This document shows positions 1 to 64,000 of a stretch of 64,000 nucleotides of DNA, in pieces. The notes beneath the pieces were generated by a model, which saw nothing but the letters and a program-made list of their open reading frames with translations, made no database searches and was not told the origin of the DNA. How positions within the stretch are numbered: the first letter of the stretch is position 1; each line of letters begins with the position of its first letter. The stretch is from IMG/VR virus record IMGVR_UViG_3300020810_001160, positions 1 to 64,000 of that record; one strand, 5' to 3'. The DNA comes from a virus. A program made the position numbers and the translations under genes.

Positions 1-1196
1 CCTCTTACAATATCACCTTTGTCATAATAAGTTGCGTTTGCCCAAGTGCCTTTCCAGTATAAACCTTCGTTTAGTTTATCCCAGTAAAGAACATTTGGTG
101 GTCTGTTACCTGTTGTGTCAGCAATAGCAATGTAAGTTATACCTCCAACTCTGACAACATCACCTGTTTTATAGGCAGTTACGTTGCTGTAATCACCTTT
201 TAAACTGAAACCTGTTACGAATAAATCCCAATCAGAAGTTGCTGTTGATGGTACAGCATTTAAATTATTTGTAAGTGCAACGTATTGGTAACCTCCGTAA
301 GTAACAATGTCACCTGGTTGATATTGTGTTACTGCACTCCATGAATCTTCAAATTCTAAACCTGGAATAAAAATATTCCAATCTGCTTCATCAGCCGCAA
401 GCGAACCTGTTGCTGTGTGTTGATTTATACAAATCCATAAGTTAGCACCGTACTTAACAACATCATTCACTTTGTATCTTGTTGCTGTTACCCATGCACC
501 TAAATATTCAATACCTTTGTGTAGGTATTGCCATTTTGCTTGATCTAATTCTAAACCATCTGCCGCATCTGCCGCCGATGTGTGACCAGTGACACAAACA
601 TAAAGTTGTCCACCATATCTTACTGTGTCATTTGGTTTGTATCTTGTTGCTGTTGCCCAAGTGTTTAACCAATTAAATCCTTTTGAAAAAACTTCCCATT
701 TTGCTAAATCTAATTCTAAACCGTCAGCAAGAGTTGCCGCTGATGTGTGTTCTGTTACACAAAGATAAACAGTTGCACCATATCTTACTAAATCATTAAT
801 TTTGTATCTTGTGCTGATTGCCCAGTCTGATTTGTAATCAAAACCTTCGATGAATAAATCCCATTTTGCTAGATCGCCTTCTAGTCCAATGTTTACATCA
901 GCGTTAGAAGTGTGTCCAGTGTTACAGATATAAATGTAACCACCATATTTTACAACGTCATTAGGTTTATAAGTTGTGTTTACTCCCCAAGAACCTTTCC
1001 ATTCTTGACCATCTGACATCAACGCCCAGTTAGCCGCTGTCAAGTCATCTTGGAATTCTGCCGCCGCAGTATGGTTTACCACACAAATGTATGTTCTACC
1101 ACCGTATCTTACGACATCATCTACTGAATAAACGGCACCTGTGTACCAAGCACCTTTCCAAACAAAACGTATTCTACCTAATTTAAACTCAGCCAT
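1..1196 (-). CDS. Repeat-module virion adhesin/fibre protein, 3' end outside window
   Basis: The frame is open from an ATG at 1196 to the left edge, so about 398 residues are visible and the C-terminus is missing. The product is built from about eight tandem modules of roughly 50-70 residues, each with the pattern W..G.W...T.Y..(G/N)D.V.YGG..Y.C...H.(S/A). This pattern resembles carbohydrate-binding (ChtBD3/CBM5-like) modules. The N-terminus (MAEFKLGRIRFVWKGAW) closely matches that of the next gene upstream (MADFRIDRIRFRWRGDW), so the two are tandem paralogues. A GATAAATA late-promoter motif lies 27 bp upstream, which fits a late virion gene. The likely role is a tail fibre or decoration protein that touches surface glycans. 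The role is inferred; the repeats are seen directly. Confidence 0.8.
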   Translation of the reverse strand, partial: MAEFKLGRIRFVWKGAWYTGAVYSVDDVVRYGGRTYICVVNHTAAAEFQDDLTAANWALMSDGQEWKGSWGVNTTYKPNDVVKYGGYIYICNTGHTSNADVNIGLEGDLAKWDLFIEGFDYKSDWAISTRYKINDLVRYGATVYLCVTEHTSAATLADGLELDLAKWEVFSKGFNWLNTWATATRYKPNDTVRYGGQLYVCVTGHTSAADAADGLELDQAKWQYLHKGIEYLGAWVTATRYKVNDVVKYGANLWICINQHTATGSLAADEADWNIFIPGLEFEDSWSAVTQYQPGDIVTYGGYQYVALTNNLNAVPSTATSDWDLFVTGFSLKGDYSNVTAYKTGDVVRVGGITYIAIADTTGNRPPNVLYWDKLNEGLYWKGTWANATYYDKGDIVR

Positions 1197-1222
1197 GGGT
1201 TAATATATCCTCTTATTGTAGT

Positions 1223-1230
1223 TATTTATC
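1223..1230 (-). promoter_or_regulatory. T4-type late promoter (GATAAATA)
   Basis: The minus strand reads GATAAATA, one base from the T4 late consensus TATAAATA recognised by gp55. It sits 27 bp before the ATG of the module-repeat gene ending at the left edge and just upstream of its AGGA-type ribosome site. Confidence 0.6.
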
Positions 1231-1231
1231 A

Positions 1232-4200
1232 TTATTCACCATATCCGTTAGAACTATCAATAGCACTTACCGGATCTCCCTCATTCAATTCTGTACTTGC
1301 TGTACCACCAGTGAAAAAGTTCAATGCTAACAATGAGCCTGAAATTCCACCATTTAAATTAGCAATTCTATCTATAACAATTTGTCCTGTTTCTGGAAAT
1401 GCTTCATTGAATATTTCTCTATTTCTTACTTTAATTTGTCCTGCTCTAAATCCAGAAACGTTCAAATTAGCACCACCGCCTGAAACTCTTGAACCTATGT
1501 ATGTTACAATCGCTTTCTGTGTTGGTACAATGTTATCGGAGTTAGCCGCCATTGTAGGATCTGTTGAAAATTCTCTAATTACAACTTCTGTTCCACCCAG
1601 TACAACTCCACCTAATGCTAATTCTGATAATCCTTGTAGATTGAATAAATCTGCGTTAAGTGTTACAATACCAGTTGCCTGTTCAACTTCAAATAATTCT
1701 CCAACACGGAAGTTACCATCTTGGTCAGTTGATGTATAGAAAACTCTACCACCGCCATTGTTTGCTGTTTCTCTAAATGGTTGTGCTTCAAAGCCTGGTG
1801 TAAATCCTGCATTAGTGTAAAGTTCTGGATAATTTGTTGTGCCTAATCCACCAGTACCGATATCTAAGAAATCATGTCCAGTCAATCTAACTTGAGAATA
1901 TTGCTGTCTGATAGTGATTACTGTTTCGTGATCTGGTGATTCGTTTGCTTTTAAACTTGGCGAAATTCTAAATTGTGCTGTGAGATTCGGAGCCACACCA
2001 GATACATTAGTGATCTGTGTTACTCTATAAATTTGATCGTCAATACCAGTGATGTACAACAAGTCACCTGGTCCAGGTTCTCTTGTTAATTCTTTAATTT
2101 GTACAACTTTACCTATTTGATATTCATCAGCAAGTCCATCACCTACAATAGTAGCACTAACATTTATAAATCCTGTTCCTCTGTTTGAGAATGTAGGTTG
2201 TGATAATACACCGTTTGCTATTCTGGCTTGTACTGCCACATCAAGTGTGTTAACATTATCTGTGATTGTTACTGTTGGTGCAGTTGCGTAACCTGATCCT
2301 GTATCAATCAATTGAATTTTTGAAACTTTTCCTGCGTTAGTGATAACTCTTCCTAAAGGTGGTGCACCTTTTTTAATCACAGTTGCGTTTGTCATTAAGC
2401 CTTGTGGCAGTGGAATAAAGTAACCACCGTTGCTTCTTCCACCAACGATTGTTGTGTATGATCCAGACAAAGTTGTTAATTCTTTCCAAGACACAGCATC
2501 ATATGAATAAGCAACTTCACCATTTGTTGTGATTGCTAGATATGTACCTTGTGAGTAAGTTACTGAATAAGGTCCTGTGTGTGGAGGTGTGTCTGATTCT
2601 GTCCATACTGTGATAGCACTTGTTGAACTTTGTGCCGCATTAGCATTTGAAACAAAAAATTTGTTAACTGAAGTTGAATCATCAAATGGTGAATCTTGAA
2701 CTGAAGCAATAAATTTACCACCAGCGAAAGTTAATTCTTGTAATAGATATTTGTTTCCACCAATGTCTGCCGCTAATTCCCAAGTTGTTCCACCATCAAC
2801 AGATTCCCAAGTTTGTCCAAAATTATTTCCTATAATCACTAAACCATTGCCAGCCGCAATTTTAGTAAACACTGGAGTTGATCCATCGTATGGTTCAACT
2901 TGTACTGATTGCCAACTGTTGCCTTCGTCTCCAGAAGTATAAACAACTCCTGTTTCAGCCACAACAACCCATTGTGCAGAAACATTTTCCCAAGCAACGC
3001 CTCGGAATATGTCTGCTCCTATGTTGCTAGATATATCTGACCAGTTTGCTCCATCTTGAGATCTTGCTAAAGTTCCTGTTGAACTAACAGCCATAAAATT
3101 GTTTGCACCACCAACGATGCCGTTCCAGTTTGCTGTTGGTACAGCATTGGCTACTGTCCAGTTTGTTGAATCCACTGTTCTTAAACCTCTACCGTTTCCT
3201 AATAACACAGTAACGTTTGTAGAAGAAACTCTTCTTGAAGCACCTAGTAAGTATTCTCCACTTAATGGTATTGAAGCAGTTGAATTAGCATACGGTGGTT
3301 CACTGAATTGAATTCTTGGTTCGATAAAATATTTTGTTGAAGGATCCAGTTCAGTTGCAATTTTAAATCCACCTAAGAAATGTTGCCATCCAGGTGTATT
3401 ATCAAATTCTTTTTTAACTGTACAAGTTTTTGTTACTTCGTCAAAAGAATCAATTATAGCATATTGTCCTCTACCAGTACCTTCCCAAATATAAATTCGT
3501 TGTCCCACAGTTTGTGCTGATGTGCCTTGGAACTGTTGATTTAATTGAATTGAAGTTGCTGTACCTGTTATTGCAGGTCCTGATTTACTGGTGTAACCAG
3601 CACCACCTGCCGGAGTTGAATCTCCAGGGCCTAATATTCTTACTTTGTTTACAGCACCATCTCTTGTGTTATCGTATGTGATTGATGCCGCCGCACCTTC
3701 TCCTGATCCTGTAATTGTTATATCTGCTTGAGTGTAATCTTGTCCTGCGTGGTCATAAGCAAACGCAAATATTTCATTTTCATCGTTGTATACAGCATCT
3801 ACCTGTGCTTCTTGTGTTTGGTTATTGAATTTTGCTGTGATAGGTGTTTCTGTTGGAGTTACTCCTTCAGCAACTGATCCCCAATCTCCATAAGAGTTAT
3901 TACCGTTGGTTGCTCTAACTTTTCCACCAGCAGTTGCTAGATAACCTATGTGACAGTAGTATGTAAACACAGAAACAAGTTCTGATCTACCTTCTCCGTT
4001 AACCCAGAAACCAATACCTTGATCAATTACCTGTGTAAAGTCGTTGGCAACAATTGATTTGTATCCACCATTGTGTAAATCTCCATCCACTTTTAATCCA
4101 ATACAACCTCTACCAAATGTTGATACGTTTTGTACATAACAAGAACGTGTTGTGATCCAAGCCGAGGCATCTGAAGCACCTGTACCCGGATTTAATGAAA

Positions 4201-6385
4201 CAAAAGAACCACCTGTTGGTCTTCTTGTGCCATACTCGTTGACTGGACCCAATGTGCCAGACAAACCACTTAAAGTCATATTTCTAATACCTGAACCATT
4301 GTTTACATGGAACATATCTTGACCTTCGTAACCTGTTGCTGGTCTGATTTCAGTACTTCTTAATTCATCTCCAACCAATGCTGTGTCTCTTGGTACTTTG
4401 ATCGGAAGTATTTCGTTGTACATTCCTGTTTTAATGAATATTGTTGCTGGTGATCTTTGTCCCAAGTCAGCATTAATAAAATCACAAGCAAATTTAACTG
4501 TTTTAAAAGGAGATGCTAATTGTGTACCTCTATCATCTGCATCAACACCTGCTGGTGAAACATAATAAACTTTTGGAGTTACATCAAAGTCTTCCCAGAA
4601 AGGAATACTGTTTGAACCTACTTTTAATAATTGACCCGATGTTCCAAGACCAATTCTTAATCTTGTAGAATCATCATTTTGTGTTTTGATATCACCAGGA
4701 TATTCCAATACGTTTGGTGTGTGACCTTGTGCTAATAATACCCAATAAGGACCAACATTGTCTGATGCAAAGTCTAACGGTGGTTTAGCATCTGATGAAT
4801 TTGCTTCGTGTTTAAGAATACATTTGTATAAAGTACCTGCTACGGTTACAACATCTCCAGGGAAATAAGTATTTTCTCCTGTAACACCACCAATGCCTAC
4901 TTCAACCCACGGACCTTTGAAAGCATAACCTTCTACAAGTAATTGCCAAGGAAAAGGTGTATCGGTTCCTTCATCATACACACTTCTTGTTGATGGATCA
5001 ACCTGTTGATTGTCTTTTACAGCGATGTAAAGATCACCACCTGCTCTAACAACGTCACCTGTTTTGTACGCTAATGGTAATTCGCCTAGATTAGGATCAA
5101 TATAAGTTGATGACCATTCTCCTTTGAATGTGTAACCTACAATTTGTAATTCCCAAGTGCTTGTGGCATCTGTTACTGCTGGAGTAACACCTATGTTACT
5201 TTGTAAAGCAACGTATGTGTAACCTCCGTAAAGTACCACATCTCCTTGTTGATAATATTTTGATTGGTTCCATAAATCTTCATATTCCAATCCTGGCATC
5301 CACAGATTATAATTAGTTTCATCCATGATTGTGTCAATAGCCCAATGTCCTGTTGCTACTTGCCACATACCCGGTGACCATCTTACTAATTCACCTGGAG
5401 CATATCTTTCACCGAAAGCATAATCGCCTCTGTATCTAATTCCTGTTAATACTGTTTCCCATTGTTGGCTGTTCGCTTCTAGTCCGTCAGTGGAAACGTT
5501 TGCTAAACCATTTACAGAAACTGTTGTTATTGCACCATCAGTAACTGTGTTAATTGTGATCACAGCATCATTGTCAGGAGTTGCTCCTCCAATGCTTGTG
5601 CCTAAAATTGTGAATGTTTCTAGTGCCACATAGTTAGAACCACCGTTTGTGATCTTAACATAATAAGTTGCTCCAACTTTGAAAACAAAGAATTGAAATC
5701 CTGCACCAGCAACTGTTGTAGTAGATGCTACTGTTGGATTAACAAATTTATTTGAAAGTGCTGATCTGTGTCCTGTTTTACATCTATAAACTGTACCACC
5801 ATAGTACACAATATCATCTGGATAATATAAAGTGTTGTTGATCCAATCTCCTCTGAAATTGTCTGATCTTGAATATTGATCCCAATATGCCGCATTGTAT
5901 TGTAAACCATCGTCAGCAGAACCAGAAGTGTGTGCTGTGTTACACTTCCAAATTGATCCACCGTAGATTACTGTTTGGTCAACGTTATAAAGAGTATTTG
6001 GAGTCCATACACTTGCCCAATCTTCTCCACGAGCAAAGTATACCCATTTCAATTCGTCACCTAATACACCATTGCTGGCAGATGCATTTGAAATATGTCC
6101 TTCAATACATTTGTAAATTAAACCACCAACTTTAACTAGTTCACCTACTTTGTAAAAAGTAGAAGGTTGCCAAGCACCTGTCCAACTTTGCCCGTCCATC
6201 ATTTGTGACCAACGAGGAGTTGAGTTGTTTAAATCATTATAAAAATTTGAATCTGATGTGTGTACTTCGATACAAACAAAAACTTTTGCACCATATCTTA
6301 ATACATCATCTTTAACATAAAGAGTGTTGGCTGTCCAATCACCTCTCCATCTAAATCTTATCCTATCTATACGAAAATCTGCCAT
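1232..6385 (-). CDS. Giant multidomain tail fibre/adhesin (1717 aa)
   Basis: A large late virion protein. Residues 1-560 contain about eight W..G.W / GD.V.YGG..Y.C..H modules like those of the adjacent partial gene. From about residue 604 (YYVSPAGVDADDRGT...) a right-handed beta-helix of the pectin-lyase type follows, with the usual 'YVS..G.D..G....PF.T...A' entry motif. Residues about 1070-1315 hold repeated 'S.DG..W' and 'G..F.A.S..G' units like BNR/Ycf48 beta-propellers. The C-terminal part is beta-rich and has the segment 'GFTPGFEAQPFRETANNGGG', followed by a collagen-free tail. No catalytic residues were recognised. The ATG at 6385 has an AGGAA ribosome site and a GATAAATA late promoter 18 bp upstream. 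The likely role is host-surface binding. It could instead be a neck whisker or decoration fibre. Confidence 0.8.
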   Translation of the reverse strand: MADFRIDRIRFRWRGDWTANTLYVKDDVLRYGAKVFVCIEVHTSDSNFYNDLNNSTPRWSQMMDGQSWTGAWQPSTFYKVGELVKVGGLIYKCIEGHISNASASNGVLGDELKWVYFARGEDWASVWTPNTLYNVDQTVIYGGSIWKCNTAHTSGSADDGLQYNAAYWDQYSRSDNFRGDWINNTLYYPDDIVYYGGTVYRCKTGHRSALSNKFVNPTVASTTTVAGAGFQFFVFKVGATYYVKITNGGSNYVALETFTILGTSIGGATPDNDAVITINTVTDGAITTVSVNGLANVSTDGLEANSQQWETVLTGIRYRGDYAFGERYAPGELVRWSPGMWQVATGHWAIDTIMDETNYNLWMPGLEYEDLWNQSKYYQQGDVVLYGGYTYVALQSNIGVTPAVTDATSTWELQIVGYTFKGEWSSTYIDPNLGELPLAYKTGDVVRAGGDLYIAVKDNQQVDPSTRSVYDEGTDTPFPWQLLVEGYAFKGPWVEVGIGGVTGENTYFPGDVVTVAGTLYKCILKHEANSSDAKPPLDFASDNVGPYWVLLAQGHTPNVLEYPGDIKTQNDDSTRLRIGLGTSGQLLKVGSNSIPFWEDFDVTPKVYYVSPAGVDADDRGTQLASPFKTVKFACDFINADLGQRSPATIFIKTGMYNEILPIKVPRDTALVGDELRSTEIRPATGYEGQDMFHVNNGSGIRNMTLSGLSGTLGPVNEYGTRRPTGGSFVSLNPGTGASDASAWITTRSCYVQNVSTFGRGCIGLKVDGDLHNGGYKSIVANDFTQVIDQGIGFWVNGEGRSELVSVFTYYCHIGYLATAGGKVRATNGNNSYGDWGSVAEGVTPTETPITAKFNNQTQEAQVDAVYNDENEIFAFAYDHAGQDYTQADITITGSGEGAAASITYDNTRDGAVNKVRILGPGDSTPAGGAGYTSKSGPAITGTATSIQLNQQFQGTSAQTVGQRIYIWEGTGRGQYAIIDSFDEVTKTCTVKKEFDNTPGWQHFLGGFKIATELDPSTKYFIEPRIQFSEPPYANSTASIPLSGEYLLGASRRVSSTNVTVLLGNGRGLRTVDSTNWTVANAVPTANWNGIVGGANNFMAVSSTGTLARSQDGANWSDISSNIGADIFRGVAWENVSAQWVVVAETGVVYTSGDEGNSWQSVQVEPYDGSTPVFTKIAAGNGLVIIGNNFGQTWESVDGGTTWELAADIGGNKYLLQELTFAGGKFIASVQDSPFDDSTSVNKFFVSNANAAQSSTSAITVWTESDTPPHTGPYSVTYSQGTYLAITTNGEVAYSYDAVSWKELTTLSGSYTTIVGGRSNGGYFIPLPQGLMTNATVIKKGAPPLGRVITNAGKVSKIQLIDTGSGYATAPTVTITDNVNTLDVAVQARIANGVLSQPTFSNRGTGFINVSATIVGDGLADEYQIGKVVQIKELTREPGPGDLLYITGIDDQIYRVTQITNVSGVAPNLTAQFRISPSLKANESPDHETVITIRQQYSQVRLTGHDFLDIGTGGLGTTNYPELYTNAGFTPGFEAQPFRETANNGGGRVFYTSTDQDGNFRVGELFEVEQATGIVTLNADLFNLQGLSELALGGVVLGGTEVVIREFSTDPTMAANSDNIVPTQKAIVTYIGSRVSGGGANLNVSGFRAGQIKVRNREIFNEAFPETGQIVIDRIANLNGGISGSLLALNFFTGGTASTELNEGDPVSAIDSSNGYGE

Positions 6386-6402
6386 TGATTAATTCCTAAC
6401 TG

Positions 6403-6410
6403 TATTTATC
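6403..6410 (-). promoter_or_regulatory. T4-type late promoter (GATAAATA)
   Basis: GATAAATA on the minus strand, 18 bp before the ATG of the 1717-residue fibre gene. It is identical to the motif before the downstream paralogue. Confidence 0.6.
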
Positions 6411-6414
6411 GCTC

Positions 6415-6789
6415 CTAACTTTCATAAGGTTCTACATATCCTGGATATGTATGAGCCTCGTTCACTTTTAATACTAATTCTCCCTCGTTGTTTACATAAT
6501 AAAATAGGTTTCTACCGTCCCATTTGTACTGTTCGTACACAAGATTTGGATAAACTTTTCTATGTTGTTGATCTCTGCCTTCAAAAAAGTCTTCACCTCT
6601 GCTCCAGTTGTTGTAATTTTCGTCAACATTTCCTGGTCTATTCAATTGAACACCATCTTCAAGTTTTAGTAAGTCTGCTTTCACCATGTATAATTCGCCG
6701 GCATCAGTTCTACGCAAACCGTAGAAATATCTATTGTTTGCTAGTGTTTTTTGTAACTCGTCTATGCCTACGCCAAATACTTGTGCCAT
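6415..6789 (-). CDS. Small virion protein, paralogue A (124 aa)
   Basis: The function is not recognised. The product shares a clear core with the 153-residue protein at 8414-8875: YFYGLRRTD.G.LY..K.D.L......(L/I)N.PGN.D.N.....G.DFFEGRD..H.K...NL.YEQ(Y/F)(K/R)WD..NL.YY.N..GELV..(V/I)N. The two are diverged duplicates flanking the 531-residue fibre protein. The position inside a run of late virion genes suggests a small structural protein such as a fibre adaptor. No convincing ribosome site precedes the ATG, and the gene lies 11 bp after its upstream neighbour, so translational coupling is plausible. Confidence 0.7.
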   Translation of the reverse strand: MAQVFGVGIDELQKTLANNRYFYGLRRTDAGELYMVKADLLKLEDGVQLNRPGNVDENYNNWSRGEDFFEGRDQQHRKVYPNLVYEQYKWDGRNLFYYVNNEGELVLKVNEAHTYPGYVEPYES

Positions 6790-6800
6790 TTAATAACTCA

Positions 6801-8396
6801 CTATGTTATATTAATTGTATTACCCATTAATGCGTGTGCTGTACATTGGTAATATAAAGTGTTTGGAGCATCCATTGGAACTTCAAACACAATATTACCT
6901 GATGCCGCACCATTGTTTGTTACACCTGATGTGTACGCCGCTCCACCATTAGAAACTCTAATTTGGAATGGGTGACTACCACCAGATAAATTTTCAAATA
7001 TGTATGTGTGTCCTCTTGACAAATACAGTACTGGATCGTTAGTAGTTACAGGAAATCCTGGTCCTGAGAAAGTGTAATCACTTGAACCATTAGCACCTAA
7101 TCTCCAAGTTAATACTGGACCATTCTTCTGTTCCCAACGTGTTCCATTGAAATATAAAACATTTCCTTGTGAAGGTGCTACAGAAACACCGTTGCTTGCC
7201 GCACTTGAGAAAAGGTGAGCAGATGTGTCTGGAGATATACCAACATTCACTGTGATCGAATTTGATGTTGTTGATGTAATCGCTATCGGCGTGTTGTACG
7301 CTGGATCAGTTACTCTTGGATACGAGTGAACCGTAGCATGATTATCTGTTGCACAGGTAAACACTATACTTCCGCCTTTGATGATTACTTTTTGTCCAAC
7401 TATTAATGAGTGCGTACCAATTGTCATTGTTAACACACCTGTTGCACCTGAATAAGTTGCACCAGTAACAGTGAATTTTTGTAATGCTAAATCAACGTCA
7501 GACAGTTCATTTAGAATTGTTGCACCTGTTGTGGCAGTTGAAAATTCTAATCCTGTTCCTGCTGAATTAACTTTTACAAATCTATTTGCCGCACCTGTGT
7601 AACTTGAAGGTGTGTCAGTTAGTGCTGTTAATGTTGTTGCGATAGTTGGTTTATTGTTTAAGTTGTTGTAGTTCAAATAGTATGTGCTGTCTAAACCATC
7701 TAATGTGTCTGCGTCTGATCCACCAGCACCTGAAGTTGCATCAGTGCCTGGTACCCAGTTTGTACCGTTCCATTTTAAAACGTTACCTGCTACCGGCGCC
7801 GAAGTTGTTGTGTCAACATCTGATAGTGCGTCTATTGAAAATGCTGAAACAATTGTTAAACCGTCTGATGTACCATTTACTCTTAAAAAACCGCCTGCTA
7901 ATCCACCGTAATCTGATGGAGTATCTGTAAGATCAGTAAATGTTGAGGCTCCATCGCCGCCGCCACCTTGAGCGGCAACGTTTCCTGGTTTCCATTTTTG
8001 AGCGCCAGCATCATAAATTAATGCTTGACCGTTTGTAGGAGTTGCTGAAGATGTATCAACGTCAGCAAATATATCGATAGATTTATTCTCATCTGCAAGT
8101 TTTACCCAAGCACCTGAGTGAGCGTAGTAGGAGGCATTCTCACCATGTACATGAGCAAACATTCCATGATACGTTGCCGCATCTGGTAATTCTGCTAGAG
8201 TGTTGTATAAAAATGTAATTTTGTTTGCACCTGTGGCTGTGATCAAATTGTTATTAACAATGGTCAGTGCTGTGCCGTTACCAAGTGCAGTGTATAATTC
8301 ACCGAAGTTGGCATTTATTTTTCCACCGGCGTCCCTTAACGAGTCACCTTGACCGTCATTCGGGATAATACCAGTGTTTATCAGTTGTCGTGTCAT
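6801..8396 (-). CDS. Fibre protein with C-terminal cupredoxin-like domain (531 aa)
   Basis: The N-terminal and middle parts carry repeated fibre units of the type 'L.DV.......G..L.(W/Y)(N/D)G..W.PG' and 'L.DTPS.Y.G.....VN..GTGL', common in phage fibres. The last ~95 residues form a separate domain: 'DPVLYLSRGHTYIFEN', then 'GGSHPFQI', a 'GVTNNG' turn, and 'LYYQCTAHALMGNTINI'. This is the layout of a blue-copper (cupredoxin) domain. His475, Cys518, His521 and Met524 occupy the type-1 copper ligand positions, with the C-x2-H-x2-M spacing seen in amicyanin. The start at 8396 has a strong AGGAGG ribosome site. The fibre role follows from context. Copper binding is inferred from the ligand pattern only. 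Confidence 0.8.
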   Translation of the reverse strand: MTRQLINTGIIPNDGQGDSLRDAGGKINANFGELYTALGNGTALTIVNNNLITATGANKITFLYNTLAELPDAATYHGMFAHVHGENASYYAHSGAWVKLADENKSIDIFADVDTSSATPTNGQALIYDAGAQKWKPGNVAAQGGGGDGASTFTDLTDTPSDYGGLAGGFLRVNGTSDGLTIVSAFSIDALSDVDTTTSAPVAGNVLKWNGTNWVPGTDATSGAGGSDADTLDGLDSTYYLNYNNLNNKPTIATTLTALTDTPSSYTGAANRFVKVNSAGTGLEFSTATTGATILNELSDVDLALQKFTVTGATYSGATGVLTMTIGTHSLIVGQKVIIKGGSIVFTCATDNHATVHSYPRVTDPAYNTPIAITSTTSNSITVNVGISPDTSAHLFSSAASNGVSVAPSQGNVLYFNGTRWEQKNGPVLTWRLGANGSSDYTFSGPGFPVTTNDPVLYLSRGHTYIFENLSGGSHPFQIRVSNGGAAYTSGVTNNGAASGNIVFEVPMDAPNTLYYQCTAHALMGNTINIT

Positions 8397-8413
8397 TCGT
8401 TTTTCCTCCTACT

Positions 8414-8875
8414 TTATCCTCTATCGAATGTTATTTCATTACTATCCATTAAGTAATTTGTTTTATCTAATGTGAATATTGTTGCTTCTCTAATTAAGTT
8501 TTCATCAGTTTGTGGATAAGTTATTACACCATCACCCACGTTACTGTTAATTCTTACAACTAATTCACCGTCGCTGTTTATGTAATAATTTAAATTTACA
8601 TCGTCCCATCTAAATTGTTCGTACCTTAAATTTTTAAAAGGTTTAGCATGATTTAAATCTCTACCTTCAAAAAAATCGTAGCCTTGATCAAAATCTTTAA
8701 AGTTATCATCAATGTTTCCTGGATTGTTTATTGATACAGGATCGTTTGCTGATAGTTGGTCCACTTTACCAATGTATAAATCTCCTTCGTCGGTTCTTCT
8801 CAAACCGTAAAAGTATCTATCTTTGATACCATTTTGAAGATATACTGATGTATCCTGACCAACGGTGTTTGACAT
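8414..8875 (-). CDS. Small virion protein, paralogue B (153 aa)
   Basis: A paralogue of the 124-residue protein at 6415-6789. It shares the YFYGLRRTD.G core, the DFFEGRD motif and the 'YYINSDGELVVRIN' strand region. It has about 30 extra C-terminal residues (TDENLIREATIFTLDKTN). The ATG at 8875 overlaps the end of the 110-residue gene upstream with almost no gap, so the two are probably co-translated. No known enzyme motif is present. A role as a small structural protein associated with the fibres is inferred from position. Confidence 0.7.
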   Translation of the reverse strand: MSNTVGQDTSVYLQNGIKDRYFYGLRRTDEGDLYIGKVDQLSANDPVSINNPGNIDDNFKDFDQGYDFFEGRDLNHAKPFKNLRYEQFRWDDVNLNYYINSDGELVVRINSNVGDGVITYPQTDENLIREATIFTLDKTNYLMDSNEITFDRG

Positions 8876-8876
8876 C

Positions 8877-9209
8877 TTATGTTATCTCCACGTAACTCAA
8901 CACACAATCTAATGAGTCGTTGATGTTTGCTTGAACGTTTAATGAGTTTTGACTTGCCACAATTAATTTTTCTCCAGAGTTTAAAACCCTTAAAGAAGAA
9001 TTAGGAGCAATCAAAACATCTTTCACAATAAAACCTGTAACCGAATCTGGAGTTGCTGTCAATGTAACACTGGCTTGTACAACTGATTCTGTCAAGTTTG
9101 CTAAAACCATTCCGATGATAGTTGTGTAAGATCCTACCTCTGCTTCATAAACAGGAGTGGTTATAGTTCCTATATTTTTTGTTACAGAGTTTCTAAAATT
9201 CGTTGCCAT
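8877..9209 (-). CDS. Small beta-rich virion protein (110 aa)
   Basis: A compact beta-sheet protein without enzyme motifs. It resembles the 108-residue product at 16806-17132 in length, strand pattern and the closing motif 'V.SYVE(I/V)'. Both contain a 'PAG/PNSS...L.SGEKL.(V/L)....' turn before the last strands. The two are likely paralogues that decorate the virion or join fibre to tail. The gene follows the 1243-residue fibre gene by 7 bp and overlaps the next gene closely, so it is part of a polycistronic late unit. Confidence 0.7.
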   Translation of the reverse strand: MATNFRNSVTKNIGTITTPVYEAEVGSYTTIIGMVLANLTESVVQASVTLTATPDSVTGFIVKDVLIAPNSSLRVLNSGEKLIVASQNSLNVQANINDSLDCVLSYVEIT

Positions 9210-9216
9210 ATTTTTC

Positions 9217-12200
9217 CTATCCTAATGCCAGTGCATATTCCACTGCAATTTCTGTTGCATCAATAATACTAACAGCACCCGACGAACCTGCGATAGATCC
9301 CCATTGGATACCATCATAAAGTTCAACACGTTGATCTGCGGTGTTGTAACGTATCATACCTGTTATCGGTGTTACTGGTCTATTTGCTGTTGTTCCAACC
9401 GGAAGTACAAATCCACCAGAATCTGACACATCAATATATCCTGTTCCTGTGGTTTTAAACACAATCGGAGCAGATATAATATTAGTTATCGCATTTCCTT
9501 CAAATTTGAAGTCTTCAATCCTGATACTACCATTTCCTTGAGCATTTAGGATCAAATCTTGGTCAACACCAGTGGTTGTCAGTGTATTTCCAGTGATTTG
9601 AATGTCGTCTACAAGTAAACTTGTGACATCAAATCTAGTAGGATTCACATTTGCTACCAAAACTCCACCAGCATAAAATCTAATTGTGTCATCATTAGCA
9701 CCTGGTGTCAATTCTGCTGTGATGTATGTGTCTCGATCTAAATCATAAACACCCGTTAATGCAATCCAGTTTGTTCCGTTGTATCCTTCAAACACAGAAT
9801 CGTCTGTGTTATATCTCATCATACCTGCTGATGGAGAGCCTGGTCTTTCAGCAGTTGTTCCTGTTGGAATTTTTAATGATCCTGTACCAGTTACTTTGAA
9901 AACTCCTGATGCAGGATTTACTATAAAATCGCCTGTGTTATTAGACATTGTGTCACCTGACACAGTAAAGTTTTCAAATTTTACAGAACCTGTACCACTT
10001 GCTCTTAATTCTAAATCTGCGTTTGTGTCATTGGTTTGAATAACATTTGTATTAATATTAACTGAATCAATCTGTGCTTCATTGGCAAATACTGTGTTCC
10101 ATCTTTTTGTGGCAGAACCAATGTTGTATGTGTTGTCTTGTGCTGGAATAATATCTGATCCTATACCTGCTGTGATATTAATTGAATCTGTTGTTTCATC
10201 ACCAATTGTGACATTGCCACCTATTGTGATATCTCCTGTTACATCGAGATTTCCATCAATATTAACATTGTCCACAAAATTAATTTGATTACTGAAAGCA
10301 TCTAAATTTAAATCACCTGATGTGGTTGTTACTTCATTGCCAGAAATTTTTACATTACCTGTTTCAATTGAATTACCTGAAATTACAGTAACATTTGGAC
10401 CTGATGTAAATGTAAGTGCTTGATCAACATCTATGTTTAATGATGCTGATGTAAAGTTAACTTGTCCTGTATTTTGATTTACATGAAATTGATCACCAAC
10501 TCTAAAGTCACCTTTATGGTCAACAGATGAATAATAAATTTTAGCATTGTTAGATGTAACCACTTCATTGGCTTGAATAACTGTAACTTCATCATTATCT
10601 GTTTCGTAGTCGTTACCAATATAGGCAAAATTGTGAGATATCAAATACATTTTTACACCGACACCATCTCCTACTGCTCCATATGTTCCGTAGATTGATG
10701 CTGATGCTATTGATCTTACTTCTGCACCAAAGTCTGTATAATCAACCAATGTGAAGTTGGTTGCTGTTGCTCCTGTTGAAAATCTAATATCTTGAACAGC
10801 AATGTTTGTGTCTAATAAAACAGTTGATCCATTTGGTCCATTAAATCTAGAAACTAAAACTGTGTCTGGATTTCCAATAGCCTCTGTTGTTGGAGGAGTA
10901 AAGTTTGCTGTTCTAATTGCTGAACCTTTGTAAATTACAAAGTCGTCTATGTTACCAATAAAGCCATTGTTGTTGTCATAGTTGTTACCCATCACAAGAG
11001 GTTTTGCCGCACCTAAATCATTTGCTAGAGTTGTACTTCCAACATTTTGTCCAGCAATGTACATTGTAACTGTTGATCCATTTCTCACAATTGAACAATG
11101 TGTCCAAGTGTTTAAATTAAATCCTTGAGAACCTGTAATAACGTTAGCACCATTTACATATAATTTTGGTGCGTTGTTTGTGAGATACAACATCAAAGAA
11201 TATTCAATCGACTGATTGTTTCTAAAATCAAACAGTGTTGTAGATTGTAATTGAGTTGCGTATGCCCAGAATTCAATAGTGAAATTACCAGTGCCGAATC
11301 CAAAGTCTGCTGTGGTTGAAATAGAAGCACTATCTCCTATTCCATCCAACAGCAAACTAGCCTGTCCAAACTTCTTAACATTGGTATCTAATTGTGCATC
11401 ACCATTGGCAGTTATTTGTTTGCCAGTGGTTTCAGGTGGTAAAGCAAAACCAGTTGACTTACCATCTATAATAATTTTTCCATTGTCTACAGATTCAACT
11501 GTGCCGGTACCTAATACAGTAACACCATCCACATCATAATATGTGATCACGTGTCCAGGTGCTATAGGTGTACCTGTAAATCCAGAAACTCTTAATTGTG
11601 TTTTTCCATCTTCTGCTAAACCAGATACACCATCTACTGCGTAGATACTTCTTGCCGCAAAATAAGTGAACGAGTTTAACCATTCAATACGCACACCGTT
11701 TGTTAATGTGATTGCATCCACACCTGGTGTTATAAATGTTGCATTTTGAAACAAACAACTTGCTTCGTTTGAAGCCGGAGTTGCTACTGCACCATCTAAT
11801 AGAGCACCTTTACCAGCATCTCCGGATCCAAATCCTCTTGGATCTTGTGCTGTGGTTATTGAACCTTGTGTGATTACAGATACGTTTCTAATGTAAGGTG
11901 ATCTTGAACTGATCTGAAAGCCTGTTGAATCATCTGCACCTGTTGAATTAAATCTAAATGCGTGTCCTGTATTAGCAACACTGTTGTAATAAAATCCTGT
12001 AACTGTTAAATCTTCGATCGTCACTTCACCATTAAGAATGAAAGCATCTTGACTATTTGTTAAGGCACTGGGTTGAATTGTTACTGCTCTTAATCCGTCA
12101 CCTCTGATTGAAACTCCTGTTGGAACAACCAAAGGAAAATCTTCTGTGTATGTGCCTGGATATATGTAAATGTGATCTCCTGCCACTGCCACTGATAATG

Positions 12201-12948
12201 CTTGTTCAATAGAAGCATAAGGATCGTTTTGGTGCGTTCCTGATTTAGCATCATCGCCGTTGGTTGCAACATATATCACCTTTCCAGGACGTGCTGTTAA
12301 GTCAAGTCCTTGTACTGTGATGTTGCCAGAAAGTGTTAGATTATCTACAATTAAGTTGTTGGCATATGCATTGTTCCAACGTTTTGTAGGTGTACCTAAA
12401 TTATAAGTGTCTGATTGATCTGGTGTTAAATTAGATGTGATATCAGCATTGATCGTGATTGAATCTGTGTCTGAATCTCCAATGGTAATGTTACCATCTG
12501 CTCTAATATTACCAGTTGCGTGAATATTTCCGTTTACTCTAGTGTTACCGTGTACTTCGACGATACCCGTTCCGCTTGTTACTATTTCAAAATTTTGATT
12601 AGAATCTGTTGCTGTGATGGAATTTCCATCGATTATTAAATCATTAACAAATATCCTATTGTTGTAAATGATGCCATCAGCGGCTGAAAAATTTAATTGT
12701 GGTGCTGTGGTACTGATTGTGTTGCCAGATACTCTGACATTGCCCACATCTAATTGTCCTGTAACTTCTGCATTTACTGTACGTGCTGTTCCATTTACGT
12801 CTAATGGATACTGCGGAGTAGCGGTTTTTATGCCGATCCTGTTGTTATTAACATCAATGTATAACAGGTTAGTCTCAAAAGCCAAGTCTGCTCCATTACG
12901 CAGAAGATTGGACTTTAAGAGCTGACCCGAAATTCGACCAACGGCCAT
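9217..12948 (-). CDS. Tail fibre with beta-helix and LamG insertion (1243 aa)
   Basis: The N-terminus 'VGRISGQLLKSNLLRNG.DLAFET.LLY.D' is shared with the 947-residue paralogue. Two blocks of the marine-phage fibre unit 'GNI.IGD...DSI...A.I.S...P.Q..TYN(L/I)G..TKRWN' follow. Residues about 226-480 form a pectin-lyase-type beta-helix beginning 'YVATNGDDAKSG' with 'YPGTYTEDFPLVVPTGVSIRGDG'. Residues about 526-690 are a LamG/concanavalin-like domain ('NFTIEFWAY', 'WTHCSIVRNG', 'GNIDDFVIYKGSA') that is absent from the paralogue. The C-terminus has two 'GTTA.RP..P..GM.RYNT....E.Y.G..W' capping units. The start has a clear AAGGAG site. The gene is preceded by a ~130-nt leader and a late promoter. 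The role is host attachment by inference. Confidence 0.85.
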   Translation of the reverse strand: MAVGRISGQLLKSNLLRNGADLAFETNLLYIDVNNNRIGIKTATPQYPLDVNGTARTVNAEVTGQLDVGNVRVSGNTISTTAPQLNFSAADGIIYNNRIFVNDLIIDGNSITATDSNQNFEIVTSGTGIVEVHGNTRVNGNIHATGNIRADGNITIGDSDTDSITINADITSNLTPDQSDTYNLGTPTKRWNNAYANNLIVDNLTLSGNITVQGLDLTARPGKVIYVATNGDDAKSGTHQNDPYASIEQALSVAVAGDHIYIYPGTYTEDFPLVVPTGVSIRGDGLRAVTIQPSALTNSQDAFILNGEVTIEDLTVTGFYYNSVANTGHAFRFNSTGADDSTGFQISSRSPYIRNVSVITQGSITTAQDPRGFGSGDAGKGALLDGAVATPASNEASCLFQNATFITPGVDAITLTNGVRIEWLNSFTYFAARSIYAVDGVSGLAEDGKTQLRVSGFTGTPIAPGHVITYYDVDGVTVLGTGTVESVDNGKIIIDGKSTGFALPPETTGKQITANGDAQLDTNVKKFGQASLLLDGIGDSASISTTADFGFGTGNFTIEFWAYATQLQSTTLFDFRNNQSIEYSLMLYLTNNAPKLYVNGANVITGSQGFNLNTWTHCSIVRNGSTVTMYIAGQNVGSTTLANDLGAAKPLVMGNNYDNNNGFIGNIDDFVIYKGSAIRTANFTPPTTEAIGNPDTVLVSRFNGPNGSTVLLDTNIAVQDIRFSTGATATNFTLVDYTDFGAEVRSIASASIYGTYGAVGDGVGVKMYLISHNFAYIGNDYETDNDEVTVIQANEVVTSNNAKIYYSSVDHKGDFRVGDQFHVNQNTGQVNFTSASLNIDVDQALTFTSGPNVTVISGNSIETGNVKISGNEVTTTSGDLNLDAFSNQINFVDNVNIDGNLDVTGDITIGGNVTIGDETTDSINITAGIGSDIIPAQDNTYNIGSATKRWNTVFANEAQIDSVNINTNVIQTNDTNADLELRASGTGSVKFENFTVSGDTMSNNTGDFIVNPASGVFKVTGTGSLKIPTGTTAERPGSPSAGMMRYNTDDSVFEGYNGTNWIALTGVYDLDRDTYITAELTPGANDDTIRFYAGGVLVANVNPTRFDVTSLLVDDIQITGNTLTTTGVDQDLILNAQGNGSIRIEDFKFEGNAITNIISAPIVFKTTGTGYIDVSDSGGFVLPVGTTANRPVTPITGMIRYNTADQRVELYDGIQWGSIAGSSGAVSIIDATEIAVEYALALG

Positions 12949-13078
12949 TGTTTACTCCTTTTTAAGCACGGGGATCTTGTCCCACCAACCTGATTTTCAC
13001 CTTGCGTTGTTCACAAGTTCTTCGTCGGTTGTACCACGGTTTGTCCTGCTGAATCTGGTCGGATAACAGCATTAATGT
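12949..13078 (-). promoter_or_regulatory. Long GC-rich 5' leader with possible 36-codon ORF
   Basis: Between the late promoter and the ATG of the 1243-residue fibre gene lie about 130 bases that are visibly richer in GC than the neighbouring genes. They contain a small hairpin (GGGA/TCCC at 12971-12983) just upstream of the AAGGAG ribosome site. They also contain a 36-codon ATG frame on the minus strand, 13072 to 12962, reading MLLSDQIQQDKPWYNRRR and onward. That ATG is only 6 bases from the promoter motif, so it would be nearly leaderless. Either a structured leader or a tiny gene is possible; neither is proven. Confidence 0.35.
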
Positions 13079-13086
13079 TATTTATC
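13079..13086 (-). promoter_or_regulatory. T4-type late promoter (GATAAATA)
   Basis: GATAAATA on the minus strand, about 131 bp before the ATG of the 1243-residue fibre gene. This is much farther than at most late promoters in the window and implies a long 5' leader. Confidence 0.55.
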
Positions 13087-13123
13087 GAGGTTTTGGTATT
13101 ATATTGTACAAGGTTAATTTATA

Positions 13124-15967
13124 CTAGTTTAATATCAGGTTATAAATGGTATTCAAATCGTTGGCTAGTTCTCTGGTCACTGTGACCTCTTGTACACCAA
13201 TGGATTGAACCCATCCATCTGCCGCGCCAGCATACACCTGTAACTCCTTATTGTCTGTGTTGAACCACAAGGCTCCCAATCTTGGTACTGTTGCGTTTCT
13301 TTGTGCTTCAGTTCCATATGGTCCTACGTAACCGTTTGTGGTGTCAAATTGAACTGTTCTGTTCTGTTTTAAGCCTGTTCCAGTAATGGTAATATCAGCA
13401 TCAACAACTGTGTTTTCTATCAAACCACCAGTTATTTCAAGGTTTGCTGTGTCCAGCACAACTTTACCTGCACCGTTGGCTATCAATGCGGCTTGCCCAC
13501 CTATACTGCCCACAGTTACAGTGTTGTTATCCAGTGCAAACTGATTTTGACTGGAAAATCTAGTAACCCTTAAATTACCCAAGCCGTCTATTTCACCTAT
13601 ATTATTCGATCCTGCGTAAAAAGTAAATTTATTATTGTTTAATTCTATTGCAGTATTTCTATCACCATCTTTAATTCCATTCAGTGCTATTTTGCCTGTG
13701 GAGAACATTTCAAATTCGTTCAAAGATGTATCATATCTAATGGCATTTCCTTCAGCAGGATCTTGAGCAGTTGTACCTTTAGGAATTTCAATGTTGGATA
13801 ATCCTACAAATTGTAAACTGTTTCCACTGACCCCAAATCCTAGATCTCCTTGTGATGATGTGATTGTTGTTTTAAATCCAATACCTTCTAAATTAACTTT
13901 ACCTGTGCCACTGCCTCTTAATTCTATGTCAGAGTTTGTGTCTGTGGCTTGTATGATGTTGTTGTGAACTTCTAAACTGCCTGTTGAAAATCTTGTGCTT
14001 TCTAGATTCTGCCAACGCTTTGTGCTGGATCCTATATTACTTTGAGTATCTTGACTTGGTAATAAATCTTGTTGAAAGTCCATAGCAAAATCCACAGTGT
14101 CACCTGCTTCATTTCCAAAATTAATTGCAGATCCTCCAATAGTTACATTGCCTGTAACATCAACGTTTGGCATCAATACATTTGAATTTAAATTTACATT
14201 ATTAGATCCAGCCGCACTAATTGTTAATCCGCCTTGTAAAGTTTGTATTTTGTTGTTTGAAATTCTAAAATTGGGAACATCTATTTTTGTAGCATCTATT
14301 AAAGTTGTTGTACCAGCCACACCAACAGTAAGTGTTGAAGCACCTAAATCTCCATCATTTACAGCAATTGATGTTGTGCCTTTGCCAAAGTCAATTATAA
14401 AATTGTCACCAACTCTAAAGTCTCCTCCTTGATCTTGACTGACATAATAGATTCTACCGCTGTTAGTTTCTTCTGTTTCGTTATTTTGATCAATTAAAGA
14501 TTCATCGTTTTCGACATCTTTACCTGAACCAACATAAGCAAAATTATGAGATATAGCATAGCCTTTTGTGTTTAATCCATCTGCTGTGATACCTTTATTA
14601 CCGTACACACTGGCAGAAGCAATTATTCTTGCTTCAGAACCACTTAATAATTTTATACTGGTATCGGAAAAATATGTAAAACAATCTATAATTTCTGCTC
14701 TGGCTTGATTTTTTAGTGTTATACCGTCTGCCCCTGGTGTAATAAAAGTGACTGCGTTGAACAACATTGATGCTCTTGGAGAGGCATTGTCTAATACCGA
14801 TCCATCTACCAATGCGCCTTTACCAGCATCACCCGAATCAAAACCTCTTGGATCATCTACAGTTCTTGTTTCTCCTTGCGTAAGAACTGTAACGTTTTGT
14901 ATGTATGGAGATTTTGTAACAATACCGGCATTTGGTGCAAATCTAAAAGCATAACCTTTATCATTTACAGCATCATATTGAAAATCTTTAATAGTTAATT
15001 CTGAAACCATGGACGCATCATTTAACAAAAATGCATCTTGAAATCTTACTGGTACTTTTGGTTTAATAATTACCGATCTGATGCCGGCACCTTTAACAGT
15101 TACGTTTGCTGGTACTTCTAATGGAAATTCTTCTATGTAAGTGCCGGGTAAAATGTGTACTTCATGTGGACCATTTGTGCTTTCTTCTAACTGTTGAAGT
15201 GCGTGTTTGATTGTGCCAAAAGCAAAGTTAGGATGATTTCCTGTTAATAAATCTGTTCCGTTAGTACTCACATACCACTTGTTCTCTATACCTAAGTTTA
15301 CTCTTACACCTGCTAGTGAGATTGTATTATCAACAACAATATCATTCAATCCAGTCATTGCTTGAACATTTACTTGTCCCCAACGTTGATCCGTTTGTCC
15401 AATATTGTATATTCCTGTTTGATCTGGAATTAGATCAGATTCTATATCTCCTTCAAAACTTAATGTGTCGTCTTGACTGTCTCCACCGATAAAAATATTT
15501 CCATCAAATGTGATATCGCCTGTGGCTCGAATATTTCCATAAGTTTTTAAATCTGATGGAATGTTAAAAATACCTGTGCCTGGACCTGGGTGGATATTGA
15601 TATTATCATTGTTGTATGCTCTAATTCCGCTGTTTGTAAATGCTAAATTGTCTGTTCGCAATTCAGTCATTTGAAAACTAGAACCTGCAATCATATTGAT
15701 TGGACCTGTCAGTGTTGAAACAGTTTGTGTAGGACCGTCAATATCGATATTACCTACCGATGCAGAATTAGTTGCTATTAGATTTCCTCTGTAAATAGCA
15801 TCTCCGCTTACTTGTAAATCTCTTGTAGGAGCGTCATTTCTTACACCAATTTTACCATTAGTGTGTCCAATAAACAATAAGTCTGTTTCAAAAGCCAAAT
15901 CACTATTTCTAGTTAGATTTGCTTTCAATAATGGACCTGATATCCTACCTACATTGGTTACTGGCAT
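13124..15967 (-). CDS. Tail fibre with beta-helix (947 aa)
   Basis: A paralogue of the 1243-residue fibre. It has the same N-terminus (VGRISGPLLKANLTRNSDLAFET), two 'SNIGSSTKRWQNLE'-type units, and a pectin-lyase-like beta-helix from about residue 229 ('WYVSTNGTDLLTG', 'LPGTYIEEFPLEVPANVTVKGAG'). It also has the 'ISHNFAYVGSG' and 'YYVSQDQGGDFRVGDNF' blocks that the larger paralogue shares. It lacks the LamG domain. The C-terminus ends with a 'YGTEAQRNATVPRLGALWFNTDNKELQVYAG' type cap and a short helix. The start at 15967 has a textbook AAAGGAG site. The likely role is a receptor-binding or decoration fibre acting at the virion surface. Confidence 0.85.
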   Translation of the reverse strand: MPVTNVGRISGPLLKANLTRNSDLAFETDLLFIGHTNGKIGVRNDAPTRDLQVSGDAIYRGNLIATNSASVGNIDIDGPTQTVSTLTGPINMIAGSSFQMTELRTDNLAFTNSGIRAYNNDNINIHPGPGTGIFNIPSDLKTYGNIRATGDITFDGNIFIGGDSQDDTLSFEGDIESDLIPDQTGIYNIGQTDQRWGQVNVQAMTGLNDIVVDNTISLAGVRVNLGIENKWYVSTNGTDLLTGNHPNFAFGTIKHALQQLEESTNGPHEVHILPGTYIEEFPLEVPANVTVKGAGIRSVIIKPKVPVRFQDAFLLNDASMVSELTIKDFQYDAVNDKGYAFRFAPNAGIVTKSPYIQNVTVLTQGETRTVDDPRGFDSGDAGKGALVDGSVLDNASPRASMLFNAVTFITPGADGITLKNQARAEIIDCFTYFSDTSIKLLSGSEARIIASASVYGNKGITADGLNTKGYAISHNFAYVGSGKDVENDESLIDQNNETEETNSGRIYYVSQDQGGDFRVGDNFIIDFGKGTTSIAVNDGDLGASTLTVGVAGTTTLIDATKIDVPNFRISNNKIQTLQGGLTISAAGSNNVNLNSNVLMPNVDVTGNVTIGGSAINFGNEAGDTVDFAMDFQQDLLPSQDTQSNIGSSTKRWQNLESTRFSTGSLEVHNNIIQATDTNSDIELRGSGTGKVNLEGIGFKTTITSSQGDLGFGVSGNSLQFVGLSNIEIPKGTTAQDPAEGNAIRYDTSLNEFEMFSTGKIALNGIKDGDRNTAIELNNNKFTFYAGSNNIGEIDGLGNLRVTRFSSQNQFALDNNTVTVGSIGGQAALIANGAGKVVLDTANLEITGGLIENTVVDADITITGTGLKQNRTVQFDTTNGYVGPYGTEAQRNATVPRLGALWFNTDNKELQVYAGAADGWVQSIGVQEVTVTRELANDLNTIYNLILN

Positions 15968-15983
15968 AATACTCCTTTTTTAG

Positions 15984-15991
15984 TATTTATT
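15984..15991 (-). promoter_or_regulatory. T4-type late promoter (AATAAATA)
   Basis: AATAAATA on the minus strand, 17 bp before the ATG of the 947-residue fibre gene and directly upstream of its AAAGGAG ribosome site. Confidence 0.5.
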
Positions 15992-16008
15992 GAATTTTTG
16001 AAAAGGTA

Positions 16009-16806
16009 TTATTTGTCAAAATTATGTAAAATTGTGATCGGCTTGCCTGTGGGCACTGCTGTACCGAATGTGATGTATTGTCCTGATGGATATGCTAATC
16101 CTGTTATAGAACTTCTTCCATCCATTCTGAATGTGTTTCCGCCACCTAAATTTGCTTCATCAAACATCAATCGATTTACACTTAGATGTGAAGGCGTAAC
16201 TGCTGTAACTGTGTATGTTCCGTTGTTAGTTGCTGAGCCTGTTACTATGAGAGTTTGATCCACGTGATAACCTTTTGATTGCCAATCTACTAACTGTGTG
16301 TTACCACTTACAAATGCTCCAACACCTGTTGAATTGTAATCTCTCACAGCAGAAATAATATTGCTGTTTACATCACAAGGATTCTGTGTTAGTGTGTAGT
16401 TGGTGTTAGGAATTTGTAAAACGTTTTCTACCATTACTAAAACGTTTTCTGGAGATGTTGGATACCCTAAACCTGATCCAAATCCATCATTTAAAACTCC
16501 AAAGTTTACTTCTGTGTCATCGCCATTGCCTAAGTTTTGTACCACAATATTTTGTGGTTCTGATAATCTAAACTGTTTCCAAACAGGAGCACCGCCTTGT
16601 AATGATTCATACACTTCTAATTGTCTCAATGTAGTGTTAAATCTTAATTGACCTTCTTGAGGACTTGCAGGTCTTTGTGCTTGAGTTCCTTTAGGAACTA
16701 AAAAAGCACCCGTTGATTGTGCTTCAATCTCTTCGTATTGAGTGTATATTAAACCTTTTCCGTTTAATAATCTTTTGTTTGTACTTTGACGTTTTAGATA
16801 TCTCAT
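16009..16806 (-). CDS. Fibre/neck-like virion protein (265 aa)
   Basis: The N-terminus is basic (MRYLKRQSTNKRLL). A 'PKGTQAQRPASPQEGQLRFNTTLRQLEVYE' unit follows, of the same type as the C-terminal caps in the large fibre proteins. The remainder is beta-rich and includes 'PENVLVMVENVLQIPNTNYTL' and a 'SGQYITFGTAVPTGKPITIL' ending. These repeats occur in marine myovirus virion proteins. The ATG overlaps the stop of the 108-residue gene (TAATG) and has a GGAGGTG ribosome site, so the two are translationally linked. The function is inferred as a structural connector. No enzyme motif is seen. Confidence 0.75.
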   Translation of the reverse strand: MRYLKRQSTNKRLLNGKGLIYTQYEEIEAQSTGAFLVPKGTQAQRPASPQEGQLRFNTTLRQLEVYESLQGGAPVWKQFRLSEPQNIVVQNLGNGDDTEVNFGVLNDGFGSGLGYPTSPENVLVMVENVLQIPNTNYTLTQNPCDVNSNIISAVRDYNSTGVGAFVSGNTQLVDWQSKGYHVDQTLIVTGSATNNGTYTVTAVTPSHLSVNRLMFDEANLGGGNTFRMDGRSSITGLAYPSGQYITFGTAVPTGKPITILHNFDK

Positions 16807-17132
16807 TACACCTCCAAGTAACTGACCACAACTGATAAGTTGTTAGCACCTGATTGAGCAACTCTGATAAAGTCACCAGCACTCAGAACAATTTTTTCTG
16901 AATCTAAAGTGAATGTTTCTGCTCCTGGTAATAATGCGTTGTTCACAATCATCGATCTGTTGGCATTGTAAGAACCTGTCACAGCGTACAATGTAAAATT
17001 ACTGTCTTCACCGCCTGTGGCATCTTCTGGTCCAATGTTTGTGATCAATATAGATGTGATAGCATAACTTTTACCTGCAGGAACTGTTAAAACATCAACT
17101 GTACCGTTTACTTCTGTGTTTGTTATTGCCAT
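16806..17132 (-). CDS. Small beta-rich virion protein (108 aa)
   Basis: This product matches the 110-residue protein at 8877-9209 in size and fold pattern. It begins 'TNTEVNGTVDVLTVPAGKSY', has a 'LPGAETFTLDSEKIVLSAGD' segment and ends 'VVVSYLEV'. The position, with a 1-base overlap to the next gene, places it in a late structural operon. Its function is not recognised; it is likely a virion decoration or adaptor subunit. Confidence 0.7.
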   Translation of the reverse strand: MAITNTEVNGTVDVLTVPAGKSYAITSILITNIGPEDATGGEDSNFTLYAVTGSYNANRSMIVNNALLPGAETFTLDSEKIVLSAGDFIRVAQSGANNLSVVVSYLEV

Positions 17133-17141
17133 TGTTTCTCC

Positions 17142-18179
17142 TTAAAATAATAGTCCGAAAAGCAGTGCTCTGTTCTTACTGATCACTTCTCCTCTTGTGT
17201 CGTTTGTATTTACAAAATATAATCCTGTATCGCCACCAGATGGTGATTTCGCATACAATTTAACGCCATTGGCGTCGAATAACGGGTCAATTGCAGGATC
17301 TTGAATGCTTGGTCTATTGTTGATAACAAACGAGTCATTTACCCTTACAGACCCCGTTCCTGGTGCTACCAATTCTAAATCTTGGTTTGAATTCAGACCG
17401 CTGATTTTGTCGTCTTCAAATCTAATGCTACCAATATCTGTAGTTTGTTGATATAATTCAAATCTAGTAGGTTCCCATAATCCTACCAATGTACCATCAA
17501 TTGTGATTTCAATTTTAGATGTGTTACCTGATGAAGAATTGTCTGTGATTTTTACTTCTGTGTCACCGTCAACTATTCTCGGAAATGCCGCACCAACAAC
17601 GATTGCGTTGATTTCATCATCCACATATTTTTTATTTGGAATATCATTGTCATCATTCATTCTGCTGACATAATTTGCTGGAGCAATACTACCACCTAAT
17701 CTTAGTGTGCCTCCTCCACCAGGTTCAAAATAAATTGCATTTGAGTTGTTAATATTGGCAACTTTTAATGCTAACGTATCACCTGAAGCAGAAACTACTT
17801 TAAAAGATCCAAAGTTAGGACCTTGTCCTGCTTGTTGTCCAATACCTGGACCTTGTGAAGTTGTTTGTGTGTTGGGATCATTCCAAGCAATCTTTTCATC
17901 GTACACAAAACGTACATCGTCAAGATTTCCTCTGTCTACTCTGATTCCTGATTCTTGATTATTGTCGGTGATGCTGTAACCAGTTTCACCTTTGTTTAAT
18001 AAAATTTCGTTATCTTCAATGTCAAGGTTTGCTGTGTTTACTGTGGTTGTTTCTCCTTCCACAATCAAGTCACCAGTAATTCTTGTGATACCTGTATTAC
18101 CTGTATCTAAAATAATTTCGTTAGAGTCTGACACTCTAATTTTATAATTACCTGTTTCTAAATAAACTGTTTTTGACAT
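17142..18179 (-). CDS. Fibre-like virion protein (345 aa)
   Basis: The start is chosen at the ATG at 18179 (MSKTVYLETGNYKIRVSDSN). It has an AAGGA ribosome site 7 bases upstream. A longer frame from a GTG at 18209 would begin inside a perfect hairpin and is unlikely. The protein has a 'GDLIVEGETTTVNTANLDIEDNEILLN' beta repeat typical of long tail-fibre shafts and then a 'NYVSRMNDDNDIPNKKYVDD' element. It closes with 'LELVAPGTGSVRVND'-type units like those in the large fibre proteins here. It probably forms part of a fibre or of the collar. The family is common in marine T4-like phages, but the exact role is unknown. Confidence 0.75.
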   Translation of the reverse strand: MSKTVYLETGNYKIRVSDSNEIILDTGNTGITRITGDLIVEGETTTVNTANLDIEDNEILLNKGETGYSITDNNQESGIRVDRGNLDDVRFVYDEKIAWNDPNTQTTSQGPGIGQQAGQGPNFGSFKVVSASGDTLALKVANINNSNAIYFEPGGGGTLRLGGSIAPANYVSRMNDDNDIPNKKYVDDEINAIVVGAAFPRIVDGDTEVKITDNSSSGNTSKIEITIDGTLVGLWEPTRFELYQQTTDIGSIRFEDDKISGLNSNQDLELVAPGTGSVRVNDSFVINNRPSIQDPAIDPLFDANGVKLYAKSPSGGDTGLYFVNTNDTRGEVISKNRALLFGLLF

Positions 18180-18190
18180 CTTGTTCCTTA

Positions 18191-18218
18191 TTTTAGGGAG
18201 TGTTGCCACTCCCTAAAA
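18191..18218 (-). promoter_or_regulatory. Intercistronic 12-bp perfect hairpin with GCAA loop
   Basis: A perfect 12-bp inverted repeat (TTTTAGGGAGTG paired with CACTCCCTAAAA) whose minus-strand loop is GCAA, a GNRA tetraloop. It lies between the stop of the 130-residue gene and the ribosome site of the 345-residue gene. No U-run follows on the minus strand, so it is better read as an RNA-processing or stability element than as a classical terminator. Confidence 0.6.
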
Positions 18219-18228
18219 AAATTACTTA

Positions 18229-18621
18229 TTACAGTGCAGTTAACACCAACACGTTTGATGTTGAGTCATCTGATACTGCCCAAGTATATCTGTTGTTAGA
18301 AAAATCTCTACAAGTTCTGTTGTAAAGTTTTTTAATTGTAACACCGTCTCCTGTGCCACCAACGTAACCTAATAGGTTCATTTCGCCATCTGCTAAAGCA
18401 CCTGCATCTTTATTTACAAGTGTACAGATTCCGTCAGTGCCTGAGCCGTCGTTAGCATCGTTAACTTTAAATTTGTTAACAGATCTTTGACTTAAGATTA
18501 TACCTGTGTTTGATATTGCTTCTCCAGTAACTTTTACGTTAACTGTGATATTTTCTGACGCTTCGCTACCTACTTCATCAAGTACAGTTCCGAAGTATCT
18601 TTTGTTTACCGGTCTTCCCAT
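18229..18621 (-). CDS. Virion structural protein, 'GRPVNKRYFG' family (130 aa)
   Basis: The ATG at 18621 is chosen because it has a strong AAAGGAG ribosome site. A longer reading from a TTG at 18693 would cover the leader. The product starts MGRPVNKRYFGTVLDEVG and is rich in Gly, Asn, Asp and Val. It has beta strands and the motif 'NRTCRDFSNNRYTWAVSDDS'. Small proteins with this start occur among marine T4-like virion genes, but no function is assigned. The gene follows a GATAAATA late promoter through a ~90-nt leader. It probably encodes a decoration or fibre-associated subunit. Confidence 0.7.
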   Translation of the reverse strand: MGRPVNKRYFGTVLDEVGSEASENITVNVKVTGEAISNTGIILSQRSVNKFKVNDANDGSGTDGICTLVNKDAGALADGEMNLLGYVGGTGDGVTIKKLYNRTCRDFSNNRYTWAVSDDSTSNVLVLTAL

Positions 18622-18711
18622 TTGTTTTCTCCTTTTTTGACGTTCTAGGTCTACGAGGTTGTGTCCCCATAAGTCCAGCCGAAACTGGCCCAAAACATAT
18701 GTTTACAAGAG

Positions 18712-18719
18712 TATTTATC
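18712..18719 (-). promoter_or_regulatory. T4-type late promoter (GATAAATA) overlapping a stop codon
   Basis: GATAAATA on the minus strand. Its first TAA is the stop codon of the coiled-coil gene upstream. The next ATG with a ribosome site (18621) is about 90 bp away, across a GC-richer leader with a CCAG/CTGG hairpin at 18675-18688. Confidence 0.6.
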
Positions 18720-18987
18720 GTTTGCTGAGTGATGCCAATAGCTCTACTTTTGAGAATTTTTTTGCTAGTTCTAAGGCTTGTACAAGCACTTGATTGGCTT
18801 GTTCTAAATAGTGTTCACGTTTGGTCCTGCGATAATCCACTAGTATGTTGGTGTATTCATCATACATTTTATCCAATGTGCGTTCCAGTCTTTTGATGTC
18901 GTTTATGAATATGCCGTGATTGCGTTTCCACACTTGTAATCTTTCCTGATATTCTTTAAATTCTACAAGCAGTTGTTCATGTTTCAT
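18715..18987 (-). CDS. Small coiled-coil protein (90 aa)
   Basis: The function is not recognised. The product is almost entirely alpha-helical and highly charged, with heptad-like spacing in segments such as 'KRLERTLDKMYDEYTNILVDYRR' that suggest a coiled coil. The ATG lies 4 bases after the stop of the HemB-like gene, so the two are probably one transcript. The stop codon is embedded in the next late promoter. No signal peptide or enzyme motif is seen. It could be a phage regulatory or virion protein unrelated to HemB. Confidence 0.65.
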   Translation of the reverse strand: MKHEQLLVEFKEYQERLQVWKRNHGIFINDIKRLERTLDKMYDEYTNILVDYRRTKREHYLEQANQVLVQALELAKKFSKVELLASLSKR

Positions 18988-18991
18988 ACAA

Positions 18992-19795
18992 TTATTTAAA
19001 ATGTTTTACAAGGTCTCTTGTGCCGTATGACACCAAAAATTTTACTCCTGCTCGCTTGTAAACTTCAGCAATTTCCAGTTGATGTTGGAATGTGGGCAGT
19101 CCTCTATACTCATCAGACACTTGATATAACCCAACAGGTTCATACATACCACACTGTATATTTGAAAACACACCCAGACTGTGCTGTGCTGGTTTTAACA
19201 AAATGTAATCTGCTTTTTGTTTTTGATAATCATTTGCATGAGCAATCATGCTCCAATTGTTGCTGATCGGCAGTTGATAACTTCTGCCTGTGGTTGGTGT
19301 GCTGTTGGCTAGATCTCTGAATGCACTGTAAAACACACTGCGATATTTTACATAAGCCATCACAGGTTTATTGGTTTCTGTTTTTAAATTTCTTACAGTG
19401 TGATCGCCCATGTCCGAAGGAGCCAGTATGTCTGCACCTGCTGACTCTAATTTTTTACCCAAATCAATCAACAGTGCTTCACTGGTGTCTGGTTTATCCA
19501 ACACTCTACAATGTCCATCTGGCAGTGTGGAACATAGACACACATCCACAATTAATTCTATATTTGGAAAACGTGTTTTAATTTTATTCACAACCTCAGC
19601 ATTAAAACTCCAATCAGGAGTCCATGTTTTGGTATCAGGAGTTATAAACAACAGGAAACTGTCTACTCCAACATCAACATCTTGTTGAATTCTATCTAGT
19701 ATGGTGTCTTGTGAATAACTGGAATTTTCTAAACCTAATCCAGCCGTCTTATTGCTACCAGATTGGTTCACAAAGATTGGCTGGATTAAGTCCAT
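18992..19795 (-). CDS. hemB-like: Porphobilinogen synthase-like protein (HemB family)
   Basis: HemB (delta-aminolevulinate dehydratase) condenses two 5-aminolevulinate molecules into porphobilinogen, the first common pyrrole precursor of heme, siroheme and B12. The protein follows HemB motifs in order. An 'LIQPIFV' start is followed by 'VDVCLCSTLPDGHC', holding the zinc-site Cys86, Cys88 and Cys96 with the C-x-C-x7-C spacing of the bacterial zinc enzyme. Next come 'AGADILAPSDM' and 'AYVKYRSVFYSAFRD' with the first active-site Lys150. 'ADYILLKPA' then carries the Schiff-base Lys201, followed by 'PVGLYQVSDEY' and 'KRAG..FLVSYGTRDL'. At 267 residues it is shorter than the usual 320-340; the N-terminal oligomerisation arm is largely missing. 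The gene is second in a lipoprotein-HemB-coiled-coil cassette under a sigma-70 promoter. Homology is strong; activity is inferred. Confidence 0.88.
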   Translation of the reverse strand: MDLIQPIFVNQSGSNKTAGLGLENSSYSQDTILDRIQQDVDVGVDSFLLFITPDTKTWTPDWSFNAEVVNKIKTRFPNIELIVDVCLCSTLPDGHCRVLDKPDTSEALLIDLGKKLESAGADILAPSDMGDHTVRNLKTETNKPVMAYVKYRSVFYSAFRDLANSTPTTGRSYQLPISNNWSMIAHANDYQKQKADYILLKPAQHSLGVFSNIQCGMYEPVGLYQVSDEYRGLPTFQHQLEIAEVYKRAGVKFLVSYGTRDLVKHFK

Positions 19796-19801
19796 CGTGT
19801 T

Positions 19802-20002
19802 TTACTTCTTGTCTTTTTTAGGAAGTGCCGCACACTGTTCTGTATCTGCTGGTAAGCCAGCATTTTTGTCATAGATCCAAACGTATGAGTATGTTACTTT
19901 GTCATCACTCACTTGACATTTTTTTCCAAATGCTACTCTTGGTTCTTTGATAGAACAAGCAGACACTAACAACATGGTTAAAAGTATCGCGATATATTTC
20001 AT
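19802..20002 (-). CDS. Small predicted lipoprotein (66 aa)
   Basis: The N-terminus MKYIAILLTMLLVSAC is a type II signal peptide: one Lys, a hydrophobic stretch, and the lipobox V-S-A-C with the lipidated Cys16. The mature part is only about 50 residues and has two further cysteines and a Lys-rich end (PKKDKK). It would sit in the cell envelope facing the periplasm. Candidate roles are an outer-membrane spanin (Rz1-like), although it is not proline-rich as many are, or a superinfection-exclusion lipoprotein. It is the first gene after a consensus sigma-70 promoter and has a GAGGA ribosome site, so it may be expressed early. No family name is assigned. Confidence 0.75.
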   Translation of the reverse strand: MKYIAILLTMLLVSACSIKEPRVAFGKKCQVSDDKVTYSYVWIYDKNAGLPADTEQCAALPKKDKK

Positions 20003-20034
20003 TTAAGTTCCTCGTTTTAGAGTTTCCAAAGTTA

Positions 20035-20063
20035 ATTATAGCACATTTTGGTTTGGATGTCAA
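20035..20063 (-). promoter_or_regulatory. Consensus sigma-70 promoter
   Basis: On the minus strand TTGACA (20063-20058) and TATAAT (20040-20035) are separated by exactly 17 bases, so both hexamers match the consensus fully. Transcription would start near 20028, 25 bases before the lipoprotein ATG, just downstream of the capsid-gene terminator. Confidence 0.9.
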
Positions 20064-20094
20064 GACTTGAAAAGGCGACAAAATTGACATAAAA

Positions 20095-20116
20095 AAAGGG
20101 GGCCGAAGCCCCCTTT
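20095..20116 (-). terminator. Rho-independent terminator after gp23
   Basis: A 9-bp perfect stem (AAAGGGGGC with GCCCCCTTT) has a UUCG tetraloop on the minus strand and is followed by a run of seven T's. It is 23 bp downstream of the gp23 stop codon. Confidence 0.92.
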
Positions 20117-20138
20117 AGTGTATTCGTTAACGTTAAGA

Positions 20139-21320
20139 TTAACTGAATGATGTGTTCGATACACCGATCGTTTCAACATAATCAGCCGCGTTACCTAAAG
20201 ATGACGCTGTGTTGTTTAACTCTACATAACCATATCTAGTCATGAAAGAAACAACTGGCTCAAAAGTTGATGGATCTAGAACAACACCAGAAGACATTAA
20301 CGGAATGTATGGGCAATAGAATGCCGCCGCATCTGCTTCTGATGATCCTTTGTAACCAACAAGTACATCTGTACTGTCAGCCGCATAAGTGTCAACATAT
20401 ACTTTCATCGCACTGTTTAAAGTTCCAACGAATTTTTGGTTAGTTGGTGCTTCAAACGTACCTTCAGTTGTTCTTGCGAACGCTGAAGTTGTAGCAGACT
20501 GAAGTACTGTTAATGCTAATGGAGATACCACTGCAAAATTACCAGCACCACGTCTTGTGTTTTGTGCGATTTTGTTAGCCGCTCTGTTGATTAATACAGC
20601 CAAAGCCGCGTGTTCATCACCTACGAAAGTCGCAGTTCCTGATACAGCCGCTTGGTTGTATGTTCCAGATGATTGAGCACCTGCAAGTGATCTTAATGAA
20701 GTGATGATCTCTTGGTCGATTTCAGCAGTAATTTCTTGTGCTAATGCCGCCATGATTTCAGCCTCTACATCAATACCTTGTTGTGCTTGTGCATCTTGAG
20801 CAGATTCAAATGTCCATCTTGCTTGTAACTTACGAGTTTTTGCTTCAACTGTTTGTTTCAAGATTTGGATTGACATTGCTCTACCACCAGTACCTTCTTT
20901 AGTTGCTGTTGCATCACCTTTAGCAGTTGTTAAACTACCTGAGTATGCTTGAGCAATTTTGAATGGTGATAGTGCTTCTTCACCTGCCGCCGTGTCTGTG
21001 TTGATAGCAGAAGTGTCGTTTGTTGTTTCTGCGTATCTAACTCTTAGTGTGTGGATTTGACCAACTGGGCCAGTCATTGGTTGAACTCCAACCAATTCGT
21101 TAGCGATTACAGTAGGCATAACCCTTCTGATCACCGGTAGGATCACTCTGTTTAAAGTAGCAACGTTACCTGCAGATGTAGCACCTGCTGTCGCAGACTC
21201 TGAAAGATACTTTTTAGTATTTTCTAAAGTCGCTTCCATCACGGCTTTTTTATTGCCTGATAGACCTTCTAATAACGCACTCTTTGTGTCCTGCCAGCGA
21301 GTTTCTGTTAGTTCTGACAT
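20139..21320 (-). CDS. gp23: Major capsid protein gp23
   Basis: The T4-family major capsid protein, which assembles as hexamers around the scaffold and is trimmed by gp21. The sequence has the expected early segment 'NRVILPVIRRVMPTVIANELVG' followed by 'VQPMTGPVGQIHTLR'. A middle region 'AEIMAALAQEITAEIDQEII' and the 'VVSPLALTVLQSA' and 'FYCPYIPLMSSGVVLDPSTFEPVVSF' motifs follow, in gp23 order. At 393 residues it is shorter than T4 gp23 (521) and similar to marine relatives. It follows gp22 by 18 bp with an AAAAGGAG ribosome site and is terminated by a strong hairpin. Confidence 0.95.
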   Translation of the reverse strand: MSELTETRWQDTKSALLEGLSGNKKAVMEATLENTKKYLSESATAGATSAGNVATLNRVILPVIRRVMPTVIANELVGVQPMTGPVGQIHTLRVRYAETTNDTSAINTDTAAGEEALSPFKIAQAYSGSLTTAKGDATATKEGTGGRAMSIQILKQTVEAKTRKLQARWTFESAQDAQAQQGIDVEAEIMAALAQEITAEIDQEIITSLRSLAGAQSSGTYNQAAVSGTATFVGDEHAALAVLINRAANKIAQNTRRGAGNFAVVSPLALTVLQSATTSAFARTTEGTFEAPTNQKFVGTLNSAMKVYVDTYAADSTDVLVGYKGSSEADAAAFYCPYIPLMSSGVVLDPSTFEPVVSFMTRYGYVELNNTASSLGNAADYVETIGVSNTSFS

Positions 21321-21338
21321 TGTTTGTTTTCTCCTTTT

Positions 21339-22427
21339 TTAGATACCCGCCAGTCTTTTTATGTCAACTAGATTTGAGTTGAACTGACTGCCGTTTACAA
21401 TGTTAATTTGTTTGTCGCCTGTTACTTCTGTGCCTTCATTTAACGCCTGTTTTTTCGCTGGAGTCCTACCGTTTAATACAGCCGGTATGTACTTTTCGAA
21501 TTGCTTTCGTAAAGCACCCGTCTGTACACTCTCCAGTAAGTTGTTCATTATATCTTTTTGTTCAGAGTTCAATGGTTTTGTTAACTCATTGATCACTTTT
21601 TCTCTCTCTGCCGCTTCTTTGATTTCTGCAATTTCTTTTTCTTTTGCTTCGATCATTTTTTGTTTCTCTTCGGCAGTCTTTTTCGCTTCTTCCGCCTGTA
21701 GTTTTGTAACATCAACTACTTTAAGAAGTTTGGCTGTTTCACTCTTTTCGTTCAAAAATGATTGTGTGTATTCTTGAGCGTAAGATTCAAACAGTCTGCG
21801 TCCAAAGTCATTTTTGCGAGCCGCATCGATGTCTTCTTTTAATGAGTTAATCTCTTGTTTAAGAGTTTTGCCCACTATTTCTGACACTTTTTCAGCACCT
21901 TTTTTCACAAAGTTACTTCTAACTTTTTCAAAATGTGCTTTCGCTTCTCTGATAAGACGTACTTTTGTTTCAGCAACGTCTTGTTTGTCTTTTTGAAATT
22001 CTGCGATTTCTTTAGACAGAGCTTCTACCACAAAGTCCTCAAGTTTAACAAAATTTTCTGCCATAACTTTTTGGTCTGAGTGTAGTTCAGCAATTTCGCC
22101 TTTAAGTTGTTCAAAAACGAATGACTTCAATTTGTCCGAGTGTTCACGGATTTGAGTAGCATACTTCACTTTTTCTTCAGCAAGTGCTTTCTTGTCTTCC
22201 GCAAATTCTGACATTTCTGCTTCGATTCTTTCTGATACCATTTTGTCAACAGCGTCAGTTAAATTTGCCTTGTCGTGTTCATACTTCTCAGCAAATTCTT
22301 TACGAAGATCAGCAGTAGCCGCCAATTTGTTTTCTTCAACTTTTTGGTTCCATGCTTGTTCGATTTCTGCTCTGATCTCTTCCGAAATTGCTTGGTTTTC
22401 AAAAAGTGATTTCAGTGCTTCTAACAT
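21339..22427 (-). CDS. gp22: Prohead scaffold protein gp22
   Basis: The core scaffold of the prohead. It is a long, charged, mostly helical protein (Glu/Lys/Ala-rich, predicted coiled coil through most of its 362 residues). It ends in a short segment 'NGSQFNSNLVDIKRLAGI' that marks the gp22 C-terminus in marine T4-like phages. It lies between the gp21 protease and gp23, the canonical gp21-gp22-gp23 order. The helical core is expected to be degraded by gp21 during maturation. No transmembrane or enzyme motif is seen. Confidence 0.9.
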   Translation of the reverse strand: MLEALKSLFENQAISEEIRAEIEQAWNQKVEENKLAATADLRKEFAEKYEHDKANLTDAVDKMVSERIEAEMSEFAEDKKALAEEKVKYATQIREHSDKLKSFVFEQLKGEIAELHSDQKVMAENFVKLEDFVVEALSKEIAEFQKDKQDVAETKVRLIREAKAHFEKVRSNFVKKGAEKVSEIVGKTLKQEINSLKEDIDAARKNDFGRRLFESYAQEYTQSFLNEKSETAKLLKVVDVTKLQAEEAKKTAEEKQKMIEAKEKEIAEIKEAAEREKVINELTKPLNSEQKDIMNNLLESVQTGALRKQFEKYIPAVLNGRTPAKKQALNEGTEVTGDKQINIVNGSQFNSNLVDIKRLAGI

Positions 22428-22438
22428 TTACATTTCTC

Positions 22439-23062
22439 CTATTTAGATTGGAGTTTTCCAATTATGTTTATTAGTTGTTCTTTTAGATATTTTTGTGCCT
22501 TTGTGTCCCTTGCTGTGTTAAATGCTTTCATACCACCTCTTGTATTCATTAGATGTTCGTAGATTGGCTCAGGATATGCTCCTGGCGCCGATGGTTGAGC
22601 TACGATGTCTACAGTGATAATTTCAAAATCTGATACTTGTCCGGATCCGTCTTCTTTAACGTTACCTGAACCCCTACTAGACACACCCAGTTTAACTCCG
22701 CTTTCCAGCATTGTTTTAACCAGTTGTCCCATAGGGGTTGGTAATATTTTTAATTTTCCGTATCCGTTCGGTCCGTCCATCCACATTTCATTTACCATGT
22801 GGCTGACACGGTCTAGGTTAATATTAAGTCCTTCTGGATGGTCGACTTCGCCTAACACTGAGTATCCACCAGTGATCTGGTCGTTAAGTGTGCTGACAGC
22901 CCTTTGGATTTCGTTAACAGGGTACACTCTCTGGTTGGCGTTTTTAACACCTCCCTGAATGCAGATTCCCTTCATGTAAAGGGATTTACCGTTGTGCTCA
23001 TCCTTAGTCTCGACGACTATACCTGCTTGGTCGAAAGTCAGCGTCTCACGTAGTTGTAACAT
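22439..23062 (-). CDS. gp21: Prohead core protease gp21
   Basis: The maturation protease that cleaves scaffold and capsid proteins within the prohead. Diagnostic segments are 'GVKNANQRVYPVNEI', 'GEVDHPEGLNINLDRVSHMV' with the catalytic His75, and 'GVKLGVSSRGSG' with the catalytic serine (Ser128 or 129). These are followed by 'VSDFEIITVDIVAQPSAPGAYPEPI'. At 207 residues it is close to T4 gp21 (212). It sits 11 bp upstream of gp22 and 24 bp downstream of the prohead core gene. Confidence 0.95.
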   Translation of the reverse strand: MLQLRETLTFDQAGIVVETKDEHNGKSLYMKGICIQGGVKNANQRVYPVNEIQRAVSTLNDQITGGYSVLGEVDHPEGLNINLDRVSHMVNEMWMDGPNGYGKLKILPTPMGQLVKTMLESGVKLGVSSRGSGNVKEDGSGQVSDFEIITVDIVAQPSAPGAYPEPIYEHLMNTRGGMKAFNTARDTKAQKYLKEQLINIIGKLQSK

Positions 23063-23086
23063 CCGTTATCCTTATACTACCTATTA

Positions 23087-24109
23087 TTAACTGCCAATTG
23101 TTGACTTTTTCGCAGAAGCATCATCTTCTACTTTTGTCTTGGCCTTTGGTGCCGCAGTCAATTTTGCTTTGCCACCTGGAACATTGATGTTTCCTGCATT
23201 CTCTTCTTTAGGAGCAGGTGCTTTACCACCTTTTTCCTCACCGCCTTTAGCGATGTTAGAAGCAGTTCCACCCATGTCGTTTTTACCAGCAACTGGTGAT
23301 TTAGATGAATCTGAACCGTCAGTGTGTGATACACTTACTTTGTTCACATATTCTCTAATTTCTTCACTTGCTGTTTTTGGTGCATTGCTTTTTGACTCAA
23401 CTGCTGGTTGGTCACCAAGTTCAGGAGCAACTTCTACAGTTTCTCCCTCTGCATCTTGACTTACGAATGCTTCGTCTTCTTTCTCTTCGTCGCCTTCAGC
23501 GTCATCAGAGTGATCGTCGTCACCTTCGCCCTTGTCGCCCATCATTTTTTCAAATTCGGCTTTAAGGTCGTCAATTGCATCTTCTAGATCAACTACTCTG
23601 TCTTCGATTTCTTCTTCACCTTCTTCAGAGTCGTCGCCATTTTCTTCACCGTTTTCGTCACCTGCTGGCATTTCGATGTCGCCAACCATATCGTCAGTTG
23701 CGTCACCACCTGCTTCAACCGGTGCTACTTGTGATTGTTCTACGTCTAAGAAAGATTCATCAGTTGCTTCATCATCTTTTGACTCTTCTTCTTTAGTTTC
23801 TTCTTCTTTAGAATCGTCTTTTGATGCTTCTTCTACTGCTTCATCTTCTTTTGACTCGTCTGATGCTTTTTCTTCTACTTTGTCGTCTTCTTTTTTGTCT
23901 TCTTTAGACGCTTCTGTAGTTTCTTCATCTTTTGAGTCTTTTTTTGAAGTTTCGTCTACTTCGATATCTTTAATATCATCTTCTAATAGACCTTCATAAA
24001 TTGATCTTGATTTTTCCACAACGATATCATGGAATATTTCTTCAGCCGCTGTTCTATCGTCAGCAACTAATTTTTCAAGCATTTGCTCGAATTTGCTTTT
24101 ATCTGACAT
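23087..24109 (-). CDS. Acidic prohead core protein (gp67/gp68-like)
   Basis: Residues 1-45 form a helical domain (FEQMLEKLVADDRTAAEEIFHDIVV..SRSIYEGLL) typical of marine phage prohead core proteins. A long low-complexity stretch of Asp, Glu, Lys and Ser follows (about residues 45-225), then a Gly/Lys-rich tail ('VPGGKAKLTAAPKAKTK'). The position directly before gp21-gp22-gp23 supports a prohead core role (T4 gp67/gp68). At 340 residues it is longer than those T4 proteins. It has its own exact TATAAATA late promoter. Internal cleavage by gp21 is expected from the family but was not mapped. Confidence 0.75.
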   Translation of the reverse strand: MSDKSKFEQMLEKLVADDRTAAEEIFHDIVVEKSRSIYEGLLEDDIKDIEVDETSKKDSKDEETTEASKEDKKEDDKVEEKASDESKEDEAVEEASKDDSKEEETKEEESKDDEATDESFLDVEQSQVAPVEAGGDATDDMVGDIEMPAGDENGEENGDDSEEGEEEIEDRVVDLEDAIDDLKAEFEKMMGDKGEGDDDHSDDAEGDEEKEDEAFVSQDAEGETVEVAPELGDQPAVESKSNAPKTASEEIREYVNKVSVSHTDGSDSSKSPVAGKNDMGGTASNIAKGGEEKGGKAPAPKEENAGNINVPGGKAKLTAAPKAKTKVEDDASAKKSTIGS

Positions 24110-24151
24110 TATTTTTCTCCTATTAACGTTTTTGATAAGACTGTCATGTAT

Positions 24152-24159
24152 TATTTATA
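24152..24159 (-). promoter_or_regulatory. Exact T4 late promoter (TATAAATA)
   Basis: TATAAATA on the minus strand, 43 bp before the ATG of the acidic prohead core gene. It probably drives the prohead core-gp21-gp22-gp23 unit down to the terminator at 20095. Confidence 0.85.
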
Positions 24160-24183
24160 GAACAGGACAAAAAATAGGTAGAT

Positions 24184-24204
24184 AATGGGCCGATACAACC
24201 CATT
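24184..24204 (-). terminator. Possible terminator hairpin
   Basis: An AATGGG / CCCATT inverted repeat with a 9-base loop lies just after the stop of the 195-residue gene and before the TATAAATA promoter. On the minus strand an imperfect T-rich stretch follows about 11 bases later, so termination would be weak. Confidence 0.4.
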
Positions 24205-24216
24205 TTGACGCCGATT

Positions 24217-24804
24217 TTATAGATGATGGCGTCTTTTGAACTCTTGCACAGTGATTTCACTGTAATTTGTATATTTTTTAAGGTCTTGGGCCTCAAAAAC
24301 ATCAGTGCCTTCCGGTACTACTCTTATATATCTCTTCTCAGGATTCTTCTGTAATATAATGCTGGTTTGACGATTCCAGTTGCCATGATAGGTGGCCACA
24401 TCTGAATTCTTTTTGTAGTTGAGTGTGTCTCCGAATATGTTGTTCAGTTTGCCCTGAGGTGTTCCTGTGAAGTCGAAACCCAACAAATACAGCAGTTGGT
24501 GTCCGTTTTTGGATGCTAACCACAGTGCTGTGGGTCCTGATGACCATCCTAGGCTGGGTTCAAAGAAGTTTAGACCTTTATACTTTTTATATGCTCTATT
24601 AGGATTGGTCCAAACAGGCATATTCAGTTGAGCACCTGCTGTGCAGATCTCATTGATCATCTTGGCATCCACTGCCACCAGATAGTCTGGTGTAAATGTT
24701 CTGTAGACTGCGTTGCAGGCATATACTTTTCCCAATGGTTTGAGTGGCTCCAATGGAACAGGCTTACGACTGAGACCATTGCCCAATACAAAAGCAACGG
24801 ACAT
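24217..24804 (-). CDS. DUF115/MptE-like protein in the head gene cluster (195 aa)
   Basis: The protein starts 'SVAFVLGNGLSRKPVPLEPL' and continues 'GKVYACNAVYRTFTPDYLVAVDAKMINEI'. This Rossmann-like G-G-S opening and the 'PD.LVAVD' strand resemble the DUF115 / 6-hydroxymethylpterin diphosphokinase-like group and related surface-sugar proteins. A later segment 'SSGPTALWLASKNGHQLLYLLGFDF' fits that fold. The family assignment is by motif impression only, and the substrate is unknown. It lies between the 79-residue gene (3-bp gap) and the prohead core gene, so it is co-transcribed with head genes although it looks like an enzyme. Confidence 0.6.
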   Translation of the reverse strand: MSVAFVLGNGLSRKPVPLEPLKPLGKVYACNAVYRTFTPDYLVAVDAKMINEICTAGAQLNMPVWTNPNRAYKKYKGLNFFEPSLGWSSGPTALWLASKNGHQLLYLLGFDFTGTPQGKLNNIFGDTLNYKKNSDVATYHGNWNRQTSIILQKNPEKRYIRVVPEGTDVFEAQDLKKYTNYSEITVQEFKRRHHL

Positions 24805-24807
24805 CTA

Positions 24808-25047
24808 TTATACCTCTGGTTGATTAGCGGCGCCGTACATCTGTCTCACAAATTCTAATTCTTTATGCTGTTCTTCTTTGTGAAATTCTCCGGCTTTTCT
24901 GGCTTTATTAATCTGTTTAAGAGTTAATCTTGTTTTGCGTGTGTCATCAAGATTCATAATTGATTGATCTTCTGTGGGATCATACTGTTTTTGCTCACCA
25001 GGCTGAGTGGTGATTTGATCATAATAGAATAGTTCACGCAATATCAT
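24808..25047 (-). CDS. Small conserved-type head-region protein (79 aa)
   Basis: The function is not recognised. The product starts MILRELFYYDQ and is charged and helical at its C-terminus (LTLKQINKARKAGEFHKEEQ). A small gene in this place after the portal gene is usual in marine T4-like phages. The ATG lies only 5 bases after an exact TATAAATA motif and lacks a ribosome site, so translation would have to be leaderless or start from a longer transcript coming through the portal gene. No enzyme motif is seen. Confidence 0.65.
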   Translation of the reverse strand: MILRELFYYDQITTQPGEQKQYDPTEDQSIMNLDDTRKTRLTLKQINKARKAGEFHKEEQHKELEFVRQMYGAANQPEV

Positions 25048-25052
25048 AAAAT

Positions 25053-25060
25053 TATTTATA
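25053..25060 (-). promoter_or_regulatory. Exact T4 late promoter (TATAAATA)
   Basis: TATAAATA on the minus strand, 2 bp after the portal gene stop and 5 bp before the ATG of the 79-residue gene. The usual late start point, about 6 bases downstream of the motif, would fall at or just before that ATG. Confidence 0.75.
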
Positions 25061-25061
25061 C

Positions 25062-26783
25062 TTAGGCGCCCGGAGTTGGAGTTCCGCCACCTGCTGTTCC
25101 ACCACCTGTTGGTGGAGTTGTGCCTGCGTCTGGTTCGCCTGCTGTTTCTTCCGGTTCTGCCGCATCTAAATCTGCTTGTATACCTGCTGTACTAACTCCT
25201 GCACTTCTTAATTCTGTTGCAGATGTGGTTGGTTTAGCCTGTACACTGTCATCGTTTTCTTCTCGCCATAATCTTTCATTCTCAGCCATCTCTTCTGGAG
25301 ATAATCCTAAGAATCTTGATAGAGCATAACGTTTGCTCACAAATGGTACACCAGCAATCTGAGTGTATGTGGAAATTCTTTGATTGTCCACTTCTGATTG
25401 TCTGTAAGAAGCAAAGTTCATTGGTGGTTGAAACTTGATATCAAACATCGCTGTGTCAATGTTCACACCTTTTTCTATTAGATAACGTTTGAACTCTTGA
25501 TTGAATTCATCCGATACCAAATTTTGTAATCTTTCACAGTATTTGTTGAATCTTAATTCTTGAATGTATGCTGTGCCTACTCTACCATCATTATATTGAC
25601 TGTTGGAATCGTCTGCACCTGTTGGCAAATACGAACTTGGAATACGTAAACCTCTTAATAATTTGTTTGTAAAGTATTTCAAGTCATCAATTTCACCTAG
25701 ATTAGTACCGCCTGGTAATGTTTCAACTTTAGATCCTCTACCTTCTGCTGTTTGTGGGAAGAAGTAATCTTCATTGATTGAAAGCGGATTGTAACTTGAA
25801 TCAATTACGTTGGTACCACCGCCTGTTGCTGATGGAATACGTCTTTGATGGATCTCTGTTTTAACTCTTTCTACAAATTGCATTGCCAAGTGTGATGGCA
25901 TATTACCCACGTCGATGTAGAACACACGTCTTTCAGGTGCTCTTTGTACACGATAGATAATAATTGCGTCTTCTAGTAATTCTTTTTGTTTGTAAACTTT
26001 AAAAATACTTTCAAGCAATGAATTACCAAATGGAAAATTGTTGTCCAAGCCTTCACTTAAACTTAAATGCATGATGTGTTCAGCATCTACGGCAATTTCT
26101 CTCATGCCTGTGGCAAATCTTGTGCCAGGAGAGTCCATTGCTCCTGTGCCTGTCATGCCTCTAACACCGCCTGTTAAGTATCCTGATCCACCGCCTGTAA
26201 CATTACCTGTTGTTTGAACTGGAGTTGTGGCTACTAGATTTCTAAAGTTAAAGTTGATGTCTTTTACCACATACTGCTCAGGAGTTTTACCTGTGCTTTC
26301 GTTCACAATAATTTTAGAAACTTTAGTTGCATCCACATAAAATAATTTTTTAGTTTCTGGATCTCTAATAAAGAATGCATCTCCGTATTTGAATACGTTA
26401 CGAATAATTTTAAAAACTCTTTTGCTTAGGTCATTTAATTTGCACCATTGTTGTAGATACTGTTCAATGATCTGTATTTCTGTGTTGGTTGCTTTTTGTC
26501 TGTATTCAAATTTAAATGGTGTGCCGTTCTGCGTGTTGTTCTGTGTGCAGAATTCTGCTAGAATATCCAATGCCGCATTCACTTCAGAATCAAGATCCAT
26601 CACATTGTATTGTCCGTAACGTTCTATTCTGTTTGGAGCACCGCTGTACACATCTGGAAGATATGATGAGTAGTTGGATTTTGCTGGTCCTGGCTTGCCG
26701 CCTATTCCACCACCTAAAGGTGAAAACATTCCACCTGTTGCGCCTTCAACTGGCACTTCTGTAAAAAACTTTTTCCAACTCAT
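25062..26783 (-). CDS. gp20: Portal vertex protein gp20
   Basis: The dodecameric DNA-entry portal of the head. Characteristic gp20 segments include 'YGQYNVMDLDSEVNAALDILAEFCTQ' near the N-terminus. 'VFKYGDAFFIRDPETKKLFYVDATKV', 'IYRVQRAPERRVFYIDVGNMP', 'NEDYFFPQTAEGRGSKVETLPGG' and 'GLRIPSSYL' follow. The 573 residues match the family (T4 gp20 524), with a Gly/Pro/Thr-rich tail. The ATG overlaps the stop of the tape-measure gene (TAATG). Confidence 0.95.
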   Translation of the reverse strand: MSWKKFFTEVPVEGATGGMFSPLGGGIGGKPGPAKSNYSSYLPDVYSGAPNRIERYGQYNVMDLDSEVNAALDILAEFCTQNNTQNGTPFKFEYRQKATNTEIQIIEQYLQQWCKLNDLSKRVFKIIRNVFKYGDAFFIRDPETKKLFYVDATKVSKIIVNESTGKTPEQYVVKDINFNFRNLVATTPVQTTGNVTGGGSGYLTGGVRGMTGTGAMDSPGTRFATGMREIAVDAEHIMHLSLSEGLDNNFPFGNSLLESIFKVYKQKELLEDAIIIYRVQRAPERRVFYIDVGNMPSHLAMQFVERVKTEIHQRRIPSATGGGTNVIDSSYNPLSINEDYFFPQTAEGRGSKVETLPGGTNLGEIDDLKYFTNKLLRGLRIPSSYLPTGADDSNSQYNDGRVGTAYIQELRFNKYCERLQNLVSDEFNQEFKRYLIEKGVNIDTAMFDIKFQPPMNFASYRQSEVDNQRISTYTQIAGVPFVSKRYALSRFLGLSPEEMAENERLWREENDDSVQAKPTTSATELRSAGVSTAGIQADLDAAEPEETAGEPDAGTTPPTGGGTAGGGTPTPGA

Positions 26784-28990
26784 TATCCGAAATTCTCCGC
26801 TGTGTCTTGTGTTGCTTGTGAAGTGATTCTACTGTAACGATTATTATCGTTCATTGTCATTAAAATCTGTTCCATAGTGTTATTTAACCTATCCAATTTA
26901 TCACCTGTTGAACTTGATGATGCTGTGATTGTGCCTGTCATTCCGCTTCTTAAACTTGTCATTGCATTTCCTAAGTTCTCTAAACTGTTAGCATACATAT
27001 CTATTTTGTTTTTGTCAAGCTCATCTAGTGTTTTATTCAAGTTTTTGGCAAAGTTTTCTGGTCCTGAACCAAAAATTTTACCAAAGAAGCCTGTGACCGC
27101 ACTGGCTGTGGTTCCAACACTCATAACTGCCATTGCTCCTGCCAATGCTGTGGAACCTTTGGCAACTGCCATTAAATTTTTACCGTCTACTTCTCCAACT
27201 GCGCCTAGACCCGACGCAAATTTTTCTAATGCTCCGCCCATCAGCCAAGTTGCCGCGGCTAAACCTGCACCTATAATGGCAATTGATGCCGAAAATGCTG
27301 TGGCACCTATCACAGTTTGAGGATTAGCAAAGGCTTTCAATCCTCCTGCTAAACCTTTCATGCCTCCACCTACACCGCCTAGCAATCCGCCTGCACCTGC
27401 GCCTGCTTTACCTAATATGCCTGGACCTCCGCCTCCACCTCCCATACCTGGAAGGTATGACATTAATTTTTTTCCACCTTTAGCGGCTACGCCTACTCCT
27501 GCACTTGCCAATTTACCAGTGTACATGGTTGCGAGCACTGCCGTAACTGCACTCAAGCCTGTACCAAACGCTCCTAATTCTTTTTTTAGAAAATCGAAAA
27601 AACTTACCAACTGCTCAATAGCAGAGGCTAGTAATCCTATTGCAGGATTAAGCATATCAACAATAGGAGCCAACAATGCTTGAAAGGCAGTTCTTAATCT
27701 TTGAGTTGATTTGTCAAATAGTAGAGCACTTTTTGCGCCAACTTCTTGTGCTTTCACTTGTTCTTCAGTAGCCACTTCTAAATCGCCCAATGCATTTTTA
27801 AATCCTATTGTTTCAAATCTCACGTCAAAGAAGTCCACACCCAATTGTTTCAATTGAGCATAACGTTGTCTTTCTTCTGCTGACATCTGTGCAGTTTCAT
27901 TTGCCGCACCTTGGAATACTTTCATTAACTGTTGAGCTGATCCCGATTCACCTCTTGCCAAACCATGTAAGGCTTCTCTCATACCATCGATTGCCATGAT
28001 ACCTGCTTCTCTGGCATTGGTTGCCACACCGTCTGTAGCAATTAAATTTCTAATGCTCTGTTCCATTTCTTTTGAAACATTACCTGTCATTGATAAAGCA
28101 CTGTTGATTTCTCTTTGTTGTTTTTGACTCATGCCTGCCAATTGTAAACTTAATCTTGCGTCCTTGGCACGTTCTTGCATTTCTTGTTGAAGTGCTTGTC
28201 TGTTTTTACCTGTCAGTCTTGATAGTAAATCTAAGTTGTTCAAATAATCTGCAGTTTCACTAGACAGTTCTCGTTCTGTCATTGTTTGTGTTCTACCTAA
28301 TTGTGTTTGCAGTTCTAAATATTCTGCGGCGCCGGTGGCTATCTCTTGCATTGTAAAACCTAATGCTGAAAATTTTTCAAATGTTTCGCCTTGTGCTAAA
28401 TCTTTTAATGCGTTGGTAAATCTTTTTACACCCACGCCTGTTGTTCCACCTAACAGAGCAAGATTACCGCCTGCTTGAGTTATAGCATCAGTCAGTTGTC
28501 CCATAGTCAATCCAGTTTCTCCTGCCGCTATTCTAAGATCACTGATGCTCTGTCCTGCTGTGCCGCCTATCTGAGAAATTGATCTATAAAAATCTACGTT
28601 TTCAGAAAGTCTATCAATCAAATAACCCAATGTGTCGCCAAACGCTTCTCCCACAGTACCAAATTGCTCGCCTACCATTCTTGCCGACGATCCCAATCCT
28701 GCTAGGTTTGTTGTGACTATGCCTATTCCTATAGACAGTGTGTTGTTGACTTTTTGTAATCTAGTTAATCCTTGTTCGGTATCTTCCAATTCTTCATTAA
28801 CATCTTGCAGATAAGATGCCATGGTTTTCATTTCTTTGGCAGTTTTGCCTGTAGCCTGTGCTACCGCTTTCATTCCGGTGTCGCCGCCCAGTGCTTTTAC
28901 CAGTGCTCTTAATGTGGTTTCGGTGGCAACTCCTGATTGGCCAATGCCTTTTGCCAGTGCTTCCAGTTGATCTCTATCTAATTCTGCCAT
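26783..28990 (-). CDS. Tape measure-like tail protein (735 aa)
   Basis: The first ~420 residues are helical and Ala/Gln/Glu-rich ('ALAKGIGQSGVATETTLRAL', 'QLTDAITQAGGNLALLGG'). A segment with long hydrophobic stretches and Gly clusters follows (about residues 425-640; 'AFQALLAPIVDMLNPAIGLL', a run of Gly around residue 520, 'IIGAGLAAATWLMGGALEKF'). The end is a Ser/Thr-rich coil. This plan of long helices plus hydrophobic segments fits a tail-length tape measure, the role of gp29 in T4. It lies head-to-head with gp26, whose product helps hub assembly. The gp29 identity is inferred from form and context. Confidence 0.65.
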   Translation of the reverse strand: MAELDRDQLEALAKGIGQSGVATETTLRALVKALGGDTGMKAVAQATGKTAKEMKTMASYLQDVNEELEDTEQGLTRLQKVNNTLSIGIGIVTTNLAGLGSSARMVGEQFGTVGEAFGDTLGYLIDRLSENVDFYRSISQIGGTAGQSISDLRIAAGETGLTMGQLTDAITQAGGNLALLGGTTGVGVKRFTNALKDLAQGETFEKFSALGFTMQEIATGAAEYLELQTQLGRTQTMTERELSSETADYLNNLDLLSRLTGKNRQALQQEMQERAKDARLSLQLAGMSQKQQREINSALSMTGNVSKEMEQSIRNLIATDGVATNAREAGIMAIDGMREALHGLARGESGSAQQLMKVFQGAANETAQMSAEERQRYAQLKQLGVDFFDVRFETIGFKNALGDLEVATEEQVKAQEVGAKSALLFDKSTQRLRTAFQALLAPIVDMLNPAIGLLASAIEQLVSFFDFLKKELGAFGTGLSAVTAVLATMYTGKLASAGVGVAAKGGKKLMSYLPGMGGGGGGPGILGKAGAGAGGLLGGVGGGMKGLAGGLKAFANPQTVIGATAFSASIAIIGAGLAAATWLMGGALEKFASGLGAVGEVDGKNLMAVAKGSTALAGAMAVMSVGTTASAVTGFFGKIFGSGPENFAKNLNKTLDELDKNKIDMYANSLENLGNAMTSLRSGMTGTITASSSSTGDKLDRLNNTMEQILMTMNDNNRYSRITSQATQDTAENFG

Positions 28991-29085
28991 GTTACCAAAA
29001 TGTATTTAAATCCAATCATTATGTACGCACTTAATCCACTTCACTAAATATGAGTATATTAAGAACTATTAAAACTTTGTTCTTG

Positions 29086-29093
29086 TATTTATT
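29086..29093 (-). promoter_or_regulatory. Possible late promoter (AATAAATA)
   Basis: AATAAATA on the minus strand, 96 bp upstream of the tape-measure ATG in the divergent spacer. On the plus strand an ACTAAATA motif (29043-29050) could serve gp26. Both are weaker than the exact sites elsewhere. Confidence 0.35.
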
Positions 29094-29102
29094 GGAGATA
29101 AA

Positions 29103-29966
29103 ATGAGCGAAATTCAACCAGGTCCAAGTAATCCTTTAAAAAAGTATTACAGACAACCTAAACAATTTATTAGACTGCCCAGCGGATACAAATACTATCC
29201 ACAAGGATCTATTGAAGTGGGCGAGTCAGGAGAAGTGGCTGTGTACCCTATGACAGCCAAAGACGAACTAATTTTTAAAACACCAGACGCATTGTTGAAC
29301 GGTGAAGCCACAGTGACTGTGATACAGAGTTGTGTGCCAGCCATCAAAAACGCTTGGCAGATGCCCAGCATCGATGTTGATGCTTGTTTGATAGCAATAC
29401 GTATGGCAACCTATGGTACCACAATGAATGTGCCCATCACAGTTCCAGGCACAAAGATAGAAAAAGACTATCAATTGGATTTACAAGGCACATTGGACAA
29501 ATTACTATCAGCACAATATCAAAGCACAGTGTTTGTGGGCAACATGGAAGTTACCACACAGCCATTGAGTTACGATCAATTCAGCAAAATGGCAATCAAA
29601 AGTTTTGAAGAAGCACGTGTGCAAGAACTTATCAGAAACAATGAAATGACTGATGAGGAAAAACTTCAACGATTCCAAAGAAGTTTGACCAAACTGACAG
29701 ATTTAAATGTGAGCATGGTGTCAGACACAGTGGCATCGATAAAAGTAGACGGACAACTGGTCACAGACAAAGCGATGATCAAAGACTTTATAGAAAATGC
29801 TGAAAAGAATTTTTTCCAAAGCATACTGGATCATTTAGAAATTCAAAGACAGGCATTTGCATTGCCAACAATCACAGTACAGTCTAGTGAAGAAGAGCGT
29901 AAAGAGGGAGCACCAGAGGAATATCAAATTCCAGTACAGTTCGATACTGCAAATTTTTTCGCCTAA
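29103..29966 (+). CDS. gp26: Baseplate hub assembly protein gp26-like
   Basis: The opening 'KYYRQPKQFIRLPSGYKYYPQGSIE' and the segments 'VYPMTAKDELIFKTPDALLNGEATV', 'IQSCVPAIKNAWQMPSIDVDACLIAIRMATYG' and 'VQELIRNNEMTDEEKLQRFQRSLTKL' are typical of the T4 gp26-like family. These proteins are needed to assemble the central hub of the baseplate and are counterparts of tail tape-measure chaperones. It is 287 residues long (T4 gp26 208). A GGAGA ribosome site precedes the ATG. Its last codons lie on an A AAT TTT slippery sequence, and the -1 frame continues open for 77 codons, so a longer gp26 fusion product is likely. Confidence 0.8.
   Translation: MSEIQPGPSNPLKKYYRQPKQFIRLPSGYKYYPQGSIEVGESGEVAVYPMTAKDELIFKTPDALLNGEATVTVIQSCVPAIKNAWQMPSIDVDACLIAIRMATYGTTMNVPITVPGTKIEKDYQLDLQGTLDKLLSAQYQSTVFVGNMEVTTQPLSYDQFSKMAIKSFEEARVQELIRNNEMTDEEKLQRFQRSLTKLTDLNVSMVSDTVASIKVDGQLVTDKAMIKDFIENAEKNFFQSILDHLEIQRQAFALPTITVQSSEEERKEGAPEEYQIPVQFDTANFFA
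29951..29957 (+). promoter_or_regulatory. Candidate -1 frameshift slippery site (A AAT TTT)
   Basis: In the gp26 frame the codons GCA AAT TTT TTC GCC TAA contain the heptamer A_AAT_TTT, of the X_XXY_YYZ form, three codons before the stop. After a -1 shift the frame reads TTT CGC CTA AAG and stays open to 30190, joining gp26 to the small downstream frame. No ribosome site precedes the first ATG of that frame. Confidence 0.6.
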
Positions 29967-30013
29967 AGATATCAACACTGCCGATTTCTGACATTATCAA
30001 ACTTACCACAGAC

Positions 30014-30190
30014 ATGGAGAACGAAGTTAAAAACTTCAAAGCAGAACTTGCCAAAATTGCTTGGTTCATGCGTGGCGGAGTCACCATGGACGAACTGTAT
30101 GGCAGTTCACCAGAAGACCGAGAAGTGATGACCAAGGTGATCAAAGACAATCTAGACACTGCCAAAAAAACAGGACAACCGTTCTTTTAA
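30014..30190 (+). CDS. gp51-like/-1 frame extension of gp26 (58 aa from ATG)
   Basis: From the ATG at 30014 the product is 58 residues: a helix followed by 'IAWFMRGGVTMDELYGSSPEDRE' and a Lys-rich end 'KKTGQPFF'. The '(I/L)AW(F/Y)MRGG(V/I)..(D/N)EL......DRE' form is what I expect of the short C-terminal chaperone part of T4-like hub assembly genes. The frame is open without a stop from within gp26 (from 29957 in the -1 phase). The ATG lacks any Shine-Dalgarno match ('AAACTTACCACAGAC' precedes it). The more likely product is therefore a ~362-residue gp26 fusion made by frameshifting. It probably helps tape-measure and hub assembly. An independent small protein cannot be excluded. Confidence 0.65.
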   Translation: MENEVKNFKAELAKIAWFMRGGVTMDELYGSSPEDREVMTKVIKDNLDTAKKTGQPFF

Positions 30191-30295
30191 CAGTGTACTC
30201 CACATAATATAAAGTATCAAATATTCTGCATCTGTGGTGCCTACAAGCAAATAGCATCATTTAATATTTTTTTTATACATTTAAATAAATCTTGT

Positions 30296-30865
30296 ATGCA
30301 GATATACACACAAATTGTCCGCCCATCGGAGTTGGATGAAGATGACCTGTGGATTCCATGTCTTAAGACATTCCCAGTAAAACATTCGCCAGCGGCGGAA
30401 CAACCACTCATCATCACACACATCGAAGCAGTGAATCACTATGCTCACAGTGTTGCCAAACTGTTGGACCAGAAGGTGTATGCAGTGGGATCTAAAACCT
30501 ATGACCGACTCGTAGAGGCGGGCTTCGCGGAAAAAAATATTCATTGGAGACATCGTGCGGACGAACTCAAACTGCGTTCAAAAGAAATAGGACCAATCAC
30601 TTGGCTCCGTGGAGACAAGTATGCACGAGATTTTTCACACCTACCAGAATGCACAGTGATACAGACATACGAATCCAAACCAGATCCAGATGCCATCAGA
30701 CAGATATTAAAATTAGAACCAGACGTGATACACGTGTATTCAGATGCAGTGTTAAAAGAATTAGAGATTAGAAATTGGAGTCATACCAAACTGCGTCATG
30801 TAACATCAGCAGATCCTGATAAGAGTTTGTGGTTGGACTGTGAATCATTTGATCCTAGTGTTTAA
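30296..30865 (+). CDS. hemD-like: HemD-like (uroporphyrinogen-III synthase) protein, 189 aa
   Basis: Uroporphyrinogen-III synthase closes and inverts hydroxymethylbilane into the ring precursor of heme, siroheme and B12. The product shows the two-lobe pattern of the family. Its first half ends 'PLIITHIEAVNHYAHSV', then 'VYAVGSKTYDRLVEAGF', the characteristic 'VG..T...L...GF' element. The second half opens 'GPITWLRGDKYARDF' and has 'VIQTYESKPDPDAI' with the expected Tyr125, then 'PDVIHVYSDAVLKEL'. HemD is poorly conserved, so the call rests on order and fold pattern. The usual length is ~240-250 residues, so this is a compact form. It lies after gp26/gp51 with a ~105-bp AT-rich gap and no clear promoter, and it ends in a terminator hairpin. 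Base use is richer in GC than its neighbours. Confidence 0.6.
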   Translation: MQIYTQIVRPSELDEDDLWIPCLKTFPVKHSPAAEQPLIITHIEAVNHYAHSVAKLLDQKVYAVGSKTYDRLVEAGFAEKNIHWRHRADELKLRSKEIGPITWLRGDKYARDFSHLPECTVIQTYESKPDPDAIRQILKLEPDVIHVYSDAVLKELEIRNWSHTKLRHVTSADPDKSLWLDCESFDPSV

Positions 30866-30883
30866 GAACGACTGCGTCGTTCT
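30865..30883 (+). terminator. Hairpin terminator after HemD-like gene
   Basis: An 8-bp perfect stem (AGAACGAC / GTCGTTCT, loop TGC) begins at the last base of the HemD-like stop codon. A short CTTTTC run follows on the plus strand. Confidence 0.7.
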
Positions 30884-31254
30884 GCTTTTCGCTCACGCTC
30901 AAGCATTTAAACAATCACATAACGAAGTTATGTCGTGCATCATGCAGATAGTTGATCCATACTTCACCCAGCAACGGGTAAAGTATGTTGCTTCATGCGA
31001 GATGAGCCTACCATTGTGTGAGAGGAAATTCCTTGCGGACGGAAGCGGTGACCCGCCAACTCCCTATTCCAGACTTCATTAGTCACGGGCAACTGACCCA
31101 CCCTTCACAAACAAAGTGATCAGTTGTGATGTTGTATCTTTTTCACAGAGCATCTTCTTTTGTGCCTTAGTTAGCACTTGACTTGCAACTCAGGATTCAC
31201 CCAACGTCTTATCGACTGCATTTCCTGGATCCGTAGATCAGTTGTGTTGCTATG
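30884..31254. ncRNA. Hairpin-rich intergenic region, candidate structured RNA
   Basis: This ~370-bp stretch between convergent genes has no convincing gene. It contains several stems: CATAAC/GTTATG at 30918-30932 and a two-part stem CATACTT..ACCC/GGGT..AAGTATG at 30958-30987. A GCGG/CCGC stem lies near 31044-31055. A CAACTGA/TCAGTTG stem at 31090-31126 encloses a TCAC/GTGA stem. An 11-bp direct repeat GATCAGTTGTG occurs at 31118-31128 and 31236-31246. The base composition is more GC-rich than the coding neighbours. Small overlapping minus-strand frames (32 and 23 codons at 31177-31008) exist without ribosome sites. The strand and function are unknown. Confidence 0.4.
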
Positions 31255-31686
31255 TTATGCCTTGTTGTACTTTTTTAATTCTTCTTTAAGGATTCGGGAA
31301 CCTCCTACCCTGACATTGATGATGCCATTGTAGTAGTCGTCGGATTCTAGTACTCGTCTTTCGAACTGTTCTCGAGCCTCGAGATAACTCATTACGCCTC
31401 TTGATTTGCAGATGTACAGTATTTCCCTTGTGAATTTGTCTTCGCCTAATTGTGCCACGTCAGCAAGTAGATGATCTGATGAACCCCAATAGTCCTTCCA
31501 GTCCGATTCCACCTTGCTTCTACGTTTGTTTATCCTGCCCTTGAGAGGCGGACGTGTCTTCTTGAATTTCGCTAGTTTTTTACCCACATACATTTTACCA
31601 TTGGTTGTATTTGTAATAAGATATACAAATCCTTCGCAGTCTTCTGGCAGTGTGTCGAGTGTTTTACCTTGATAAGTCCATGGCAT
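31255..31686 (-). CDS. GIY-YIG-type endonuclease (Seg-like), 143 aa
   Basis: The pattern 'GFVYLITNTTNGKMYVGKK' matches the GIY-YIG core (VY-x10-YVG). Basic residues follow (KKTRPPLKGRINKRRSK). A later Glu in 'SYLEAREQFERRVL' lies at the metal-binding position, and 'YYNGIINVRVGG' supplies the conserved Asn. GIY-YIG proteins cut DNA, and in T4-like phages the Seg family are free-standing homing enzymes. This one is close to the minimal domain size and lacks a clear DNA-binding C-terminal domain. It lies in an operon with gp46 and gp47, so it could be a DNA-processing gene or a selfish one. It sits next to the hairpin-rich region. Confidence 0.7.
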   Translation of the reverse strand: MPWTYQGKTLDTLPEDCEGFVYLITNTTNGKMYVGKKLAKFKKTRPPLKGRINKRRSKVESDWKDYWGSSDHLLADVAQLGEDKFTREILYICKSRGVMSYLEAREQFERRVLESDDYYNGIINVRVGGSRILKEELKKYNKA

Positions 31687-31701
31687 GAACTTACTTACTG
31701 A

Positions 31702-31920
31702 TTATTTTTTTTGCTGTTGCTGTTTTTGAATTCGTGATGTTTTATATTGGTCTTCCAGCTCTTTACGTCTTTGACGTGCCAAAATTCTAATTTCCGCGAG
31801 CGCCTTTCTGGCGGCTACTTTGGTAGCAAGGCTTCGCCTTTCAGCAAACTTTTCGTTTGCCTTGAAGTATGCCATGTATGCTTTGGTGAGTTTATCGTGA
31901 GTATCATCTTGTATGGTCAT
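31702..31920 (-). CDS. Small basic helical protein (72 aa) overlapping gp46
   Basis: The function is not recognised. From the ATG at 31920 the product reads MTIQDDTHDKLTKAYMAYF, continues Ala/Arg/Lys-rich (ATKVAARKALAEIRILARQRRKEL) and ends in a Gln/Lys run. A longer reading from 31941 adds 7 residues (MLTTWKL) but has no ribosome site, while the shorter start has a GGA 5 bases upstream. It overlaps the gp46 3' end by 17 bp and so is probably translated by coupling. It looks like a small DNA- or RNA-binding helix, but this is only an impression. Confidence 0.6.
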   Translation of the reverse strand: MTIQDDTHDKLTKAYMAYFKANEKFAERRSLATKVAARKALAEIRILARQRRKELEDQYKTSRIQKQQQQKK

Positions 31921-33688
31921 AAGTTTCCACGTCGTTAGCATATGCTGTGAAGCCGTTTTCTTTGATCACCTTCAACACATTGTTCACACGTCCTATTAAT
32001 TCATCCTTGTGACTGATTAAGAATATGTTTTTGCCTGATTCTCTGCTCATTTTCTTAAGAATAGCCAGAGCACTTTCAACACCTGCTGAATCCATACCAG
32101 AATCTATCAATTCATCCAAGAACAGCAAGTTGATGTTTTGATACAAGTTTTCCCAAACATCTCTAAATGCAAAACTTAAACCCAATATCAATCTATTACG
32201 TTCACCTCTGCTCAAATTATCAAAATCTAATTCTTGACCCAGTTGTGTGATCTCCACACTCAAATCATTTTTAAATGTGACCAAGTGTGGAAGACCCAAT
32301 TGATCCAAGTAGTGTGTCAACCTGTTGTTCAAGAAGGTTAAGTTTTGATCAATTATCTTTTTCCTTATGAAGGAATCTTTGTTTGTAAGCAGTTTATACA
32401 AAAATTCTTGATGTTCTTTTAATTTTTGTAGTGCATTGGCAGTGTCCCAATTGATTTCTTGTACTGCTTGATTTTTTAATTCTTCTATCTGATCCAAATA
32501 TGGATTAGTTTCTTCTTGTTTGTTGTTCAATGCTGTTTTGATAGATTCCACATACTGTCTGTGATCATATGCTTCTTTTAATGTGTCATAATATGTGTCC
32601 GGTCTTTGTGTCAAATCTCCCACAGTTTTTATATCTTTAAGAGTGGCTTCTAATTGATCTGCCAATTCCATCACATAACTGTTGGCTTCACCATATTCTT
32701 CTTCTAATTTTCTCTGCATTTCTTCAATTTTATCTTGAGGCAGATTCTGTCCACACGCATAACACGTGGCTTTGTGATTTAATTTTTCTAAATCTGTGTG
32801 CAGTTTTTTTGCTGTTTTGTCTGCTTGTTCAATGGTTGCTTCCAAACCAGCACGATCTTTTTGTAATTGTCTCAATGCATCATTTAATTTTGTCCAGTCA
32901 TCCAGTTTTTGATGTGCTTCTAATTCATTGTCAATGTTAATTGCTTCTAATTCTTTTAAATTCTTTTTTAATTTTTCAATGTCTGTGCTGTTTTGATTTT
33001 GCCAAGCACTGCTTTTATTTTGTAAACTGTGTATTGTTTCTTCCACTTTTTCATTGGATATTTTTATTCCTTCTAAACGTGCGGTTTCTAATGCTATATC
33101 TTCTTTTGTGCTTTTGATGTGAGTTTTCAATATCTCTGCTTTTTCAGACAGCAGTTGTATTCCTAACAGTTGTTCGATAATATCCTGTTGTTCGTTGGCG
33201 TGTAAACTTAAGAATGGTTGTGTGTATGTGTTCAACGCCACAATGTGTTTGAACATCTTAGGATTCATTCCAATCATTCTGTTCAAATCTTCCTGTGTTT
33301 TACGTGAATCTCCTTGACTTACATCTGAAAGTTCCTGTTCTTCCTCGTCAATAAAATATTTCATCACGTTGGGCTTTCGACCACGCTCTACTTTATAATT
33401 CTTACCGTCTTTTTCAAATGTGATTGTGACCAACATATTTTTACCGTTGGTTTTGTTTACAAGATTGTCTTTACGTATTTTTGTGAGTGCTTCCCCATAC
33501 AGTGCATAAGACAACGCATTCACAATGGTTGTTTTACCTGTACCATTACGTGATCCTGCATCATCACCACCCATGTCTAGGTTTTCACCCAATACCAATG
33601 TTAACAGTTTTTGCTGAAAGTCTATGGCTTGGGTTTGATTACCCACACTCATAAAGTTTTTAACTGTAAGTGTTTTAATTACTATCAT
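31904..33688 (-). CDS. gp46: Recombination nuclease ATPase subunit gp46 (Rad50/SbcC-like)
   Basis: The ATPase partner of gp47, which together process DNA ends for T4 recombination-dependent replication. Walker A 'GSRNGTGKTTIVNALSYALYG' lies near residue 46-66, with Lys52. A long coiled coil is interrupted by a zinc-hook-like CYAC pair around residues 310-315. The C-terminal ABC signature 'NLSRGERNRLILGLSFAFRDV' precedes Walker B 'LLFLDELIDSGMDS'. At 594 residues it is similar to T4 gp46 (560). Its start overlaps the gp47 3' end by 14 bp, so the two subunits are made together. Confidence 0.95.
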   Translation of the reverse strand: MIVIKTLTVKNFMSVGNQTQAIDFQQKLLTLVLGENLDMGGDDAGSRNGTGKTTIVNALSYALYGEALTKIRKDNLVNKTNGKNMLVTITFEKDGKNYKVERGRKPNVMKYFIDEEEQELSDVSQGDSRKTQEDLNRMIGMNPKMFKHIVALNTYTQPFLSLHANEQQDIIEQLLGIQLLSEKAEILKTHIKSTKEDIALETARLEGIKISNEKVEETIHSLQNKSSAWQNQNSTDIEKLKKNLKELEAINIDNELEAHQKLDDWTKLNDALRQLQKDRAGLEATIEQADKTAKKLHTDLEKLNHKATCYACGQNLPQDKIEEMQRKLEEEYGEANSYVMELADQLEATLKDIKTVGDLTQRPDTYYDTLKEAYDHRQYVESIKTALNNKQEETNPYLDQIEELKNQAVQEINWDTANALQKLKEHQEFLYKLLTNKDSFIRKKIIDQNLTFLNNRLTHYLDQLGLPHLVTFKNDLSVEITQLGQELDFDNLSRGERNRLILGLSFAFRDVWENLYQNINLLFLDELIDSGMDSAGVESALAILKKMSRESGKNIFLISHKDELIGRVNNVLKVIKENGFTAYANDVETYDHTR

Positions 33689-34694
33689 TGTTTAAATCTC
33701 TAAATATTTTTAGCAACACTGCTTTATCATAAGCATCTGATTCTATGGTTTCAATTTCTTTGGACACAATCTGATCTACAGATTCAAACTTTGTGATATC
33801 CAATTCTGTATTGATTTCCTCATCTTTTTTGCTTGGAATCAATGTGATTTCTCTACAATCATAATCCTTCATAAAAGTTTCTTTGATATAACTGGCTTCT
33901 TCAAAACTGATATCAATATCCAATGTGACTCGCAAGTGCATCTTGCTTTTCATTATTTCTTTTGTTTTGTCTAACAGTGTGCTTAATTTCACATTTCTAT
34001 ACTTGGGACAGTTTGGCCAATTGAAATACACAGGCTCTTTGTCGTGTTCCAGTATCATCATGCCTCGATCATCATCATCTACATCTGCGTAATTGTGTGG
34101 AAAAGGATTACCCAAGTAATGGATATTGTTTTTGACCTGTCTTTTGTGGAAGTGTCCAGAGAACACATATTCTTGATTGACAAAATCACTGCCTCGCAGT
34201 TCGCCTGTGTCAGGCATTTCCACCATGGCATTCATAAAAAAGTTTGGCAATTCAAAGTGCCCAAACATATATTTGCATTTCATTTTACCCACTTTTTTCC
34301 ATTCATTGCCTATTAACCAAGGCACCATCACCACATCATCTATCTTTGTGATCTCGTTCACCATGGTGATACCTGGAATAAATCTTCCAAACTCTGTGGA
34401 CTGAATGTCTCTGCTGTCTTTGTAGTATAAATCGTGATTACCTGGAAAGAAATAAAAGTTTTCAAATGCTTTGCCTAACTTTTCTAAACATCTAATGGAA
34501 GCATCCATAGTGGTTATGTTCACACTGTTTCTGTTGTGATGCCAGTCACCGCAAAACATTCCTGTTTCGCAACCATGCTCCTTGGCTAGAGCAATGTACC
34601 AATCGATAAATTCTTCGCAATCGTCGTTGTGTAATTTTGAATTGGATTTCAATCCAAAGTGTATATCGGTAAACACCGCTAATTTCTTGAACAA
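33675..34694 (-). CDS. gp47: Recombination nuclease subunit gp47 (Mre11/SbcD-like)
   Basis: The metallophosphoesterase nuclease paired with gp46. The five metal motifs are visible: 'FTDIHFGLKS', 'FCGDWHHN', 'FFPGNHDLYYKD', 'MFGHFELP' and 'FSGHFHKRQ'. At 339 residues it matches T4 gp47 (339). The start codon is TTG (TTGTTCAAGAAATTA), supported by a GGAG ribosome site 6 bases upstream. A TTGACA-17-TATTCT promoter lies just before it, overlapping the end of gp55, so gp47-gp46 can be transcribed by host polymerase. Confidence 0.95.
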   Translation of the reverse strand: MFKKLAVFTDIHFGLKSNSKLHNDDCEEFIDWYIALAKEHGCETGMFCGDWHHNRNSVNITTMDASIRCLEKLGKAFENFYFFPGNHDLYYKDSRDIQSTEFGRFIPGITMVNEITKIDDVVMVPWLIGNEWKKVGKMKCKYMFGHFELPNFFMNAMVEMPDTGELRGSDFVNQEYVFSGHFHKRQVKNNIHYLGNPFPHNYADVDDDDRGMMILEHDKEPVYFNWPNCPKYRNVKLSTLLDKTKEIMKSKMHLRVTLDIDISFEEASYIKETFMKDYDCREITLIPSKKDEEINTELDITKFESVDQIVSKEIETIESDAYDKAVLLKIFRDLNNDSN

Positions 34695-34715
34695 AATAAT
34701 CTCCTACTTTCCTAT

Positions 34716-34744
34716 AGAATAAACGAAAAAGTTGTATTTGTCAA
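34716..34744 (-). promoter_or_regulatory. Sigma-70-type promoter for gp47-gp46
   Basis: TTGACA (34744-34739) and TATTCT (34721-34716) lie 17 bases apart on the minus strand. The -35 hexamer is perfect; the -10 differs from TATAAT at two bases. The start point would fall just before the gp47 ribosome site. Confidence 0.7.
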
Positions 34745-34746
34745 CT

Positions 34747-35598
34747 CTATTTTTTACGTTTGTTAACCGTTTTAGTTTTCGGTGCAGGTTTGGTTGCTTT
34801 GTGAGGCATAGATGCGTCTCCAGAAGTTTGTCTGGTCATACTAGGCATCATGTTGTTCAATTCTAAAATGTCATCTCTTATGTTTTGATTTCTTTTTTCG
34901 ATATTGATTATTCTCACAAATGAATTGGTCACTGCCGCTGTGTAATAAGCAAATGGATTGTTAGATTTGGATTCATCAAACTGTAAACCAATCTGTGCCA
35001 ATTGCAGTATGGCTTGTCCCTGCATTTCGTCATTGTACGTGTAACCTCTCACGTTACCTCTGGTACCATATCGTTCACACAGTTTCATCCACATTTTTGC
35101 CAATTCGTTGGTGGCTTTGCCGGCTTCTTTGTTAAAACGACCATTCTGCATTCCACCTTCCCAATGACTTTTGCCCACACAAATCAAATTGCCTTTTCTA
35201 TCATATTTCCAATGCTGAAATGGAGGAAAGTTCACTTTGATCTTGCCATCTGCCACTGTTTTAGGATTTCTTTTTCTGCCAGGTTCATCTGGCACGTGCT
35301 CATAGGTCATCACTCTGAACACCAGATCATCCTTGTCTATTTTACGATAATCTATCTCGCATTCGCTCAGTTTGGTCTTGGGATTAGCGGCTTTGCGTTT
35401 TTCGTACTCTTGCTGTGTTAATTTCTTGGCTTTGTTTCTTTTGGCTTGGGCCACAGATCTTATGTTTATTGCATCTACATTTTTAACAATCAGATCATAA
35501 CTGGAATAAGCATCGTCTGTAAAACTACAAAATGACGTTTTAGACTTGTGAATTTCTTCCAAAAGGTCTTTATTATTAAGATAATTGACTTTTTTCAT
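34747..35598 (-). CDS. gp55: Late sigma factor gp55-like (283 aa)
   Basis: gp55 binds host RNA polymerase and directs it to TATAAATA late promoters, of which this window has many. The N-terminus 'VNYLNNKDLLEEI' matches T4 gp55 'YNYVNNKELLQAI'. The C-terminal half 'YTYNDEMQGQAILQLAQIGL', 'FDESKSNNPFAYYTAAVTNSFVRIINIEKR' follows T4 '[30 protein letters not shown]'. About 100 extra residues sit between these parts, with 'FPPFQHWKYDRKGNLICVG' and 'HWEGGMQNGRFN', so it is well over T4's 185 residues. A perfect sigma-70 promoter precedes it. The tail is Lys/Pro-rich. Confidence 0.85.
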   Translation of the reverse strand: MKKVNYLNNKDLLEEIHKSKTSFCSFTDDAYSSYDLIVKNVDAINIRSVAQAKRNKAKKLTQQEYEKRKAANPKTKLSECEIDYRKIDKDDLVFRVMTYEHVPDEPGRKRNPKTVADGKIKVNFPPFQHWKYDRKGNLICVGKSHWEGGMQNGRFNKEAGKATNELAKMWMKLCERYGTRGNVRGYTYNDEMQGQAILQLAQIGLQFDESKSNNPFAYYTAAVTNSFVRIINIEKRNQNIRDDILELNNMMPSMTRQTSGDASMPHKATKPAPKTKTVNKRKK

Positions 35599-35624
35599 TA
35601 GTATTCCTTTTTATATATCTCTTC

Positions 35625-35653
35625 ATTATAAACTACTCAGTTAATTTTGTCAA
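35625..35653 (-). promoter_or_regulatory. Consensus sigma-70 promoter for gp55
   Basis: TTGACA (35653-35648) and TATAAT (35630-35625) lie exactly 17 bases apart on the minus strand, both full matches. This fits early host-driven expression of the late sigma factor. The -35 box overlaps the plus-strand late promoter for the gp48-like gene. Confidence 0.9.
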
Positions 35654-35659
35654 TAAATA
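35652..35659 (+). promoter_or_regulatory. T4-type late promoter (AATAAATA)
   Basis: AATAAATA on the plus strand, 18 bp before the ATG of the gp48-like gene and its AGGAG ribosome site. It overlaps the gp55 -35 hexamer on the other strand. Confidence 0.6.
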
Positions 35660-35677
35660 AATGTAGGAGTATAACAA

Positions 35678-36622
35678 ATGGCTTTTGGCGACAATTTTCT
35701 GAAACAAGCAGTGGACAGCATTAACAATGTTAATGTGTCTGAGTTCACTCAAAAGGGCAAAGACATAGCAAAAAACCTTCAAGGATTTCTGGACACAGGA
35801 GCAAACACATTAGGTAAAACACTGGACAGTGCTACAAATTTATTGGCAGGCAAAGCCAAAAGAATGAAAAGTCAACTATCAAAGTTTACTGATGCTAAAA
35901 TAGATCTAAAAGCAGGTCCAGTTCAAGTAACTTGGAACGCTGGCGGTAAACAACAAGGTCCTGAAGATTTAGATTGGCGTGTGAGTTTATCGATTCCTCA
36001 AAATGTTAAAACTATAATGTCTGGATCATCAACATTGTTAGATCCTTTGAAAACAACAGGCAATAAATTAGTTTTTCCTTATACACCAACAGTTTTGGTA
36101 GGACACAGTGCTAACTGGAATCCGATGCAACCAGTTCACACCAACTATCCTTTTTATGCTTATGAAAATTCACGTGTGGATCAGATGACCATCACAGCAG
36201 ACTTTTATGTACAAAATCAACAAGAAGCACAATATTGGGTGGCGGCAGTTCATTACTTAAGAACGATGACCAAAATGGCATATGGACAATCACCAGACAG
36301 AGGACAACCACCACCAGTGGTTTACCTGAATGGTTATGGAGATTTCACTTTTAACAATGTGCCGGTTATAATCACAAACTTTCAGTTTGATTTGAAAAGA
36401 GAAGTTGATTACGTCAGTACAAAATTAAACGTAGGCGGATCCACGGCAGTAGATACTGGTGATGTAACATCAGATACATCTTCGGGAAAATATGCTTGGG
36501 CACCAACAGAAAGTTTATTAACAATTGGTGTTGTTCCGCAGTACAGTAGAACAAAACAAACGCAATTCAATTTGAAAGATTATGTTAAGAATGGTGGATT
36601 GAAAGGAGATGGATTTATTTAA
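35678..36622 (+). CDS. gp48: Baseplate tail tube cap gp48-like
   Basis: gp48 caps the hub and starts tail tube polymerisation in T4. The sequence has an N-terminal helical stretch, then a beta-rich core with 'FPYTPTVLVGHSANWNPMQPVHTNYPFYAYENSRVDQMTITADFYVQNQQEAQYWVAAVHYLRT' features of marine gp48 homologues (shown here only in outline). The Tyr/Asn-rich 'VYLNGYGDFTFNNVPVIITNFQFD' strand region follows. At 314 residues it is near T4 gp48 (364). It opens the plus-strand baseplate operon with a strong AGGAG site and a late promoter. Its stop overlaps the next gene's ATG. Confidence 0.75.
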   Translation: MAFGDNFLKQAVDSINNVNVSEFTQKGKDIAKNLQGFLDTGANTLGKTLDSATNLLAGKAKRMKSQLSKFTDAKIDLKAGPVQVTWNAGGKQQGPEDLDWRVSLSIPQNVKTIMSGSSTLLDPLKTTGNKLVFPYTPTVLVGHSANWNPMQPVHTNYPFYAYENSRVDQMTITADFYVQNQQEAQYWVAAVHYLRTMTKMAYGQSPDRGQPPPVVYLNGYGDFTFNNVPVIITNFQFDLKREVDYVSTKLNVGGSTAVDTGDVTSDTSSGKYAWAPTESLLTIGVVPQYSRTKQTQFNLKDYVKNGGLKGDGFI

Positions 36623-36924
36623 TGACAGTTTATAATTCATCAAGTCCGTATGCTTCTACACAAATAGTTGATGATCAATATCTTGATCTGTTAACGATCA
36701 GACCAATTCCAGCCAAACCAGATGACATACTTTATACAGTAGAACCTCAATACAATCACAGACCAGACTTGTTGGCTTATGATCTTTACGGCAATCAAAA
36801 ATTATGGTGGGTATTTGCTCAACGCAACATGGACACTATTTCAGATCCTGTATATGATCTCGTATCGGGCGTAGAAATTTATCTTCCTCAAGGACCTGCT
36901 CTTAGAGAATTACTAGGAGTATAA
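36622..36924 (+). CDS. LysM-like baseplate wedge protein (gp53-like), 100 aa
   Basis: A small protein with 'RPDLLAYDLYGNQKLWWVFAQRN' followed by 'DPVYDLVSGVEIYLP'. This is the LysM-like pattern (D.L...YG...LWW..A..N.....P..L..G..I..P) of small baseplate proteins. In T4 gp53 it links wedge to hub. At 100 residues it is shorter than T4 gp53 (196), so it may be only that domain. It overlaps gp48 by one base and is followed at once by the hub gene, which supports a baseplate role. Confidence 0.65.
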   Translation: MTVYNSSSPYASTQIVDDQYLDLLTIRPIPAKPDDILYTVEPQYNHRPDLLAYDLYGNQKLWWVFAQRNMDTISDPVYDLVSGVEIYLPQGPALRELLGV

Positions 36925-36925
36925 A

Positions 36926-39391
36926 ATGAGTTATCGAAATAAGTTCGACAAAAAAATAAAATCAACAAAGATCAATGATGCTGTAAAGGTAATTGACGGG
37001 GGAAAGCAAAAAAATTCCGCATTATGGGGATCAGGTAATGGAACTGCTGGTTCTATAGGTGCAGAAACAGAATATTATGTAGATGATAATAAAAAAACAA
37101 CAGACACAGATAAAAAGAAAAAGCATACAATTACAAATTTATTCACAAGAAATTATGTAAGAAATCCTCTGCATGATTTTCAATCATACAATGTAATTTT
37201 TACAGTGGCGGCACTAACTTTGGAAGAAGTTAATTTTCCAGATGTACTTTATAAAAGAGCTCCGTTATTTCCAGTGGCTCAATCAGCAGGTAAAACCGGA
37301 CCAGAAGTTACATTTTATAAAGACGCAGGATTAAATCTTGAATATTTTGTAGATGATGTTGAAATAAATGCAGTGGTAGGACCATCCAAAAAGAACAAGC
37401 ACACTCAATTTACAACAATGACATTTAACATCAAGGAACCTTTCAGTATAGGATTATTTTTCCAAACACTTAATATACAAGCCGTAAAAGCATCTGGCGA
37501 TGCAGATGTGAATTATCTTAAAGCACCATATGGTCTAATTGTGGACTTTGTAGGTGTAGATGCTGAAGGAAAAAGTTTCAATAATGAAGAATTAAGAAAA
37601 GTTATACCTTTTTATTTTAAGTCAGCACAACTTCGAGCAGATACATCAGGAGCGATATATGAATGTTCTGCAGTACCAGTAACCGAGTATGGTCTTTTAA
37701 CAGTTAACAACGCAATTAAACACGATATTACACTGTCTGGTAAAACTGTTTATGAAATGTTACAACAAGGTGATCAAAGTTTAATGGGACAATTAAACTT
37801 TAAAGGAGAGACCGATAAAAAAGCCAAGAAAAAAACAAAAGTAACCACAGTGCCTACTGATGATTATATTGTGTATTTTCCAAACAATCTTTCTAGAACA
37901 ATCACTGAACAACAACGTAAAGTGATTACAGAAGATAGAGCAGTGATCGTTGCCGACAACGCAGAGTACAGCTCGAAATTTGAAACAGAGAAAAGAGACA
38001 CCGCAGTAGAAACACTTTTAGGTAACGACGTTATAGTTACTAATGAATTCAACGGCACAGGTGGTAAAGGAATAAGAGTTTTTCAAACAGTAGAAGAAGA
38101 TGCTGATTCAGGAACAACGTTTTTAGGAAACGAAATTGGAGAAGCCAAAATGGCTATCGCTCCTGGTAATATGGCTATTATAGGAAAAACGTTTCCAGAA
38201 TTTGAAGAAAAATATGACAAAAGGAAAAAAACTTTCACTAGAGACAAAATTACTCTTGATTTGAAAAAAATGACTTTAAGTTTTGCCAAAGGGTCTTATA
38301 TCACAGACATAATAGAAACAGTGATCTTGTTGTCAGAATACAGTTTAAATTTAACTAAAAACCCAGATGAAATTAAAAATAAGCCCAAAGGTGGTCATCC
38401 TTGGTTTAGAATTGTAACAAAGTGCTTTGAATTAAAAGATTCATACATACAGTCCTTAATAAAACAAAATCCCAAAGTGGCTGTTTACAGTGTTGTACCA
38501 TATATTGTACCAGATGAACTGTTTATTGATCCAGGCACTTATTCAGAAGGAACCACACAGATTAGAAATAATATCATCAAAGGTTACAATTATCTATACA
38601 CAGGGTTGAATGAAGACATACTAGATTTTAGACTGGATTATAATTTTGCTTTTTATAATTCTGTTGTGCCTAAAATGGATAAAAGTTCAAATACTTCTGC
38701 GGCAGGTAAAGGAAAAACTGCTGAAAACAATGCCACAGTAGAGGTAGAAAAGAATTATGTAATAGAGCCCAGACCAAATGAATTAAAAGGAGGGGGAGGC
38801 AGTCTAACAAACAGACCAGAAGATGATATAATTGCCGGAGAAGAAGGATCAGAAAATGAATCAATTGAATTAAAAATTGCTAGATCCATGAACAAAAGAA
38901 TTATTAATTCAAATGTGGATTTATTAAATTTAGACATGACAATTATAGGTGATCCATATTTTTTACCCAGCAGTGGTATGATGAACACTGATGAACCTGT
39001 GAGAACATATGTGGATAGGAGAGGATTTCGCAATGCGGACGGTTCACTTACAGCATCAGGATCTGTGTATGGAAACGGTAGAGGTGAACTTAATTATGTG
39101 GACAGAATGTGCTACATAGAAGTCAATTTTCAAACGCCAATTGATGTGCAAACAGGAGGCAATCATATGATATTTCCTACCACGGGCGGATATGTTAACG
39201 GTATGAACGAATCTGTGCGTTTGGGAGAATTCAGTGGTTTGTATAGAGTACAAAAAATTGTGAATTCATTCAGACAAGGAAAATTTGAACAAACACTCAC
39301 AGTGATACGAAGTGGCAATATGTCAGTGGATGCTAAAGAAGGATCCAATGAAAATAAAAAAACTATCACTGAAACTGAAGGATCAAACTAA
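36926..39391 (+). CDS. Baseplate hub protein (gp27-like), 821 aa
   Basis: A large protein with 'NPLHDFQSYNVIFTVAALTLEEVNF' near the N-terminus. 'PFSIGLFFQTLNIQAVKASGDADVNYLKAPYGLIVDFVGVDA' features (given in outline) place it with the hub proteins of marine T4-like phages. Its C-terminal part 'YVDRMCYIEVNFQTPID', 'GLYRVQKIVNSFRQGKFEQTLTVIR' is typical of gp27/gpD-type tail hub proteins, where it contacts the spike. At 821 residues it is about twice T4 gp27. It starts one base after the gp53-like gene and overlaps the next gene by one base. Confidence 0.65.
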   Translation: MSYRNKFDKKIKSTKINDAVKVIDGGKQKNSALWGSGNGTAGSIGAETEYYVDDNKKTTDTDKKKKHTITNLFTRNYVRNPLHDFQSYNVIFTVAALTLEEVNFPDVLYKRAPLFPVAQSAGKTGPEVTFYKDAGLNLEYFVDDVEINAVVGPSKKNKHTQFTTMTFNIKEPFSIGLFFQTLNIQAVKASGDADVNYLKAPYGLIVDFVGVDAEGKSFNNEELRKVIPFYFKSAQLRADTSGAIYECSAVPVTEYGLLTVNNAIKHDITLSGKTVYEMLQQGDQSLMGQLNFKGETDKKAKKKTKVTTVPTDDYIVYFPNNLSRTITEQQRKVITEDRAVIVADNAEYSSKFETEKRDTAVETLLGNDVIVTNEFNGTGGKGIRVFQTVEEDADSGTTFLGNEIGEAKMAIAPGNMAIIGKTFPEFEEKYDKRKKTFTRDKITLDLKKMTLSFAKGSYITDIIETVILLSEYSLNLTKNPDEIKNKPKGGHPWFRIVTKCFELKDSYIQSLIKQNPKVAVYSVVPYIVPDELFIDPGTYSEGTTQIRNNIIKGYNYLYTGLNEDILDFRLDYNFAFYNSVVPKMDKSSNTSAAGKGKTAENNATVEVEKNYVIEPRPNELKGGGGSLTNRPEDDIIAGEEGSENESIELKIARSMNKRIINSNVDLLNLDMTIIGDPYFLPSSGMMNTDEPVRTYVDRRGFRNADGSLTASGSVYGNGRGELNYVDRMCYIEVNFQTPIDVQTGGNHMIFPTTGGYVNGMNESVRLGEFSGLYRVQKIVNSFRQGKFEQTLTVIRSGNMSVDAKEGSNENKKTITETEGSN

Positions 39392-40875
39392 TGGCAACAC
39401 CGTCAAAAAGAAAATCATTTGCAGTAGATCCAAAGAAAGATAAAGGACCTTTTGAAGCCATTGTGAGGAATGTGTTGGATCCCAAATACAGCGGAGCAAT
39501 TGAAGTTGAATTACTCAAAACACTGTCATCTGGCAATACCACAACCACAGGACAATTTGTCACTGCCAAATATTTAAATCCATTCTATGGCACAACCTAT
39601 GTGGGCGGCTTAACAAAAAACAAAGATCATAGAGACAGCCAACAGAGTTACGGTATGTGGTTTGTGCCACCCGATGTGGGCAACAGAGTACTGATACAAT
39701 TTATTGAAGGCAATATCAACAGAGCCTATTGGGTAGGATGTATTCCACAGGAACTGATGAATGTGATGATTCCAGGTTCTACACCTGCCATGACCAACAC
39801 TGACACAACAGATTCTGCACATCAAGAAGATCCTGCTGATGCAGATATCAGAGGCAAAAAAATGCCTGTGGGAGATCACAACAAATTAAAATTTTCCGAC
39901 AAGCCAGTGGACAAACCATTACAGATCAAAAAGCCTATCAACAGATTATTCAAAGCAGTGTTAGAAACACAAGGCTTAATAGCAGATGAAACCAGAGGTT
40001 TAACCACATCAAGTGCTAGACGTGAAGTGCCTTCCAGTGTGTTTGGAATTAATACACCAGGACCAATAGACAAAGTATTCACACAAAATAAAGAAGTCGC
40101 CACAGCAAGATTGGGCGGAACATCATTTGTGATGGATGACGGTGATGATAAATTTATTAGAAAAACATCTGCAAAAACAGGACCTTTTGATTATGTGAAT
40201 GTTGAAACAACAGAAACAATCACCGAAGGCGAAAAGAATATTCCACACAATGAATTATTTAGAATACGTACTCGTACAGGACATCAAATACTGTTGCACA
40301 ATTCAGAAGATCTTGTGTACATTGCCAACGCCAATGGTACAGCATGGATTGAAATGACTGCCAACGGCAAGATAGATTTCTTTGCCCAAGACAGTGTGAG
40401 CATTCACTCTCAAACAGATTTTAATTTCAAAGCAGACAGAGATGTGAATGTGGAGGCAGGACGCAGTATAAATCTTAAAGCAAGAAGCAGTATCACAGAA
40501 GAATCTCTAGGCAGTCACACAGTGACAGTGGGAACCAATCAAACAATCACAGTTGCTAATTTACAAACTGTGTCGGTGGGAACAACCAATCATTATGCCA
40601 CAGGAAATATCAATCAGGATACTGGTGGAGTGATAAATCTAAACAATGGCTTTGCTGTTGAAACTCCTCCTACACCTTTGAGTACTCATGAAAATCCAGG
40701 TGAGAGTTACGGTAATATCATGAAGAGGGTGCCTCAGCACGAACCATGGAGTCATCATGAAAATTATGATCCACAAGCAGTTTCTACGGCAAAAACAGAT
40801 AGAACCACAATTGAACAAGTGTCTGTGAAAGAACCAAACAATATTCCTGACACATTTAAAAATGCGAGAACATAG
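39391..40875 (+). CDS. gp5-like/VgrG-type central spike (494 aa)
   Basis: The N-terminal ~130 residues form an OB-fold: 'FEAIVRNVLDPKYSGAIEVEL', then 'YGMWFVPPDVGNRVLIQFIEGNINRAYWVGCI'. A linker with 'GKKMPVGDHNKL' follows. The C-terminal needle is a triple-stranded beta-helix of 'F.VD.G.....L.T...H.I.L' and 'V.V.AG....L..R.SI' repeats. This is the gp5/VgrG plan, but no lysozyme domain is visible, unlike T4 gp5. The extreme C-terminus 'RVPQHEPWSHHENYDPQAV' is a short motif I associate with gp5 of marine phages. It is the membrane-piercing spike stem that carries the PAAR tip encoded downstream. Confidence 0.8.
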   Translation: MATPSKRKSFAVDPKKDKGPFEAIVRNVLDPKYSGAIEVELLKTLSSGNTTTTGQFVTAKYLNPFYGTTYVGGLTKNKDHRDSQQSYGMWFVPPDVGNRVLIQFIEGNINRAYWVGCIPQELMNVMIPGSTPAMTNTDTTDSAHQEDPADADIRGKKMPVGDHNKLKFSDKPVDKPLQIKKPINRLFKAVLETQGLIADETRGLTTSSARREVPSSVFGINTPGPIDKVFTQNKEVATARLGGTSFVMDDGDDKFIRKTSAKTGPFDYVNVETTETITEGEKNIPHNELFRIRTRTGHQILLHNSEDLVYIANANGTAWIEMTANGKIDFFAQDSVSIHSQTDFNFKADRDVNVEAGRSINLKARSSITEESLGSHTVTVGTNQTITVANLQTVSVGTTNHYATGNINQDTGGVINLNNGFAVETPPTPLSTHENPGESYGNIMKRVPQHEPWSHHENYDPQAVSTAKTDRTTIEQVSVKEPNNIPDTFKNART

Positions 40876-40886
40876 AGGAGATTGAT

Positions 40887-41633
40887 ATGTCATTTAGTAT
40901 TCCATCATCTGTCACAGATAGTTTATCCGGTATGCAGGCATCTGCAGGTGATCTTACCAAAGTGGGAGGCGAAGCCTGTGATGTGATGGGCACACTGGGA
41001 GCCAGCGTTGGTGGAGACGCCATAGCCAAAGCCAGAGAAGCAGAACTTCAAATACAAGCCAACATTCCAAAACTCACTGCCAACGCAGGACTGATGCAGA
41101 CAGCGATTGCTGATTTAGGACCATTGTTAGAACAAGCAGATTCTTTAATTCCAACAGACTTTGGCGGTAATGCACTATCACCTCAGAACATAGACGATGA
41201 TCAGAGACAGATAATATCTGCGAATGCTCAAGCCATAAATGATGCCATGGCACAGTTTGGCAGTGTGGGAGCAAACATTTCAAGTTCGATGGCATCATCA
41301 GTAACTGATATGTCGGCTTCTGTGGAAGCACTTAAACCTCAACTCAACGTTGCTGTGCAGACAATCTCAGCAGGAGGATGTAAAGGTGTAGAAAATCAAT
41401 TGTCAGGCATAGCAGAAGGAGTGGCTCCACAACTGGACGCAATTAAAACTCAATTGGAGACAAAAACAATTCCCAGTCTAGAACCACAAGTGAATGCACT
41501 ATTAGATCAAGCCAAGGATACAGCCGCTCAGGCAGGCGCGGCATTTGAAGCCAATCAAGGAGCAATCACAGAAGCCGCAGATGCAATGAAGGCATCAATC
41601 ACTTCAGCATTACAAGGAGTACAATTACCATAA
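40887..41633 (+). CDS. Helical virion-type protein (248 aa)
   Basis: The family is not recognised. The product is Ala/Gln/Ser-rich and mainly alpha-helical, with repeated hydrophobic heptads ('SGIAEGVAPQLDAIKTQLETK', 'SVEALKPQLNVAVQTI', 'ALLDQAKDTAAQAGAAFEANQGAI'). Only two cysteines are present (residues 32 and 169). It lies between the spike gene and the PAAR tip gene with tight spacing (11 bp and 1 bp), so it is probably part of the hub or injected with it. It could also be an internal tape-like protein. Confidence 0.6.
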   Translation: MSFSIPSSVTDSLSGMQASAGDLTKVGGEACDVMGTLGASVGGDAIAKAREAELQIQANIPKLTANAGLMQTAIADLGPLLEQADSLIPTDFGGNALSPQNIDDDQRQIISANAQAINDAMAQFGSVGANISSSMASSVTDMSASVEALKPQLNVAVQTISAGGCKGVENQLSGIAEGVAPQLDAIKTQLETKTIPSLEPQVNALLDQAKDTAAQAGAAFEANQGAITEAADAMKASITSALQGVQLP

Positions 41634-41634
41634 C

Positions 41635-41958
41635 ATGGCAAGGGGAATAGCAAGAATTGGTGACAGAACAGATGGTACTTGTTATCATCCCAGTCATCTT
41701 GTGCCGCTAGCCACAGGAGGCACCATCATCACAGGATCCAGCAAAGTGGTGTGTGATGGCAATAGATTGGCGGCAACACTGGGAGATGAAGTGGAAACAG
41801 ATTGTGGTCACATTGCTTATATTATTACAGCAACAGCCAAAGTGTTGATAGGACACAAGGCTCAATTTGTGGCAAGGCTGGGAGATCAGATTGACGATGG
41901 CGCTCCCTACAAAGCCAAAATTGTCACGGCAAGCAATAAGACATTTCCACAAGGTTAA
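41635..41958 (+). CDS. PAAR-repeat spike tip protein (gp5.4-like)
   Basis: PAAR proteins cap the end of the central spike, with a zinc held near the point. The sequence begins 'ARGIARIGDRTDGTCYHPSH' and has 'VVCDGNRLAATLGDEVETDCGH'. This supplies Cys/His residues at the expected zinc ligand places, and the Gly-rich turns 'GGTIITGSSKVV' of the family follow. The length of 107 is close to T4 gp5.4 (97). It directly follows the helical protein, so spike, linker and tip are encoded in order. Confidence 0.88.
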   Translation: MARGIARIGDRTDGTCYHPSHLVPLATGGTIITGSSKVVCDGNRLAATLGDEVETDCGHIAYIITATAKVLIGHKAQFVARLGDQIDDGAPYKAKIVTASNKTFPQG

Positions 41959-41966
41959 ATATCAAT

Positions 41967-42407
41967 ATGGCACATAAAAAATTATACAAAGAGATCACAG
42001 TAGGACCGAGTATTAGTCCCAAACAACCACCTAGCCAAAGAATTTATAGAGGGATCAGCACAGTTAATCCAGACAACACAAATTTTGCTCTTAACGATAT
42101 TGGTTTAATCAAACAAGACTTATTAAATCATTTTCATATCAGTCAAGGCGAAAAGTTGGAGAATCCAGAGTTTGGCACAATCATTTGGGATTTGATACAT
42201 GATCCTATGACACCAGACCTACAAGAAGCAATTAAACAAGATGTGGTGAAAATTATAGAAAATGATCCAAGAATTAGAGCTGATTCTGTGATTATTACTC
42301 CATTTGAAGCAGGCATACAGATTGAAGTTGAATTAACATATGTCAAATATAATGTGTCTGAAAAATTAAGACTAACATTTGACGAGAATAATGGATTACT
42401 GAATTAA
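41967..42407 (+). CDS. gp25: Baseplate wedge protein gp25
   Basis: gp25 is a small wedge protein with a lysozyme-like fold that holds the sheath start. The gene shows 'LNDIGLIKQDLLNHFHISQGEKLENPEFGTIIWDLIHDPMTPDL' and 'IKQDVVKIIENDPRIRADSVIITP' features characteristic of the gp25 family. The length of 146 is close to T4 gp25 (132). It lies immediately upstream of gp6, its wedge partner, with a late promoter between them. Confidence 0.92.
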   Translation: MAHKKLYKEITVGPSISPKQPPSQRIYRGISTVNPDNTNFALNDIGLIKQDLLNHFHISQGEKLENPEFGTIIWDLIHDPMTPDLQEAIKQDVVKIIENDPRIRADSVIITPFEAGIQIEVELTYVKYNVSEKLRLTFDENNGLLN

Positions 42408-42427
42408 ATGCTCACATTATACAAACA

Positions 42428-42435
42428 AATAAATA
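42428..42435 (+). promoter_or_regulatory. T4-type late promoter (AATAAATA)
   Basis: AATAAATA on the plus strand, 21 bp before the gp6 ATG and upstream of its AAAAGGA ribosome site. Confidence 0.55.
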
Positions 42436-42456
42436 ACACTATTAAAAAGGAAACCA

Positions 42457-45400
42457 ATGTCATCCACAGATAGACAAAATAGATTATTGTTAGCAGAAGA
42501 CTGGAAAAGAGTTTATCAGTCATATAAAAATGCGGAATTCAAAAGTTACGACTTTGATACTATCCGTAGAACAATGATTCAATACATAAGACAGAACTAT
42601 CCAGAAGATTTCAACGATTACATTGAATCATCAGAGTATCTAGCACTGATAGATTTGGTAGCGTTCCTAGGACAAAACTTGGCTTTCAGAACAGATTTAA
42701 ATGCTAGAGAAAATTTTTTAGAAACTGCTGATAGACGTGATTCAATTTTAAGATTAGCAAGACTTATCAGTTACAATCCTACTAGAAATCAATGTGCAAA
42801 TGGTTTGATGAAAATCGTAGGAATAAGCACAACGGAAGATATTGTAGATAGCAATAATTTAAATTTAAGCAATCAAACAATCAGTTGGAACGATGCAAGT
42901 AACCCAAATTGGTACGAACAATTTGTAAAAGTTTTAAATGCTTCACTTGCCGAAAATGAAAAATTTGGTAGCCCAGTTAAGTCATCAAACATAGATGCTA
43001 TACCAACCAGTCAATACAGAGTCAATGCTAACAACACAGATGTTCCTGTTTACTCTTTTACAAAATCTGTAAACGGACAAAGTTTACCTTTTGAAATTGT
43101 TTCAACATCGTTTGACAACGGTGCTATCATGGAAGAGGCTCCGTTAGTAGGTAGACGTTTCAGTTTACTTCATAGAGACGATGGTAAAGGCAATGCTTCA
43201 AACAATACAGGATTTTTTGTTCATTTTAGACAAGGTGTATTAGATCAAGGTAATTTTTCAGTTGATGTTCCAAGCAATAATCAATCAGTATCTATTGAGG
43301 CTAGCAATATTAACAATACAGATGTTTGGTTATATCAATTAGATGTGGACACAGGATTAGAAGATACACTTTGGACAAAAGTTGATTCTGTTACAGGTAA
43401 TAATGTAATCTATAATTCAACAGCAAAAAGTGTTAAAAATATTTACACAGTATTGAGTGACACAGACGATTCAATCAGTTTAAAATTTGCTGACGGTATA
43501 TTTGGAAATCTTCCACAAGGAAATTTTAGAACTTACTACAGAAGAAGTAAAAATCAAAATGTTAGAATTGTGCCTGCAGATATGCAGAATGTTCAAATTG
43601 ATGTTCAATATGTTTCTGCTAACAATCAAATTGAAGTTTTAACTTTAACAATGGGTCTTCAGTACACAGTGGACAATGCTACAACTTCTGAAACAAACAA
43701 CAACATTAGATTAAACGCTCCAGCAACTTATTACACACAAAATAGAATGATAACAGGAGAAGATTATAATGTTGCTCCGTTGGGAACTAATCAAGAAATT
43801 ATAAAAGTAAAAGCAGTTAATAGAACTTCTAGCGGAATTTCAAGATATTATGATTTGATAGATTCAACAGGCAAGTACAGCAACACAAATATTTTTGGTG
43901 CTGATGGATCAATTTACAAAGAAGAAACAGAAAACTTAGATACATTTAGTTTTTCTACACAAACAGATATAGAAGGTGTTATTATTAATCAATTGGAACC
44001 TTTGTTATCAAAAAATCAAACAAGAAATTATTACATTGAAAAATTCCCTAAAATATTTTTAAATGATTTGAATCCTGTATGGCAACAGGTTACTAAATCA
44101 ACCAATGAATCAACAGGAAAATTAATCGATGCTGTAAACGTTTTAGATTATCAAGTGGGAACATTCACAGCCAGTCAATTGAAATATGTTGAACCAGGTG
44201 CTATGATTAAGTTTGTGGCTCCCGCAGGACAACATTTTATGGCTGATAATTCATTGATGACAGGTGTAGCGGATCATCCAGGCGCTAAAGATTATATTTG
44301 GACATCAGTTGTTAGTGTGTTGAATGATGGTGTTGCTAATTCAAGCACAGGAGAAGGTGCTATAAAATTTAACGATGTTATTCCAACAGGTGCTATTGCT
44401 ATACAGATATTACCAAAATTTGCAAAACAGTTCACTAACGATATCAAAACAATCATAATAGATCAAGCATTTGCTTATAATAATTTTGGAATAAGGTATG
44501 ATGTTGCTAGTAGATCATGGCAAGTGATTGATGAAAATAATTTAGATGTTTACGGTACATTTAGTACAGGTAAAACAGGCGACACATCAAACCAACAGTT
44601 GGACAGCAGTTGGTTAATCAAATGTATTACAAATGGTGCAACATACACCATCACATACAGAGGATTAAGATATGTGTTTGAAAGTAAAAGAGAAGTAAGA
44701 TTTTTCTATGATAGTGCTGACAGAAACTTTAATGCTCAAACAGGAGTTACATTACAAGATAAAGTTTCTGTGTTATCGATCAACACAAAACCTGATGTTG
44801 TAGCATCATTTACAAATGATATCAACTTTGCTGTATCAACAGAATACAGAACTTTGAGTGGATATGTAGACAGTTCTAAATTAGAATTAACACAGTTTGA
44901 TTCTGATCAAGATGGTATTGTTGATAATCCAGATGCATTTAACCTTGTTGTAGATCCAGCAACTAATTCTAGCACAAAATATGTTTTCCAAAAACTTGTG
45001 AGTGAATCAGATGGAACACAAAGATATCAATATGTTAATGCTACAGATGAAAAAATTTATATTAGACAAACTTCAGTAGGTGCTATTGGAGATTACACAA
45101 ACGGATCGATTGTTTACCTGATTGACAGTGACAGTTTCAAACAAATAAACTCCACAACTAATACAACATCAAACATTACAAATTATGTGGCTCACGTGGG
45201 TAGAGATAATATCAAATTCCAATATGTTCACACTGTGGATGGTAACACAAGATTGGATCCAAGTTCATCTAACATAATAGATATGTATGTTTTAACAAGA
45301 ACATATGATATCAATTTTAGATTATGGTTAGCAGGTGTAACAACTACTAAACCTTTATTGCCTAGTAATGATTCGTTATACACAAATTATAACACACCAT

Positions 45401-45867
45401 TAGCAAAAATTAAATCCATCAGTGATACAATAATATATCATCCTGTCAAATACAAAATATTATTTGGTACACAGGCAACCACTGATGTACAAGCAACATT
45501 CAAAATTGTAAAAAATTCTGATCAAGTTACGAACGATAGTGATATTAAAAGTAGGGTGATTCAAGCAATCAACGAATTTTTTGCTTTAGAAAATTGGGAT
45601 TTCGGTGATACATTTTATTTCACAGAATTAAGCACATACGTGATGAATGAACTAGCACCTGATATCACTACTTTTGTGGTTGTTCCGAAAGAAGGCACAA
45701 AAGCATTTGGCAGTCTTTTTGAAGTTAAATCAGAAAATGATGAAATTTTTATTAGTGGAGCCAAAGTATCTGATGTTGAAATTATTGATGCGGTGACTGC
45801 CTCTAAATTAAAAGCCGACGGTACTATTACCACAAGTTCAACCAGCACTAACACATTGAGCGAGTAG
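42457..45867 (+). CDS. gp6: Baseplate wedge protein gp6 (1136 aa)
   Basis: gp6 forms the ring that links the wedges and shares a fold with the J protein of P2. The N-terminus has 'DWKRVYQSYKNAEFKSYDFDTIRRTMIQYIRQNYPEDFNDY' and 'EYLALIDLVAFLGQNLAFRTDLNARENFLETADRRDS' features of gp6/J-like proteins, given in outline. At 1136 residues it is much longer than T4 gp6 (660), the extra being beta-rich inserts in the middle. The C-terminal part 'VIQAINEFFALENWDFGDTF' fits the J-like end. It follows gp25 and precedes the giant gene in gp7 position. Confidence 0.9.
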   Translation: MSSTDRQNRLLLAEDWKRVYQSYKNAEFKSYDFDTIRRTMIQYIRQNYPEDFNDYIESSEYLALIDLVAFLGQNLAFRTDLNARENFLETADRRDSILRLARLISYNPTRNQCANGLMKIVGISTTEDIVDSNNLNLSNQTISWNDASNPNWYEQFVKVLNASLAENEKFGSPVKSSNIDAIPTSQYRVNANNTDVPVYSFTKSVNGQSLPFEIVSTSFDNGAIMEEAPLVGRRFSLLHRDDGKGNASNNTGFFVHFRQGVLDQGNFSVDVPSNNQSVSIEASNINNTDVWLYQLDVDTGLEDTLWTKVDSVTGNNVIYNSTAKSVKNIYTVLSDTDDSISLKFADGIFGNLPQGNFRTYYRRSKNQNVRIVPADMQNVQIDVQYVSANNQIEVLTLTMGLQYTVDNATTSETNNNIRLNAPATYYTQNRMITGEDYNVAPLGTNQEIIKVKAVNRTSSGISRYYDLIDSTGKYSNTNIFGADGSIYKEETENLDTFSFSTQTDIEGVIINQLEPLLSKNQTRNYYIEKFPKIFLNDLNPVWQQVTKSTNESTGKLIDAVNVLDYQVGTFTASQLKYVEPGAMIKFVAPAGQHFMADNSLMTGVADHPGAKDYIWTSVVSVLNDGVANSSTGEGAIKFNDVIPTGAIAIQILPKFAKQFTNDIKTIIIDQAFAYNNFGIRYDVASRSWQVIDENNLDVYGTFSTGKTGDTSNQQLDSSWLIKCITNGATYTITYRGLRYVFESKREVRFFYDSADRNFNAQTGVTLQDKVSVLSINTKPDVVASFTNDINFAVSTEYRTLSGYVDSSKLELTQFDSDQDGIVDNPDAFNLVVDPATNSSTKYVFQKLVSESDGTQRYQYVNATDEKIYIRQTSVGAIGDYTNGSIVYLIDSDSFKQINSTTNTTSNITNYVAHVGRDNIKFQYVHTVDGNTRLDPSSSNIIDMYVLTRTYDINFRLWLAGVTTTKPLLPSNDSLYTNYNTPLAKIKSISDTIIYHPVKYKILFGTQATTDVQATFKIVKNSDQVTNDSDIKSRVIQAINEFFALENWDFGDTFYFTELSTYVMNELAPDITTFVVVPKEGTKAFGSLFEVKSENDEIFISGAKVSDVEIIDAVTASKLKADGTITTSSTSTNTLSE

Positions 45868-45891
45868 ATAGAATAGAGGAAATGAATATTA

Positions 45892-48800
45892 ATGGCATAC
45901 GATAATGATCAAAAAGATTTCGAATTGCCCGCAGGCAAAGACAATGGTAAAAGAAAGTCTGCTGAATTCTTACCTAAATATTTTAGAACTCCAGTAAATC
46001 AAAAATTTTTACACAGCACACTTGATCAATTAATTTCTCAAGGAACTCTTGAAAAGTTAAATGCTTATTACGGAAGAAAAGTTACAAGTGCTTACACTTC
46101 AGGTGATTTATATGTGCCTGAAATAAGTGCTGATAGAGAAAACTATAAATTTGAACCATCTGTTGTTCAAAAAGATGATCTAGGAAATGTAAATTTTTAT
46201 TCAGATTATATCGATTTTGTAAATCAAATTGCCAACTATAATGGCGACACATCTAATCACAGTGTTTTGAATGCTCAAGAATATTATGCTTGGTCTCCTA
46301 AAATAGACTGGGACAAGTTTGTAAATTACAGAGAATATTTTTGGATGCCATATGGTGCATCTACAGTATCTATAAACGGACAACAACGAAATGTTGTCAG
46401 CACATACACAGTTACAAAAAGTGATCAAGGTGACAACTATGCTTACATTTTTACTCCAGATGGTTTAACGGCGAATCCTACATTAAAATTATACAAAGGA
46501 CAAACATACAAATTTGAAATTGATGCTGAAGGATTACCTTTGGTTTTTAGAACACAAAGAATATTAGACGAAAGTTATAATTTCAATGATGGTATAGATG
46601 TTCAAGCAGTTGAAAAAGGCATAATAACTTTTCAGGTAAAAGATTCAACACCTGAAAAATTATATTATGGTTCATCAAATGATATCAATGCTTGGGGATT
46701 AATCCAAGTGTTTGACATTGAAGAGAATTCAGCCATCGATGTTACCAATGAAGTATTAGGTAAGAAAAATTATACCACTGCTGACGGAGTTGCTCTTTCT
46801 AATGGAATGAAAGTTAATTTCAAAGGCACAGTTACTCCAGCACAATATGCCGAAGGAGATTACTATGTAGAGGGTGTAGGCGAAGCAATTCAACTTATTA
46901 ATTCTCAGAATTTAGAAGTGGTCAGTAGTTTTACAAACAGTGTGCCCATTCCATTTGATTCCCAAAATTTTGATACAGTGGGTTTTGGAACAGCAACATC
47001 ATATGCTGTCAATAAAGACTATGTGGTCATTAATAGATCATCACCAGAAGGAAGTCCATGGACAAGACACAATAGATGGATACATCGTTCAGTTATTGAA
47101 GCCAGTGCCAGTGCAAATGGTCAAGTTGCAGACATAGATCAAACTTCAAGAGCACGTAGACCTATTATAGAATTTGAAGCAGGTATTAAACTATACAACT
47201 TTGGAACATCGAGCAAAGGCAATGTAGATTTAATAGACACAGTGACTAAAGATGTAATGAGCGACATAGAAGGATCTGAAGGATTCTACGTTGATGGTAT
47301 TGCTGTTACAAATGGTTTAAAAATATTGTTTACAGCAGATACAGATCCGTTGGTGAAAGATAAAATTTATCAAGTAAAATTTATAGACCTTGAACTAAAT
47401 GGAATAAAAACCAACCAAGTAAGTTTAGTAGAAGTTGCAAATGCTTCACCGAAAGAAGGTGAAACAGTTTTAGTTACTAATGGTGTAAAAAACCAAGGCA
47501 AATGGTATCATTATAACAATGGTTGGAAAACATCACAAGCGAAAACAAAAACTAATCAAGCACCATTGTTTGATCTTTTTGATAGCAATGGCAACAGTTA
47601 CACAGATGATATATTATACCCAAACAGTTCGTTTCGGGGAAATAAAATATTTTCATATGCAGTCGGAACAGGCACTAACGATACTGAATTAGGATTTCCA
47701 TTAACTTATCAAAACGTTGAAAATGTTGGCGATATTGTTTTCAACTTTGATTTATTAAATCAATCATATGTGTATGAATCACAAACATTAAGTGGAACAC
47801 TTGCTTCAGAAACAGCATTTTTAAAAAAATACAATGCTCAAGGACAATTTGCCACAGTGAATGGTTGGTCTAAGGCACCAACAAAAAGTTTTCAAAAAGT
47901 AAACAGACAATATGTAGCCAGCACTAATCAATTGAACGATTTTGCTGTAGACGTGTATGACAAAAGTGGTGATTTAAATGATTTAGGAGTAAAAGTTTTT
48001 GTTAACAACAAAAAGAAAACACAAAACGTTGATTGGTATATTTTAAGAGTAGATTCAGTTGCTTATGTAAAATTTTACACAAATCTAAAAGCCAATGATG
48101 TTGTTTTAATTAGAACAACCAGTGCCACTGACAAAAATGCTAATGGACATTATGAATTTCCAACAAATTTACAGTCTAATCCATTAAATGACAAAGTAGT
48201 TACATTCACAGTTGGACAAGTGACTGATCACGTAAAATCAATCACTAATGAGTTGACAGATATACAAGGTGTCACACCAGGAGTAAGCAATTTAAGAGAT
48301 TTTCCAAATGCTACATTGTATGGAAGAAAATTTTTACAACACAGTGGACCAATGGTGTTGTCTTCATATTTGTTGAATAACAAAGAAGTCAATTTAATTT
48401 CGGCAATATCACAAAGTCAAACAGACTACTACAAATTTAAAAGATCATTTGTGAGTGCTATGGACGATTTGGGATTTGACGGTACATCAGTACAAATAGT
48501 TGATAAAATTTTAGAAAAACTTAATAAAGACTCCAACGATAATCTTCCTTATTTTCAAACAGATATGTTTGGAGTAGGTGCATATATTAGCACAACACAC
48601 GAAGTATTAGATGTAGACAGTAAATTTTTTGCTTTAAAAAACAGTCATAATCTTTCTACTCTATCAAATAAAGCAGTGTATGTGTATCTGAACGGTGATC
48701 AATTACTTCACGCACATGACTATATTTTTACTGATGGTTTTGTTCAAGTAACTAAAACTTTAACTTTAGATGACACTATTGTTATTAATGAATTTGAAAC

Positions 48801-51800
48801 AACTAACGGAACATATGTACCACCTACACCGACTAAATTAGGATTATATCCAAAATATGTTCCTAAAAAATATTCAGACACAACCGCTTTAGAGCCAGTT
48901 AATGTTATTCAAGGACATGACGGTAGTATCGTTGTTGCATACAATGATTTTAGAGATGATGTTATTTTAGAACTAGAAAAAAGAATTTACAATAATATAA
49001 AAGTTGTTTTTGATGAAAATTTATTTGAAATAAAAACTTTTATACCTAGAGCAAATTCAATCAACGAATTTACTGAAGCATCTATCAATAAAACATTATT
49101 GGGCGATTTTAATGATTGGTTAACATTTATTGGAAACGAAGATTACACAGCCAACACTTACCAGTCTGATGAAAACAGTTTAACTTGGAATTATTCTAAC
49201 ATGGTGTCACCGCAAGGGACTAAATTATCAGGATACTGGAGAGGTGTGTACAAATATGCTTATGACACAGACAGACCAAATATTACTCCTTGGGAAATGT
49301 TGGGGTACACAGAAGAACCATCTTGGTGGTCAACAGTGTACGGACCAGCACCATACACCGGAGACAATCTTGTGTTATGGCAGGATTTAGAAAAAGGAAT
49401 TGTAAGAGAACCTAATAAAAAAATTATAATCAAAGACAAATATAAAAGACCAGGATTGACATCGCATATTCCAGTGGACAGTAATGGAAATATAAAAAGT
49501 CCATTTGATAGTGCTTATGCCAGAGGTGCTGTATTACAATTAACTAAAGGAAACTTTAAATTTGGCGATCACGCTCCAATTGAAAATGCTTGGAGAAGAA
49601 GTGCTCATTATCCATTTGCTCTATTAAAAAGTTATATTTTACATAGACCTAATCAAGCAGTTGGTATTGGATTAGACATCAGTAGAACAAAAAGAAATGC
49701 AAGTGGTCAAATTGTTTATAATTCTTTAACAGCAATTAGACCTAAAGACATTGTATTTCCAAGCAGTATTGCAGATAAAACAATAAACTTAACAGCAGGA
49801 TTAATAAACTATATTTTTGAAGTGGTAGAAAACTCACTAACCACCAACTATGCTTCTTACAAAAAACAACTTACTGAATTAACAGTACAGATTGGATTTA
49901 AAATTAGAGGTTATAGCAACAAAAATAATTTCAAATTATTAATTGATAGTAAGACTCCGCTAAACAGTACGTCGTTGTTTGTACCAGATGAAAATTATCA
50001 ATTAATTTACAACGTTTCGGCACCTATCGAAATTTTAACTTATAGTGGACTGATCATAGAAAAATTAGCCAGCGGTTACAGTATAAAAGGTTATGATAGA
50101 GATGACCCTTATGTAAGATATCACGCAGTGTATGAACAAACCAGTGATCCTGCAATTACAGTGGGAGGCATAAGTGCATCATTTGTAAATTGGAGCGAAA
50201 ATAAACGTTACGATAGAGGTGCTTATGTAAAATATTCTGATGAGTTTTATGCTGTAGACGAAACACACGTTTCAGGATCAACATTTGATCTTTCTAAATT
50301 TTTAAAATTAATTGATCTGCCAACAGAAGGTGGCAGAACTGCAATCCTTAGAAAAAAATTCTTAACTGATGCTGTGGTAGAAATTCCATACGGTACTGTG
50401 TTTGATACAATTCAATCAGTTGTTGATGTAATTCTTGGATATGAATCATATCTAAAATCAAAAGGATTTAAATTTGATCAGTTTGATAGTCAGACGGAAT
50501 TAGTATCCAACTGGCAATTAAGTATGAAAGAATTTTTATTCTGGACTACACAAAATTGGGATGAAGGTGCAGTAATCAGTTTAAGTCCAGCCAGTAAAAA
50601 ACTTGTATTAGAATCGAAATACTCTACAACTGACAATGTTGTGGATAATTTCTATTCATATGGTGTATTAAAAGAAGATGGAAAAAATTTAGACAAAGAA
50701 AATTTAAGAATTACTAGAGAATCAAACACATTTGAATTGTTTACAAAAAACACTGTTAATGGAATTTACTTTGCTAAAATTCCTTTAGTACAAAAAGAAC
50801 ACGTGTGTTTAGTGGATAACTCAACGGACTTTAATGATTTAATCTACGATCCAGCAAGTGGTTACAAGCAAGATAGAATTAAAATGCTTGGTTACATCAC
50901 AGAGTGGGACGGCAGTTTAAATATTCCAGGATTTATCTATGACGAAGCCAAAGTAGTTGAATGGCAACCATACACAGATTATGCTATGAGCGATGTGGTT
51001 AAACACAAAGAATTTTATTACACAGCCAATACAAAACTTAAAGGCACACAAGAATTTAATGACAATGACTGGCGAAGATTGGATGATAAACCACGAAGTA
51101 GTTTATTGTCAAATTTTGATTACAAAACTAATCAGTTTGCTGATTTTTATGATCTTGACACAGACAACTTTGATAGTCAACAACAAAAACTAGCACAACA
51201 TTTAATTGGGTATCAACCAAGAGAATATTTACGTAATATCATTAACGATGATGTGAGTCAATACAAATTTTATCAAGGTTTTATTAGAGAAAAAGGAACA
51301 TCAAATGCTCTTAATAAATTATTTGATGCTTTAGCAAGTGCTGATAAAGAGAGTTTAGATTTCTATGAAGAATGGGCAATACGAAAAGGGCAATATGGTG
51401 CTGTAGATACATTTGACGAAATAGAATACAATCTTGATGAATCTAAGTTTAGATTGAACCCACAACCTATTTTGTTAACAGATGACTCGGCAAACACAGC
51501 ATCTGATTTGGTTTATAGAATACAGTCTGGACAAACATATCTAGCACCCAAGGATTATACACACACGCCTTTTGCCATTAAGTATGACAAGAATACTTAC
51601 ATTAAGACAGCAGGACCAGTTAATCCAATAGATATTTCTCTCACATTATCTCAGTATGAAGATATATTAACAAATTCTAATGTTAAAAATTTACTTGAAG
51701 GACAATATGTTTGGATTGGAAATTACAATAAAAGTTGGACTGTTTTAAAATATACCAAAACAGAACAGCAAACAGTTTCAGTAGTAAAAACTGGATCAAC

Positions 51801-54800
51801 AATCACAGTTAACACATTGAACACTGCTGTTATGAATGTAGGCGAAATTTTTGTAGTAAGTATTGACGGTGAAGATTATGTATTAAAATGTACAACAGCA
51901 AATTCAACAACAATTCAATGTGAAGATAAAGAAGGATTTGTTTCAATAGATCCAGGAGTTGGTTACATTACACGATTTATAGAATATAGATTAGGTTCTA
52001 TTGATGACATCAACACAGTAATAAACAATCAAGGATTAACAGATAATGAAAAATTCTGGATTGATGAAAGTAATGATGGCAAATGGAAAATAGTGAACAA
52101 TAAATTTGTTTATAAAACACACAATGAAATAAGTTCAACAAGTACATCAGGCGATGAAAGTTTTGGCACAGTTATAGCCGCTAATAAACAAAATTCTATA
52201 GTATTAGTAAGTCAACCATCAGATGGTGATGGAAAAATTTATGTTTTTTCTAGAGGATCGGAAAGCGGTTCATTAAAATTATTACAGACTATTGAAGCAC
52301 CAACATCAGATTTATTACTAAATTCAGACTTGTTTAGTTCAAACAGTAGTTTTGGAAAAGCAGTGGATATTTCACCAGATGGAAATTTTGTAATTATTGG
52401 TGCTCCTAATGCCGGAGATTTGAAAACGGAATACAAAGGAGTATACAATCCTGCTTCAAATTACAATGTAGGTAATATTGTTCAATACAAACAACAACTT
52501 TGGAGAGCAACTAATCAAATAGAAGGTGCAGTGGCATCTGATTTATTTTCAACTTTTGACGCTTCAGCATTTTACAAAGAAAATATTGGTTTCTCAACAA
52601 CCTCGCTGTTAATAGGTGACAGTGTATTTTCAAACGAAACCACAGATCACTTACTAATTAGAGGATCAGCAGATCAGTATTCAGCAACAAAAATTGGTGA
52701 CAAATTAATATTAAAATATCTTGATTTCAGTACAGAATATCCTATTGATAGAAACAATTACAACAAATCTGCTAATCAACCATTCAATGGAATAGGTGCT
52801 CCTACTATTAAAAACAATGTGTTTAGTGGTGCTGAAATTTCAATTCAAGCAAAAGTAGATGAAATACTTCAAGTATCATTGACACTCAGAGATGCTCCAG
52901 TGTCCAGTGTTGTAAGTACAAGCACAGCACAAGGTACTGTTGTGTACTCGAGAAAAATAGCAGGAAAGACTTTATTGTATTTGAAAGATGTTAGAGGTGT
53001 ATTTTCTGCCAGTGGTAGTTTGTTATTGGATACTTTACCGATAGGAGATTACACTAGAGTAAACACAGAAGATTATGATCATCTTGGTGGATGGTGGAAA
53101 GTTGGCATAGGTGCTAGTGTATCCACTGGTGCAGGTGCTGATATATCAACGAACGTTGTAATTCAAGATATTAAATTATTAAATGAAACTAGAGATAGCA
53201 ATTTGTTTTTCAGTTCTTTTGAACAACCAATTGTTCCTATAACACCACAAACTCCTTTAGTAAAAGCACAGTTTGGGTTAGGAACATACTATCAAAGATA
53301 TTACATTAATCCAGCAAATAATTCTTGGCAAAGTAATTCAACTCCACAAGGAATATTAAGTAACAAATGGTTTGTTAGAACAGGATATGATATTGCTCAT
53401 GATGGTGGACTAAATTCTAGTAATTCAGCCAACAATGTAAGTGTTTGGTTCAATAACGTGGATCAAAATGCATTTGATTTTTCTGGGTTAAACATTGACA
53501 GCGATGACACTAACGGTATAAAAGAAGTTGTAGACATTTGGGAAGGTTATATTGATATAGATTCCCAACCAGACAATAATGCAAATTATTATTATCCGGA
53601 AGCAGGTGTACACACTATATATGATCCTATAAAATTTGTTCAAGCAGATGTTACATTTGTACAGTTTATTGCTTTAGAAAAAATAAGAGTTTATTTTAGA
53701 AATGCTAGAAACACAGTGGATCCAAATGGTTCAACGTTGTTCAGTCTAGGATCGAATGCAGGACAATCTGCAACCATTCAAAGACTGGGAGGCGGAGTTG
53801 ATAGATTAATAGGATCTATTGAACAAGCAGTTCAATCAGGACCCAATGATGGAGATATTTTAGTATTTGAACACACAACACCAATCACAGCATCAGGTGA
53901 TCCTGCCGCATACACTGTGAATGATATAGAGTACTGGATATGGGACGAGTTTGAAAATGTTGCAGGTATTCAGCAACTTGCAAATATTCCTAGCAGTCAA
54001 AATAGAGATTGGTTACAGGTACACAATATTCCTATTGGTGAAGGAACAGCCAGCGGATTAACAAACCAAGGTGCATTTTTAGTTTATAAAAAGAACACAG
54101 CAGGACAATATGCATACAATTCAGCATTCACAGTACCGGACACACAATCTGGATTACGTTTAGGTTCAAAAATTCAAATACGCGATGTTGGGGACACAAC
54201 AGTTGCATTTATCAGTGCTGAAGGAAATGGTTCAAACGCTTTACCAGGTAAAGTTTATTTTATCAAATACAGTTCTACTAAAAATTGGTGGTTAGGTGTA
54301 GATGAAAACTACATGGGGCAGTTTGATCAAGATGCTGATTATTTAAAAGACGAATTAGTAATTTATAATAATCAACTGTACAAGGCAAAAACAAATATTA
54401 GTTCAGGTGCATGGACCAGCGACGTTTGGGAGTTACAAGATAGTCATGCAGATTATTTAGGTTATGTGCCTAACGATAGCGGAATAGAATTACAAGGAGA
54501 TTCAACATTAGATCAAAGTAAATTAATAAAATTTGCAAACACATTTGATGTTGATACAAATGGAGTTAATTTAGTTGTAACAAATCAATACAATGACTCG
54601 AAACAAGATGTTATTGTTTACAGATTAGATAACAATCATTACACATACAAACAAACTATTTTACCACCGCAAGACTCTACTCCTGTAATTGATTTTGGTG
54701 CAGATATCAGTATATCAGAAGACGGCGAATTAATTGCTGTAGGATCTCCATTGAAAGATTTAACAAATATTGATATGGGTGTGGTTTATGTTTACAAAAA

Positions 54801-57800
54801 AGCCAGCAACGATACAGGTCTATACAATCTAAATCAAACACTAGTCAGCCCAGACAAAGAAACATCAGAACAATTTGGAAATACACTGTCATTCAGTGGC
54901 AATGTACTTGCTGTTTGTTCGTTAAAAGGTGATCAACAGGTAGATGATGGATCTACAGTTTTAGATGAAAGATATGATGTTGGTTCTGTACATTTATTTG
55001 AAAAATTTGAAAGCACTTTACTATATGCTGAAAAATTCAGTTATGACAATTCTTTTACTCAATTTGGTACAAATTTATTAGTCAATAAAAACCATGTATA
55101 CATAGGTTTACCTAAATTACAAATAAATGGAAAACAAATGGGTACTGTGGTTGATTTTAGAAAATCTCCATTAGAGAATAATTGGAACAGTGTGCATGAA
55201 AGCAGTGACGGAATAGATCAACCAGATTTATCAAAAATACAAGGAATTTTCTTATACAACAAACGAACAAATACACTGTTAACAAGATTAGATTATGTTG
55301 ATCCTGTATTTGGTAAAATACCTGGACCAGCAGAATCAGAAATTTATTACAAAACTAATTATGATCCAGCAGTATACAATTCAAATTCAGCAGTTGGAAA
55401 TATTGATACAACAAATCATTGGAACAGCAATCAAATAGGAAGACTGTGGTGGAACATCAGCACAGCACAATATTATTATCCTTATCAAAGTAATATAATC
55501 TTTAATAATTCATACTGGAACAAACTTTTTGTAGGTGCTAGTATTGATGTGCATGAATGGGTTGAATCGGTCTACACACCATCTCAATACAACATTATCA
55601 GTCAGTCAGAAGAAGGTGAAGCATTAGGTATTACAGGAACAGTTGTTAATCCAACTGATTATGTAACCACAAAAGTTTATGATGATGTTGCTAAAGTTTT
55701 ATCAAACAAATATTATTTCTGGGTTAAAGGCAAAACCACTGTGCCTGAAATGGAATCACGAACATTAAGTGCCAACGCTGTTGAAAATTTAATAAAAGAT
55801 CCAAAAGGTCAAGGATACAAATATGTAACTATTTTTGGCAAAAACAAATTTGCTATTGTTAACTGTGATGAATTTATACAGGACAAAGATACAGTTATCA
55901 GTTTTAGAATCAAAAGAATTGATAGTAAAAATAATGTTCATAAAGAATATGCTTTATTAACTGAAGGTTTAGGAACAAGTACACTACCTAAAGAAATTGA
56001 AACAGTTTGGTTTAACAGTCTAATAGGATATGATGCTCAATACAATCCAGTGCCTGATCCAACATTGAGTGAAAAATTAAGATACGGAACACTGCAATAT
56101 CCAAGACAGAGTTGGTTTATAAACAAACAAGAAGCACTAAAACAAACAGTGGAAAGAATTAATTCTGTTTTACTACAAAATCTAATTGTAGATGAGGTTG
56201 ATCTTTCATCGCTTACACAATCAGATCCTGCACCAAAAATAAACACAGGATTATTTGATGTTGCAATTGACACAGAAAAAGATTTAGATTTTGTAGGTGT
56301 TGGATCAGTAAAAACTGCTTCAATTAATATTACAGTTGAAAACGGAAAAATAATTAATGTAACAATCGCAGATCCTGGCAAAGGATACAAATCTATTCCA
56401 ACGTACAAAATAAAAAGTATCACAGGAGAAGGTGCTGTAATTGGTTTGACTATAGATATAAATGGTTCAATCAACAGTGCTAGAATATTGTCGCAAGGTA
56501 AAAATTATGCAGATACTACAACAGTTGAAATTAGAAATTACAGTGCTCTTGTACAAGCAGACAGCACAGTTGATGGCAAATGGGCAATTTATAGTTACAG
56601 TGCAACTGATGGTTGGCAAAAATCAAAAATACAAGCCTACAATGTAAATTTATATTGGAACTATGCTGATTGGTATGCAACAGGATACAATCAATTCACA
56701 GCAATAGACCATGTGATATCTCAAAGTTATGAAATAACCGCAATAGATGATACAATAGGACAAATAGTTAAGATTCAAAACATTGGAGCAGGTGGTTGGT
56801 TACTACTGAAAAAAATCGGTAATCAAGCAGATGTCGATTACACAGTTAATTATGAAACTGTTGGAAGACAAAACGGAACAATTCAGTTCACAGATAAACT
56901 TTATGTTTACAGTGGAAATGTTGGATTTGATTCTAATAGTTTCGATATTCAATTGTACGATAGACAACCGATTCAAGAAACTAGAACAATATTAGAAACT
57001 GTAAGAGACAAAATATTTGTTGAAGAACTGGCAGTTGAATACAATAAATTATATTTTGCTGGCATTCATTACGCACTATCAGAAAACAAATTAAATGATT
57101 TTGTTTTTAAAACAAGTTTTGTAAAAGCACAACACAATGTGGGCGAACTGGAACAGAAAATAACATTTAAAAATGATAATCTATCTAACTATGAAGATTA
57201 TGTTCAAGAAGTAAAACCTTATAAAACTAAAATTAGAGAATATGTAAGTTCATATCAAAAAACAGAACCTACCAATTCTGTAATCACAGACTTTGATTAT
57301 CCACCTAAATATGTAAATGGTATAATCACACCGTCAAAAGTTACAGTTGTAAATGACACATTGGTTGGTGCTGAGAATGTTAAGACTTATCCAGATAAAA
57401 ACTGGAAAGACAATGTTGGTTTTAAAATTACAGCAATTAATATAGCCAATCCTGGTACATTATATACTAACCCACCTACTGTTAATATTACAGGTGGCGG
57501 TGGAACAGGTGCAACTGCTAGAGCATACATCAAAAATGGTTCAGTGAACAGAATAGTTGTGATCAACACAGGATCTGGTTATATATCGGCTCCTACAATT
57601 ACATTGAGTGGATCAACAACAGGCGTTACAGCCAAGGCAAGTGCTGTATTGGGTGAAAGTTTACCTCGTACTACTCACATTGGAATTAAGTTTGATAGAA
57701 ACACTGGAACAACATTAATTAGTAATTTACAAAGAACAGAAACATTTGTTGGCAATAACAGTCAGTTAAAGTTCAAATTAAAATGGCCGATGGACTTGCG

Positions 57801-60543
57801 TACTAATACAATATCAATTTTAATTAATAGTACTCAACAATTAAAAAGCACATTCACGTATGGCAATGAGAAAGATATATCTAAAACATATGAAAGACAG
57901 ACAGGATATGTTCAATTTGTATTACCGCCAGCAAATTTATCTAACATTTCAATCACATACAAAATTAATGAAGATACATTAAACACTGCTGATAGATTTG
58001 ATTTATACAAACCTACTGCTGGTATGCCAGGTAAAGAACTTGCTCAAGTGATAGACGGAATTGATTACGGTGGAGTAGAAGTAAGAAGCATAGGATTTGA
58101 AGATACATCAGGCTGGGGTAACGAACCTTTCATGCAAGGTGAATGGGATACCTATGATGAAAGTTACGAAGATGAAGTTTTCTATTTAGACGGAAGCACA
58201 CTCACGTTAAATCTTGCTAAAACATTAACACAAGGTGTGGAATACCATGTGTATCAAAATGGTATAAGAGTTGATGATCCTGCTTTTGATGTAGGAAATC
58301 CTACCAATGCGTTAGCACAAATGAATTCAATTGCTGGAGACGGTTCTACAAAAATTGTTGATATCAGTAATCTTGAAACAGAAGACGGTGACGTTATTAT
58401 TGTAAGAAAATCCACAAGCGATGGATCATTTTTACCTGATCCAAATGCTGTTGATACATTGATTAAAGGTGGAGATTTAGCATACTCAACAGCACAAGGA
58501 CTTAACGCAGAAGACATCAACATAGATGGCGATGGATTTGTAACACCTACGTCTGCTAAAGGACCGGAGGAGTTTGTGCCAGGACAAGTATTAGACACAT
58601 TAGACATTCAAGTTTACGATAGAGGTCCTAACACAGGATCGAAAATTAACAGTTACAATTACATAGGTGATGGAAACACTGTTGAATACTCTTTTGTTGA
58701 TAATCCGCAAAGCAACACAGCAATATTTTTAAGTGTTAATAACATTTTAAAAGACAGTAATACATTCCAGGTTGATTATCAAAACAAAAAAATAATATTC
58801 AATCAAGCACCATTAGTAGGTGAAAAAATAAACTTTATCACAATGGGCAACAATGGTGAATCTATTTTAGATGTTGATACATTTACAGGTGACGGTAGCA
58901 CAATTGAATATGTTACTAGAGCAAAATATACACAAGGAAACATTCAAACATTTGTAAAAGTAAATGGTGTAAATCAAGACTACACAGTGGTTGAGACTGA
59001 TTCAGCGTATGCAGTTGCTAATAGAGTAGCAGTAAGATTTGATTCAGCACCTGCTCAAGACAGTGTGATCAATATTGTGGTTTATGAAAGTACGTCACAG
59101 TCGTTCAGTGAAGTTACACAAAACACTTACACAGGTGACGGTAGTACAACACAATATCAATTGAACCCGACACCTTTTACACAAACACCTTTCACAAACA
59201 ATGTGATTGTTAAAGTTAACGATTCAGTTTTAAGAAGTGGTTTTCATAAAAAATTTACTGTAAGTGTTTTGAGAGAATACGAATTTGAAAATTGGCAAGT
59301 ATTACCAGGCACAGTTAATACCACAGATGTAAGAGCATATCTAAACAAAATTGAATTGACATCTGCTGAATACACTTGGAACCCAGGCAATTCAAGTGTA
59401 ACATTAACAGGCGGTATAGGAGTTGTTGGAGATGTGTTAGATGTTTATATTGCGAATGGAGAATATTCAGTAACTGATGCTGGTGTATTAAGTTTAAGTG
59501 TTGCTCCTGTTCAAGGTTCAACAATCACATCATATCAATTCAGCAAACACGATGTTCAAGATATAGATAGAACACAATATGATGTGGTGGCTAAATTATC
59601 AATCACAGTGAACACTGATGATTATTATCAGTACAATCAATTAACAAATGGTGTGGTTCAATTGAACAAGCCGGCAGTTGATGCCCAATATGTTTGGGTA
59701 AGTGTGAATGGTGATTGGTTAGCCCCTAGTATTGATTACACAGTTTCAAACAATCAGATGTATTTAAAAATTAATAGAACACTTTCACAAAATGATACAA
59801 TTGATGTGATTCACTTCACAGCACCATCGTTTGTAGGAAAATTTGCTTACCGACAATTTAAAGATGTTATGAACAGAACACACTTTAAGCGTATTGGTGA
59901 TGACAGACAATACTCTTTAGCACAAAATTTAAACTGGTATGACAAGGAAATTGTGTTGTCCGATGCCACAGGTATCACAGTACCGAGTGTTGCTTCGCAA
60001 CTGCCAGGTATAATTTTTATAGATGGCGAAAGAATAGAATACTATCAAAAGGATGGCAACAGTTTACAACAATTAAGAAGAGGAACATTTGGAACAGGTA
60101 TTGCAGAAGTACATCTTGCTAATACAGATGTTTACGATCAAAGTGCTTTCCAAAATGTGCCTTATCAAGATCAGTTCATATCTGAGACATACACTGGCGC
60201 AGATGTGGTAAACAATGTACTGAACATAGGCTTTGTGCCTAACAATGTGAATGAATTTGAACTGTTTGTTGGTGGTAAGAGATTGCGTAAAAACGCAATC
60301 AGTGTGTACAATCCTACATTGGGACAAGATAGTCCTGAAGCAGATGCAACTGCACCTGCTGAATTCAGTGTGAACGGTACCACAGCCGCAATAACATTCA
60401 CAGTTACACCAGCCGAAAATGCCAAAATAGTGCTGGTACGAAAACAAGGAAGAATATGGCAATCAGGCACAAATCCACTCAGTCAGACGGAAAATGATAT
60501 AGCAAGATTCATACGTCAAAAAGAAGTGGCTTTGCCGCAATAA
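45892..60543 (+). CDS. Giant baseplate/tail protein in gp7 position (4883 aa)
   Basis: A single uninterrupted frame of 14.65 kb in the place of T4 gp7 (1032 aa), so a large wedge or tail-fibre scaffold protein is likely. The N-terminus 'ELPAGKDNGKRKSAEFLPKYF' leads to a cupredoxin-like fold at about residues 183-273 ('LKLYKGQTYKFEID', 'KLYYGSSNDINAWGLIQV') whose copper ligands are lost. Two integrin/FG-GAP-like regions follow, near residues 2083-2190 ('FGTVIAANKQNSIVLVSQ', 'FGKAVDISPDGNFVIIGAP') and 2930-3090 ('FGADISISEDGELIAVGSP'). From about residue 4250 to 4560 'TGDGST..(Y/E)Y' beta repeats recur. Only its N-terminal part might correspond to gp7 and this is not proven. The ATG has a GAGGAAA site. 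Confidence 0.85.
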   Translation: MAYDNDQKDFELPAGKDNGKRKSAEFLPKYFRTPVNQKFLHSTLDQLISQGTLEKLNAYYGRKVTSAYTSGDLYVPEISADRENYKFEPSVVQKDDLGNVNFYSDYIDFVNQIANYNGDTSNHSVLNAQEYYAWSPKIDWDKFVNYREYFWMPYGASTVSINGQQRNVVSTYTVTKSDQGDNYAYIFTPDGLTANPTLKLYKGQTYKFEIDAEGLPLVFRTQRILDESYNFNDGIDVQAVEKGIITFQVKDSTPEKLYYGSSNDINAWGLIQVFDIEENSAIDVTNEVLGKKNYTTADGVALSNGMKVNFKGTVTPAQYAEGDYYVEGVGEAIQLINSQNLEVVSSFTNSVPIPFDSQNFDTVGFGTATSYAVNKDYVVINRSSPEGSPWTRHNRWIHRSVIEASASANGQVADIDQTSRARRPIIEFEAGIKLYNFGTSSKGNVDLIDTVTKDVMSDIEGSEGFYVDGIAVTNGLKILFTADTDPLVKDKIYQVKFIDLELNGIKTNQVSLVEVANASPKEGETVLVTNGVKNQGKWYHYNNGWKTSQAKTKTNQAPLFDLFDSNGNSYTDDILYPNSSFRGNKIFSYAVGTGTNDTELGFPLTYQNVENVGDIVFNFDLLNQSYVYESQTLSGTLASETAFLKKYNAQGQFATVNGWSKAPTKSFQKVNRQYVASTNQLNDFAVDVYDKSGDLNDLGVKVFVNNKKKTQNVDWYILRVDSVAYVKFYTNLKANDVVLIRTTSATDKNANGHYEFPTNLQSNPLNDKVVTFTVGQVTDHVKSITNELTDIQGVTPGVSNLRDFPNATLYGRKFLQHSGPMVLSSYLLNNKEVNLISAISQSQTDYYKFKRSFVSAMDDLGFDGTSVQIVDKILEKLNKDSNDNLPYFQTDMFGVGAYISTTHEVLDVDSKFFALKNSHNLSTLSNKAVYVYLNGDQLLHAHDYIFTDGFVQVTKTLTLDDTIVINEFETTNGTYVPPTPTKLGLYPKYVPKKYSDTTALEPVNVIQGHDGSIVVAYNDFRDDVILELEKRIYNNIKVVFDENLFEIKTFIPRANSINEFTEASINKTLLGDFNDWLTFIGNEDYTANTYQSDENSLTWNYSNMVSPQGTKLSGYWRGVYKYAYDTDRPNITPWEMLGYTEEPSWWSTVYGPAPYTGDNLVLWQDLEKGIVREPNKKIIIKDKYKRPGLTSHIPVDSNGNIKSPFDSAYARGAVLQLTKGNFKFGDHAPIENAWRRSAHYPFALLKSYILHRPNQAVGIGLDISRTKRNASGQIVYNSLTAIRPKDIVFPSSIADKTINLTAGLINYIFEVVENSLTTNYASYKKQLTELTVQIGFKIRGYSNKNNFKLLIDSKTPLNSTSLFVPDENYQLIYNVSAPIEILTYSGLIIEKLASGYSIKGYDRDDPYVRYHAVYEQTSDPAITVGGISASFVNWSENKRYDRGAYVKYSDEFYAVDETHVSGSTFDLSKFLKLIDLPTEGGRTAILRKKFLTDAVVEIPYGTVFDTIQSVVDVILGYESYLKSKGFKFDQFDSQTELVSNWQLSMKEFLFWTTQNWDEGAVISLSPASKKLVLESKYSTTDNVVDNFYSYGVLKEDGKNLDKENLRITRESNTFELFTKNTVNGIYFAKIPLVQKEHVCLVDNSTDFNDLIYDPASGYKQDRIKMLGYITEWDGSLNIPGFIYDEAKVVEWQPYTDYAMSDVVKHKEFYYTANTKLKGTQEFNDNDWRRLDDKPRSSLLSNFDYKTNQFADFYDLDTDNFDSQQQKLAQHLIGYQPREYLRNIINDDVSQYKFYQGFIREKGTSNALNKLFDALASADKESLDFYEEWAIRKGQYGAVDTFDEIEYNLDESKFRLNPQPILLTDDSANTASDLVYRIQSGQTYLAPKDYTHTPFAIKYDKNTYIKTAGPVNPIDISLTLSQYEDILTNSNVKNLLEGQYVWIGNYNKSWTVLKYTKTEQQTVSVVKTGSTITVNTLNTAVMNVGEIFVVSIDGEDYVLKCTTANSTTIQCEDKEGFVSIDPGVGYITRFIEYRLGSIDDINTVINNQGLTDNEKFWIDESNDGKWKIVNNKFVYKTHNEISSTSTSGDESFGTVIAANKQNSIVLVSQPSDGDGKIYVFSRGSESGSLKLLQTIEAPTSDLLLNSDLFSSNSSFGKAVDISPDGNFVIIGAPNAGDLKTEYKGVYNPASNYNVGNIVQYKQQLWRATNQIEGAVASDLFSTFDASAFYKENIGFSTTSLLIGDSVFSNETTDHLLIRGSADQYSATKIGDKLILKYLDFSTEYPIDRNNYNKSANQPFNGIGAPTIKNNVFSGAEISIQAKVDEILQVSLTLRDAPVSSVVSTSTAQGTVVYSRKIAGKTLLYLKDVRGVFSASGSLLLDTLPIGDYTRVNTEDYDHLGGWWKVGIGASVSTGAGADISTNVVIQDIKLLNETRDSNLFFSSFEQPIVPITPQTPLVKAQFGLGTYYQRYYINPANNSWQSNSTPQGILSNKWFVRTGYDIAHDGGLNSSNSANNVSVWFNNVDQNAFDFSGLNIDSDDTNGIKEVVDIWEGYIDIDSQPDNNANYYYPEAGVHTIYDPIKFVQADVTFVQFIALEKIRVYFRNARNTVDPNGSTLFSLGSNAGQSATIQRLGGGVDRLIGSIEQAVQSGPNDGDILVFEHTTPITASGDPAAYTVNDIEYWIWDEFENVAGIQQLANIPSSQNRDWLQVHNIPIGEGTASGLTNQGAFLVYKKNTAGQYAYNSAFTVPDTQSGLRLGSKIQIRDVGDTTVAFISAEGNGSNALPGKVYFIKYSSTKNWWLGVDENYMGQFDQDADYLKDELVIYNNQLYKAKTNISSGAWTSDVWELQDSHADYLGYVPNDSGIELQGDSTLDQSKLIKFANTFDVDTNGVNLVVTNQYNDSKQDVIVYRLDNNHYTYKQTILPPQDSTPVIDFGADISISEDGELIAVGSPLKDLTNIDMGVVYVYKKASNDTGLYNLNQTLVSPDKETSEQFGNTLSFSGNVLAVCSLKGDQQVDDGSTVLDERYDVGSVHLFEKFESTLLYAEKFSYDNSFTQFGTNLLVNKNHVYIGLPKLQINGKQMGTVVDFRKSPLENNWNSVHESSDGIDQPDLSKIQGIFLYNKRTNTLLTRLDYVDPVFGKIPGPAESEIYYKTNYDPAVYNSNSAVGNIDTTNHWNSNQIGRLWWNISTAQYYYPYQSNIIFNNSYWNKLFVGASIDVHEWVESVYTPSQYNIISQSEEGEALGITGTVVNPTDYVTTKVYDDVAKVLSNKYYFWVKGKTTVPEMESRTLSANAVENLIKDPKGQGYKYVTIFGKNKFAIVNCDEFIQDKDTVISFRIKRIDSKNNVHKEYALLTEGLGTSTLPKEIETVWFNSLIGYDAQYNPVPDPTLSEKLRYGTLQYPRQSWFINKQEALKQTVERINSVLLQNLIVDEVDLSSLTQSDPAPKINTGLFDVAIDTEKDLDFVGVGSVKTASINITVENGKIINVTIADPGKGYKSIPTYKIKSITGEGAVIGLTIDINGSINSARILSQGKNYADTTTVEIRNYSALVQADSTVDGKWAIYSYSATDGWQKSKIQAYNVNLYWNYADWYATGYNQFTAIDHVISQSYEITAIDDTIGQIVKIQNIGAGGWLLLKKIGNQADVDYTVNYETVGRQNGTIQFTDKLYVYSGNVGFDSNSFDIQLYDRQPIQETRTILETVRDKIFVEELAVEYNKLYFAGIHYALSENKLNDFVFKTSFVKAQHNVGELEQKITFKNDNLSNYEDYVQEVKPYKTKIREYVSSYQKTEPTNSVITDFDYPPKYVNGIITPSKVTVVNDTLVGAENVKTYPDKNWKDNVGFKITAINIANPGTLYTNPPTVNITGGGGTGATARAYIKNGSVNRIVVINTGSGYISAPTITLSGSTTGVTAKASAVLGESLPRTTHIGIKFDRNTGTTLISNLQRTETFVGNNSQLKFKLKWPMDLRTNTISILINSTQQLKSTFTYGNEKDISKTYERQTGYVQFVLPPANLSNISITYKINEDTLNTADRFDLYKPTAGMPGKELAQVIDGIDYGGVEVRSIGFEDTSGWGNEPFMQGEWDTYDESYEDEVFYLDGSTLTLNLAKTLTQGVEYHVYQNGIRVDDPAFDVGNPTNALAQMNSIAGDGSTKIVDISNLETEDGDVIIVRKSTSDGSFLPDPNAVDTLIKGGDLAYSTAQGLNAEDINIDGDGFVTPTSAKGPEEFVPGQVLDTLDIQVYDRGPNTGSKINSYNYIGDGNTVEYSFVDNPQSNTAIFLSVNNILKDSNTFQVDYQNKKIIFNQAPLVGEKINFITMGNNGESILDVDTFTGDGSTIEYVTRAKYTQGNIQTFVKVNGVNQDYTVVETDSAYAVANRVAVRFDSAPAQDSVINIVVYESTSQSFSEVTQNTYTGDGSTTQYQLNPTPFTQTPFTNNVIVKVNDSVLRSGFHKKFTVSVLREYEFENWQVLPGTVNTTDVRAYLNKIELTSAEYTWNPGNSSVTLTGGIGVVGDVLDVYIANGEYSVTDAGVLSLSVAPVQGSTITSYQFSKHDVQDIDRTQYDVVAKLSITVNTDDYYQYNQLTNGVVQLNKPAVDAQYVWVSVNGDWLAPSIDYTVSNNQMYLKINRTLSQNDTIDVIHFTAPSFVGKFAYRQFKDVMNRTHFKRIGDDRQYSLAQNLNWYDKEIVLSDATGITVPSVASQLPGIIFIDGERIEYYQKDGNSLQQLRRGTFGTGIAEVHLANTDVYDQSAFQNVPYQDQFISETYTGADVVNNVLNIGFVPNNVNEFELFVGGKRLRKNAISVYNPTLGQDSPEADATAPAEFSVNGTTAAITFTVTPAENAKIVLVRKQGRIWQSGTNPLSQTENDIARFIRQKEVALPQ

Positions 60544-60546
60544 ATA
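60539..60546 (+). promoter_or_regulatory. T4-type late promoter (AATAAATA)
   Basis: AATAAATA on the plus strand, overlapping the stop of the giant gene (TAA) and 21 bp before the next ATG with its CGGAG ribosome site. Confidence 0.55.
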
Positions 60547-60567
60547 CAATGGTAGAACGGAGCAAAA

Positions 60568-61179
60568 ATGAGTAAAATTAACGAAAACAGCGGTGTACTA
60601 ATACAAGGACACATTAAGATACACGATCCAGAATCTAAGACGATTTTTGTAAACAAACGCAATGCTATTCATTATGAAAACATGAGTGTAGCATTAGCAG
60701 AAAGTGTAGCCAACCAAGGTCAAGGATTTATTAATTCAATGGCATTTGGTAATGGTGGTACATCAGTTGATCCAACAGGAATTATCACATATCTAACTCC
60801 GAACAGTACAGGTACAAATGCTACACTGTACAATCAAACCTACAGCAAAATTGTTGATGACAGATCAGTTTCTAATTTGGATCCACAAAGAAATAAAATT
60901 GAAACAAGACACGTGAATGGAACAAACTACACAGATGTACTGGTAACTTGTTTGTTAGATTACGGTGAACCAAATGGACAAGATGCTGTTGATGCCGCAA
61001 GTGCTTCAAACAGTTTATATGTTTTTGATGAACTAGGACTTGTGAGTTATTCACCATCAGGCACAGGCAAATTACTAACTCATGTAATTTTCCACCCTGT
61101 ACAAAAAAGTTTGAATAGATTAATACAGATTGATTACACAGTAAGAGTACAAAGTTTGACAGGTTTTAACGAAGGGTAG
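60568..61179 (+). CDS. Virion structural protein after the giant gene (203 aa)
   Basis: The family is not firmly recognised. The product starts 'KINENSGVLIQGHIKIHDPE' and continues 'KTIFVNKRNAIHYENMSVALAESVANQ', 'GFINSMAFGNGGTSVDPTGII' and 'LTHVIFHPVQKSLNRLIQIDYTVRVQ'. It is beta-rich and without signal or membrane segments. Its place between the gp7-position gene and the collar fibre genes, under its own late promoter, points to a baseplate wedge or fibre-attachment protein. Proteins of this size occur there in marine T4-like phages, but no T4 equivalent is clear. Confidence 0.7.
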   Translation: MSKINENSGVLIQGHIKIHDPESKTIFVNKRNAIHYENMSVALAESVANQGQGFINSMAFGNGGTSVDPTGIITYLTPNSTGTNATLYNQTYSKIVDDRSVSNLDPQRNKIETRHVNGTNYTDVLVTCLLDYGEPNGQDAVDAASASNSLYVFDELGLVSYSPSGTGKLLTHVIFHPVQKSLNRLIQIDYTVRVQSLTGFNEG

Positions 61180-61182
61180 TAA

Positions 61183-63210
61183 ATGGCATATACAATAAGT
61201 TTTTCTGATGCTGTTAACAAAGGTACAATCACCATTGAAGACAACACAGTAAACAACGAAACCAGCATTAATTTTCCAGGTAAGAACACAACTTCTTATG
61301 GCACAGTTATTGCAGAAAACTTTTTACAAATATTAGAAAATTTTGCTAACAGTTCAGCACCTTTAAGACCAATCGAAGGACAACTTTGGTTTGATACCAC
61401 AGCAGGCGTTAATCAATTAAAAGTTTATGATGGTGCCAACTGGGTAGCATCGGGTGGTTTAAAGAAAGCATTGAATCAACCAAGTGCTTCTGAAAGTATA
61501 TCAGGTGACCTTTGGGTCGATACAAATGCTCAACAACTTTATTTGTTTACAGGATCAGGATGGACACTGATTGGTCCACAATACAGTAAAGGATTAACCA
61601 CTGGAGCAACTCCTGTTACAGCAACAGGAACAGATGATTTAACATACAGCATTGTTCAATTAGAAGTTGATGCTAAAGTGGTGGCGATCATTGCTAAAGA
61701 TTCATTCACTCCAAAAATTAATATTCCAGGATTTTCACAATTAAAACCAGGTGTTAATATTAGTTCTACAAATTTTGGATCAGCCATTAATAAAGTTTAC
61801 GGTATTTCAGAAAAAGCAGAAGCACTACTTGTTGGAAACACAACAGTAGCCGCAGGTAACTTTTTAAGATCAGACACTACATCACTCACTGACTTTCCAA
61901 TTAAAGTAAAAACAGATGATGGTATCGAAGTTGGAGCCGCTGGCTCTTTCAAAATGTTTGTGGAAAATCAAGCAGGTATTATTCAATTAGGAACTTTAGA
62001 TGAAGAAATAGATTTTAGATTAAACAATCAAGGTTCAACAACCACAGTGATGAGAATCAGTTCTCAGAGACAAGTAGGAATAAACAAAACAAATCCTACA
62101 GAAGCATTAGATGTATCTGGAAATATTTTATCATCAGGCACAATTACTTCCAACAGCACTACTCCGTCGATCAATGTAGGTTCAGGTGCAGTTGTTTCTA
62201 AAGGTGGATTAGGTGTAGCATTAGATGCCAACATTGGTGGATCGGGTACGTTTGGAGGCAACATAACAGCAAACACAATAACTCCGTCACAAAATTTAAC
62301 TTATAATTTAGGATCATCTTCAAATAGATACGCAACTGTGTGGGCAAATCAAATTCAAGCCAGCAGTGTTATAACAGACAGTATTACAGGAAATGCTTCA
62401 ACAGCCACACAGGCTAATAGACTTGCTCAGGCAACAACATTTAGAATGACGGGCGATGTTACAGCAACAGATGTGTCTTTCAGAGGTGACGATATAACAC
62501 CAAGAACTTTTACAACCAGTATTAGCAACACATTCATTGGCAATCAAACACTGACAACAACCAGCGAAGTAAGTGATGAAATAATTATTAACAGGACTGC
62601 TGGTATCACAGGAATTTACAAAACAACAGTTGGTGCAATTACAAATTCAATTCCAACACCACCAGTAGGATCAATGATGGCGTTTGCTGGAGCAACTGCT
62701 CCTACAGATTGGTTATTCTGTGATGGTGCTGAAGTGCAAAGAGCAGTTTACAATACTTTATTCCAAGTGATTGGAACACAGTATGGTACTCCTTCAAATT
62801 CGTCAGTATTCAAACTGCCTGATTTAAGAGGAAGATTCCCATTAGGTAAAGACAATATGTCTAACCCAGGTTTAGGACAAGGTTCAGCAGATAGAGTTAC
62901 ATCACCAACAGCAGATGGTTTAGGTCTAGGTGCAGGCAATGAGAAGAAAACTATTACGAAAGAAAATTTACCTAATCACGAACACACATTAAAAGCAAAC
63001 AATGGTGATCAATTCTTTGCCGCAAGAAATATTGCAGGTGCTTCTACAGATCCAGAAGTTACCACAACAAGTGGTCCAGATTTAGCAAACACTAATGGTG
63101 CTCAACAATTGCCTAATTCAGGTGGAATTGACGGCACAATAGGACAAGCAATGGATGTGATGAATCCATACTTAACATTGAATTACATAATTTACACTGG
63201 AGGAGCGTAA
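61183..63210 (+). CDS. Tail fibre with phage tail-collar domain (675 aa)
   Basis: The N-terminal region has two 'EGQLWFDTTAG..QLKVYDGANW' / 'SGDLWVDTNAQQLYLFTGSGW' units. A shaft with the 'LGSSSNRYATVWANQIQAS' repeat follows. The C-terminal ~170 residues are a Tail Collar domain: 'VGSMMAFAGATAPTDWLFCDG', 'YNTLFQVIGTQYG', 'FKLPDLRGRFPLGKD' and 'NHEHT', ending 'NPYLTLNYIIYTGGA'. Such domains lie at the ends of short tail fibres. The gene follows the 203-residue gene by 3 bp and overlaps the next ATG by one base. Confidence 0.88.
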   Translation: MAYTISFSDAVNKGTITIEDNTVNNETSINFPGKNTTSYGTVIAENFLQILENFANSSAPLRPIEGQLWFDTTAGVNQLKVYDGANWVASGGLKKALNQPSASESISGDLWVDTNAQQLYLFTGSGWTLIGPQYSKGLTTGATPVTATGTDDLTYSIVQLEVDAKVVAIIAKDSFTPKINIPGFSQLKPGVNISSTNFGSAINKVYGISEKAEALLVGNTTVAAGNFLRSDTTSLTDFPIKVKTDDGIEVGAAGSFKMFVENQAGIIQLGTLDEEIDFRLNNQGSTTTVMRISSQRQVGINKTNPTEALDVSGNILSSGTITSNSTTPSINVGSGAVVSKGGLGVALDANIGGSGTFGGNITANTITPSQNLTYNLGSSSNRYATVWANQIQASSVITDSITGNASTATQANRLAQATTFRMTGDVTATDVSFRGDDITPRTFTTSISNTFIGNQTLTTTSEVSDEIIINRTAGITGIYKTTVGAITNSIPTPPVGSMMAFAGATAPTDWLFCDGAEVQRAVYNTLFQVIGTQYGTPSNSSVFKLPDLRGRFPLGKDNMSNPGLGQGSADRVTSPTADGLGLGAGNEKKTITKENLPNHEHTLKANNGDQFFAARNIAGASTDPEVTTTSGPDLANTNGAQQLPNSGGIDGTIGQAMDVMNPYLTLNYIIYTGGA

Positions 63211-64000
63211 TGAGTTATAAGTTAAACAAAACAGATGGTAGTTTACTTGTAGATTTAGTTGATGGTCAACTGGATACTTCTTCCAGCGACTTAACACTGA
63301 TCGGCAGAAATTATTCTGGATTTGGAGAAGTATTAAATGAAAACTTTATTCAATTACTAGAAAATTTTGCCAACACATCTGCTCCTATTAATCCTATCAG
63401 AGGACAGTTATGGTATGATACATCAGAAAATAGATTAAAAGTTTATAACGGTTCAGCATTTACATCATCAGGCGGAACAACAGTTGCTTCGCAACAACCA
63501 AACATGGTATCAGGAGACCTTTGGATTGACAGTACAAAAAGTCAAATGTATTTCTTTGACGGTATTAGACTTCAGTTAGTTGGTCCGGATTATTCAACAG
63601 CACAAGGAACATCAGGTTTTCAAGTTGACAGCATTATCGATACACAAAACATCACGCAGACTGTGGTTAAAATGTATGTGGGAGGCAATCTTGTCGGAGT
63701 TCACTCTAATGCTCAGTTCACACCAATTGCTACAGAAAGAATCAATGAATTAGTAACAAATGCTAATCCATTAGGAACATTACAAAAAGGTTTCAACACT
63801 GTAGGTGTAGATTACAAATACGTTGGCACATCGACTATTGCTCAATCTTTAATTGATGGAAATGGTGTTGTAAGAACAGCAGATCAATATTTGGTTTCCA
63901 ACACTGACGATACAACTGTAGGTGCTCTTACAATTCAAAACAATGCTGGTTTGACAATAGGATTAAACAATAACACAAAATTACAATTTACTAACAACGC
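63210..64000 (+). CDS. Tail fibre paralogue, 3' end outside window
   Basis: The ATG at 63210 overlaps the previous stop (TAATG) with a GGAG site close upstream, and the frame is open to the right edge. It shares with the 675-residue protein the order 'NENFIQLLENFANTSAPI', 'RGQLWYDTSENRLKVYNG', 'SGDLWIDSTKSQMYFFDG' and a 'LVGPDYS' link. About 264 residues are visible. By analogy a collar or other distal domain would follow beyond the window. Confidence 0.85.
   Translation, partial: MSYKLNKTDGSLLVDLVDGQLDTSSSDLTLIGRNYSGFGEVLNENFIQLLENFANTSAPINPIRGQLWYDTSENRLKVYNGSAFTSSGGTTVASQQPNMVSGDLWIDSTKSQMYFFDGIRLQLVGPDYSTAQGTSGFQVDSIIDTQNITQTVVKMYVGGNLVGVHSNAQFTPIATERINELVTNANPLGTLQKGFNTVGVDYKYVGTSTIAQSLIDGNGVVRTADQYLVSNTDDTTVGALTIQNNAGLTIGLNNNTKLQFTNN

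Follow-up and report, generated by a model that had tools for sequence, protein, structure and literature searches.

A predicted cupredoxin-fold domain with a type-1 copper ligand set at the C-terminus of a T4-like baseplate connector

Results

A baseplate connector gene of the T4 gp9/gp10 type, located in a stretch of viral DNA of 64,000 nucleotides (the window), encodes a C-terminal domain which is predicted to fold as a cupredoxin and which carries an intact type-1 ligand set: His475, Cys518, His521 and Met524. The domain is most likely a metal-binding, probably copper-binding, module with a structural or docking role. Fold and ligand order are found at the level of prediction, while the threshold of the Copper-bind family is not reached and an export signal is absent; for this reason the domain, as modelled, is described as a cupredoxin fold with a type-1 ligand set, rather than as a proven copper protein. 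The initial annotation, which proposed a copper or redox centre, or a metal-dependent surface-binding site, at the tip of a virion fibre, is confirmed in its observation and partly supported in its interpretation.

The connector gene and its genomic setting

The window is part of a virus record of 100,593 bases, which carries T4-like genes for capsid, portal, hub lysozyme and baseplate wedge. The connector gene lies at 6801-8396, on the minus strand (531 amino acids; the coordinates include the stop codon). Residues 3-56 (8229-8390, minus strand) match the N-terminal T4_gp9_10_N domain (Pfam PF07880) with 32.9 bits, above the curated cut-off of 25; PHROG 677, "baseplate wedge tail fiber protein connector", is matched at 9e-86 in three stretches, the best of which covers residues 184-530 of 531. 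The best PHROG matches of the neighbours at 9217-12948 and 13124-15967 are baseplate wedge proteins, and that of 1232-6385 is a tail fibre. The N-terminal domain, the PHROG 677 match and the wedge neighbours make the cupredoxin-like domain the C-terminal end of a connector between baseplate and fibre and argue against an adhesive fibre tip, the location first assigned to it. No hydrophobic leader, as expected of an export signal, was seen on inspection of the connector sequence, the N-terminus of which is occupied by the gp9/10 domain.

Some other features of the region may be mentioned. Two small genes of the phrog_8997 family, whose function is unassigned, flank the connector gene, one on each side (6415-6789 and 8414-8875, both on the minus strand). 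The capsid protein (20139-21320, minus strand) is closest to those of phages Phosso, Vibrio 2.275.O and PA5oct (67-70% identity), while the isolates closest to the connector are cyanophages, at about 40% identity: with a capsid related to large T4-like phages and a connector related to cyanophages, the virion is a mosaic. Within the connector, an H-V-H triplet at residues 82-84 (8145-8153, minus strand) resembles the HxH iron motif of T4 gp37; its positions are not kept in the consensus of a 29-row alignment.

Predicted fold of the C-terminal domain

The domain spans residues 428-531 (6804-7115, minus strand): its C-terminal place is as originally annotated, but its length, about 104 residues, slightly exceeds the claimed 95 or so. 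The AlphaFold2 model, obtained from an alignment of 32 domains (A1), features nine strands, with a mean pLDDT of 96.9; the model of the full-length connector is of low confidence (pLDDT 65.3, pTM 0.32), and the C-terminal domain is its best part. When the domain model was compared with the PDB by Foldseek, all 11 matches at E<=0.001 were copper cupredoxins, including plastocyanin, nitrite reductase, rusticyanin and a laccase. VIA-align superposed it on a Cu nitrite reductase (N-terminal domain), with Z 11.2 and an rmsd of 1.9 A over 91 residues. Model and structural matches agree on a cupredoxin domain: it is predicted to be a Greek-key beta-sandwich, superposable on proteins of the plastocyanin type.

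In domain numbering, His475, Cys518, His521 and Met524 correspond to H48, C91, H94 and M97. In the model, H48 is located two residues ahead of strand 50-53, strand 86-91 ends at C91, and H94 and M97 lie in the loop preceding the final strand, 98-103. These are the strand and loop places at which cupredoxins hold copper. Clustering of the four residues, a point raised with the first annotation, was assessed indirectly, from these strand positions and from the superposition.

The putative ligands and their sequence links to copper proteins

All four residues are found where they had been reported: the codons of the putative ligands are located, on the minus strand, at 6972-6974 (His475, the first ligand), 6843-6845 (Cys518, the sole cysteine of the domain), 6834-6836 (His521) and 6825-6827 (Met524, the axial ligand). 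They follow the type-1 order, His, Cys, His, Met, the last three preceding the last strand. The C-x2-H-x2-M spacing, likened from the outset to the amicyanin loop, is correct and in register with amicyanin in a profile alignment. The bare pattern C..H..[MQLE] is weak by itself, with 39 occurrences when all six frames of the window are counted, mostly out of frame. The first His is followed by Pro, while in plastocyanin and amicyanin the first ligand His is usually followed by Asn; this counts against the copper reading.

The A1 profile, run against PDB sequences, yielded 24 matches at E<=10. Copper cupredoxins fill the first 13 ranks and make up 17 of the 24 (best E 0.0057); the other seven are unrelated proteins, such as titin. 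On amicyanin the alignment is free of gaps over residues 25 to 69 and sets H48 on residue 53; C, H and M fall on residues 92, 95 and 98. These four residues are the copper ligands of amicyanin. With a broader profile (A3, 29 rows, of which 16 were chosen among matches with all four ligands), 57 of the 60 matches at E<=1 are cupredoxins, the best at 8.6e-6. Here C, H and M are in register with plastocyanin 2plt; the first His coincides with that of 2plt, yet falls two places off His53 of amicyanin. NCBIfam matches among the 29 members (E<=0.01) are to halocyanin (5), amicyanin (2), plastocyanin, rusticyanin and L31 (1 each).

Masking of the four ligand columns changes the picture. The unmasked A1 profile reaches a bacterial cupredoxin at 2.7e-6, with the best reversed decoy at 0.35; after masking, the corresponding values are 0.083 and 0.22, which is decoy level, and ligand-independent recognition of the fold by the A1 profile is absent. 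It is thus the ligand motif that carries the sequence link to cupredoxins, while the link by fold comes from the predicted model. The window domain has no match to PF00127 (Copper-bind) at E<=10 and does not reach its curated cut-off, while 9 of the 32 relatives match weakly (best 6.6e-4); one relative, L175 (a 535-aa frame), scores 20.8 bits when taken singly and 21.2 together with its neighbours, at a cut-off of 21.2. For PF25489 (At5g54830-like domain), the window domain scores 12.8 bits, below the cut-off of 27; weak matches at E up to 10 are found in 19 of the 32 members (best 0.0013), and a genome scan gave none in 9 genomes and none in 14 controls, so that it carries no information on the domain.

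Conservation and loss of the ligands

The ligands are kept by most homologues. His-Pro and C..H..M are in place in 55 of the 57 distinct domains of the first search round, and all four ligands in 32 of the 33 representatives under 85% identity, the 33rd (L045), ligand-less, having been left out of A1. The complete set (HCHM) is present in 119 of 131 distinct matches among all loci collected up to that stage, and in 159 of 185 distinct domains of at least 55 residues, after three search rounds and the addition of 19 named phage loci; these sets include a few true bacterial cupredoxins. A failure of homologues to keep the residues had been named as one way to refute the proposed site; these counts do not refute it. 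A chance motif is likewise countered by the ligands of the 32 representatives, by the profile matches to cupredoxins and by the predicted cupredoxin fold.

The set is incomplete in 26 of the 185 domains. Five of them retain His-Cys-His and differ at the axial Met only (Gln in two, Lys in three), the position which varies most among known type-1 sites. The ligand-less copies, which occur in the same class of proteins and keep the fold signature, indicate that the fold can work without metal. One of them is a second copy of the domain in the window itself, located at 46402-46710, on the plus strand, within a 4883-aa ORF (45892-60543): it was found by iterated profiles (1.4e-16 and 6.2e-16), and L, S, D and A are aligned to the four ligands. 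As it occurs in the virus which carries the connector copy, it provides a natural copper-free control.

The existence of such ligand-free copies, one of them at 46402-46710, keeps serious an explanation which we regard as unlikely on the whole, namely that the fold is just an Ig-like adhesion or docking sandwich, in which the four residues are kept for loop packing. H48 is often retained in the 185-domain set where C, H and M are gone, so that the first His may serve packing, and the columns of G35, F40 and Y89 are as conserved as those of the ligands, so that conservation alone cannot single the latter out. The pattern of loss speaks for a site. Judging from the alignments, the Cys, the second His and the Met are mostly lost jointly: of 32 representatives that share less than 50% identity, 24 have both C91 and H94, 7 have neither, one has H only and none C only, while for C91 and M97 the corresponding figures are 23 with both, 8 with neither, one with C only and none with M only (raw counts, kinship ignored; two representatives are bacterial cupredoxins and some are partial). 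The neighbouring Tyr residues, in contrast, often stay where the three are lost. Also at odds with mere packing, the only invariant columns of A3 (H48, P49, Y89, C91, H94 and M97) include all four ligands, an invariance which is partly by choice, since 16 of the 29 rows were selected for HCHM. Moreover, the set recurs in a very divergent branch, fetched with a very divergent copy as query: HCHM is found in 57 of 75 distinct domains of at least 70 residues and in 11 of 15 representatives, one of the six search patterns having included the C..H..M loop.

Distribution of the domain

By tblastn, the domain is found in 350 of 50,697 phage records, mainly those of cyanophages, which by the first word of their names are Synechococcus (260), Cyanophage (55), Prochlorococcus (25) and others (10). 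The proteins carrying it are gp9-type connectors, products of genes in the tail region of P-SCSP2 and P-GSP1, two small Prochlorococcus phages, a protein labelled as S8 peptidase and a virion structural protein of S-TIM5, encoded near the portal gene. The gene directly after gp9 encodes a second, divergent HCHM copy in S-SM1, S-RIM12, S-E7, P-SSM4 and others, and this gene downstream of the cyanophage gp9 (loci L170 and L192-L197) is T4-GC 399 where so annotated; one virion may therefore have several such proteins. In BFVD, the domain model has 58 viral matches at E<=0.001, proximal tail fibre proteins among them. Four small proteins from Pithovirus LCPAC302/304 and Marseillevirus LCMAC201/202, labelled "beta-sandwich proteins" (A0A481Z7Q7, A0A481Z6J5, A0A481YWX9 and A0A481YY19), match it at E of about 1e-6 to 1e-5. 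No match was found in 72,556 plasmid records at E<=0.01.

The presence of the ligand set on a baseplate domain of a marine phage, and in most of its ocean-virus relatives, suggests that the particles carry copper. In a broader form, which is possible, if rather doubtful, marine T4-like particles would be copper proteins, with dozens of type-1 sites per virion, on baseplate, fibre and neck proteins; copper from the host or from seawater would control their stability or adsorption, and the copper-free copies would be a derived second use of the domain.

Discussion

Proposed role and alternatives

The reading which we favour, with somewhat better than even confidence, is that the C-terminus of the connector is a cupredoxin-fold metal site, likely for copper, acting as a structural or docking staple. 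Each chain, through the beta-sandwich with its intact type-1 set, would bind a single metal ion; the nature of the ligands makes copper the most likely one. Virion assembly takes place in the cytoplasm, in which cells hold copper at very low levels: this counts against the copper reading, and, if the reading holds, the site is probably filled later. Loading would take place away from the reducing cytoplasm of the host, at the cell surface or once the cell has lysed, and the ion would most likely fix the C-terminal loop, so stabilising the head domain, to which the tail fibre or the next protein of the baseplate may in turn be docked.

A different use of the same site, a redox-active blue copper centre working in infection, by surface sensing or electron exchange or by docking on a host copper-uptake receptor, is highly improbable. 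The complete ligand set and the amicyanin-like loop are what such a centre would feature, and several virion proteins per phage carry the set, as gp9 and the product of the next gene do in S-SM1 and P-SSM4; we know, on the other hand, of no partner or electron-transfer chain on a virion.

It is also improbable that the metal of the site is Zn, Fe or Ni, acquired in the cytoplasm like the structural metals of other phage fibres. Within a cupredoxin fold, the ligands His-Cys-His-Met are those of type-1 copper, and all four are retained in 159 of the 185 copies; Met is rare in Zn and Fe sites. Assembly in the cytoplasm, for its part, favours Zn or Fe over Cu. PMC11705849 describes iron in HxH sites of T4 gp37 and proposes iron sites in tail fibres of marine phages, such as R22Y gp12.

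Novelty and significance

Among the matches listed in the library searched, there was no paper on a cupredoxin domain in a phage baseplate, tail fibre or virion. PMC10966104, in the portions consulted, names copper as grid material only; a paper on Borgs, PMC9605863, was the one match for cupredoxin together with cyanophage. Some of these proteins possibly bear an automatic "cupredoxin" label in annotation services such as InterPro. The cupredoxin kind is known; its service in a phage baseplate, with the ligand set complete, appears to be undescribed in the literature searched.

Should copper be bound, the machinery with which a very common type of marine virus infects its host would feature a classic redox metal centre, phage infection would be tied to marine copper chemistry, and the idea of metal in phage tails would be widened from iron to copper. 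Even without metal, the prediction accounts for the fold of a domain which is common among cyanophage structural proteins and lacks annotation.

Comparison with known systems

With amicyanin and plastocyanin (PF00127) the phage domain shares the fold and, as in amicyanin, the order His...Cys-x2-His-x2-Met; a Tyr two residues before the Cys is common to both, as is, in most copies, a Thr or Ser after it. It differs in being fused to the C-terminus of a baseplate protein, without an export signal, in having His-Pro instead of His-Asn and, for the window domain, in scoring under the Pfam threshold. The best superposition is on the N-terminal cupredoxin of three-domain Cu nitrite reductases (2dv6, 6tfd, 6tfo), where, unlike here, the cupredoxin is part of an enzyme, and identity is 20%. 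The likeness to PF25489, a family named after a plant protein, is weak.

T4 gp9 and gp10, as well as the cyanophage "gp9" (T4-GC 398), resemble the window connector in the T4_gp9_10 domain, in PHROG 677 and in the neighbourhood of wedge genes. We know of no cupredoxin domain in T4 gp9 and gp10, whereas the C-terminal part of the window connector is a cupredoxin-like domain. The iron-bearing fibres, T4 gp37 and R22Y gp12 (PMC11705849), are also tail proteins with a conserved metal-ligand motif, for which metal carriage by marine virions is proposed; their sites, however, are octahedral and of HxH type, while the connector domain would hold its ion by a putative His-Cys-His-Met set of a single chain, within a cupredoxin fold.

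Follow-up and report, generated by a model that had tools for sequence, protein, structure and literature searches.

Marine T4-like phages carry a compact gene predicted to encode a zinc-type porphobilinogen synthase without an N-terminal arm

Enzymes of the tetrapyrrole trunk have already been reported from marine phages. A phage 5-aminolevulinate synthase (valaS) was described and tested (Wegner et al. 2024, PMC11480375), and coproporphyrinogen oxidase and porphobilinogen deaminase were named in one pelagimyophage of a 'deep ecotype' (Zaragoza-Solas et al. 2020, PMC7029224). Among the cellular porphobilinogen synthases (PBGS), the enzyme of R. capsulatus is a highly active hexamer without the allosteric-Mg site, and therefore a non-octameric PBGS can work (PMC535902). 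Here we describe a phage gene for PBGS (hemB), the enzyme following 5-aminolevulinate synthase in the pathway, its relatives in other phages and its position among the cellular HemBs.

The window analysed is a stretch of 64,000 nucleotides (positions 1 to 64,000) of the IMG/VR virus record IMGVR_UViG_3300020810_001160. An earlier note on this DNA, given without a strand, had claimed a 267-residue HemB at 18992-19795; the gene is indeed present there, with 267 codons and an ATG start, on the minus strand, the plus strand being full of stops. Family, fold and catalytic residues all agree with the proposed identity, and the gene is conserved among IMG/VR records. The product matches Pfam ALAD (PF00490) with E=8e-43 and 147 bits (cut-off 24.6) over profile positions 26-315 of 317, i.e., the curated cut-off is exceeded along the whole barrel, and a phmmer search of the PDB matched 24 sequences, every one an ALA dehydratase (best E 5e-20). 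An AF2 model, for which 17 phage sequences served as input, has a pLDDT of 92.7 and a pTM of 0.92; all 50 best PDB matches listed for it are PBGS, with the E. coli enzyme 1b4e at the top (TM 0.92, rmsd 2.0). A structure search of BFVD returned other barrels but no PBGS fold, and no family for the phage hemB was found in PHROGs. In the NCBIfam porphobilinogen synthase equivalog (NF006762) the protein reaches 129 bits, below the cut-off of 297; a chromosomal HemB with a shortened arm, from a SAR11 subgroup (see below), also misses it with 285.5 bits, which suggests that this cut-off disfavours short forms. The codon use of hemB deviates only slightly from that of neighbouring genes. Judged by profile and predicted structure, the phage hemB product is a member of the ALAD/porphobilinogen synthase family.

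The residues that the earlier note had singled out (Cys86, Cys88, Cys96, Lys150 and Lys201) are all in place, and we followed them through an alignment of 21 phage HemBs and E. coli HemB (E. coli numbering counts Met1). The zinc triad (CLCSTLPDGHC, codons at 19508-19540, minus strand) aligns with C120, C122 and C130 of E. coli, and the two Schiff-base lysines, Lys150 (19346-19348, minus strand) and Lys201 (19193-19195, minus strand), align with K195 and K247. That note had named loss of the lysines in phage homologues as an outcome to look for; both lysines and the three cysteines are unchanged in 21 of 21 aligned sequences. Likewise invariant are D118, which precedes the zinc site, S165, the serine of the APS motif, R205, Q220, Q271, Glu275 and Y312 (E. 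coli numbering). The position of Phe204 holds Phe or Trp, that of Tyr270 Tyr or Phe, and that of Ser273 Ser in all but one phage HemB, which has Gly. All phage members, as well as the SAR11 subgroup, carry the C-x-C-x7-C triad and not D-x-A-L-D...D, and by this triad the phage HemB falls into the zinc-dependent subclass of PBGS. The dN/dS ratios among homologues (31 pairs) range from 0.04 to 0.25, therefore the protein is under purifying selection; together with the invariant catalytic residues, these ratios rule out a pseudogene.

The phage proteins depart from the textbook enzyme in several respects. The N-terminal arm, which supports the active oligomer in known PBGS, had been noted as nearly missing, and the alignment bears this out: residue 2 corresponds to residue ~30 of the E. 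coli enzyme, i.e., ~28 residues are gone. The first barrel strand marks the start of the phage HemBs, and this start point is the same across homologues; the only possible exception is one 37%-identical member (L055) with its near-copies, which may have ~10 N-terminal residues of their own. The position of E. coli E232, which we take to be the allosteric-Mg glutamate, is occupied by H, T, S, I or R, the glutamate not being kept. One residue is deleted in the active-site lid, where Gly occupies the position of E. coli Arg216 and a conserved Arg171 follows one place later, nearer to Gln174, which is conserved too; near the C terminus, ~9 residues are missing. Because the phage proteins begin at the first barrel strand, we do not file them, on the basis of their sequences, as canonical octameric PBGS, the arm and the allosteric-Mg glutamate both being missing. 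It might be argued from these departures (missing arm, lid deletion, lost allosteric residue), and from the solitary hemB in the lineage of the window, that the PBGS barrel was kept for chiefly another role, such as binding of ALA or zinc or the use of a related substrate, since the active oligomer could not form without the arm. We regard this as improbable, because the lysines, the zinc triad and nearly all substrate-site residues are kept at 35-100% identity, which binding alone would not require, and because members of this family occur within heme operons in other phages.

The surroundings of hemB are those of a phage genome. In the lineage of the window, down to 37% identity, the gene order is portal, gp21-like, gp22-like, major capsid, (lipoprotein), hemB, a 90-aa ORF and further structural genes, the names gp21 and gp22 being our assumption from position and T4 gene order. 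The upstream neighbour of hemB is the gp23 major capsid protein (20139-21320, minus strand; PHROG 138, E=3e-100), followed by a predicted intrinsic terminator (20095-20116, minus strand), and a similar stem-loop is present in most relatives. Behind it lies a candidate sigma-70 promoter (TTGACA-N17-TATAAT; 20035-20063, minus strand), with a 12/12 match and a TG before the -10 box, for a unit of a putative lipoprotein gene and hemB. The promoter match recurs in 16/18 sampled homologues with enough upstream sequence, including L055, and is absent in L025 and L060. In the relatives the promoter usually has a CCAAAAT-like spacer, also where hemB directly follows it, and the promoter with this spacer occurs as a single copy within the window. 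In L048 and other such relatives, only 6 bases separate the end of the -10 box from the hemB ATG, and their mRNA may therefore be leaderless. The first gene of the unit (19802-20002, minus strand) encodes a putative lipoprotein of 66 aa with an LVSAC lipobox and no Pfam or PHROG match; it is small and conserved, and in some relatives it is missing and the promoter abuts hemB. Directly downstream of hemB, the 90-aa ORF (18715-18987, minus strand), also without a Pfam or PHROG match, is kept in all compared same-locus relatives. The phage setting proposed earlier is thus borne out by the portal and major-capsid neighbours and by the same placement in eleven other contigs. The attribution to a T4-like phage holds as well and can be refined, as capsid and portal are nearest to those of jumbo T4-like phages; their nearest relatives include Phosso and Atu_ph07, phages of alphaproteobacteria.

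Altogether, IMG/VR contains ~45 hemB loci that are 35-100% identical. Among 46 capsid-gene neighbourhoods 77-87% identical to that of the window, only 2 carry hemB, hence the gene is accessory. The GenBank phage records searched, isolate phages included, hold no close relative of the window hemB; what matched there shares 27-31% identity and seems to be contaminating bacterial DNA. Such records, in which a few 'phages' do hold an apparently contaminating bacterial hemB, might raise the suspicion that the gene of the window too is a bacterial fragment, a contaminant or a product of misassembly. This is scarcely credible, given that hemB is flanked by gp23 and by phage structural genes in contigs of many different metagenomes at 37-100% identity, that the phage HemBs form a clade of their own (support 100/99), and that no arm-less HemB occurs among the matches listed from ~600 genomes of Pseudomonadota and Bacteroidota. 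We reject contamination and misassembly on the recurrent locus and the phage-only clade. The gene lies in a phage genome, has a cellular metabolic homologue and is neither a virion nor a replication gene, as is characteristic of a phage auxiliary metabolic gene.

This reading as an auxiliary gene, advanced in the earlier note, gains support from related phages, in which hemB adjoins either heme oxygenase or hemF and hemC in one row, with alaS in the same genome. In G007 (60.6 kb), hemB, heme oxygenase, bilin reductase and alaS form one row, which is the published valaS cassette. In G702 (177.5 kb), which has T4-type neck and terminase genes on the same record, hemF, hemB and hemC overlap in an operon (L254:626-3064; G702:57002-59440), hemC (318 bits) and hemF (331 bits) each scoring above its NCBIfam equivalog cut-off, and alaS (566 bits), heme oxygenase and bilin reductase are found elsewhere on the record. 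By these assignments, the genes predicted on G702 would take a single phage most of the way from glycine to bilins. In G008 (48 kb), pyrF, hemF, hemB and heme oxygenase follow each other end to end. A scan for phage hemF yielded 18 loci: eight have hemF-hemB-hemC in that order (some near-identical, some with an ORF between hemF and hemB), one has hemF and hemB in view, one hemE-hemF-hemC, two hemF-hemC, two hemF-hemE and four hemF alone in view. The hemE-hemF-hemC row (L374:3024-5529) adjoins phage-like genes, which suggests that uroporphyrinogen decarboxylase, too, is carried by phages. The two hemF-hemE pairs (L375, L376) would be viral by their membership in IMG/VR; that of L375 (3974-5784) lies near a dnaK-like gene.

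The presence of heme oxygenase and bilin reductase in some hemB phages, and the fact that porphobilinogen is common to all tetrapyrroles, could mean that an active PBGS serves the phage mainly for B12/corrinoids or bilins and not for heme itself. We consider this possible but rather unlikely, as hemF, whose step lies beyond the branch point to B12, accompanies hemB in G702, G008 and others and so points to the heme branch, and as neither bilin reductase nor heme oxygenase was found in the record of the window. That record, 100.6 kb long and linear, so that it may be a fragment, also yielded no alaS, hemC, hemD, hemE, hemF, hemG, hemH or hemN. The rest of it contains a cluster of several radical-SAM/SPASM proteins (L064:7972-17214) with glycosyltransferase-like and oxygenase-like ORFs nearby. 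A pair consisting of a MoxR-type ATPase and a VWA/DUF2201 protein was seen at L065:9989-12437; such pairs are often labelled cobS/cobT in marine phages, and the profiles found for this one give no support for a cobalt chelatase.

Cellular relatives were reached via alaS-bearing genomes; a direct scan of genome contigs gave nothing, because the patterns used were phage-specific. The phage profile matched 375/399 Pseudomonadota and 162/198 Bacteroidota genomes, nearly all of the matches listed lying in frames of at least 320 aa, and a single genome (G392) scored far above all others. In its family, the phage-like HemB type was found in 6/60 sampled genomes and the usual type, judged by score, in 43 others; in the nearest cellular kin, the phage-like HemB is the only HemB found. 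Genomes of this family measure 0.8-1.6 Mb, and the SAR11-441R probe matches with 0-2 mismatches in 9/12 tested family genomes versus 0/4 other genomes, so that by this probe match the family would be SAR11. In the phylogenetic tree, the phage HemBs form one clade (100/99), sister to the zinc-type HemB of the SAR11 subgroup (100/99), and the clade stays when long branches are left out. The phylogeny against SAR11 proposed in the earlier note thus did find kin there, namely the zinc-type HemB of this subgroup, and the usual SAR11 enzyme is not among them: a single clade of phage and usual SAR11 HemBs is rejected (AU p=7e-7), and with it an origin from the usual SAR11 HemB. The HemB of the subgroup is zinc-type (DTCLCSVTTDGHC), whereas the usual SAR11 HemB reads DVALDPYT..GHD, without the zinc cysteines. 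In the subgroup (L140, L181-L185), the zinc-type, arm-shortened HemB replaces the usual non-zinc one, and in G392 (L140) its gene overlaps hemE. The zinc-type HemB of the subgroup may derive from this viral lineage, or the phages may have acquired theirs from the bacteria. No tRNAs were found in the search for host clues; SAR11 or a related alphaproteobacterium is a reasonable inference for the host.

We conclude, with a probability of roughly 0.85, that the gene encodes a working zinc-dependent PBGS, carried as cargo with its own promoter by a T4-like marine phage, which probably relieves a tetrapyrrole step and escapes octamer allostery. The host RNA polymerase would read the lipoprotein-hemB unit from the sigma-70 promoter, and the terminator would insulate this unit from the capsid operon. 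The enzyme would condense two molecules of 5-aminolevulinic acid to porphobilinogen with zinc and the usual two-Schiff-base chemistry, and thereby probably relieve the second step of the trunk during infection; the extra porphobilinogen may keep heme, and through heme bilins, or B12, being made. As the N-terminal arm and the allosteric-Mg residue are missing, the protein probably forms no regulated octamer and would be free of host-type allosteric control. The suggestion of the earlier note that the gene raises tetrapyrrole supply or bypasses host control is in line with this, and, like it, the activity, oligomeric state, timing and physiological benefit of the phage HemB are what we infer. 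Against this conclusion count the solitary hemB in the record of the window, the sub-equivalog score, the lid deletion and the missing arm.

A broader scenario, to which we give somewhat less than an even chance, is that marine T4-like phages evolved a compact arm-less active PBGS free of octamer-hexamer allostery that supplements a host enzyme of different metal type, that some lineages hold a nearly complete glycine-to-heme/bilin route (alaS, hemB, hemC and hemF, then heme oxygenase and bilin reductase; other phages have hemE), and that the HemB of the SAR11 subgroup may be virus-derived. Since related viruses have hemB beside other genes of heme synthesis, it seems that some ocean phages take control of the heme-precursor pathway in infected cells. 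The phage heme genes form operon-like rows that span much of the trunk, so that one can test whether the demand of phages for heme, bilins or B12 exceeds what the host supplies, or whether host control is bypassed. Furthermore, a naturally arm-less zinc PBGS offers a direct test of the model that oligomeric state and activity are governed by the N-terminal arm.

Compared with cellular zinc-type PBGS (E. coli 1b4e), the phage HemB shares the barrel fold (TM 0.92, predicted), the zinc triad, the two Schiff-base lysines and the substrate-site residues; however, it is phage-encoded and only ~26-28% identical, has neither the N-terminal arm nor the allosteric-Mg glutamate, and has lost one residue of the lid and ~9 residues near the C terminus. 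The HemB of the SAR11 subgroup resembles it in the zinc triad, the lost allosteric glutamate and the shortened arm, but retains ~13 residues before the barrel, is chromosomal and is 34-43% identical to the phage members. The PBGS of R. capsulatus is metal-independent and possesses the arm, whereas the phage HemB has the zinc triad and no arm (PMC535902 for the former). The valaS study concerns the enzyme preceding HemB and its text does not mention hemB (PMC11480375), nor is hemB named in the text of the pelagimyophage study (PMC7029224). The earlier note knew of no such phage gene, and the main texts of the open-access literature likewise yielded no report of a phage hemB. Phage tetrapyrrole genes are thus already known, and hemB and its compact arm-less form are, as far as we searched, new, adding a step that we did not find described to the heme-pathway genes of ocean phages. 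The valaS cassettes (PMC11480375) resemble hemB in being auxiliary genes of marine phages for the tetrapyrrole trunk, and the hemB phages G007 and G702 bear, as those cassettes do, alaS, heme oxygenase and bilin reductase.
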